Shown here: piece after piece, positions 1-20,021 of the stretch
Position numbering within the stretch: position 1 is the stretch's first letter
How the letters are laid out: the number at the start of each line of letters is the position of its first letter
Virus record (IMG/VR): IMGVR_UViG_3300020169_000927
Location: 1-20,021 of that record
Origin: a virus
DNA length: 20,021 nt
Strand: one strand, 5' to 3'
Position numbers and translations under genes: made by a program
Notes under the pieces: generated by a model
The model's database searches: none
What the model saw: only the letters and a program-made list of their open reading frames with translations
What the model was told of the DNA's origin: nothing

Positions 1-218
1 TGTTTCACGATGATCGTGACATTGAGTTTATACAGTTTAAGCGTTGGCTTGAGTCTTTGTATTCTTCTGATATCCTATCATTGGATCACAGAAGTTGTGA
101 GATGATCTCTGATGAACTTGCTGAGAAGATTAATGGTAAGTATCCTAAGCGCGATATAGAGATTACTGTTTCAGAAGATAAAGAAAACGGTGCTACTTCG
201 CGTTATGAAGATGTATAA
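1..218 (+). CDS. queD: QueD-like 6-carboxytetrahydropterin synthase, C-terminal part
   Basis: The reading frame is open from the left edge (first full codon at 3) and ends with TAA at 216-218, leaving 71 residues of a protein whose start lies outside the window. The fragment follows the C-terminal half of QueD/6-pyruvoyl-tetrahydropterin synthase proteins: a helix beginning EFIQFKRWLESL, then an LDH motif (the catalytic Asp-His pair of the family), then SCEMISDELAEKI, which matches the family's TSE helix with the pterin-binding Glu, and finally a beta strand leading to ENGATSRY. The loop between LDH and SCE is much shorter than in E. coli QueD. QueD makes carboxytetrahydropterin on the route to preQ0. 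A DpdA-like transglycosylase two genes downstream supports this reading. The call rests on remembered alignment only; the catalytic Cys and zinc histidines would lie upstream of the window. Confidence 0.55.
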   Translation, partial: FHDDRDIEFIQFKRWLESLYSSDILSLDHRSCEMISDELAEKINGKYPKRDIEITVSEDKENGATSRYEDV

Positions 219-221
219 ATA
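214..221 (+). promoter_or_regulatory. T4-type late promoter octamer
   Basis: TATAAATA matches exactly the -10 consensus of T4 late promoters, which are read by the gp55 sigma factor and need no -35 box. It overlaps the stop codon of the QueD-like gene and lies about 40 bases before the head-protein candidate at 262. No sigma70 -35 box is visible at the right distance. Late timing fits a virion protein. Confidence 0.55.
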
Positions 222-261
222 AGACTGTATATACAAACTTAATCTTATGGGATCCAATAAC

Positions 262-492
262 ATGCAAGCATTTAAAAACCACATGCTTACTGAAGACGCT
301 GTCAAAGCGGCTAAAGCTAAGCTCAAGCCTATGAAGGGCAAAGAGGTTTCTTTCACACACCAAGCAAGCGGTAAGAAGATTACTGGAACATACCAAGGTA
401 TGAAACAAATGGGTGGTCGTTCTTACGCACACGTTGATACAGGCAAAGACGCACATCGCGTTCCACCTCATCACATTCACCAAGCCCAGTAG
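262..492 (+). CDS. Small basic protein with capsid-targeting N-terminus, candidate internal head protein
   Basis: I choose ATG 262 rather than the in-frame ATG at 247, giving 76 residues that begin MQAFKNHMLTE. This resembles the capsid-targeting peptide of T4 internal proteins (MKTYQEFIAE), which the gp21 prohead protease cuts after an (I/L)-x-E motif; here L-T-E is at residues 9-11. The remaining 65 residues are rich in Lys and His and contain SGKKITGTY and VPPHHIHQ, compatible with DNA packaged in the head, but I do not recognise the mature part. A TATAAATA late octamer lies upstream and a hairpin terminator downstream, so the gene is a one-gene late unit between two deazaguanine genes. 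The Shine-Dalgarno is weak for either start. Other processed virion proteins also carry this kind of N-terminus, so internal protein is an inference. Confidence 0.5.
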   Translation: MQAFKNHMLTEDAVKAAKAKLKPMKGKEVSFTHQASGKKITGTYQGMKQMGGRSYAHVDTGKDAHRVPPHHIHQAQ

Positions 493-519
493 ACTTTTTA
501 TTTGATTTGATGTATAATT

Positions 520-550
520 ATAGGCAGAGTTAGTCTCTGCCTATTTTCTT
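520..550 (+). terminator. Rho-independent terminator
   Basis: A perfect 10-bp stem (520-529 with 535-544) closes a 5-base loop and runs into a T-rich tail at 544-550. It ends the transcript of the small head-protein candidate just before the DpdA-like gene. Confidence 0.75.
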
Positions 551-566
551 AAACTATGGAGTTATT

Positions 567-1430
567 ATGACTGAATTTGCACACATCACGCCAACGGCGT
601 ACCTTGATCTGTTCGCAGCAGATCGCCCTTTCCATTTAACACTAGCTCATTTAATTGAAGAAGATCCTGTGTATACTGATTGGTATGCTCAACGAGATAA
701 GTCTCGGGGTCTGTCTCCTTATGTAAATGTTATGGACAACTCAGCATTTGAGATGTATAAGCAAGGACGTGAGATGTATCCGTCCGATAAGCTAATCGAG
801 ATGGGTACTAAAGTTGGGGCAGACTATATTGTTATGTCTGACTACCCTGGCCAACCTTCACAAGTAACTATTGACAAAGCTATTGAGATGGCTCCTGAAC
901 TACGTGAAGCAGGCTTTGGAACATTCTTTGTACCACAATCACGTGAGGGTGATCTAGAAGATCTAATTGATGCTTTTGATTGGGCTGCTGAGTCTGAGCA
1001 TGTAGACTACATTGGTGTCTCTATTCTAGCTGTACCTATTGCGTATGGTGTTGAGAAAGACAATAAGCTACAACGTTTCTTATCTCGCTGGAAGTTCATG
1101 CAAGAGTTAGAAATTCGTGGTATCTTAGATAAGATTAAAAATAATGGTAAGAAGATTCACTTCCTGGGTATGGTAGATGGCCCTAACGAATGTTCTCTTA
1201 TACAAGACTACTTGTGGGCTGTTGACTCATGGGATAGTTCTGCAGCTGTATGGGCTGGTATGTGTAACATCTCATTTGATAACTCACCGTCTGGATTAAT
1301 TGATGGTAAGAATGAAATAGAGGTTGACTTTGATCATAAAGTAGGGGATATTGCTAACATTGCATTAGCAATGAAGAATATGAAATATATTGATGATCAA
1401 CTACCTAATGGAGCAATCTATGACTATTGA
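567..1430 (+). CDS. dpdA: DpdA-like DNA deazaguanine transglycosylase (TGT superfamily)
   Basis: This 287-residue protein has the landmarks of the tRNA-guanine transglycosylase fold. DNSAFE at 57-62 replaces the DSGGFQ motif holding the catalytic Asp; ADYIVMSDYPG at 85-95 is a core strand; IHFLGMVDGP at 197-206 corresponds to the YLMGVG strand of TGT; and AVDSWDSS at 218-225 aligns with the region of the nucleophilic Asp. Phage DpdA enzymes swap guanine in DNA for preQ0-type 7-deazaguanines, which blocks host restriction. The length fits the phage DpdA group better than tRNA TGT (about 375 residues), and I see no Cys-rich zinc site. The start has a GGAG Shine-Dalgarno 7 bases upstream. The QueD-like gene just before it would supply precursor. 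tRNA rather than DNA as substrate cannot be excluded from sequence. Confidence 0.7.
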   Translation: MTEFAHITPTAYLDLFAADRPFHLTLAHLIEEDPVYTDWYAQRDKSRGLSPYVNVMDNSAFEMYKQGREMYPSDKLIEMGTKVGADYIVMSDYPGQPSQVTIDKAIEMAPELREAGFGTFFVPQSREGDLEDLIDAFDWAAESEHVDYIGVSILAVPIAYGVEKDNKLQRFLSRWKFMQELEIRGILDKIKNNGKKIHFLGMVDGPNECSLIQDYLWAVDSWDSSAAVWAGMCNISFDNSPSGLIDGKNEIEVDFDHKVGDIANIALAMKNMKYIDDQLPNGAIYDY

Positions 1431-1695
1431 GTATAAACGTAACGAAGATGTAATTATTAAAGGTATTCAACAGTATGTTGATGCTACTTACTCACAACAC
1501 TACGCTGGTAAGAATAACCGTGATGTTGTTGATGATTGGGAAGACTGTGGTATTGCTAAAGAAGCATTCATGTCTAATATCATTAAGTATGCAAAGAGAT
1601 TTGGTAAGAAGGATGGAGACAATCCTAAAGATATTATGAAGATTATTCACTACTCTATATTCTTGCTTAACGAGTTGGATAATAAAAATGACTGA
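1420..1695 (+). CDS. DUF3310-like small phage protein
   Basis: The start is ATG 1420, preceded by GGAG at 1410-1413, and overlaps the end of dpdA by 11 bases; an in-frame ATG at 1390 lies deep in dpdA and is unlikely. The 91-residue product has a charged DVVDDWED segment, then FMSNIIKYAKRFGKKDGD at about 50-67 and IMKIIHYSIFLLNEL at 72-86. This follows the layout of the DUF3310 family (an N-IKYI-R-GKK motif followed by an I-YL helix), common in phage early regions and sometimes called nucleotide kinase without good evidence. Its position between DNA-modification and nucleotide genes suggests a metabolic role. The function is unknown. Confidence 0.5.
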   Translation: MTIEYKRNEDVIIKGIQQYVDATYSQHYAGKNNRDVVDDWEDCGIAKEAFMSNIIKYAKRFGKKDGDNPKDIMKIIHYSIFLLNELDNKND

Positions 1696-1945
1696 TGAAA
1701 CATACAAACTCGGTAGACCATACAAATGGATTGAGAATATTGAACGTGAAGTCACTGATGAGCTCTGGGAAGACATTAAAGGATTCTTTGATGTTGAAGA
1801 AGTTACAGATTTAACGGAAGATAACATTCATGAGATCCAAGCATATCGTGATGAGATAGAAGATGATGGTTACTTAGATATCCTCAGAATGGGACTTAGT
1901 AATATAATTAACTGGTGGGAGAACGAAACACATGTCGATGATTAA
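1688..1945 (+). CDS. Hypothetical acidic protein
   Basis: An 85-residue acidic protein that I do not recognise. It begins within the end of the previous gene (8-base overlap) and its last 14 bases overlap the dUTPase-fold gene, so translation is probably coupled. It is rich in Asp and Glu, with no signal peptide, membrane segment or cysteine, and looks mainly helical, ending in a Trp-rich stretch (INWWENE). Small acidic proteins like this are common in phage early regions, sometimes as inhibitors of host enzymes, but nothing here identifies a target. Confidence 0.6.
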   Translation: MTDETYKLGRPYKWIENIEREVTDELWEDIKGFFDVEEVTDLTEDNIHEIQAYRDEIEDDGYLDILRMGLSNIINWWENETHVDD

Positions 1946-2429
1946 TATTGGGGGCACCAAAGCTCGCAGTTCATTAACTAGTATTCAAGATGGAGATGTT
2001 CAGCCTAATGCTGTTGATCTTCGATTGGGTAAGGTGATGAAAATAAACAATAGTGCTTTTACTATTGATGAAGATAAAAAGATCCATCGAGGATCTGATG
2101 ATATACCTATTCATTCGGATGGGTATTATTATCTTGAACCTGGATCATATGAAGTGATTATGGAGAATCAAATTGATGTGGGACCTAACGAAGCAGGGTT
2201 TGTGATTACTCGCAGTACTCTCAACCGTAATGGTTGTTTCCTTACTTCTGGATTATACGATACTGGATACAAAGGTGTTATGGCTGGCGTTCTTCATGTT
2301 AATTGTGGTACTATGCGTATCAAACCTGGTACACGTGTAGGTCAATATCTATGCTTTGATGCTGAGTCTCTAAGCAGCTATGATGGTGACTATGGTACTG
2401 GTAAAGATCACGATACAAAGTATGCATAA
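1932..2429 (+). CDS. dUTPase / dCTP deaminase-fold nucleotide enzyme
   Basis: The 165-residue protein carries the trimeric dUTPase/dCTP-deaminase motifs in order: QPNAVDLRLG at 24-33, TRSTLNRNG at 93-101, LYDTGYKG at 108-115 followed by VLHVN at 120-124, and PGTRVGQYL at 132-140. QPNAVDLRLG is typical of dCTP deaminases, but the third motif reads like a dUTPase (D-x-x-Y-x-G then V-L-x-x-N), and the catalytic Glu that deaminases carry in their LE strand is not seen. I therefore favour dUTP hydrolysis over dCTP deamination. Either activity would keep uracil out of phage DNA or feed dTMP synthesis. GGGAG at 1917-1921 serves ATG 1932; ATG 1938 is a possible alternative. It is followed by a TAATG-coupled gene. 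Confidence 0.75.
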   Translation: MSMINIGGTKARSSLTSIQDGDVQPNAVDLRLGKVMKINNSAFTIDEDKKIHRGSDDIPIHSDGYYYLEPGSYEVIMENQIDVGPNEAGFVITRSTLNRNGCFLTSGLYDTGYKGVMAGVLHVNCGTMRIKPGTRVGQYLCFDAESLSSYDGDYGTGKDHDTKYA

Positions 2430-2662
2430 TGTTTACTGTTGAGATGGAAGAAGACGAAACTCTAATTACAGTAATGGATACATCCGATCAATTTGAAGAT
2501 CTATCAGTATTACTGTATGACGATTATTGCCATATAAGACAATGGAGTGAAGAGGAAGATGACTTTATCGTTCTCACCATGACTTCCGAAATGTACTATA
2601 AACTAATGAAGTCTTGGACTCAAGCAAGTGGTGCATATGTCATAGACAAGAGAGTAGTATGA
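2429..2662 (+). CDS. Hypothetical acidic protein
   Basis: This 77-residue protein is coupled at both ends: its ATG shares a base with the upstream TAA, and its TGA overlaps the next ATG. The N-terminal part is strongly acidic (VEMEEDETLI, SEEEDDF) with alternating hydrophobic residues suggesting short beta strands, followed by an amphipathic segment MYYKLMKSW. It has no signal, membrane span or recognised motif. It lies between two nucleotide-metabolism enzymes. Confidence 0.6.
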   Translation: MFTVEMEEDETLITVMDTSDQFEDLSVLLYDDYCHIRQWSEEEDDFIVLTMTSEMYYKLMKSWTQASGAYVIDKRVV

Positions 2663-3072
2663 AAGTAGGTTTTACTTGCAGTGCCTTTGATCTGCTTCAC
2701 GCAGGACACGTACAAATGCTGCGTGAAGCTAAAGATCAATGTGAATATTTGATATGTGGTCTTCAGATAGATCCTAGTCACGATAGACCAGATAAGAATG
2801 CGCCTATTCAAACAATTGTTGAACGCTACGCTCAGCTCAATGCTGTTAAGTATGTTGATGAGATCATTCCATATCAAACAGAAGGTGATCTAGAAGACAT
2901 ATTGAATATGTTAGATATTGATGTAAGAGTTATAGGTGAAGAATATAAAGATGGTAAGTTCACAGGTAGAGCCACTTGTGCTAAACGTGGGATTGAGCTA
3001 TACTTTAATAAAAGAGATCACAGATTTAGTTCTAGCGATTTACGCAAAAGAGTTTGCAAAAATACAAATTAG
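2659..3072 (+). CDS. Cytidylyltransferase-like nucleotidyltransferase
   Basis: I place the start at ATG 2659, in a 4-base ATGA overlap with the previous gene; a longer frame from 2614 only adds residues read from that gene. The 137-residue protein has the nucleotidyltransferase signature FDLLHAGHV at 10-18 (the HxGH motif that binds CTP or ATP phosphates) and RFSSSDLRKR at 122-131, equivalent to the family's C-terminal S-x-LR-R motif. Length and the central VDEIIPY and IDVRVIGEEY strands fit glycerol-3-phosphate cytidylyltransferase-like enzymes (TagD/RfaE-C type). The substrate could be a sugar phosphate, glycerol phosphate or another alcohol phosphate. No partner gene in the window fixes the pathway. 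A strong promoter for the next gene begins 4 bases after the stop. Confidence 0.75.
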   Translation: MKVGFTCSAFDLLHAGHVQMLREAKDQCEYLICGLQIDPSHDRPDKNAPIQTIVERYAQLNAVKYVDEIIPYQTEGDLEDILNMLDIDVRVIGEEYKDGKFTGRATCAKRGIELYFNKRDHRFSSSDLRKRVCKNTN

Positions 3073-3075
3073 CTG

Positions 3076-3104
3076 TTGACTTTATGTTTACTTTGGTGTA
3101 TAAA
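3076..3104 (+). promoter_or_regulatory. Sigma70-like promoter
   Basis: TTGACT at 3076-3081 and TATAAA at 3099-3104 are separated by exactly 17 bases. The flanking CTGTTGACTT is nearly identical to the promoters at 3651 and 4772. It drives the HAD nucleotidase gene, whose ATG lies about 30 bases further on. Confidence 0.8.
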
Positions 3105-3134
3105 GGGGGCAACAACTAATAAAGGAATTATATT

Positions 3135-3647
3135 ATGAAATTATACTTAGACATGGACGGAGTTATAGCTGACTTCTTTAAAGGACTTCAAGAAGAATAC
3201 AATGTTAAGCATTGGAAAGATCTGGATAATCCTGCTGGTGCTGTAGACAAACTACAGTATACAAACTACTTCAATACACTTGAACTATTTCCAACATCGC
3301 AAACTCTCGTAGATGCTGTTAGAGATATAGCTGGTAAGAACTATGGTATTTGTAGCTCACCTTTACGTAACGATATGCAGAATAGCAGTTACTGGAAAAG
3401 AGTGTGGTTAGAAAGACATGACTTCATGCCTACTATCCCTAACCTAATCTTTACAGGTAACAAGCATAGATATGCTGTTGATAGTTTAACTGGTCATTAC
3501 AACATCCTAGTTGATGATAAACCTAGCAACATCGCTGAGTGGGAAAATGCTGGTGGTCTTGGCTTTCTATATCAAGCTAATCAAGATAGCGTAGAAGATC
3601 TAATTGCAAACTTGCAAGAATCTTTTAATGATAATAGTCGATATTAA
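3135..3647 (+). CDS. HAD-family 5'(3')-deoxyribonucleotidase
   Basis: The 170-residue protein has the full HAD motif set of the small deoxyribonucleotidase group: YLDMDGVIADF at 4-14 (nucleophile D6, acid D8), a Ser motif SSPLRND at 74-80, a Lys at 110 in FTGNKHRYAV, and LVDDKPSNIAEWENAGG at 125-141 with the acidic pair D127-D128. Enzymes of this group remove phosphate from dNMPs and are common in T4-like phages. It has its own promoter at 3076 and an AAAGGA Shine-Dalgarno, and is followed by another promoter, so it forms a single-gene unit. Specificity for dUMP/dTMP or other nucleotides cannot be read from the sequence. Confidence 0.85.
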   Translation: MKLYLDMDGVIADFFKGLQEEYNVKHWKDLDNPAGAVDKLQYTNYFNTLELFPTSQTLVDAVRDIAGKNYGICSSPLRNDMQNSSYWKRVWLERHDFMPTIPNLIFTGNKHRYAVDSLTGHYNILVDDKPSNIAEWENAGGLGFLYQANQDSVEDLIANLQESFNDNSRY

Positions 3648-3650
3648 CTG

Positions 3651-3679
3651 TTGACTTCTGTTCAACAATGTAGTATAAC
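3651..3679 (+). promoter_or_regulatory. Sigma70-like promoter
   Basis: TTGACT at 3651-3656 and TATAAC at 3674-3679 with a 17-base spacer, beginning 3 bases after the HAD gene stop. It serves the small-gene operon starting at 3707. The AACTGTTGAC context is shared with the promoter at 4772. Confidence 0.8.
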
Positions 3680-3706
3680 TATTATATCAACAAGAGGAAA
3701 TATATT

Positions 3707-3958
3707 ATGACTTATGAAGCTAAAAGTGAAATCGAAGACAAAGTAATCGCAATGTTCTTAAAAGCAGTTGCTAGCCCAGAAAACAAAGATATTAATGAAG
3801 TTGATGGTATCAACTGGAACTTTGTAGATGCTGATATACACATTGATGTTCAGCAAGCTGGTCTTGAACTACATTTTGACCTAGCTGACTTTGTTGAAGG
3901 TTTGATCGAAGAGCTTCTTGAGTTTGGTGAAGTTGAACTTAACACAGAGGCTGCTTAA
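3707..3958 (+). CDS. Hypothetical acidic protein
   Basis: First gene of a three-gene operon behind the promoter at 3651, with an AGAGGAAA Shine-Dalgarno. The 83-residue product is strongly acidic, with a helical N-terminus (SEIEDKVIAMFLKAV), a central beta-rich stretch (HIDVQQAGLELHF) and an acidic C-terminus (EELLEFGEVELN). There are no cysteines, membrane spans or known motifs. Its stop overlaps the start of the SWIM-like gene. I do not recognise the family. Confidence 0.65.
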   Translation: MTYEAKSEIEDKVIAMFLKAVASPENKDINEVDGINWNFVDADIHIDVQQAGLELHFDLADFVEGLIEELLEFGEVELNTEAA

Positions 3959-4158
3959 TGTCTTCTAAGTTTTATCACAGCTCGGATAGTATTACCACAA
4001 AAGGCCATTGGGCTGTGGGTACTATCTGGGCTGTTGTCGGTTCAAAGAATAATGTGTATAATATTGAAATGATGGACAGAGGCTTTAACTGTGACTGTCC
4101 TGCTTTCCGTAAGTGTAAGCATATTAAAAGTATAGAAGAGGGATTTGATAATGTCTAA
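3958..4158 (+). CDS. Mini SWIM zinc-finger protein
   Basis: A 66-residue protein translated from a TAATG overlap with the upstream gene. Its C-terminal half reads FNCDCPAFRKCKHIKSI, giving C45-x-C47, C53 and H55. This is the CxC-xn-CxH pattern of SWIM zinc fingers, preceded by the usual beta hairpin (VGSKNNVYNIEMMDRG). SWIM domains bind DNA or proteins and are normally part of larger proteins such as helicases or transposases; here the finger is nearly the whole protein. It could act as a small DNA- or protein-binding regulator. The motif is clear and the role unknown. Confidence 0.7.
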   Translation: MSSKFYHSSDSITTKGHWAVGTIWAVVGSKNNVYNIEMMDRGFNCDCPAFRKCKHIKSIEEGFDNV

Positions 4159-4366
4159 TCAACGTATGGGTAAGACCCACAAAGCAGCTGCTAACGATGG
4201 TACTGGTGAAATGAAGCTACGGATATTCTTCCGTAAGGCTGCAGAACTTATGGAACCTGAGTCAGATGCTCAGTTCTACTTCGAGCAGATTGTAGAACAT
4301 ATTAATAATGGTGGAAACTTGAATACCGATGACTCTAAAGCTATCGGTCGTATTCTAGGAGTCTAA
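4151..4366 (+). CDS. Hypothetical small protein
   Basis: I take ATG 4151, which has AGAGGG 8 bases upstream, rather than ATG 4145. The product is 71 residues, with a basic N-terminus (MSNQRMGKTHKAAAND) and a predicted helical remainder (MKLRIFFRKAAELM, AQFYFEQIVEHI, DDSKAIGRILGV). It overlaps the SWIM-like gene by 8 bases and meets the leftward EF-hand gene tail-to-tail with a 4-base overlap; no terminator hairpin is visible between them. I do not recognise the family. Confidence 0.6.
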   Translation: MSNQRMGKTHKAAANDGTGEMKLRIFFRKAAELMEPESDAQFYFEQIVEHINNGGNLNTDDSKAIGRILGV

Positions 4367-4731
4367 ACTTTCTTTGCAGGTGCTGGAGCAGACTTGCTCT
4401 TTGCATATGCATTACCACCAAAGAATGCTGCTACGATTGCGGCTACTGAGACGAAGTAGACAGATGCCATACTCCCAAGTATCTTTGCTGCTTCGCTCAG
4501 TCCTAACCATACAGCTAAAACTACAGCAAATGGATACAACAACATTCCCCACAAAGCAAACCAAGCCATTTTACGCTGTGCATCTCGCATAGCATCTTCA
4601 TCTTGGATCTCCAGTATCTTGCGCTGACGATCTATTTCTTCATCGGTAACATGACCATCGCCATTGAGATCAGCTGATTTGAGCCCGTTTAATGTCTTCA
4701 TTTCTACTCCAAATGAATTTTTAGTTGACAT
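4363..4731 (-). CDS. EF-hand protein with two membrane segments
   Basis: The 122-residue protein has one canonical EF-hand calcium loop at 21-32 (DLNGDGHVTDEE, with D21, N23, D25 and E32 in coordinating positions). Then come a charged helix (DRQRKILEIQDEDAMRD), two hydrophobic segments at about 56-76 and 84-106, and a short Lys-rich tail. It is the only leftward gene in the first 13.9 kb, and a TATAAATA late octamer (4802-4795) points at it. Late expression, two membrane spans and a neighbouring cell-wall hydrolase make a holin or lysis regulator possible. A membrane-bound virion or host-interaction protein is equally possible. The EF-hand and membrane segments are seen directly; the role is inference. 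Confidence 0.65.
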   Translation of the reverse strand: MSTKNSFGVEMKTLNGLKSADLNGDGHVTDEEIDRQRKILEIQDEDAMRDAQRKMAWFALWGMLLYPFAVVLAVWLGLSEAAKILGSMASVYFVSVAAIVAAFFGGNAYAKSKSAPAPAKKV

Positions 4732-4771
4732 AATCTACCCCATTATTATTTAATATATATAAAATTAACTG

Positions 4772-4800
4772 TTGACCTTTGGTCCATTATAGTGTATTTA
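4772..4800 (+). promoter_or_regulatory. Sigma70-like promoter for the SleB gene
   Basis: TTGACC at 4772-4777 and TATTTA at 4795-4800, spacer 17, in the same AACTGTTGACYT context as the promoter at 3651. The expected transcription start falls at about 4806-4808, on the first ATG of the SleB gene. The message would then be leaderless or use an internal start. Confidence 0.6.
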
Positions 4801-4802
4801 TA
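4795..4802 (-). promoter_or_regulatory. T4-type late promoter octamer, leftward
   Basis: TATTTATA on the + strand reads TATAAATA on the - strand, an exact T4 late consensus. It points at the EF-hand gene, whose ATG is at 4731. It overlaps the -10 of the rightward sigma70-like promoter, so the two cannot be occupied at once. Confidence 0.5.
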
Positions 4803-4806
4803 AGGA

Positions 4807-5292
4807 ATGAAAAAGATGGTAATGAACATAACTAGCGGAATTATAACTATGTCTATACTGACAGGGATTACGATGAGTGCTCTAATGTCTCCAGCTGTTG
4901 ACCCGCAAGAACTAGAATGTTTAGCGATGAATATATATCATGAAGCACGTAGTGAACGCGTTGAAGGTCAACTTGCTGTGGCACATGTAACTGCTAATAG
5001 AGTTGCTCATGATAAGTGGGGTTCAACTATATGTGAAGTAGTATACGAACCTAAACAGTTTAGCTGGACTTTCTTATTAGAAGATCACACACCACATGAG
5101 ACTGCTGCATATAAAAAAGCTGAAGTTATTGCTCGTGATGTTTTAATTGGTAATACAGAAGATCCTACATATGGTGCTGTATTCTATCACGCGAGTTATG
5201 TTAATCCATCATGGGTCAAGTATATGGATATTTCTAAAATAATTGGCTCGCATATATTTTACACATGGGATGGAGACTGGAATGCAAATTAA
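4807..5292 (+). CDS. SleB-type cell wall hydrolase, probable endolysin
   Basis: The 161-residue protein has an N-terminal hydrophobic segment (about 7-28) that could be a signal peptide or signal-anchor-release helix, followed by a Hydrolase_2 (SleB/CwlJ) domain. Visible landmarks are LECLAMNIYHEARSE at 36-50 with catalytic Glu 46, LAVAHVTANRV at 56-66, STICEVVYEPKQFSWT at 73-88, and FYHASYVNPSW at 126-136. These enzymes cleave peptidoglycan. With its own export signal, this lysin may need a holin only for timing. ATG 4807 has AAGGA directly upstream, but the promoter at 4772 would start transcription there; ATG 4816, 4822 and 4849 are alternatives. The next gene overlaps its end. Confidence 0.85.
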   Translation: MKKMVMNITSGIITMSILTGITMSALMSPAVDPQELECLAMNIYHEARSERVEGQLAVAHVTANRVAHDKWGSTICEVVYEPKQFSWTFLLEDHTPHETAAYKKAEVIARDVLIGNTEDPTYGAVFYHASYVNPSWVKYMDISKIIGSHIFYTWDGDWNAN

Positions 5293-5473
5293 TCAAGAGT
5301 TGCCTATTGAACTAGAGTGTTGGTTAATCAGACATGGTATATTGGAATCGGAATATGCTCCTGGAGCTCATAGACACGCTCCTATAGCAAGACCGCAACC
5401 TCGTAAGCCCAAAGGCAATACACCCAACCCAGCTTGGATACCCGAGTTTGCAGGACAGGAGCCCCCATTTTGA
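5282..5473 (+). CDS. Hypothetical Pro-rich small protein
   Basis: ATG 5282 has GGAG 6 bases upstream and overlaps the SleB gene by 11 bases; the frame extends further upstream but only inside SleB. The 63-residue product has a short helical N-terminus (INQELPIELECWLIRHGIL) and a Pro/Arg/His-rich C-terminal half ending PAWIPEFAGQEPPF, probably disordered. There is no signal peptide or membrane span, so it does not look like a spanin. Its position just after the lysin suggests a lysis-linked role, but I cannot assign one. Confidence 0.5.
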   Translation: MQINQELPIELECWLIRHGILESEYAPGAHRHAPIARPQPRKPKGNTPNPAWIPEFAGQEPPF

Positions 5474-5661
5474 ATCCATCTAAAAAACAAATAGCTAAGC
5501 TATTCTATTCTGTAAAAGGTCATCTGGTAGATGAGCATAATATGGAACTATGTTATGATAGTTATTTTAAACGGATGTGGGGCAATCATGAATTATGTTA
5601 TCACGAAGAAGGCTTTGAAGAAGCCTATGAGGAGTATTTGAAAGCAAAATCTCCCCTTTGA
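5470..5661 (+). CDS. Hypothetical small protein with TTG start
   Basis: The frame has an upstream ATG at 5434, but that lies inside the previous gene without a ribosome site. I favour TTG 5470: GGAG lies at 5458-5461, and the TTGA overlap with the previous stop is the arrangement used throughout this genome. The 63-residue product (NPSKKQIAKLFYSV at the start, FEEAYEEYLKAKSPL at the end) appears helical and has two cysteines and several Tyr and Trp residues. I see no known domain. A terminator begins 10 bases after its stop and closes the SleB transcript. Confidence 0.5.
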   Translation: MNPSKKQIAKLFYSVKGHLVDEHNMELCYDSYFKRMWGNHELCYHEEGFEEAYEEYLKAKSPL

Positions 5662-5670
5662 TATATAATG

Positions 5671-5703
5671 GTGGTAAAGTGTTGAAACTTTACTACAATT
5701 TTA
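5671..5703 (+). terminator. Rho-independent terminator
   Basis: A 10-bp stem (5671-5680 with 5687-5696, one G-U pair) and a 6-base loop, followed by a short run containing four Ts. It separates the lysis-linked genes from the phosphate permease gene. Confidence 0.65.
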
Positions 5704-5748
5704 ATGTGAGCGACAGTGTTGAAGCTGTCAAGCAAAAAAGGAAACAAA

Positions 5749-6705
5749 ATGGACGCACTCACCCTGTGGAGCCTTATAGGCTTCCTGCTTGCCGCATATG
5801 CGGTTATAGCAAATGATTCAGTACAAACTCTCGGTACATGGATTGCATCAAACAATGAGAGATTCAATTGGAAGATTATGTGGGCAGCTGCTTCAGCTGT
5901 ATTACTCTATACATTGTGGTATGGTTACTACATGTATGGGGATATTTCATATGGACGACTTAATAAGATACCGTTTGTAGAAGTGCAGTGGTATCATGCA
6001 TTAGCACCTGGTGTGCTATTGTTACTTACACGAGTAGGTGTACCAGTTAGTACTTCATTCTTAGTATTAAGTGCTTTTGCAAGTACATTTGTACTAGAGA
6101 AGATGCTTGTAAAATCGTTGATGGGATACGTCGTTGCGGCGACTGCTGCATATGGTATCTGGTTTATTGTCAGTCGTTGGCTCGATGAAGGTAAACCTGT
6201 TAACGAGGCTTATAAACCCTATTGGCGAATAGCTCAGTGGATTACAACTGGTGGTTTATGGTTCACTTGGTTAAGTCATGATATGGCAAACATTGCTGTA
6301 TTCCTTCCACGCACATTAGACATTCCACTTATGATAATGATATCAGTTGTCTTTGTAGGTGGGTTAGCATTTATGTTTCGTGAGGGTGGTGGTAAGATTC
6401 AAAAGATCATTCTTGAGAAACATAATACAAAATACATTCGGTCAGCTACTATTATTGATTTAGTGTATTGGCTAATATTATTCTTCTTTAAAGAGCTTAA
6501 CGATATTCCAATGTCAACAACTTGGGTCTTTGTGGGTATGCTTGCTGGCCGTGAATTTGCTATTGCATCGTTCATGGGTAAGAAGAAAACAAAAAGTGTG
6601 TTCCCATTGGTGGGTAGAGATTTTGGTAAGATGATGATTGGTTTATCAGCATCACTTGCTATTGTACTAGCAATCCACTATGTAATCGTTCCTGCTGGTT
6701 GGTAA
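5749..6705 (+). CDS. PiT/PHO4-like inorganic phosphate permease
   Basis: The start is ATG 5749 with AAGGAA 5 bases upstream; a longer frame from 5716 runs into the hairpin leader. The 318-residue product is almost entirely membrane-embedded, with about nine to ten hydrophobic segments. It shows the two-fold internal repeat of PiT transporters: VIANDSVQTLGT at 19-30 matches the first ND signature and GVPVSTSF at 97-104 its PVSTTH partner. In the second half, WLSHDMANIAVF at 184-195 matches the second ND signature (HD here) and DIPMSTTWVFVG at 252-263 the second PVSTTH. The family moves phosphate with H+ or Na+. It is a little shorter than most family members (about 330-500). Phage copies could raise phosphate uptake in an infected, phosphate-starved marine host. 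Substrate is inferred; sulfate or another anion is possible. Confidence 0.7.
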   Translation: MDALTLWSLIGFLLAAYAVIANDSVQTLGTWIASNNERFNWKIMWAAASAVLLYTLWYGYYMYGDISYGRLNKIPFVEVQWYHALAPGVLLLLTRVGVPVSTSFLVLSAFASTFVLEKMLVKSLMGYVVAATAAYGIWFIVSRWLDEGKPVNEAYKPYWRIAQWITTGGLWFTWLSHDMANIAVFLPRTLDIPLMIMISVVFVGGLAFMFREGGGKIQKIILEKHNTKYIRSATIIDLVYWLILFFFKELNDIPMSTTWVFVGMLAGREFAIASFMGKKKTKSVFPLVGRDFGKMMIGLSASLAIVLAIHYVIVPAGW

Positions 6706-6739
6706 CAAAAGTAGGACCTAAAAGGCACAGTTAAAAATA

Positions 6740-6773
6740 AAAAGGGAGATGCCGTTGCCGGTTTCTCCCTTTT
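6740..6773 (+). terminator. Rho-independent terminator
   Basis: A 10-bp stem (6740-6749 with 6764-6773) starting with four A-U pairs closes a 14-base loop that can itself pair weakly. The descending arm ends in TTTT, but there is no further T tail. It lies after the permease gene and before the barrel-protein gene. Confidence 0.6.
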
Positions 6774-6794
6774 GCTGTAATATATAACATGTGA

Positions 6795-6827
6795 ACGTTG
6801 AAGCAACGTGATCACGTATATTATTAT
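6795..6827 (+). promoter_or_regulatory. Candidate promoter with overlapping palindromes
   Basis: ACGTTG and CAACGT form an inverted repeat with a 3-base gap (6795-6800, 6804-6809), which overlaps the perfect 12-base palindrome ACGTGATCACGT at 6806-6817. They lie between a possible -35 TTGAAG (6798-6803) and -10 TATTAT (6822-6827, spacer 18) ahead of the gene at 6853. A repressor or activator site is plausible; the promoter match itself is modest. Confidence 0.4.
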
Positions 6828-6852
6828 TAACATTCTATGAATAGGAAAAACT

Positions 6853-7221
6853 ATGAAGACAACTACAATTGCAATTGCCATGACTATGTTGGCATCTACA
6901 GTATCAGCAGCAGACCTAGATATTGGTGGTCAAACCATCTCAGCTGGCGGCGAGCTTGATATGAACTATACAACTGGCACAGAACTATGGGCATTGGATT
7001 TTACTCCTAAAGCCGGTCTTAATGCCTTTGGTGTAGACTTCTCAGTGGATACAACACTTGATGTTATGTCTTTGAACGATGCTTCTAAAGAATCATTTAC
7101 AGGCCTTGACTTTGTTGCTGGTTATACAATTGGTGGCGGGCTTCGTGCTTACACCGAAGTTGGTACAAACTCAGACCTAGAATTTGGTGATGTGACAATG
7201 GGCGCTACATTCAACTTCTAA
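6853..7221 (+). CDS. Small secreted protein with outer-membrane barrel features
   Basis: The 122-residue precursor has a clear Sec signal peptide (MKTTTIAIAMTMLASTVSA, likely cut before ADLDIGG). The mature part of about 103 residues alternates hydrophobic and polar residues in short strands (LDMNYTTGTELWALDFTPKA, GLRAYTEVGT, LEFGDVTMGATFNF). It ends in Phe with another Phe two residues before, the C-terminal signature read by the BAM machinery. About six to eight short strands are possible, small for a barrel. It could alter phage receptors, permeability or surface exclusion. It has its own upstream region with palindromes and a strong terminator behind it. The signal peptide is confident; the barrel and role are inference. 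Confidence 0.65.
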   Translation: MKTTTIAIAMTMLASTVSAADLDIGGQTISAGGELDMNYTTGTELWALDFTPKAGLNAFGVDFSVDTTLDVMSLNDASKESFTGLDFVAGYTIGGGLRAYTEVGTNSDLEFGDVTMGATFNF

Positions 7222-7259
7222 ATAACATTACAAATAGGGTTGCTACTTAATAAGCACGT

Positions 7260-7289
7260 GCCGGGCCAAAGGTTAGCCTGGCTTTTTTT
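7260..7289 (+). terminator. Rho-independent terminator
   Basis: A 7-bp GC-rich stem (7260-7266 with 7276-7282, one G-U pair), a 9-base loop and seven Ts (7283-7289). It ends the barrel-protein transcript immediately before the late promoter of the curli region. Confidence 0.85.
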
Positions 7290-7293
7290 ATGT

Positions 7294-7301
7294 TATAAAT
7301 A
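7294..7301 (+). promoter_or_regulatory. T4-type late promoter octamer for the curli-like operon
   Basis: An exact TATAAATA preceded by TGT lies between the terminator at 7260 and the first gene at 7320, with no good -35 box. The expected start (about 7307) leaves a very short leader that still contains the AAGGAG ribosome site at 7308-7313. It would place the membrane proteins, csgF, csgG and the first curlin under late control. Confidence 0.55.
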
Positions 7302-7319
7302 GGGCCGAAGGAGCATACA

Positions 7320-7598
7320 ATGGACTTTTTGACCCTAGTGGGAGATGTTGGATTTCCAATTGCAGGAGCACTTGCTGCTGGTGTATTTGTTTTTATAACA
7401 TTGAAGTTTATTCTAGCAAGTGTGACAGCTTCGGTTAACACTCTAAAGAATATAATTGGATCATTAGATAACAGAGTCCAGACTATGAACAACGACTTGG
7501 TAAAGATAGATGCTTTGCTTAGTTACGCATTAAATGTAAAACCGAATATAGATCGGATTGCAGCTAATGAAGGTAAGGAAGACGCAAGGAGAGATTAG
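7320..7598 (+). CDS. Single-pass membrane protein, GFPI type (first of pair)
   Basis: A 92-residue protein with a perfect AAGGAG ribosome site. The N-terminus reads VGDVGFPIAGALAAGVFVFI, leading into one transmembrane segment (about 9-33), followed by a heptad-like helical region (VTASVNTLKNIIGSLDNRV, then TMNNDLVKIDALLSYAL) that could form a coiled coil, and a charged end. The GFPI-membrane-coiled coil layout recalls small phage and Gram-positive membrane proteins of the YvrJ/BhlA type, sometimes called holins. The next gene encodes a similar protein, so the two may form a heteromer. Position directly before csgF and csgG suggests either a late lysis role or an inner-membrane component of the curli export route. 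Confidence 0.6.
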   Translation: MDFLTLVGDVGFPIAGALAAGVFVFITLKFILASVTASVNTLKNIIGSLDNRVQTMNNDLVKIDALLSYALNVKPNIDRIAANEGKEDARRD

Positions 7599-7957
7599 TG
7601 GATTTAGATATCGCAAAAGCAATAAGTGACTATGGCTTCCCAATTGTGGGTGCTATTGGTATGGGATATTTTATCTACTTTATTTGGAAATGGGTGACAG
7701 AAGAAATTGATCCAATATTGGGTCAAACAATGGGTACGTTAATCAAACTGGTTGATCGTATTCGCATGCTTGATAATGATATGATAAGGTTAAACAGTAA
7801 GCTATCGATGGTTCTCGAACATAGAGGTATGGACGACGAAGTTGCTAAGCTACAAAGTAAAAGTGAATCATTCAACTCAACAGGTCAAGCAGATGATAAA
7901 CCAGAACAACCTAAGCCTGAGCCTAATTCTTTTGGTGTTACTCCCAACACAAAGTAA
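7598..7957 (+). CDS. Single-pass membrane protein, GFPI type (second of pair)
   Basis: Translation starts at GTG 7598, sharing a base with the upstream TAG and preceded by AGGAG at 7587-7591. The 119-residue product is a paralogue in layout of the previous one: ISDYGFPIVGAIGMGYFIYF leads into one membrane span (about 12-33), then comes a helical segment (LIKLVDRIRMLDNDMIRLNS) and a long hydrophilic Pro/Gln/Glu-rich tail (DDKPEQPKPEPNS). The shared D-x-GFPI-x-GA core and the LDND/MNND motif in the helix indicate common ancestry. The last 65 bases also encode the csgF signal peptide in another frame, so the tail composition is partly constrained by csgF. Function unknown. Confidence 0.6.
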   Translation: MDLDIAKAISDYGFPIVGAIGMGYFIYFIWKWVTEEIDPILGQTMGTLIKLVDRIRMLDNDMIRLNSKLSMVLEHRGMDDEVAKLQSKSESFNSTGQADDKPEQPKPEPNSFGVTPNTK

Positions 7958-8363
7958 TGCTGAATTAGGATTTAGTTTTAAGAACCCATCCTTTAGTGGT
8001 AATGGGTATTCTAGTCATGTCTTGAGTGTAGAGCAACTTCAGCATAATAGAATAGAAGATCGTAAAGATGAAGCTGAGGCCGAAGCTAGACGGATCGAAA
8101 GAGAGTTGGAGAATACTACTCTCAATAAATTTATTAAAAACTTAGAATCAAGAATCTATGCTACACTCAGTAAGCAGATGGTTGATTCTATGTTTGCTTC
8201 CTGTACAGGCGAGACGTGTCCAACAACAGGTACTACAGAGATTGAAGGTAGTACAATAGAGTGGACTAAAGATCTGGTAACAGAAGAAATAACATTAACT
8301 ATTACAAATGCTGATGGAACCACAACCATAACAATACCAGGCGCAGGGGAGTTTGCATTTTAA
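7893..8363 (+). CDS. csgF: CsgF-like curli assembly protein
   Basis: I place the start at ATG 7893, inside the upstream gene, because it gives a normal signal peptide (NLSLSLILLVLLPTQSNA) with cleavage before ELGFSFKNPSFSGN. That mature N-terminus is the CsgF hallmark (E. coli has a closely similar FQFRNPNFGGN) and is the part that plugs into the CsgG pore. Then come a charged helix (about 50-72), LNKFIKNLESRIYATLSKQMV (77-97; E. coli FTQAIQSQILGGLL region), and C-terminal strands IEWTKDLV and LTITNADGTTTITIPG (E. coli TDRKTGQTSTIQVSG). At 156 residues it is slightly longer than E. coli CsgF (138). A Cys pair (C104, C109) may form a disulfide. The stop overlaps the csgG ATG. The Shine-Dalgarno is weak, suggesting translational coupling. 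Confidence 0.88.
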   Translation: MINQNNLSLSLILLVLLPTQSNAELGFSFKNPSFSGNGYSSHVLSVEQLQHNRIEDRKDEAEAEARRIERELENTTLNKFIKNLESRIYATLSKQMVDSMFASCTGETCPTTGTTEIEGSTIEWTKDLVTEEITLTITNADGTTTITIPGAGEFAF

Positions 8364-9163
8364 TGAGATACTTTTTGATAACGCTTTTGATGCTGGCTGG
8401 TTGTGTAGATCCAAATCAAATGGCTCCTATGAATGCTAAACCAATGGTGCAGTCTTCACCCAATGACATATTCAACTATAAGCAGTTGGATGGTAAGAAG
8501 ATGACAATTGCTGTATATGGTTTCACTGATAAGACAGGTCAAAGAAAACCTAGTATGACCACTTCAAACCTTAGTAGCGCGGTAACGCAGGGCGCTGAGG
8601 TGTGGGTAATAAAGGCTCTGCAGGATGTTGGGGCGTGTACCTGGTTTGAGGTAGTTGAAAGAGTAGGTTTAGATAATCTAGTTAAAGAAAGACAATTGGT
8701 TAGAAATACCAGAGAAATATATGAAAAGAAATTGGCTAAAGGTCCTACACCTTTAAAGCCTATGGTATTTGCAGGTTTAATATTAGAAGGTGGAATAGTA
8801 GGATACGACTCAAGTGTTGTAACAGGCGGGACAGGCGCTAGGTATTTGGGCATTGGTGCTCAGATGGATTACAGAGTCGATACAGTGACAATAGTTATGC
8901 GGTTAGTAAGTGTCAGTACAGGTAAAGTATTACTGAGTGTTGCCACAGAAAAGACCATCGCGAGTCATAGGAGTGGAGCAGATGTGTTTAAGTTTTTAGA
9001 CATGGGCACCAAACTCATAGAAGCGGAAACTGGCTACAGTATGAATGAGCCAGTTAATTATGCAGTTAGATCAGCAATTGAAGCTGGCGTTATTGAATTG
9101 ATTAATGAAGGAGAATCAAAACAATTCTGGACATTCTTAGAAGATCCTAAGAATGGCGGATAA
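8363..9163 (+). CDS. csgG: CsgG-like curli secretion channel lipoprotein
   Basis: The 266-residue protein aligns through its length with E. coli CsgG (277), the nonameric outer-membrane pore that exports curli subunits. Landmarks are a lipobox LAGC with lipidated Cys 14, MTIAVYGFTDKTGQRKP at 47-63, VVERVGLDNLVKERQLVR at 97-114, LEGGIVGYDSSVVTGGTGAR at 141-160 with YLGIGAQMDY after it, VSVSTGKVLLSVATEKTI at 182-199, ETGYSMNEP at 222-230 and SAIEAGVIELINEG at 237-250. At the pore constriction, E. coli Tyr51-Asn55-Phe56 corresponds to Ser/Met, Asn 69 and Leu 70, so the Asn is kept while both aromatic rings are missing. It is coupled to csgF and lies 11 bases before the first curlin gene. No CsgE adaptor gene is seen. 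Confidence 0.95.
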   Translation: MRYFLITLLMLAGCVDPNQMAPMNAKPMVQSSPNDIFNYKQLDGKKMTIAVYGFTDKTGQRKPSMTTSNLSSAVTQGAEVWVIKALQDVGACTWFEVVERVGLDNLVKERQLVRNTREIYEKKLAKGPTPLKPMVFAGLILEGGIVGYDSSVVTGGTGARYLGIGAQMDYRVDTVTIVMRLVSVSTGKVLLSVATEKTIASHRSGADVFKFLDMGTKLIEAETGYSMNEPVNYAVRSAIEAGVIELINEGESKQFWTFLEDPKNGG

Positions 9164-9174
9164 AGGAAAGTACA

Positions 9175-9906
9175 ATGAAAAATCTTAATAGATATATCAT
9201 TATGGGCGCGTTGTGTTCAGTAACACCTGTTACAACAATAGCTAACGACATCTACATTCAACAAGTGGGTGATACACTAGACTTGGACATCGTACAAGAT
9301 GGACAAGATAACAGTATTGGAACATCACCTGGTATGGGCAATCAAGATATGGTCTTAGGTTCAGCTGGCAATGCATCTGACAACATGACATTTAGTATTA
9401 CTCAAACGGGTAATCAGAACAAAATCACTGCTCAAATATTAGGTAGCACCTACACCGGTACTTGGACATTCACTGGTGATAATAATGAAGTTGATTTACT
9501 TTGTTCTAGCACTTCAGCAGCTAACTGTGGTAACGTGACTTTAAACATTGCCGCTACTGGTGATAATCAAGATTACACAATCAACATTGGTGAAACAACA
9601 GATGCAGGTTCTGCTACTATTAACTTCACTGTAACAGATGATGATAATATTATCGCTACAGATGTAAATGGCACAAGTGCTGATATCACAGTTGTTATTG
9701 ATGGAAGCACTAGCTTAGAAACAATTGATAGTACATTGGATATTGATGTATCAGGTAATGGTGACATCAACGGACACACAATTAACTTTGATGCTACAGG
9801 TAGAGGTCATACAATTAAGTTTGATCAAAGCGGTGTGTATGACAACACAATTGACTTAACAACAAGTGGTGATAATCAAAATATCAACATCACACAATCT
9901 GACTAG
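9175..9906 (+). CDS. Curlin-like secreted repeat protein 1 (divergent)
   Basis: The 243-residue precursor starts with AGGAAAGTACA upstream of the ATG and has a signal peptide (YIIMGALCSVTPVTTIA) with likely cleavage before NDIYIQQVGD. The mature protein is rich in Asn, Asp, Thr and Gly with very few Lys or Arg. Q-x-G motifs of curlin repeats occur at 30-32, 41-43, 77-79 and 218-220, and related T-G-D-N segments at about 100, 128 and 231 have lost the Gln. The mature N-terminus closely matches that of the second curlin-like protein (NEVYVRQVGD). It follows csgG by 11 bases, so it is an expected CsgG substrate: a nucleator (CsgB role), minor subunit or specialised fibre protein. Two Cys residues (C110, C118) could form a disulfide. 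The repeat fold is inferred. Confidence 0.8.
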   Translation: MKNLNRYIIMGALCSVTPVTTIANDIYIQQVGDTLDLDIVQDGQDNSIGTSPGMGNQDMVLGSAGNASDNMTFSITQTGNQNKITAQILGSTYTGTWTFTGDNNEVDLLCSSTSAANCGNVTLNIAATGDNQDYTINIGETTDAGSATINFTVTDDDNIIATDVNGTSADITVVIDGSTSLETIDSTLDIDVSGNGDINGHTINFDATGRGHTIKFDQSGVYDNTIDLTTSGDNQNINITQSD

Positions 9907-9934
9907 TTGACCTTTTTCAACTTTGTGGTATAAT
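9907..9934 (+). promoter_or_regulatory. Sigma70-like promoter
   Basis: TTGACC at 9907-9912 begins right after the first curlin stop, and TATAAT lies at 9929-9934 (spacer 16). It would give the FecR, second curlin and cyclase genes their own, host-polymerase-driven transcript, independent of the late promoter at 7294. Confidence 0.75.
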
Positions 9935-9961
9935 AAGGTGCCAGCCTTAGTGAGGGGCAGT

Positions 9962-11089
9962 ATGTTTAGAAGTTTATTAATTTTCTTAATGACAGCTTCA
10001 CCGGTCTTCGCAAACATCGGTGAAGTTTCTACTGTCAGGGGAAGTGGTAGTGGCGCGATTGAACGAGGCAATGATGCCATCGATGCTAAAAAGGGCGTTG
10101 GTGTTGAAATGCTTGATACAGCAGTCACTGCTAACTCCTCTATGCGTATTGACTTCATAGATGATACGAGAGTAGATATTACTGAACATTCACGGTTAGT
10201 TATAGATGACTTTGTGTATGATCCAAACACTGGTACAGGTTCATTGGGGCTTAAAGCTAGTCTGGGTACTGTAAGATATGCGTCTGGTCAGATAGCAAAG
10301 AATAGTAGACAACGAGTTAGAATAAGAACACCATCTGCAACTATTGGTGTACGTGGTACAGACTTTGTTATGGTTATAGACGAAGCTGGCGGAAGTATGA
10401 TAACTCTATTACCAAGTTGTGATACAGCTGGTATGTGTTATACAGGAGAGATAACAGTAGAGACAGATGCAGGGTTTGTTATTCTTAATCAAGCCTTCCA
10501 AGCAACCATTGCTTCAAATTCAATGTCTCCTCCCACAAAACCTTTACTATTAGACTTAGACGAATCAATGATAAACTCATTGTTGATACTACGCAAAAAG
10601 AATCCTTATTATGTAGAAGAAGCTCAAATAATAAAGAGGAAGCAGGCAGACGCAGATTTTCTTGGATTAGACTTTTTACAATACGAAGGTCTTGATTATG
10701 ATGCACTAGTTGACTCTATCGAAGGCATATGGATTACAGCGTTGGAAGAAACGGATCAGATGCTCCAGAATTTATTATATGATATGTTAGATCAACTTAA
10801 CAAAGCGTTGATGAGATTGTTTCAAGATGAACTGTCAATACAGAACTCTTTTTTATTATCAGAAGAAGCAAAGGTATATGGATATAATCCTATGACAGGT
10901 CTTACACTACTAAATGAAACTCCTAATTGGGTATTCTCGCGGAGAGATGATAATGAAGGAAACTTTGTGCAGTTAAGATTAAATCAGGGATATGGTTATA
11001 CTATAGACCTCAAACAGGGAGACTGGGAGTTATATGACTATAGGTTGGGCGAAAGCACTAATAATAGCATCAACATTATCCAGCAGTAA
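9962..11089 (+). CDS. Secreted FecR-domain protein
   Basis: I choose ATG 9962, which has GAGGGG just upstream and lies after the promoter; the frame opens earlier, but ATG 9923 overlaps the -10 region. The 375-residue precursor has a signal peptide (FRSLLIFLMTASPVFA) and then a FecR domain: GEVSTVRGSGSGAIERG, a central SMRIDFIDDTRVDITEHS strand pair, and RVRIRTPSATIGVRGTDFV, the hallmark TP-x-A-T-x-x-V-RGT-x-F motif, at about 120-138. Classical FecR has a cytoplasmic anti-sigma part before this domain; here only the periplasmic part is present, so sigma regulation is unlikely. The C-terminal 190 residues are mainly helical and not recognised. The gene overlaps the curlin gene by 56 bases and is in one operon with the CHASE2 cyclase. 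FecR-domain proteins often neighbour CHASE2 cyclases in bacteria, suggesting one sensing unit. Confidence 0.8.
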   Translation: MFRSLLIFLMTASPVFANIGEVSTVRGSGSGAIERGNDAIDAKKGVGVEMLDTAVTANSSMRIDFIDDTRVDITEHSRLVIDDFVYDPNTGTGSLGLKASLGTVRYASGQIAKNSRQRVRIRTPSATIGVRGTDFVMVIDEAGGSMITLLPSCDTAGMCYTGEITVETDAGFVILNQAFQATIASNSMSPPTKPLLLDLDESMINSLLILRKKNPYYVEEAQIIKRKQADADFLGLDFLQYEGLDYDALVDSIEGIWITALEETDQMLQNLLYDMLDQLNKALMRLFQDELSIQNSFLLSEEAKVYGYNPMTGLTLLNETPNWVFSRRDDNEGNFVQLRLNQGYGYTIDLKQGDWELYDYRLGESTNNSINIIQQ

Positions 11090-11888
11090 CTGTTGGGCAA
11101 ATGAGGTTTATGTGAGGCAAGTCGGCGATAATACAGACATGACTATCACTCAAGATGGTGCTAACAATAAGATAACTGGTTTGGGTGGAAATTCGAGTAA
11201 AGCTCAAGTAAGTGGTAATAACACAAGCACTACATATACACAAACAGGTGACACTAATCAAGTGCGTGTATGGATGAGTTCTGGTAATGGAATAAACAAT
11301 GTCTCGCAAACAGGCGATAACAACTCAGCAAGATTAGATTGCCATGGTAATAATTGTGTTATTGATATTGAACAAAATGGCAATTCTAATTATGCAAATT
11401 CCGAACTAGGTAATGGTGGTGATTATGATCAAACTATTATTATTGATCAAGATGGTAATTATAACTTTGCAAAAGTAGAAGCAAACGGTGATGACAATAC
11501 TATTACTGTAGACCAAGATGGTAACAATCATATAGTACATGGGTACGGTAACACACCAATAACTGGTGATAGAAATAACATTACACTTGTACAAGATGGA
11601 TCACAATACAATCAAGCTCAGGCGAAGGTTGTTGGAAATGATAACACAATAGATGGATATCAAGGTGGACAATATAACTTTGGTAGACTGGTACTAACAG
11701 GTGACGACCATGATGTGACGAGTTCACAGGAAGGTACTGGATCTCATAGTATGACTTTAGACCTTACTAATGGTGGTGGGGCGTATACTGTAAATACAAT
11801 ACAAAACAGTTCAAATAGCCAAACATATTCAATGACAGGAACATGCACCAATTCAAGTGGATGTGGAATAACAGTAACACAATATTGA
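11034..11888 (+). CDS. Curlin-like secreted repeat protein 2 (major amyloid candidate)
   Basis: ATG 11034 has GGGAG at 11025-11029 and gives a signal peptide (KALIIASTLSSSNCWA) cut before NEVYVRQVGD; the start lies inside the FecR gene in another frame. The 284-residue precursor has ten Q-x-G motifs (Q at 29, 40, 70, 92, 114, 139, 161, 187, 210, 232), most spaced 22-26 residues, each followed by N or D and preceded by a beta-prone strand (TITVDQDGNN, IIIDQDGNYN). This is the curlin strand-loop-strand pattern known from CsgA and CsgB, which stack as a beta-solenoid amyloid. It is about twice the size of CsgA (131 residues mature) and very acidic. It ends GITVTQY, which could be a capping strand. 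Expected to leave the cell through the CsgG-like pore encoded upstream. Fibre formation is inferred. Confidence 0.85.
   Translation: MTIGWAKALIIASTLSSSNCWANEVYVRQVGDNTDMTITQDGANNKITGLGGNSSKAQVSGNNTSTTYTQTGDTNQVRVWMSSGNGINNVSQTGDNNSARLDCHGNNCVIDIEQNGNSNYANSELGNGGDYDQTIIIDQDGNYNFAKVEANGDDNTITVDQDGNNHIVHGYGNTPITGDRNNITLVQDGSQYNQAQAKVVGNDNTIDGYQGGQYNFGRLVLTGDDHDVTSSQEGTGSHSMTLDLTNGGGAYTVNTIQNSSNSQTYSMTGTCTNSSGCGITVTQY
11118..11735 (+). repeat. Tandem curlin repeats within the second curlin gene
   Basis: This stretch encodes residues 29-234 with the ten Q-x-G units. Units are diverged at the DNA level, with recurring words such as CAAGATGG and CAAACAGG for QDG and QTG, so the array is old rather than a recent duplication. 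Confidence 0.75.
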
Positions 11889-11895
11889 GGATATA

Positions 11896-13932
11896 ATGAA
11901 AAGATTATTAAGCCCATGGTGGGCACTACTCACACTAGCAGCTTTAACATATATGTTTGCTACTCCATCTAACTTTATTCAAAGTGTTAAATTAAATTAC
12001 TTTGATACTCTTATTGTTAATCAAGAGCCTGTTGAGAATAACATATACGTTGCAGAGATAGATGAAGCAGCATTAGAGAAGTATGGTCAATATCCTTTTC
12101 CGAGAGACATATATGGTGATATTATCAGAGACATATACGATCGTGGTGCTGGATTAGTTGTATGGAATATAATGATGCCAGAACCAGATCGTTTTGGTGG
12201 TGATGCTGTTTTAGGTAATGTGTTATATGACTATCCAGTTGTAGTAGCAACAAGACCATCACATAAGAGTGTTAATGAAGCTATCAATCCTGGGGCTGCT
12301 ATTATCAATCCAGAATACTTAGATATGCTATTACCATATGATGGAATTATAGCCAACATATCTGACATTGAATTTAATGCAGTAGGATCTGGTATAGTAA
12401 GCACAGAACCAGAAATAGATGGTGTAGTTAGAAGGATGCCTACTGTAGCTGTAGTAGACGGCACGTTATACCCGTCTCTGGCGCTAGAAACCCTAAGAGT
12501 AGTGGCTGGTGATATATCTTTTCAAATTAAACTACAACCCAATGGTGTAGAGAAAATGAGAATACCTCAGTTTGGTATTATCCCAACAGATAATGAAGGA
12601 CGTGTATGGATTGATTGGTCACAGAAATCTAAGAATGTATCTGTAGCAAACATGCCAGATGACTTTGCTGGAGCGGTTGTTATAGTAGATGTGACTGCAG
12701 CAGGTATTGCTAACCCAGCACCTACTGCCATTGGATCAGTCTTTGCTGGACAGACTCAAGCGGCTGTTCTTGGAACAATGTTTGCTGGTACTAATATACA
12801 AAGACCAGATTGGGCAAGTGCTATAGAATTATTATCATTGGTTGTTGGTAGTTTACTGTTGATCATTTTAAGCAGATGGATGATTGTGGGTCTAATCACA
12901 ACAGTAGCTCTTATTGGATCTATAGTACCGTATTCAATGTATGCGTATGCTACAGATAAGTTTCTTTTAGATGTTACTGCTCCTACTATCACATTTGTGA
13001 TCATAGCGCTACAAGTATACGGTATAAAGTTTGTTAGAGAGTTCTTAGAGAAGCAAGCAATCAAGAAACAATTTGCTGGTTATGCATCAGCAGAAGTTGT
13101 AGAGATATTACAGAAGAATCCAAAATTAATTAAAGAAGGTCAGAAGAAAGAGGTATCCATTGTATTCTCAGACCTTAGAGGTTTCACCCCATTGGGTGAA
13201 TCGTTCGGAGATGATGTTAAAGGCTTGACAACAGTGATGAACAATTATATGGATGCAATAACAAAACCTGTGCTAGATGCAGATGGAATGATTATTAAAT
13301 ATATTGGTGATGCATCAATGCACATACACAACGCTCCAATCAATGATCCGCAACATCCTAAGACAGCGGTTCAGGTTGGACTCAACATGCTAAAAGCAGT
13401 GGAGAAATTTAATGAAAAACTTATGGAACAAGGTAAACCGAAAGTTGGTATGGGTGCCGGTATTAATACTGGCCTTGGTTATGTTGGAGAGATGGGTTCT
13501 AATGCCCGCCACTCCTATGATATCCTCGGAGACAGTGTCAGTACAGCCGCTAGACTCGAAAGCGCCTGTAAAGGATACGGAGTAGTCTTAATTGTAGGAC
13601 CTGCAACTTATGATGCTACAGAGAACGACTTCTTTTATTTGAAGTTGGACGATTTGGCAGTTAAGGGTAAGTCTATAGGACTAGAAATTTATACAGTCCT
13701 AGATATTGAAAGGTCCAAGCATGGCGTGTCCATGCTTGACCACAACACAATGCATAACTTTTATAGAACACAACACTTTGATCAAGCTATTGTTATCTGC
13801 GAACAACTAAAAGGCTGCTTTGAAGGTAAGATGGATGAATACTATGATATATGGATTGATCGTTGTGAGTATATGAAGAAACAAGATTTGTCTTACGATT
13901 GGGATGGAATCTTTAGAGCAACCTCAAAATAG
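11896..13932 (+). CDS. CHASE2-domain class III adenylate cyclase
   Basis: The 678-residue protein has an N-terminal membrane segment (about 7-23), an extracytoplasmic CHASE2 domain (about 30-300; note VAEIDEAALEKYGQYPFPR and EPEIDGVVRRMP), three membrane spans (about 309-378), and a cytoplasmic class III cyclase domain (about 415-600). Visible catalytic residues: metal-binding D426 in VFSDLRGF and D472 in KYIGDA, purine-selecting K468 and D542 (the Lys/Asp pair typical of ATP use), and transition-state R553 in AARLES. The usual transition-state Asn is replaced by Ser 549 (GDSVSTAAR). The C-terminal tail (YRTQHFDQA through WDGIF) is the standard ending of bacterial CHASE2 cyclases, so the gene looks complete. 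GAGGATATA gives a ribosome site. Predicted role: sense an extracytoplasmic cue, perhaps through the FecR-domain protein, and change host cAMP. Activity depends on tolerance of Ser 549. Confidence 0.92.
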   Translation: MKRLLSPWWALLTLAALTYMFATPSNFIQSVKLNYFDTLIVNQEPVENNIYVAEIDEAALEKYGQYPFPRDIYGDIIRDIYDRGAGLVVWNIMMPEPDRFGGDAVLGNVLYDYPVVVATRPSHKSVNEAINPGAAIINPEYLDMLLPYDGIIANISDIEFNAVGSGIVSTEPEIDGVVRRMPTVAVVDGTLYPSLALETLRVVAGDISFQIKLQPNGVEKMRIPQFGIIPTDNEGRVWIDWSQKSKNVSVANMPDDFAGAVVIVDVTAAGIANPAPTAIGSVFAGQTQAAVLGTMFAGTNIQRPDWASAIELLSLVVGSLLLIILSRWMIVGLITTVALIGSIVPYSMYAYATDKFLLDVTAPTITFVIIALQVYGIKFVREFLEKQAIKKQFAGYASAEVVEILQKNPKLIKEGQKKEVSIVFSDLRGFTPLGESFGDDVKGLTTVMNNYMDAITKPVLDADGMIIKYIGDASMHIHNAPINDPQHPKTAVQVGLNMLKAVEKFNEKLMEQGKPKVGMGAGINTGLGYVGEMGSNARHSYDILGDSVSTAARLESACKGYGVVLIVGPATYDATENDFFYLKLDDLAVKGKSIGLEIYTVLDIERSKHGVSMLDHNTMHNFYRTQHFDQAIVICEQLKGCFEGKMDEYYDIWIDRCEYMKKQDLSYDWDGIFRATSK

Positions 13933-13935
13933 ATT

Positions 13936-14646
13936 TTAAAAATTTGTTATCTGTACATGCTTTTCAAATGACGGGAAGGACCATAAGTCATCAAGGTTTC
14001 CCTTACGGTGACTTTCTATTAGTATATCTCTGTTTAAGACATCTGGATGTGTTTTTCTGTCCATATTAGAATTTGGATAACCGATCCCAACAATACACTT
14101 TGCAAATGTGTTTTTAATACCTAACACATCATCTTCTCTAAATGCAGAACAACAGCCTGTTCTATATCCTAATAAATTGGCCGTAAGTAATAATTGACCT
14201 ATAGCTATTCCTGTACCAATATCAATTATTCTATTTTTAACTATATGGGTATACAGATCCTCTTTATAGGTCTCATCATCAACAATCAGGTGAGTTCTTG
14301 CTCTGGCTTTAGATTGATCCCAATCATCACAGAAAGCTATTATTAAATTTGCATTTAGCTGAGAATTGGTTACACAGTATTCATCTGGAGTATCTCCATT
14401 ACTACTTATAGGAACACTATCATCAGCTACAGAGAAGTATTTTGTTCTGCTATAAACTTCCTCTATTTTAGACTGGTTAGAAGACCAATATATTTTGTAA
14501 TTAGTTTCATTCTGTTTTGTAGGTGCATATCGAATAGAGGAGAGCATCAAATCAATGTCTTCTTGTGGAATGTTTATATCACGTTTCCAGTTTCTTTGAC
14601 ATGGATTAGTGTTTTTTATAGCTGAGAGAAGCTCATCTTTATCCAT
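13936..14646 (-). CDS. Nitroreductase-family FMN oxidoreductase
   Basis: A 236-residue protein read leftward from an ATG preceded by AGAGGAA. It fits the nitroreductase fold: QRNWKRDINIPQEDIDLML at 17-35 (FMN phosphate-binding Arg region), SSIRYAPTKQNETNYKIYW at 36-54 (the APS-x-N-x-QP loop), DIGTGIAIGQLLLTANLLGY at 142-161 (central helix followed by the GCCSAF segment), and CIVGIGYPN near 184-192. Members reduce nitro groups, quinones or flavins, or act as dehydrogenases in biosynthesis. It ends 3 bases from the convergent cyclase gene without a terminator hairpin, and starts divergently from the short SDR gene across a 157-base AT-rich gap. The substrate is unknown; the neighbouring oxygenases suggest a place in the same redox pathway. 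Confidence 0.75.
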   Translation of the reverse strand: MDKDELLSAIKNTNPCQRNWKRDINIPQEDIDLMLSSIRYAPTKQNETNYKIYWSSNQSKIEEVYSRTKYFSVADDSVPISSNGDTPDEYCVTNSQLNANLIIAFCDDWDQSKARARTHLIVDDETYKEDLYTHIVKNRIIDIGTGIAIGQLLLTANLLGYRTGCCSAFREDDVLGIKNTFAKCIVGIGYPNSNMDRKTHPDVLNRDILIESHRKGNLDDLWSFPSFEKHVQITNF

Positions 14647-14738
14647 TATATTCCTCTTTATTTAACTTATTTAGTGTATCTTTTATGTTACACTTTAGCG
14701 TTATTTTAAAATTAATTGTAAAAAAAGCAAATTAGTTG

Positions 14739-14767
14739 TTTACATCTATATCTATATGTGTTATATT
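14739..14767 (+). promoter_or_regulatory. Extended -10 sigma70-like promoter
   Basis: TTTACA at 14739-14744 and TATATT at 14762-14767, spacer 17, with TGT directly before the -10 (extended -10). It starts the two-gene SDR and AspH-like transcript, and excludes the longer SDR reading frame from ATG 14756, which would begin upstream of the transcript start. Confidence 0.65.
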
Positions 14768-14803
14768 AGTTATAGAAACAACAACAAAGTAAAGATTTAC
14801 ATA

Positions 14804-15226
14804 ATGGAATTTTATATTACCGGTACTAGACGAGGCTTAGGTAAAGCTCTTGTTGACAAGTACGGAAACGTAAATACATTAGATGAATGTGATGTGTTTA
14901 TTAACTGTAAGCACAATGGCTTTGAGCAAGTAGAAATGCTATACAAAGCAGCTAAGTTAGACAAACGAATCATTAACATTGGATCTCACGCAAGTGATTT
15001 TACTTACCTACACGAATATGCTGTAGAGAAGAGAGCATTACGTGAAGCAAATGCTATGATGTTTATAAAAGGTATAAAGACTACTTGTCTTAACTTTGGA
15101 TATATAGACACAGAGAGATCAGCTCATAAAGAAGTTGAGAAGATGTCTATAGATTATATAATAGAGGTTATAGAATGGGTACTACTACAACCACACTCAG
15201 TCAAGGAACTAACAATATCAGCATAG
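14804..15226 (+). CDS. Very short SDR-like oxidoreductase
   Basis: The start is ATG 14804, the first one downstream of the promoter, giving 140 residues. The protein opens with a Rossmann NAD(P) motif, FYITGTRRGLGKAL at 3-16 (TGxxxGLG). It retains the other SDR landmarks in compressed form: DVFINCKHNG at about 30-39, an active-site Ser in INIGSHAS at about 57-64, Y-x-x-x-K in YAVEKRAL at about 73-80, and CLNFGYIDTE at about 95-104 (the PG-x-I-x-T segment). Normal SDRs are about 250 residues; here several helices between these motifs are missing, yet the frame is intact. It may be a minimal active reductase, or a binding protein that kept only the cofactor core. It is co-transcribed with the AspH-like gene. 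Confidence 0.7.
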   Translation: MEFYITGTRRGLGKALVDKYGNVNTLDECDVFINCKHNGFEQVEMLYKAAKLDKRIINIGSHASDFTYLHEYAVEKRALREANAMMFIKGIKTTCLNFGYIDTERSAHKEVEKMSIDYIIEVIEWVLLQPHSVKELTISA

Positions 15227-15654
15227 ACATTGATCATATACTATTAGAGATATCCAGTCTTCCTGAATATAACGAACAGCTATCGTTACAGATATCTTCT
15301 CAAGGAGCGTCTGCAGAAGGTAGGTTTAATAACCTATCATCTAGTGAAAAGGATTTTAATCATTTTGCTTATGATCTACCATATACCAACTCTGTTATAA
15401 GCTCTCTAGGAATGTATCGCACTCGTCTAATGAAGATGACAGAAAAGACATGCTATACCTATCATTGGGATCCATCTAAGAGAATGCATATACCTTTAGT
15501 TACCAACGACGATTGTTTCTTTGTTATAGAGGATCAGGTCAGTAGATATCCAGCAGATGGTTCTCACTACTTAGTAGACACAACTAAGAAACACACATTT
15601 GTTAATGCTTCTAGGTTTGAGCGGATTCACATTGTGGGTTGCGTAGATAGTTAA
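15175..15654 (+). CDS. Aspartyl/asparaginyl beta-hydroxylase-like oxygenase
   Basis: ATG 15175 lies within the end of the SDR gene (52-base overlap) and has GAGG 7 bases upstream. The 159-residue protein matches the AspH-like double-stranded beta-helix: YHWDPSKRMHIPLVTND at 96-112 (R103, H105, the R-x-H-x-P motif), and KKHTFVNASRFERIHIVG at 138-155 (distal H140, 2-oxoglutarate-binding Arg at 147 or 150). This family hydroxylates peptides or small molecules with Fe(II) and 2-oxoglutarate, and often uses two His ligands without the carboxylate. The N-terminal 60 residues are not recognised. Its end overlaps the convergent gene by 44 bases. Substrate unknown. Confidence 0.7.
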   Translation: MGTTTTTLSQGTNNISIDIDHILLEISSLPEYNEQLSLQISSQGASAEGRFNNLSSSEKDFNHFAYDLPYTNSVISSLGMYRTRLMKMTEKTCYTYHWDPSKRMHIPLVTNDDCFFVIEDQVSRYPADGSHYLVDTTKKHTFVNASRFERIHIVGCVDS

Positions 15655-16165
15655 TATCACCTTTATAAAACACATACTGTAGATTGTTTGCTTTCTTTAA
15701 AGGTGGGCTTCCTATCTGTAGCTTATCTGGATACACATTCCATTCTTTAAATATATCAGGGCGGGCTCTTTTTAGTTTAGTAAAGAAACCTTTACTGAAT
15801 TCACGTGTCCAAATTATAAGAGGTACATTAAGATTATCTACACAATAGGTAAGCTCTTTAAAATCATCCACCTTTTCAAACATAGATGTTCCATCTGTTC
15901 TAAAGTCTTTGTAATGATAATACCTGGACATGACTCTTACTACTCCAGGATATATATTCTCACATCCAGAGCATAACACAGGTTTGTTATTATCAAATAC
16001 AAAGTTAAACATTACCATTCTATCTAAGTTTAGATTTGAAAAAGAGTAGTTATCTGATAATCTATCGGTGTCTTTTTCTATTTGTAGTTGTAGAAAAGCA
16101 TCGTTACACAAGTCAGTTTCTTCATAAGTAATTTTCGAGTCTTTTATATAAGAAACTATTCTCAC
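15611..16165 (-). CDS. Hypothetical protein, last gene of leftward oxygenase operon
   Basis: A 184-residue protein that I do not confidently recognise. It starts in an ATGA overlap with the upstream oxygenase gene and ends inside the convergent AspH-like gene. Features: a central strand MVMFNFVFDNNKPVLCSGC, then GVVRVMSRYYHYKDFRTDG, which weakly recalls the acetyl-CoA motif strand and loop of GNAT acyltransferases, then VPLIIWTREFSKGFFTKLK and a C-terminal LQYVFYKGDINYL. There is no signal or membrane segment. Strict coupling to the operon suggests a part in the same pathway, possibly as an acyl- or amino-group transferase, but that is a guess. Confidence 0.6.
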   Translation of the reverse strand: MRIVSYIKDSKITYEETDLCNDAFLQLQIEKDTDRLSDNYSFSNLNLDRMVMFNFVFDNNKPVLCSGCENIYPGVVRVMSRYYHYKDFRTDGTSMFEKVDDFKELTYCVDNLNVPLIIWTREFSKGFFTKLKRARPDIFKEWNVYPDKLQIGSPPLKKANNLQYVFYKGDINYLRNPQCESAQT

Positions 16166-16827
16166 AGAATTGATTCAACTCTATCTTTAAACGAATGGAA
16201 GTCAATAGCAGGTATGTTATTCCATCTTGTGACAAAGGCACATCTAGGAGCCTCTGTAATAATTACTCTATGCATTATCTCTGTATCAATAAGACAAGGC
16301 TTATCAATAATAATCTCACCAATCTTACGATCAGCTAAAAACTTTTCAAACTCTGGTGTACCTTGACCCATTTGACTTTGCGCTTTAAATTCGTGGTAAT
16401 AGTAATACCCCTGAGCGTTCTTTTCAGGTAGGCATATCTCATCTTCTAATGTTTCAAAATAATCTAAACGACTCGCTCCAAGTACTGGATATATGATATT
16501 GTATCCTTGGCTGTGTTCTCTATTCTGATCTATATCAGTATGAGGGAATACATCTTTCTCTGTACTATCAGCAGTATTAAATCCAGTTGATCTAAACTGA
16601 TAATGTGGATGTACTTTTCTATGTTGAGATAAGATAGGATCATATATAGCTTCATAGCCAGTGTCTTCACCTGTCATATTAAACTCTAATGAATAACTTT
16701 CGAATGGTGTCTTACCAAAAACATTAAAGTCCTCTCCAGCTCTCGCACCTTTTACTTTTTCATATAGATCGAGTAACAGTTCGTGTTGAGGATCAACGTC
16801 TACATATTCTGCAATGCCTGGTATCAT
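16162..16827 (-). CDS. 2OG-Fe(II) oxygenase-like protein
   Basis: A 221-residue protein coupled at both ends by ATGA overlaps. The iron-binding pattern of 2-oxoglutarate oxygenases is visible: FPHTDIDQN at 94-102 (H96-x-D98), then a strand YNIIYPVLGASRLDYFE at 109-125, and PCLIDTEIMHRVII at 177-190 with distal H186, followed by Arg 195 for 2-oxoglutarate. Spacing of about 90 residues between the first His and the distal His fits the prolyl-hydroxylase/PhyH-like fold. Such enzymes hydroxylate or otherwise oxidise peptides, nucleobases or small molecules. Marine T4-like phages often carry several. Its neighbours here are redox and transfer enzymes rather than DNA genes. Confidence 0.7.
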   Translation of the reverse strand: MIPGIAEYVDVDPQHELLLDLYEKVKGARAGEDFNVFGKTPFESYSLEFNMTGEDTGYEAIYDPILSQHRKVHPHYQFRSTGFNTADSTEKDVFPHTDIDQNREHSQGYNIIYPVLGASRLDYFETLEDEICLPEKNAQGYYYYHEFKAQSQMGQGTPEFEKFLADRKIGEIIIDKPCLIDTEIMHRVIITEAPRCAFVTRWNNIPAIDFHSFKDRVESIL

Positions 16828-17228
16828 AATACACCTTCAATAAATGGATCATCATATTCTTTTACGAACACACCATCTTCTATAAGCATAGCATATCGTT
16901 TACATCTGATACCCATATAATCACCAAAGTCAACATCTTTACCAATGTACTTACTAAACACTGCTAACGGATCTGCTACTGCGTCAATATCAGGATGACC
17001 ATGTAGTACATTCCATTCATGCATAACACTTGGATCATTAACAGCAACAAATACTACCTTAGCATCTAGCTTATCTAAATTCTTTGCAAAGCCTGGTAGA
17101 TGTCTTTTAGTACATCCTGGAGTAAAAGCTCCTGGTACTCCACATAGTATAACTTTACCTTGTGGTAATGTATAAGGTACATAGTCATCATCTTTAAGTA
17201 TGTATAGCCCTTTAGTGTCTAATCCCAT
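16824..17228 (-). CDS. Peroxiredoxin, Prx5-like
   Basis: A 134-residue thioredoxin-fold peroxidase. The peroxidatic site reads VPGAFTPGCTKRHLPGF at 31-47 with Cys 39, the PGAFTP-x-C-x-x-HLPG signature of the Prx5 subfamily. VFVAVNDPSVMHEW at 59-72 and RCKRYAMLIEDG at 108-119 are the other conserved strands (the first usually followed by W). It is slightly shorter than typical Prx5 (about 160), lacking part of the C-terminus. No clear resolving Cys is seen, so it may be a 1-Cys enzyme. It removes hydroperoxides, which would fit a pathway with several oxygenases and a flavin reductase. ATG 17228 overlaps the upstream gene by 10 bases. Confidence 0.85.
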   Translation of the reverse strand: MGLDTKGLYILKDDDYVPYTLPQGKVILCGVPGAFTPGCTKRHLPGFAKNLDKLDAKVVFVAVNDPSVMHEWNVLHGHPDIDAVADPLAVFSKYIGKDVDFGDYMGIRCKRYAMLIEDGVFVKEYDDPFIEGVL

Positions 17229-17803
17229 TTCTCATTCCAATCATTATATTCATTTTTAAAATAATCTTTATTGTCTGATTTATATAGTAGATAGTTGTTT
17301 ATCTTATCAGACATCTCAATAAAGTGTTCTTGGTTATCTGGTATAACATGCTTCCAACCATATGTAGATACGTCTGTATGTATTACATTAGCACCCAACT
17401 TCTTAAATATATCTTTAGTCTGAGCCATGTGTCTACTACCACCCTCTTTACCACTAGGAGTAAACGTAAGAAGTATTACATGCTTATTAGACCAAGGATA
17501 TCCTTTGCCATGCTCTAAGTTCATATTTGATATTACTACAGCCCAGTCTAGTAGGTTCTTTGTACTTGAACTCATCATACCAGTAAACTCTGGTATTGCA
17601 AATACAAACTTATCAAACTGATACATCATATCAAATACAGCAGTAACATCTTCAGGTATATCTGCATCCATACCATTAACATTTACCACAGGTATATCAT
17701 AGTCAGCCAAGCAATCTATTCTGTCAAACTCACAACTTAATAGCTGTAGCCCTCTATAATTAATACTGTTAGGTGCTTGTGATGTACTCAGTGCTAATAT
17801 CAT
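17219..17803 (-). CDS. NADPH-dependent FMN reductase-like flavodoxin-fold protein
   Basis: A 194-residue protein with the flavodoxin-like FMN reductase layout: LALSTSQAPNSINYRGLQLL at 3-22 (phosphate-binding loop, S-x-x-S-x-N-x), FDKFVFAIPEFTGMMSSSTK at 63-82 followed by NLLDW (the P-x-Y/F-x-G-x-x-x-x-x-K-N-x-x-D motif that holds the isoalloxazine ring), and NKHVILLTFTPSGKEGGSRH at 105-124. These enzymes supply reduced flavin or reduce quinones. It follows the AspH-methyltransferase gene with an ATGA overlap and precedes the peroxiredoxin. A role as electron supplier for pathway enzymes is plausible. Confidence 0.8.
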   Translation of the reverse strand: MILALSTSQAPNSINYRGLQLLSCEFDRIDCLADYDIPVVNVNGMDADIPEDVTAVFDMMYQFDKFVFAIPEFTGMMSSSTKNLLDWAVVISNMNLEHGKGYPWSNKHVILLTFTPSGKEGGSRHMAQTKDIFKKLGANVIHTDVSTYGWKHVIPDNQEHFIEMSDKINNYLLYKSDNKDYFKNEYNDWNEKWD

Positions 17804-19026
17804 AATGTTACATCCGCCACTAATCTGCGACCCGCAAATATTTCAAGGTCAAGTTTATATTCTTTAAATTCTTTATACATGTTTTTATATTCTTCCATAT
17901 CGTCTGATATTCTATTTAAAATCAAACCAGCTTTCCAATGACGTTGCCATGGCATAGGTTCTTGAATGATAGCATTAGGGCTTTTATATATACCACTAGT
18001 AATCTTATGAAAAAACTCAAAATGATCATCAGGTCTGTATAACAATACACCGCTCCACATAACTTGATCTACATCAAAGTCAACAAGGAAAGCTTCTAAG
18101 TTATTCCAAGACTCGTGTCTAAATTCTATATTATTATAATCTTTCCACTTCTCTGTTGCTATATCAATAGGCTCCTTAGATGTATCAAACCCCATATACT
18201 CAAAATCAGTATAACCTTTTGAGTGTAATATATCTAATACAGGTCCATGTCTACAGCCAACATCAACGATACCTTTACATTGTTTTTCTATAATAATATT
18301 TGCTTGAGTTTCAAATAGCTCATATGCTTCTGGTGAATCGAGATAAGCCATATCACTAAATTCATAATCTTCCTTTAGAGGTACCTTCTGACCGTTGTCT
18401 ATTTTTGTTTTAATTTCTGGCCACGGTACATTCTCACTCGGTTGGTTCCAAAAGTCGTGATCAACATCAAATAGATCATCAACGTCCAGATAACAGTTTA
18501 ATGCTCTGCGAGGTATATTAGTCGGGTCATTTAATGTATAAACACCATGAGCTTGAGTGTTATTATTAAACATTACTATGTCACCTGGGCCATATATACA
18601 ATGTTCATATTCACCCGTCTCATTATTTTTTACATAGAGGTGTACATCATTTTCCATAGCTATGTTAACAGTAATAGGAGGTCTACCAAATTTACTAGGG
18701 TCATCTTCAAATACTACTTTATCCCATTCTGATATTCCAGTCACGTGTGCATTTGATAGTGTATCTACATGCTCTAACAGCTCAGTAGTCTGACATCTCC
18801 AATCCCACATCCAGCCTTTTTTCTTTATAGGGTATCCTATACCTCTTTCAATTGCTTCTTGCAAATGTTTGGGGAAGTTTTCTTCAGAGATATTGTGATA
18901 CCAAATCCCCAGTGGGTTAGGATGTTCAATATGTTCTTCATACACTTCTAGTGGAAACAGTTCATCAAGCTCTCTTACAAACTCTCTCCAATCATAATCT
19001 AGTTTAAATTTTCTAATAACGCTCAT
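17800..19026 (-). CDS. AspH/cupin-like oxygenase domain fused to SAM methyltransferase
   Basis: I start at ATG 19026, in an ATGA overlap with the aminotransferase gene; the frame extends 10 codons further into that gene. The 408-residue protein has two parts. Residues about 1-185 look like an AspH/cupin beta-helix: RPPITVNIAMENDVHLYV at 115-132, GPGDIVMFNNNTQAHGVY at 146-163 (His 160) and RRALNCYLDV at 173-182; a first His at the R-x-H-x-P position is not evident. Residues about 215-408 form a class I methyltransferase with motif I IVDVGCRHGPVLDIL at 243-257, an acidic MGFDTS at 268-273 and VMWSGVLLY at 302-310. The fusion suggests consecutive modification of one substrate, possibly one held by the cupin-like domain. 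The substrate is unknown. Confidence 0.7.
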   Translation of the reverse strand: MSVIRKFKLDYDWREFVRELDELFPLEVYEEHIEHPNPLGIWYHNISEENFPKHLQEAIERGIGYPIKKKGWMWDWRCQTTELLEHVDTLSNAHVTGISEWDKVVFEDDPSKFGRPPITVNIAMENDVHLYVKNNETGEYEHCIYGPGDIVMFNNNTQAHGVYTLNDPTNIPRRALNCYLDVDDLFDVDHDFWNQPSENVPWPEIKTKIDNGQKVPLKEDYEFSDMAYLDSPEAYELFETQANIIIEKQCKGIVDVGCRHGPVLDILHSKGYTDFEYMGFDTSKEPIDIATEKWKDYNNIEFRHESWNNLEAFLVDFDVDQVMWSGVLLYRPDDHFEFFHKITSGIYKSPNAIIQEPMPWQRHWKAGLILNRISDDMEEYKNMYKEFKEYKLDLEIFAGRRLVADVTL

Positions 19027-19841
19027 GTCATATCTTTGAATAAAGGTGTTAGACATATACGAGCAACATCACCTGCTCGCCTTCGCCTTGTGTAGTATCT
19101 ATCTTTGGTTGTAGCCAAGTAAAATACATCTGAAGGAGTAAACTCATATTCTTTACAAATATCTAATTGCATCTTTCTATACCTATTAAACATGCTATCC
19201 ACAGCAAAGTTATTCATTATTAATTGCATGGTTCTAACACCACCATAGTTCCAGTTTTCATATTCTTTTAATCTATGTAATGTAGGATGTGGCTCTTTTG
19301 TATACACTAAGCCTAATCTTTGCCCAATCAATCCAAAACCTTTAGAGAAAGAAAAGAACACTTGCTCTGTTCGTTCAGGAACATTAATAGTCTTCATGGC
19401 CGTTGAACTAACATATGTGCAATCAAGTATGACAGGTGATTGAGCATGAGAATAAATTATATTTCCATCAGCTGCTGCTGGGTTAGAAAGATATAGAGGT
19501 TGACCTAAAACTTTTGTACCCTTTCCACCAATCATATTAGCATATTCATATTCACCTTCAGGTAGCTGCCATTTTCTATCTTCGGTAAGTACCCAATGAT
19601 GTATAGCATCAGTAACACCGTGAGTATAATAACAGTATGGGAACTCTGATAAGTCAATCATACTGCTTACCCAATGCCTATGAGTAGCCTCAACATGATT
19701 TAATTCATCAGTTGCTTCTCCTGAACCCCTACTGAAATATGTGTCCGATACTTTCTGAGTCTGTAGTAGCGTTTCTACATCTCTAATACGAGGTACATTT
19801 ACATATGGAAAGTTTCTTAGTTCAGCTTTTCGAGTAGTCAC
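19023..19841 (-). CDS. Compact PLP-dependent aminotransferase-like protein
   Basis: Translation begins at GTG 19841 with GGAG upstream. The 272-residue protein keeps the core of fold-type I aminotransferases: YYTHGVTDAIHHW at 71-83 (cofactor phosphate-binding turn), ILDCTYVSSTAMK at 138-150 (the Asp contacting the pyridine N), VFFSFSKGFGLIGQRLGLVY at 161-180 with the Schiff-base Lys 167 and Arg 175, and RICLTPLF at 261-268 (end of the small domain, carboxylate-binding Arg). It is about 100 residues shorter than usual, mainly lacking parts of the C-terminal domain, but the frame is intact. It could transaminate an amino acid or act as a PLP lyase. It is coupled to the methyltransferase fusion downstream. 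Confidence 0.75.
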   Translation of the reverse strand: MTTRKAELRNFPYVNVPRIRDVETLLQTQKVSDTYFSRGSGEATDELNHVEATHRHWVSSMIDLSEFPYCYYTHGVTDAIHHWVLTEDRKWQLPEGEYEYANMIGGKGTKVLGQPLYLSNPAAADGNIIYSHAQSPVILDCTYVSSTAMKTINVPERTEQVFFSFSKGFGLIGQRLGLVYTKEPHPTLHRLKEYENWNYGGVRTMQLIMNNFAVDSMFNRYRKMQLDICKEYEFTPSDVFYLATTKDRYYTRRRRAGDVARICLTPLFKDMT

Positions 19842-20021
19842 CAGCAGCTCTCCATAACATACGGTCTCCCATCACAGGTGTTCTGCGATGTAATGTACTC
19901 AACTGATCCATTAAGAGTAAATCACCCTTCGCAAATACATGATGTCTTTGATACTTACTTTGAAAAATAATAGGCTTTAGACGTTCAATAAGTTCATTAT
20001 GATCTATAACTGTTTTCTTAT
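19822..20021 (-). CDS. TauD/TfdA-like 2OG-Fe(II) dioxygenase, C-terminal part
   Basis: The right edge cuts this leftward gene; 65 codons remain before TGA at 19824-19822. The visible end reads HHVFAKGDLLLMDQLSTLHR, then RTPVMGDRMLWRAAGDYS. This is the closing segment of TauD-type dioxygenases: GDLLLMDQ strand, distal iron ligand His in LHRR, and the 2-oxoglutarate-binding Arg in DRMLWR. The stop lies 20 bases inside the aminotransferase gene, so it is the upstream member of the operon, and the operon's promoter lies outside the window. Members include taurine, asparagine and clavaminate-type oxygenases; the substrate cannot be told from this fragment. Confidence 0.7.
   Translation of the reverse strand, partial: KKTVIDHNELIERLKPIIFQSKYQRHHVFAKGDLLLMDQLSTLHRRTPVMGDRMLWRAAGDYSKS

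Follow-up and report, generated by a model that had tools for sequence, protein, structure and literature searches.

A phage operon of probable late expression combines curli-type export genes with curlin-like proteins and a candidate export sensor

Why would a phage carry genes for the export of amyloid fibres, together with proteins that resemble the fibre subunits themselves and a pair of signalling proteins? The question is posed by a fragment of a marine phage, IMG/VR record IMGVR_UViG_3300020169_000927, whose entire 20021 bp form the window analysed here. Eight genes on the plus strand (positions 7320-13932) lie in the order M1, M2, CsgF, CsgG, Cur1, a FecR-domain protein, Cur2 and a CHASE2 adenylate cyclase, and Pfam matches, with an HMM family and a predicted fold for Cur1, place the export genes, their own curlin substrates and the signalling pair where the first-pass annotation had put them. 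We lean towards the view that this operon serves the late type VIII export of amyloid-like fibres under the surveillance of a FecR-CHASE2-cAMP sensor, with retention of progeny and hosts as the likeliest benefit.

Phage curli clusters have been known since 2020-2022 (Zaragoza-Solas 2020, PMC7029224; Buchholz 2022, PMC9004378; Wittmers 2022, PMC9599517), and the window is a further example. The parts of this literature drawn on here call the function unclear. The initial suggestion that the presence of substrates and a signalling pair takes this set beyond what was known is not supported, as such sets are reported in podo- and myophages by Wittmers 2022 (PMC9599517). The pelagiphage T8SS module described there has the same content and order (small gene or genes, CsgF, CsgG, CsgA/B, FecR, CsgA/B, adenylate cyclase) and no CsgC, CsgD or CsgE, none of which is visible in the window either; these operons were found at all 65 ocean stations examined (PMC9599517). 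The words 'promoter', 'late gene' and 'C-terminal' are absent from the main text of that paper. HTVC008M (KC465899) and Melnitz (MZ577097) share the core order from CsgF to the cyclase and have M1 homologues, but their CsgG proteins are just 49-51% identical to that of the window, their promoter placement differs and megablast returned no DNA match between the window and either genome.

Purifying selection acts on each of the eight genes (median dN/dS 0.074-0.234, from overlapping pairs and with just 9 pairs for Cur2), which indicates that, besides the pore, both the curlins and the two signalling proteins are maintained. A curlin was found in 61, FecR in 56 and the cyclase in 46 of 63 sequences scanned by HMM, many of them incomplete; no cyclase follows Cur2 in some loci with long flanks (L047 and L050).

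The operon is preceded on the plus strand by a terminator-like hairpin with a T-run (7260-7289; 7-bp stem, MFE -12.7, z -1.0), for which 32 of 200 shuffled sequences fold equally well, and by a T4-type late promoter octamer, TATAAATA, at 7294-7301. Because the window holds three copies of this octamer against a chance expectation of 2.96, significance from the window alone was ruled out, and the promoter was accepted after a cross-locus test. Within 120 nt upstream of M1, the octamer occurs at 23 of 36 distinct collinear loci, compared with a background of 0.0103 per 120 nt (about 1%); the same test found it upstream of M2 in 0/46 and of CsgG in 0/41. On the strength of this recurrence at M1, the operon looks like a late operon, and its location behind a T4-type late promoter octamer, as first annotated, is borne out. 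Among loci of inverted architecture, the octamer is present at 4 of 42 M1 sites. HTVC008M carries it before CsgF and not before M1 or M2. In Melnitz, no copy lies entirely within the 120 nt that precede M1, and one overlaps the start codon.

A late octamer before M1 would also suit the proposal of Buchholz 2022 (PMC9004378) that CsgG and CsgF are a repurposed gated outer-membrane channel that times lysis, with the curlins as secondary plugs or relics. Also relevant to this explanation are the small paired proteins M1 (7320-7598, 92 aa, with a hydrophobic N-terminal segment) and its paralogue M2 (7598-7957, 119 aa), both of family phrog_18771 and encoded on the plus strand. Eight of 20 M1/M2 members weakly match the holin family phrog_4898 (best E 0.0012), and the hydrophobic segment of M2 falls below the cut-off of a simple hydropathy scan. 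However, in the phage collection M1 is confined to 6 records (5 phages), all of which have the module, which argues against M1 as a holin that these phages use generally. M1 is a constant partner of the module. Examination of the best 80 of 415 M1 loci, a set that shares contigs with the CsgG loci, revealed four at which module genes are absent by a script rule; in three of these (L190, L213 and L217) the contig ends no more than about 1.9 kb from M1, although a cyclase fragment is still present in two, and the fourth (L161) looks like a deletion.

The first gene or genes of the published module are labelled as histidine kinase (PMC9599517), whereas the window genes in that slot carry no kinase domain. 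From position and shortness, we infer that the published genes are M1 and M2, which occupy this slot in 57 of 62 CsgG loci; the remaining five loci are cut off. No kinase family (HisKA or HATPase) was matched at E <= 1 by any of 20 M1/M2 proteins, and identity as histidine kinases was thus ruled out. We regard M1 and M2 as a dedicated pair of the export system.

The lysis proposal also draws on gene position. The window encodes phage nucleotide and endolysin families, and the endolysin lies 2 kb upstream of the operon. Across loci flanked on each side by 5 kb, however, an endolysin is found within 5 kb of M1/M2 in just 4/20 and 6/43 cases (two sets that share contigs), so that the positional link to lysis genes noted at the outset is weak. 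The window itself has no match to a T4 capsid or sheath protein within its 20021 bp. A search for the T4 capsid protein Gp23 covered 16 phage records, namely the window, HTVC008M, Melnitz and 13 longer IMG/VR records that contain module genes, and 7 of them have a match. The T4-like lineage that had been assigned to the module is supported. The metagenome-assembled genome (MAG) that contains locus L117 (G495) also has Gp23, on contigs not tied to that of L117, and was left out of this count. The inverted architecture at first seemed likely to mark a second phage lineage, distinct from T4, because 7/7 inverted records are without Gp23 and sheath matches. This idea was abandoned because UvsX-like, single-strand-binding and virion structural families are encoded in two of these records (G009 and G011), and tail tube families in G009 as well.

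The pore genes themselves are readily recognized. CsgF (7893-8363, plus strand; Pfam E 1.8e-15), whose probable start at ATG 7893 was read from the sequence, overlaps the end of M2 and is followed by the outer-membrane pore lipoprotein CsgG (8363-9163, plus strand; Pfam E 6.5e-51, PDB CsgG E 1.4e-71), in which the lipobox Cys14 is invariant (16/16). By homology, CsgG would form the outer-membrane pore, with CsgF seated on it. The E. coli curli operons, csgBAC-csgDEFG, share CsgG, CsgF and curlin repeats with the window, which adds FecR, the CHASE2 cyclase and M1/M2. When phage CsgG is aligned to the solved protein, three sites of the consensus loop correspond to the constriction residues, which we take to be Y51/N55/F56 in E. 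coli. One of these sites retains N and the remaining two are non-aromatic in the phage consensus, with F at the last site in some phage rows. CsgE, already reported as not visible, was found in 0/14 records searched, including the window (a fragment), with a match in E. coli alone among 14 control genomes. Both the two apparently replaced constriction residues and the lack of a CsgE match would fit a channel with a changed function. Nevertheless, the frequency of the curlins, FecR and the cyclase and the purifying selection on them argue against plugs or relics, and we regard a lysis channel as rather unlikely. Separately, CsgE was also not found in four bacterial genomes that all have CsgG loci (G001-G004), and thus does not seem to be universal.

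The candidate substrates are more divergent. Cur2 (11034-11888, plus strand) contains five Curlin_rpt stretches (Pfam E 7.4e-17), such that a search against the CsgG, CsgF and curlin families, as first proposed, matches all three. Cur1 (9175-9906, plus strand) has no Pfam curlin match and falls with Cur2 in one iterative HMM family. The absence of a predicted curlin beta-solenoid had been named as evidence against an amyloid system; Cur1 is in fact modelled as a beta-solenoid (pLDDT 86.4, pTM 0.80). Foldseek with this model recovered no significant solved structure (best E 0.26; CsgA fibril 8enq, E 1.2). VIA-align ranks SufB/SufD-type folds first (Z up to 16.3), and CsgA is not among the best 50; these matches reflect solenoid shape, not kinship.

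Surface export of such proteins also fits a superinfection barrier, as proposed by Wittmers 2022 (PMC9599517), in which a layer of fibres over the infected cell would hide its receptors from rival phages. A late promoter would be late for this purpose. Superinfection exclusion usually acts early, and we hold this explanation to be improbable.

The FecR-domain protein (9962-11089, plus strand; Pfam FecR E 1.7e-9) is encoded by a reading frame that opens at TTG 9923, with ATG 9962 as the best start read from the sequence. PF04773 was matched in 11/11 of these proteins, which otherwise gave just single-member matches at E 0.11 or worse, and the domain matches the PupR signalling domain 6ovk_R (Z 15.1, rmsd 2.5, 135 aligned residues). 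The FecR protein of the fec operon has a cytoplasmic anti-sigma part and a membrane helix. Pfam detected no anti-sigma part in the 11 phage proteins, and the model (pTM 0.53) has one short helix, residues 2-11, before the FecR domain, which we read as a probable signal peptide; a hydropathy scan, insensitive enough to miss M2 as well, reported no window in FecR. The periplasmic domain is thus present and an anti-sigma part was not detected, for which reason a role as an anti-sigma iron regulator was ruled out and action like that of E. coli FecR is unlikely. Two papers (PMC7029224 and PMC9599517) suggest import of nutrients or iron-bound compounds through the pore, in which case FecR would regulate iron. 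This explanation meets these same difficulties, does not explain two curlins and seems to us very improbable.

Curlin-like strands lie at the C-terminal end of the FecR protein, the model of which extends over residues 304-375 in this part. A terminal strand-Q motif is present in 64/68 FecR, 63/66 Cur1 and 62/75 Cur2 proteins, compared with 17/1582 other phage ORFs of at least 100 aa, and strand-Q units in FecR are spaced 21-22 residues apart. The strict terminal motif is seen in just 34/189 and 4/13 bacterial curlins. Pfam Curlin_rpt was matched in 0/11 FecR proteins, and a PSSM built from phage curlin repeats gave FecR no advantage over the other proteins of the module (median best -4.2, versus about 31 for curlins).

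The last gene encodes a CHASE2-domain class III adenylate cyclase (11896-13932, plus strand; Pfam CHASE2 2.4e-30, Guanylate_cyc 3.5e-18). Such enzymes presumably rely on two metal-binding Asp, a substrate Lys and Asp, and a transition-state Arg and Asn. D426, D472, K468 and R553 are invariant in 12/12 proteins; the window enzyme has the substrate-site D542 and Ser549 at the transition-state Asn position. Precedents include CHASE2 cyclases whose response runs through an outer-membrane protein (PMC13001267). In Burkholderia, a secreted FecR-domain protein is likewise encoded beside a CHASE2 sensor in a biofilm operon (PMC5192318), although there the output is a histidine kinase, a LysM domain is present and the portion of the report cited mentions no curli genes.

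Alphaproteobacterial curli loci (sphingomonads and relatives) share CsgF, CsgG and curlins with the window. From the best 80 of 308 genome loci, we set aside 11 as phage contigs in MAGs (L066-L072, L077, L117, L138 and L142) because of M1/M2 or a close CsgG on short contigs. Among the remaining 69, several of which end too early for a FecR or cyclase gene downstream to be seen, none shows M1/M2, and only one, a Hyphomonas TMED17 MAG contig (L083), has FecR and the cyclase in the operon, as CsgF-CsgG-curlin-FecR-cyclase. In L082, a distant cyclase match lies about 8 kb upstream of CsgF and was not counted into the operon. In a CsgG tree of 48 rows, 20 ordinary bacterial rows form one clade (support 100/99), and L083 sits on a long branch on the phage side, a placement that is weakly supported (93/65); its FecR, the sole bacterial one with the module, lacks the strict terminal motif. 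FecR-domain matches occur in 140/385 alphaproteobacterial genomes, and among the matches listed only that of G001, whose own row is in the alignment, is near full length. In the family of G001, CsgG is found in 20/101 genomes and the cyclase at E <= 1e-60 in 1/101, namely G001, with the same bias from its row in the alignment.

Our preferred reading, fibre export under the watch of a sensor, would proceed as follows. The late operon would encode a type VIII (curli-type) secretion system without visible CsgE, through which Cur1 and Cur2 may be exported to the infected-cell surface late in infection, as family membership and the octamer suggest. The FecR-domain protein, presumably secreted and periplasmic or at the surface, could dock through its C-terminal strands on curlin subunits or the fibre, and its FecR domain might signal to the membrane-bound cyclase through the periplasmic CHASE2 domain of that enzyme, such that export or assembly alters cAMP. 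Least certain of these steps, fibres made at or just before lysis may hold progeny and neighbouring hosts together. Melnitz-infected cells showed no clumping under the culture conditions used (Buchholz 2022, PMC9004378), which counts against a fibre explanation. A more specific version, which we offer tentatively and consider doubtful, is that the FecR protein is a hybrid of signalling domain and curlin end that docks on, nucleates or caps the amyloid, whose assembly the CHASE2 cyclase reports as cAMP; the Hyphomonas TMED17 operon would be its bacterial relative.

What is new here is the late-expression signal, the corrected gene label (a small protein pair, not a kinase), the FecR protein with a curlin-like tail and the five-gene operon on one Hyphomonas contig. 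The first three allow specific experiments to be designed where there had been open speculation. Should the sensor reading be true, these phages would carry a signalling system that reads amyloid export.

On one strand of this 20021-bp virus record, all of which makes up the window, an operon at 7320-13932 carries M1-M2-CsgF-CsgG-Cur1-FecR-Cur2-CHASE2 adenylate cyclase, in which M1 (92 aa) and M2 (119 aa) are paralogous small proteins and Cur1 and Cur2 are the first and second curlin-like proteins. The first-pass annotation had proposed CsgF, CsgG, two curlin-like proteins, FecR and a CHASE2 cyclase in one direction, and this set is borne out. Pfam matches were obtained for CsgF (1.8e-15), CsgG (6.5e-51), the FecR protein (1.7e-9), Cur2 (7.4e-17) and the cyclase (2.4e-30 and 3.5e-18), and Cur1 had no curlin match in Pfam. 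The genes mostly overlap or almost abut, the widest gap being 55 nt from Cur1 to FecR; CsgF starts, as read from the sequence, at ATG 7893 within M2, and the last 56 nt of fecR also belong to Cur2. Families of dCTP deaminase, deoxyribonucleotidase and cell-wall hydrolase lie 5' of the operon. Redox and methyltransferase families lie 3' of it, most on the opposite strand (nitroreductase, redoxin, FMN reductase and methyltransferase genes at 13936-19841, minus strand for most).

This gene set is another case of a known module, because the full module, including curlins, FecR and adenylate cyclase, already appears in the accessible part of Wittmers 2022 (PMC9599517), where viral curli proteins are also reported at 65/65 ocean stations examined. 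The window's curli-type set thus belongs to a published kind of phage module. The portions available of two other papers describe CsgF/CsgG clusters in pelagimyophages, with 'sibling capture' suggested (Zaragoza-Solas 2020, PMC7029224), and propose a pore for lysis timing, with clumping not observed (Buchholz 2022, PMC9004378). Among 12 matching phage-collection records, the closest CsgG proteins are those of phages HTVC008M and Melnitz (49-51% protein identity), which by annotation and homology share the core order CsgF-CsgG-curlin-FecR-curlin-cyclase; megablast of the window against the same collection gave zero matches. Across 16 phage records searched (the window included, and many being fragments), the T4 major capsid family was found in 7, a tail sheath match in 6 and a terminase match in 7. 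More distant CsgG-like genes (about 29% identity) occur in the ~350-kb Brevundimonas phage Kabachok and four related records, and in the one ~350-kb phage examined, none of the genes within 5 kb of it is annotated as a curli partner. A 1.5-kb record labelled Salmonella phage (OR851715), with a CsgG-like gene at 42% identity, is doubtful as phage sequence.

M1/M2 are a constant pair of the module. They are present in 57/62 loci found through CsgG (61 plus the window), and each of the other five is cut off on a side where the pair could lie. A search with M1 only returned 415 relatives, and in 76 of the best 80 of these our script's rule recorded module genes; three of the remaining four leave the contig soon past M1. 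The fourth, L161, retains M1, M2 was not found there, and at 2437-2817 (minus strand) it joins a CsgG-type lipoprotein signal peptide to the C-terminal tail of the cyclase, which looks like a deletion of the module in between. Six phage-collection records, from five phages because HTVC008M is represented twice, contain M1; a cyclase match spanning 80% or more of the query is confined to these same six records. The accessible text of Wittmers 2022 (PMC9599517) places one, at times two, 'histidine kinases' always ahead of the module; we infer that these are M1/M2 because they agree in position, in copy number and in being short. We reject a kinase identity, since 0/20 M1/M2 members match a kinase family. 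Eight of the 20 show a weak likeness to a holin family (best E 0.0012), and a hydropathy scan gives a clear hydrophobic window in M1, that of M2 staying under the cut-off. The pair lies either ahead of the operon or past the cyclase on the opposite strand, and in five loci (L042-L046) M1 sits between CsgF and CsgG.

The octamer TATAAATA, which we take to be the T4 late promoter, lies at 7294-7301 ahead of M1, its count in the window not being above the ordinary. In the collinear class, where M1/M2 precede CsgF on the same strand, 23/36 distinct loci have a copy in the 120 nt that precede M1, against a background rate of 0.0103 for a stretch of that length. Over the same distance it precedes CsgF in 7/41, FecR in 1/35, Cur1 in 1/39, Cur2 in 1/31, the cyclase in 1/31, M2 in 0/46 and CsgG in 0/41. 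HTVC008M has it ahead of CsgF; Melnitz has none wholly inside the 120 nt before M1, and one copy overlaps the start codon. The inverted class, with M1/M2 past the cyclase on the other strand, has it at 4/42 M1 and 1/24 CsgF sites. No late promoter is described for this operon in the portions of the open-access literature consulted.

A curli-like reading would be refuted, according to the first-pass annotation, if no curlin beta-solenoid were predicted; Cur1 is modelled as a beta-solenoid (pLDDT 86.4, pTM 0.80) and so passes this check, with the caution that Foldseek gave no significant match to solved structures. A Cys pair stands right before the last strand in many Cur2 proteins (e.g. window 11034-11888) and mid-protein in the window's Cur1. 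The FecR protein ends in a similar way to the curlins. A terminal strand-Q motif, counted in complete proteins of at least 100 aa with identical ones counted once, is present in 64/68 FecR, 63/66 Cur1 and 62/75 Cur2 proteins, as against 1/84 CsgG, 0/77 CsgF, 3/81 cyclases, 0/75 M1/M2 and 17/1582 other phage ORFs (5/878 among those of at least 150 aa). It occurs in 51 rows of a 54-row FecR alignment versus 2.67 expected on shuffling the last 45 residues, the rows being related and the counts not independent; I370, I372 and Q374 each reach 90% conservation or more across the 54 sequences. FecR mostly spaces its strand-Q units by 21-22 and 10 residues, Cur1 by 11, 23 and 27. The FecR model has seven short strands at residues 305-374 (mean pLDDT 69 for 301-310 and 83-91 from 311 on; whole-model pTM 0.53). 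Several results speak against this likeness: no Pfam curlin match was found in 11 FecR proteins, a PSSM of curlin repeats was negative on FecR tails, and only 34/189 and 4/13 bacterial curlins carry the motif. In the parts of the open-access literature consulted, a curlin-like end of FecR is not described.

PF04773 is present in 11/11 members of the first FecR alignment, and model residues 49-208 resemble the PupR signalling domain (Z 15.1, rmsd 2.5, 135 aligned). Because only a short helix (2-11) precedes this domain in the model, we set aside an anti-sigma regulator and read FecR as a probable secreted protein. In the cyclase, both metal Asp, the substrate Lys and the Arg are kept in 12/12 rows, the Asn position being Ser in the window. 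By eye, aligned phage cyclases show two catalytic-domain kinds (GDAVNLAAR-type and GD-V-STAAR-type); since these do not seem to follow the CsgG grouping, the alignment suggests catalytic-domain swapping. Median dN/dS of the eight genes is 0.074-0.234, Cur2 being least constrained (pairs 80-99.9% identical, dS 0.1-1.5; from nine pairs for Cur2 to 104 for M1).

Removing 11 phage-like contigs from the best 80 of 308 CsgG loci in a genome scan left 69 loci that look bacterial, several incomplete. None of the 69 shows M1/M2, and CsgF-CsgG-curlin-FecR-cyclase occurs in one, L083 of Hyphomonas sp. TMED17, a 705-kb MAG contig with metabolic genes around. Its FecR is without the terminal strand-Q motif (1/1). 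CsgG is found in 20/101 genomes of its family, the phage-type cyclase only in that of L083, and the CsgG tree fits transfer either way between phage and bacteria. Phage T8SS contigs inside MAGs named Flavobacteriaceae, Pirellulales, Rhodobacteraceae, Synechococcus and others (L066-L072, L077, L117, L138, L142) are probably misbinned.

Gene content, conservation, the late octamer of the collinear class and the family folds form the observed setting for a possible mechanism. Cur1 and Cur2 would be exported as amyloid-like fibres late in infection, and FecR might dock on these curlins and signal through CHASE2 to cAMP, a route with precedents in the accessible parts of PMC5192318 and PMC13001267. 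Such fibre export would presumably benefit the phage.

Follow-up and report, generated by a model that had tools for sequence, protein, structure and literature searches.

A viral curli module pairs a FecR protein bearing a curlin-like tail with a CHASE2 adenylate cyclase

RESULTS

The stretch of DNA analyzed here (the window) is a 20,021-bp IMG/VR record of a marine virus that carries a curli (type VIII secretion) module at positions 7320 to 13932, in the order S1-S2-CsgF-CsgG-curlin 1-FecR-curlin 2-CHASE2/adenylate cyclase (AC), all on one strand (Table 1). A preliminary description had singled out the FecR-domain protein, the second curlin, and the CHASE2 cyclase as a three-gene operon. All three genes are real and lie where it placed them, but its operon was too short: they close, at its 3′ end, a longer curli array on the same strand, whose other members, CsgF, CsgG, curlin 1, S1, and S2, had been missed. 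The curlin 2 ATG is indeed embedded in the FecR gene, 56 nt inside it, an overlap that makes co-translation in step plausible, and the cyclase gene starts 7 nt past the curlin 2 stop. The small proteins S1 and S2 match no Pfam family, and no kinase domain was found in them; S1 accompanies the module in the majority of viral loci, inverted ones included. The sigma70-like promoter before FecR is absent from the other relatives checked and is peculiar to this virus. Genes downstream in the window have partial similarity to Pelagibacter phage Mosig.

TABLE 1 Features of the curli module in the window
Feature	Position	Strand	Basis or remark
S1, 92-aa small membrane protein, one TM helix and coiled coil	7320..7598	+	phrog_18771
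S2, 119-aa paralogue of S1, GTG start	7598..7957	+	phrog_18771; conserved partner of S1
CsgF, curli pore accessory/chaperone	7893..8363	+	PF10614, E=2e-15
CsgG, curli outer-membrane secretion pore, lipoprotein	8363..9163	+	PF03783, E=6.5e-51
Curlin 1, fiber subunit, divergent repeats, ends ...NINITQSD	9175..9906	+	Aligns with Melnitz curlin (PF07012) and HTVC008M "CsgB"
Near-consensus sigma70 promoter, TTGACC-16-TATAAT, TG extension	9907..9934	+	11/12 match; 0.15 expected by chance
FecR-domain protein, signal peptide and curlin-like C-terminal domain	9962..11089	+	PF04773, 38 bits; AF2 pLDDT 84
FecR beta-domain, aa 20-190	10019..10531	+	AF2 model; structure matches
FecR C-terminal seven-strand beta-domain, aa 307-374	10880..11083	+	AF2; hhalign to curlin 2 C-terminus
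FecR terminal curlin strand, N368-x-I-x-I-x-Q374	11063..11083	+	Q374 invariant
Curlin 2, fiber subunit, beta-solenoid model	11034..11888	+	PF07012, 61 bits, E=7e-17; AF2 pTM 0.83
FecR/curlin 2 gene overlap, 56 nt	11034..11089	+	Curlin 2 ATG inside FecR gene
CHASE2/class III adenylate cyclase, 678 aa	11896..13932	+	PF05226, 106 bits; PF00211, 66 bits
CHASE2 extracytoplasmic sensor domain, aa 14-323	11935..12864	+	PF05226
Class III cyclase catalytic domain, aa 415-593, D542/S549 type	13138..13674	+	PF00211; exchanged between lineages

The curlin 2 repeats score nearly three times the PF07012 cut-off of 20.7 bits, and the protein is modeled as a regular array of 7-residue strands with a solenoid fold. 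Its match to CsgA/CsgB models reaches E~1e-11, yet stays under the cut-off; against the PDB, the model finds nothing below E 0.001, and the identity of curlin 2 therefore rests on Pfam. The window copy of curlin 1 has no PF07012 match, and its Melnitz orthologue scores 26 bits against the 20.7 required.

Viral loci were fetched with four queries and annotated with HMMs. Although these samples favor relatives of the queries, well over a hundred viral loci share this gene order, which is more than chance; it is also present in two isolates, Methylophilales phage Melnitz and Pelagibacter phage HTVC008M, and in two Caulobacteraceae MAGs. The gene-order search proposed in the preliminary description thus clearly refutes absence of the order from related phages. 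FecR and AC were present in 35/35 of the CsgG-anchored loci whose flanks were long enough, as were curlin genes, and the AC-anchored loci all had FecR, CsgG, and curlin (37/37). FecR-anchored loci had AC in 43/44 cases in the close set and 37/42 in the distant set, where the five exceptions (L356, L384, L386, L387, and L399) have almost the same FecR tail and seem to form a single lineage lacking AC. Even when inverted or displaced, AC remains nearby (L135, L137, L153, L155, L119, and L093). The FecR-cyclase linkage is near absolute in curli loci; AC has been reported as less frequent in podoviruses (PMC9599517). By FecR cluster, AC and curlin 2 occur together in 75, AC is kept without curlin 2 in 31, and AC is missing in 3. 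The 31 clusters make FecR-AC a tighter pair than curlin 2-AC, in agreement with the earlier choice of the cyclase as FecR's partner, and on the same grounds we rejected the second curlin as the cyclase's partner. Read from these loci, FecR is itself part of the curli section of the module.

The FecR protein begins with a signal peptide (MFRSLLIFLMTASPVFA, followed by NIGEV) that runs directly into the FecR domain; it has no N-terminal cytoplasmic anti-sigma domain and no TM helix. An AF2 model (67 sequences) bears out this architecture, which had been predicted from the translation, and places a helical region at about residues 200 to 299, between the beta-domain and the seven C-terminal strands. 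By structure comparison, the FecR domain has the fold of the solved FecR-type signaling domains 4m0n, 4m0h, and 6ovk, and part of the model matches 5ix9, a "cell surface anchoring domain" (rmsd 1.3 Å over 64 residues). Sequence searches found no solved FecR relatives, and the BFVD matches were just two other phage FecR proteins.

The end of this protein resembles a fiber subunit. In the FecR tail, Q374 is conserved in 100% and I370 and I372 in ~90% of sequences, while the intervening residues vary freely; this alternating N-I-I-Q conservation is, at the level of sequence, the pattern of a curlin strand, and the curlins of the same operon end like the FecR tail. A tail regex matched 143/148 phage FecR clusters and 24/1864 control viral proteins. 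Because that regex had been drawn from the FecR tails themselves and was circular, a PSSM was built from curlin tails alone: 135 of the 148 phage FecR clusters exceed the control 99th percentile with it, compared with 2/85 bacterial FecRs; these two belong to curli operons, and outside such operons the count is 0/83. The tail is not a by-product of the overlapping curlin 2 signal peptide, an explanation that we rejected since 45/45 FecRs without gene overlap keep it; it is also present in AC-less loci and in loci without a downstream module gene. The likeness extends beyond the tail. Aligned by hhalign, the FecR C-domain matches the curlin 2 C-terminal region with a probability of 65% and a score of 30.4, which none of 150 column shuffles reached (maximum, 19.1; reversed profile, 13.6) and which was still 27.7 without the tail. 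On these profiles the FecR C-domain is related to the curlin 2 C-terminus, a moderate likeness whose meaning we infer. FecR is not itself a curlin as judged from its motifs: full S-x5-Q-x4-N-x5-Q repeats are absent, N-x5-Q is confined to two places, the C-terminus and the region of residue 331, and there is no Q-x4-N in the protein.

The metal, lysine, and arginine residues expected of a class III cyclase are intact. Metal-binding D426 and D472, substrate-binding K468, and transition-state R553 are invariant in 121/121 cyclase clusters. At the transition-state Asn position, 75 of the 121 clusters, the window's among them, have Ser549, always with Asp542, a substitution that weighs against the transducer reading discussed below; the other 46 have Asn, giving three co-varying active-site types: D542/S549 (75 clusters), Thr/Asn (25), and Ser/Asn (21). 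Sampled bacterial cyclases have Thr or Ser with Asn wherever the motif is readable. The catalytic domain can be exchanged. Between the window and Melnitz, the cyclase domain is 76% identical and CHASE2 34%, whereas between Melnitz and HTVC008M CHASE2 is 58% and the cyclase domain 37% identical; loci L411 and L408 share 98% of CHASE2 and 93% of FecR, yet only 54% of the cyclase domain, and differ in active-site type. In quick FastTree trees, active-site type changes 3 times on the cyclase tree and 22, 20, and 19 times on the CHASE2, FecR, and CsgG trees, respectively, a pattern by which the catalytic domain is estimated to have been exchanged about 20 times beneath a conserved sensor. Repeated replacement with the residues kept argues for a selected, predicted enzyme activity, and sensor and enzyme both seem to be maintained. 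FecR and CHASE2 distances correlate only weakly after correction for CsgG (partial r, 0.25), which gene adjacency could explain.

Bacterial counterparts are few. Two Caulobacteraceae MAG contigs (L246 and L247) encode CsgF-CsgG-curlin-curlin-FecR-CHASE2 cyclase, with a FecR that ends in INVTQD. The genes around the L246 operon, which encode an acyl-CoA dehydrogenase, an amidohydrolase, a TetR-like regulator, and a metallophosphoesterase, place it clearly between bacterial genes in this one of the two metagenome-assembled contigs; lying among chromosomal genes, it would be a bacterial relative of the phage system. A full-length FecR of the curli-operon kind is rare: of 299 genomes from the same order and 385 from the same class, G001 alone had it, with G002 in addition. 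Many bacterial FecR-domain matches are parts of proteins of ~900 to 6900 aa. Outside curli, a FecR lies next to an AC in 19/63 FecR loci spanning 9 kb or more, in 12 cases within 430 bp, and a FecR/CHASE2 cyclase cluster is known in Campylobacterota (PMC9239204); the earlier statement that the two are recurrent bacterial neighbors was therefore well founded. In Sinorhizobium meliloti, CHASE2 cyclases signal via an outer-membrane partner (PMC13001267), which, like the Campylobacterota cluster, is a precedent for the mechanism proposed below.

The possible host side was surveyed in 197 genomes of Pelagibacterales, the order of one Pelagibacteraceae single-cell genome. None of the 197 encodes a class III cyclase; a cNMP-binding domain occurs in 14, mostly in one 870-aa open reading frame, and in none of 15 related phage records. 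If the virus infects SAR11, its cAMP would be made where there is no recognized receptor, and the mostly absent cAMP-binding domain weakens, on genome content, the host-cAMP step of the mechanism discussed below.

DISCUSSION

Gene content, order, and linkage, the curlin-type tail, and the intact catalytic residues form the observed basis for reading this locus as a viral curli operon that may possess its own fiber-to-cyclase transducer. CsgG and CsgF would form the outer-membrane pore, curlins 1 and 2 would be the exported subunits, and FecR would be exported to the periplasm, where its C-terminal beta-domain and terminal strand might dock on curlin, either as subunits awaiting export or as the fiber base at the pore. 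The FecR domain could then contact and act on the neighboring CHASE2 domain of the inner-membrane cyclase. If the enzyme is active and control runs in this direction, curli secretion or assembly state would set cytoplasmic cAMP synthesis, and we likewise infer a use for that cAMP. The core proposal has in our judgment close to an even chance: beside the CsgG/F pore, the C-domain and tail of FecR would bind curlin, and FecR would govern the CHASE2 cyclase, with cAMP following curli export or assembly. The possible fiber-sensing cAMP circuit of the preliminary description is in this way partly supported. The resemblance of the FecR tail and C-domain to curlin provides a new physical reason to think that FecR reads the fiber. 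More generally, and more tentatively, the curli-linked FecRs may be hybrid transducers, in which curlin-like rungs, attached to a FecR signaling domain, become part of the amyloid fiber or read it, and the state of its assembly is relayed to a CHASE2 cyclase with a freely exchanged catalytic half. If so, they would serve viruses and at least one bacterial group as a dedicated sensor of amyloid assembly, with a second messenger as its output.

The main competing explanation makes FecR a structural or assembly part (a CsgB-like nucleator or anchor, or a CsgG gate replacing the missing CsgE), with a merely co-transcribed cyclase that senses some other envelope cue. The curlin-like tail and C-domain also suit this role, as does the match of part of the model to the anchoring domain 5ix9, and CsgE has not been reported in pelagiphage curli (PMC9599517). 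Its other support is that FecR and its tail persist in the five AC-less loci, which implies a role for FecR without the cyclase too. We nevertheless regard a purely structural FecR as rather unlikely, given that FecR and cyclase adjoin in bacteria independently of curli (PMC9239204 and the 19 loci above) and that their linkage in viruses persists without curlin 2.

Two further explanations detach the cyclase or the pore from fiber sensing. It is improbable, in our view, that the cyclase output is a separate matter, with cAMP acting on phage proteins, on host enzymes of unknown type, or in host defense and curli serving as a superinfection-exclusion or aggregation trait; the repeated exchange of catalytic domains does look like an arms race, and no cAMP receptor is known in Pelagibacterales or the related phage records, but among the relatives scanned this cyclase family never occurs outside curli modules (37/37). 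In the proposal made for Melnitz, CsgGF would serve as a channel, either for timing lysis or of a secretin-like kind, under the regulation of the other genes; in its favor, Melnitz isolates cause no host-cell clumping, and the virus was reported to have no fiber genes (PMC9004378). Contrary to that report, the Melnitz record holds two curlin-repeat genes; curlin genes are likewise present in the window and in every CsgG-anchored locus with enough flank, and two of them per operon argue for secreted fibers. We regard the channel proposal as improbable.

Parts of the module are familiar from well-studied bacterial systems. The Escherichia coli curli operons csgBAC and csgDEFG have CsgG, CsgF, and curlin-repeat subunits in common with the window module, which adds FecR and the cyclase; CsgC, CsgD, and CsgE are not among the module genes seen. 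FecR/PupR anti-sigma regulators share the periplasmic FecR domain fold (4m0n and 6ovk), but the window FecR has a C-terminal curlin-like domain instead of an N-terminal anti-sigma part or TM helix. Closer still are the bacterial FecR-CHASE2 neighbors (Campylobacterota, PMC9239204; alphaproteobacterial loci here), in which, as in the window, a signal-peptide FecR stands beside a CHASE2 class III cyclase; these bacterial FecRs differ from those of the phages in having no curlin tail outside curli operons.

The nearest system is the pelagiphage type VIII secretion cluster, reported as HK-CsgF-CsgG-CsgA/B-FecR-CsgA/B-AC in two phage families (PMC9599517), with the curli pore in phages discussed in PMC7029224 and PMC9004378. 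The window, which has the same genes in the same order as this cluster, HTVC008M, and Melnitz, is a further member, distinguished by its extra promoter before FecR. At the "HK" position it has two small TM/coiled-coil proteins in place of a recognizable kinase, and such small upstream proteins (median lengths, ~100 and 112 aa) are probably the reported "HK". Gene order and phage cyclase are thus already published and not new: a phage-borne membrane adenylate cyclase is unusual in general, as the preliminary description held, but one had been annotated in HTVC008M and reported in PMC9599517. By text search, that paper does not describe the curlin-like FecR C-terminus, the catalytic-domain swapping, or a bacterial operon with matching gene order, and the fiber-like FecR tail and repeated swapping of the catalytic half appear to be new. 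Sibling capture, superinfection exclusion, and lysis timing have been suggested as reasons why curli genes, absent from the hosts, are found in widespread ocean phages (PMC7029224, PMC9599517, PMC9004378); a curlin-tailed FecR inseparable from a cyclase that is catalytically intact by its residues suggests that the phage may monitor the fiber.

Gene content and distribution of the curli module

Among the relatives checked, the predicted promoter downstream of curlin1 (see table) is common only to the window and the near-identical locus L164; in the others, FecR starts on or beside the curlin1 stop codon. FecR, the second curlin gene (curlin2) and the CHASE2/adenylate cyclase may form a separate transcription unit in the window virus. 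Loci L411 and L408 have near-identical CHASE2 and FecR regions but very different cyclase domains, a difference that is a recent exchange of the catalytic domain. In 13 of the 197 Pelagibacterales genomes scanned, including G360 and G437, an ORF of 870 aa has a weak cNMP-binding domain and is a possible cAMP receptor.

Selected features of the window
Feature	Position	Description
SleB-like cell wall hydrolase, secreted	4807-5292	PF07486; 2 kb upstream of the S1 gene; candidate endolysin or autolysin
Secreted protein, 122 aa	6853-7221	Likeness to short outer-membrane beta-barrel; no family match
S1 and S2	7320-7957	Small paralogues; a single TM helix plus a coiled coil in each
Predicted sigma70 promoter	9907-9934	Between curlin1 and FecR; near-consensus, TTGACC-16-TATAAT with TG extension
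Nitroreductase, redoxin, FMN reductase, methyltransferase and aminotransferase-like genes	13936-19841	Mostly minus strand; partial similarity to Pelagibacter phage Mosig; sign of GC skew flips

Two contigs from Caulobacteraceae MAGs (L246 and L247) carry a curli operon that includes FecR and the CHASE2 cyclase, and its flanking genes on L246 are bacterial. The phage curli module is also present on L242, L243, L244 and L245, from MAGs named Rhodobacteraceae, Pirellulales and Flavobacteriaceae; these are probably mis-binned viral contigs.

The small proteins S1 and S2 accompany the curli module even in inverted loci. They are probably the "histidine kinase" reported in the pelagiphage curli cluster (PMC9599517), but neither contains a detectable kinase domain.

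Follow-up and report, generated by a model that had tools for sequence, protein, structure and literature searches.

A recurrent oxygenase, aminotransferase and methyltransferase gene cluster of marine phages that may build an amino-acid-derived small molecule

Introduction

As a rule, the auxiliary genes of phages encode single enzymes that adjust the metabolism of the host. Pelagiphages can carry several 2OG-Fe(II) oxygenase 'partner AMGs' near each other (PMC9599517). Those oxygenases pair with ferrochelatase, unlike the ones described here, and the main text of that work contains no aminotransferase, desaturase, FMN reductase or peroxiredoxin. Phage Mosig EXVC030M (MT647606.1) holds the present cluster in its genes 00072-00082; its genome announcement does not discuss it (PMC7892664), and no published description of the cluster was found in the literature searched. 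The original prediction, which knew of no phage pathway with this set, therefore needs qualifying: Mosig is an isolated phage and carries the set, annotated gene by gene.

In this study, we analysed a window of 20,021 bases (the whole of IMG/VR record IMGVR_UViG_3300020169_000927), in which the cluster lies at 13936-20021. The Mosig cluster shares its core with that of the window and its overlapping contig L002, with nitroreductase, AspH17, AspH2, GNAT, HxDH, TauD, methyltransferase, desaturase, aminotransferase, peroxiredoxin and FMN reductase families. Its gene order is different, TauD and the methyltransferase are separate, and tail-fibre genes adjoin it.

Gene content and operon structure

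The four oxygenase-like domains, aminotransferase, FMN reductase, peroxiredoxin, nitroreductase and SDR predicted in the window were all present as open reading frames. Seven overlapping genes run leftward (minus strand) from 20019 to 15611 and constitute a tight operon. They encode the 3' end of a TauD-type oxygenase (19822..20019; Pfam TauD, 1.5e-7), a small fold-type-I PLP aminotransferase, HisC/CobD-like (19023..19841), a fusion of a 2OG-oxygenase-like domain with a class I SAM methyltransferase (17800..19056; Methyltransf_31, 2.7e-6), an NADPH-dependent FMN reductase-like flavoprotein (17219..17803; Pfam FMN_red, 9.1e-17), a Prx5-type peroxiredoxin (16824..17228; Pfam Redoxin, 1.3e-15; phrog_2281, 4.6e-17), HxDH, a predicted orphan 2OG-Fe(II) oxygenase (16162..16827), and F14, a GNAT-fold acyltransferase-like protein of 184 aa (15611..16165). 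Adjoining this run are the genes of AspH12, a small AspH-type oxygenase (15175..15654, plus strand; Pfam Asp_Arg_Hydrox, 4.1e-8), of SDR13, a short SDR-like protein of a conserved family with TGxxxGxG and YxxxK motifs but no Pfam match (14804..15226, plus strand), and of a nitroreductase-family flavoprotein (13936..14646, minus strand; Pfam Nitroreductase, 1.7e-6). The overlaps within the run had been put at 4-20 bases; they are real, but with the called starts they measure 20, 34, 4, 10, 4 and 4 bases, a range of 4-34. The true start of the fusion gene may be 19026 rather than the called 19056, judging by the start in its relatives (MxVIRKF), and the 34-base overlap then becomes 4. In the PHROGs search the peroxiredoxin and the methyltransferase domain were the only cluster proteins with matches, no specific NCBIfam equivalog exceeded its cut-off, and the solved-structure search with the methyltransferase and FMN reductase profiles gave no match.

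Contig L002 overlaps the window by 4,081 bp (98.7% identity) and adds the missing 5' part, namely an SCD-type desaturase, a second AspH-type oxygenase (AspH2) and the whole TauD-type oxygenase (L002:8021-8788; Pfam TauD, 8.3e-14). The operon starts in this contig, after divergently oriented genes, and TATAAATA lies 29 bases upstream of its first ATG. Extension to the right had been proposed as the way to the operon start and to any carrier protein, ligase or peptide gene; it reached the start, and the viral side yielded none of the other three. Within the seven-gene run there is no room for a RiPP precursor peptide gene, though such a peptide could be encoded elsewhere.

Distribution and conservation of the gene set

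IMG/VR was scanned six times, with five different genes and the fusion. When the window, Mosig and one MAG contig that looks phage-like were added to the matches, there were 275 viral loci in 73 groups, defined so that loci of different groups share no exact sampled 150-mer. The core comprises the desaturase, AspH2, TauD, aminotransferase, methyltransferase and GNAT protein. Where the loci had 5 kb of flanking sequence on both sides, at least five of the six core families were present in 23/25 groups with the aminotransferase, 19/19 with the methyltransferase, 13/14 with HxDH and 22/29 with the desaturase, and adjacency was recurrent for peroxiredoxin and HxDH (23/24 groups), FMN reductase and peroxiredoxin (20/23) and SDR and AspH12 (13/16); these figures overstate independence somewhat, as the groups are phylogenetically non-independent and cluster members served to define the families. 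Elsewhere, the frequent sub-module of FMN reductase, peroxiredoxin and HxDH gives way to other oxygenases and radical-SAM enzymes; its members are optional, since only about half of the groups carry them. The nitroreductase also recurs near the cluster. The most conserved viral member is HxDH (98% identity between the window and locus L004).

Four types of fusion link successive enzymes: oxygenase-methyltransferase in the window, TauD-methyltransferase in L005, where the TauD domain occupies the oxygenase place of the methyltransferase fusion, and methyltransferase-GNAT and SDR-AspH12 in L071. The dN/dS values (0.01-0.20) reveal purifying selection, and thus selection for function; with the recurrence of the set in partly conserved order across the 73 viral groups, they indicate that the cluster is more than chance. 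Independent occurrence of the genes had been named as the result that would speak against a pathway, and it was absent, as loci retrieved with one gene also contained the others. The exchange of oxygenase families between phages and the changing place of the whole region might suggest that independent oxygen, iron or redox auxiliary genes have gathered in a plastic region and do not form one pathway. However, the strong conditional co-occurrence, the recurrent adjacency, the four fusion types and the occurrence of a matching gene set in bacteria (one genome) make this disfavoured reading very improbable.

Among 50,697 phage records, the five core queries (methyltransferase fusion, HxDH, aminotransferase, desaturase and TauD) and AspH2 gave one match each, Mosig. 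The genome-contig scan with the HxDH family gave no match, and that with the aminotransferase gave one bacterium and one phage-looking contig. In the methyltransferase search (129 genomes of the order) and the AspH2 search (368 of the phylum), the full module was present only in genome G001 and part of it in G035, a bacterium in which a GNAT8 protein is followed by an apparent SET domain (by eye).

Bacterial relatives

Nearly the full set was found on contig JAFMBV010000002.1 of a Bacteriovoracaceae MAG (loci L075 and L079), at 95241-112491, and part of it in a second Bacteriovoracaceae genome. The contig shares with the viral clusters the aminotransferase, AspH2, AspH17, FMN reductase, HxDH, methyltransferase and GNAT families, and has two desaturases and two TauDs of the His-X-Asn (HxN) type described below. 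It differs in being bacterial, in having no labelled peroxiredoxin, and in adding an acyl carrier protein and asparagine-synthetase-like, B12-type radical SAM and HTTM-like (by eye) proteins. The same gene set in a bacterial relative supports a small molecule as the product.

The Bacteriovoracaceae loci (L075/L079 and L089-L097) are large islands in which radical-SAM/SPASM enzymes abound, as do small aminotransferases, proteins resembling asparagine synthetase and glycosyltransferase-like DGDN proteins; one island lies downstream of polysaccharide genes, and phages carry homologues of the island enzymes. Tandem desaturase genes were observed in L031 (3370-4903) and in G001 (contig C101:109815-111253), which suggests successive or distinct desaturation steps.

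Phages use multi-enzyme pathways for base modification, pelagiphages have base-pathway genes (PMC9599517), and some loci related to the cluster contain QueC-like and radical-SAM genes. Nucleobase hypermodification in phage DNA or tRNA is nevertheless highly improbable: no thymidylate-synthase-like, pyrophosphorylase or base-transfer enzyme was seen in the core, and relatives sit on bacterial chromosomes.

Desaturase and acyltransferase

The desaturase keeps, when aligned with SCD, all nine His and the one Asn of the SCD dimetal site (invariant H27, H32, H64, H67, H68, N157, H161, H182, H185 and H186) and has hydrophobic segments. Its His boxes and N...H pair align with those of acyl-CoA desaturase SCD1 (4ymk, 4zyo), but it has about 210 residues compared to 318-339 in the solved SCD1 chains and, unlike SCD1, belongs to an operon of oxygenases and an aminotransferase. 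Desaturases of the SCD type normally act on acyl chains, which counts against a small-molecule product.

The original prediction left F14 without an identity. Its model (pLDDT 84.3) had only GNAT-superfamily proteins among the listed Foldseek and VIA matches (best Z 9.8), and the fold is accordingly predicted to be GNAT. The GNAT8 family replaces F14 in Mosig-like phages. The likeness of F14 to acyl-homoserine-lactone synthases carries no weight, as its structural neighbours were tied.

A lipid is the main rival explanation, on account of the membrane desaturase and of the gene for an acyl carrier protein in the bacterial cluster. The module would then make or remodel an amino-acid-containing lipid: the GNAT enzyme would N-acylate an amino acid, the desaturase would act on its acyl chain, the AspH and 2OG enzymes would hydroxylate the head group or chain and the methyltransferase would methylate the head group, so that the membrane is altered late in infection. 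The SCD metal-site pattern, the hydrophobic segments and the GNAT fold agree with it, and ornithine-lipid pathways offer a precedent in joining an N-acyltransferase with several hydroxylases (PMC3972451). By contrast, no PlsC-type O-acyltransferase was found in the core, the GNAT proteins had no OlsB-type Pfam match (among the proteins scanned, none matched OlsB/OlsF-type acyltransferases or OlsA), and known aminolipid pathways have no role for the aminotransferase, peroxiredoxin or FMN reductase. Overall, we consider a lipid product rather unlikely.

Aminotransferase and oxygenases

The preferred reading, a small molecule derived from an amino acid, is favoured by the HisC-like aminotransferase with its carboxylate Arg, by the solved relatives of AspH2 and by the lack of a constant macromolecular partner. 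The aminotransferase matched Pfam Aminotran_1_2 only weakly (0.026), but a profile of 24 viral sequences reached HisC/CobD structures at 3e-4, and the residues of fold-type-I enzymes are invariant (S166-K167, D140 and the C-terminal R261). In class I/II aminotransferases such a C-terminal Arg binds the alpha-carboxylate, which here would indicate an amino-acid or keto-acid substrate. Among solved structures, AspH2 comes closest to a beta-hydroxylase from a nucleoside-antibiotic pathway and to L-proline cis-4-hydroxylase.

HxDH had no Pfam match. Its AlphaFold model (pLDDT 86.6) matched 2OG oxygenases (JMJD5/7, ALKBH5 and amino-acid oxygenases), and together with the invariant H96, H186 and R195 it predicts a 2OG oxygenase. 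The structural neighbours (ALKBH5, SnoN, BesD, JMJD5 and others) were tied at Z 10-11 and so do not tell the substrate. AspH2, HxDH and AspH12 retain HxD and the distal His. In the fusion protein, the oxygenase-like domain (approximately residues 1-205) has an HxD...H...R pattern and the methyltransferase occupies approximately residues 207-418.

In profile searches of the PDB, the TauD family had matches down to 6e-14. It shares with RdpA (6d1o) and TauD (1gqw) the fold family, the first and last His and the C-terminal Arg region, but these carry Asp as iron ligand while the cluster family carries Asn at that position (HxN for HxD) in 441/446 aligned rows, in viruses and bacterial relatives alike. 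The 2-His-1-carboxylate triad (HxD/E...H) of TauD/TfdA enzymes is thus lacking. Unrelated TauD-profile proteins of the control genomes, where the motif was readable, all had D or E except for one short false match. The HxG/HxA signature of 2OG halogenases (SyrB2/WelO5/BesD type) is absent as well, the residue being Asn and not Gly or Ala. Human AspH is active with two His ligands only (PMC13168262), so HxN implies neither inactivity nor halogenation. No description of an HxN iron triad was found in the literature searched. Tentatively, the cluster could be a virus-enriched natural-product pathway of marine phages whose TauD, with an unprecedented His-X-Asn iron site, possibly performs halogenation or other non-hydroxylating radical chemistry, the bioactive molecule being released late.

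Genomic location and timing

The exact T4-type late motif TATAAATA was present upstream of the operon in 12/54 groups (approximately 0.65 expected from its density); it was found at 48/617 other genes and 9/359 internal core genes. On this motif, the module is probably expressed late in infection. Flanking genes belonged to two tail-fibre-type families in at least 13 and at least 11 of 61 groups, while other copies adjoin uvsX or neck genes, and these varied flanks indicate that the module moves between sites.

The tail-fibre-type flanks, the position beside tail-fibre genes in Mosig, the late-promoter motif and the radical-SAM, DegT and glycosyltransferase-like genes added in some loci would fit enzymes that modify a virion or host-surface macromolecule (tail fibre, LPS or capsule) and thereby influence adsorption or keep out competitors. 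Yet the window and L002 have curli, FecR, cyclase and other genes as neighbours and not tail fibres, the copies beside uvsX or neck genes do not fit either, and a HisC-like aminotransferase would be odd for a protein or polysaccharide. A surface target is thus decidedly unlikely.

The curli (type VIII secretion) module of the window (8363-13932) encodes CsgG (6.5e-51), a curlin-repeat protein, FecR and a CHASE2-adenylate cyclase. It matches the T8SS module of pelagiphages (PMC9599517), which suggests a Pelagibacter-type host. In L071/L072, too, the cluster has a gene of the CHASE2-cyclase family nearby. Family F25, a small protein that seems to carry a signal peptide, recurs close to the cluster in several viral loci (window 6853-7221; L004:16119-16490; L005:5873-6295) and is possibly an envelope partner. 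The 287-aa protein encoded at 567-1430 resembles DpdA/TGT-type base-exchange enzymes by eye; it matched no Pfam family and only a PHROG of unknown function (2.8e-5). An anti-phage defence system was rejected, since a weak match to a generic methyltransferase (mad2, 8e-6) was all that the PADLOC models gave.

Proposed pathway and its significance

We put the probability at about one half that the cluster is a horizontally shuffled viral module which makes one small molecule from a host amino acid or amino-acid-like metabolite, probably late in infection. The original prediction of a tailoring pathway for an amino-acid-derived small molecule holds as the best reading, with which co-occurrence and adjacency agree; the product would be hydroxylated, desaturated, methylated and probably acylated. 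The PLP aminotransferase would set an amino or keto group, and the membrane di-iron desaturase would introduce a C=C bond or an equivalent oxidation. The Fe(II)/2OG oxygenases (AspH2, the HxN TauD, the methyltransferase-fused domain, HxDH and AspH12) would oxidise the scaffold, by hydroxylation or in other ways, the methyltransferase would methylate a group made by the fused or a neighbouring oxygenase, and the GNAT enzyme would acylate the scaffold. FMN reductase, peroxiredoxin, nitroreductase and SDR may perform redox steps or protect the iron enzymes. We infer the order of the steps, the substrate class and the late timing, together with any effect on the host or on competitors and the benefit to the phage. 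Against this reading, the viral core lacks genes for a scaffold-forming enzyme, a carrier or a peptide and therefore does not reveal the product, and several products are possible, since the oxygenase content varies strongly between phages. A DMSP-type pathway was rejected, having too few oxygenases.

For enzymology, the replacement of Asp by Asn in the TauD family raises a testable question of its own. Mosig was isolated on Pelagibacter ubique HTCC1062, so the product can be sought directly. If the preferred reading is true, abundant ocean phages would produce a specialised molecule inside the cells that they are killing, by means of a conserved operon of about ten enzymes, among them a membrane desaturase and as many as five Fe/2OG oxygenases.
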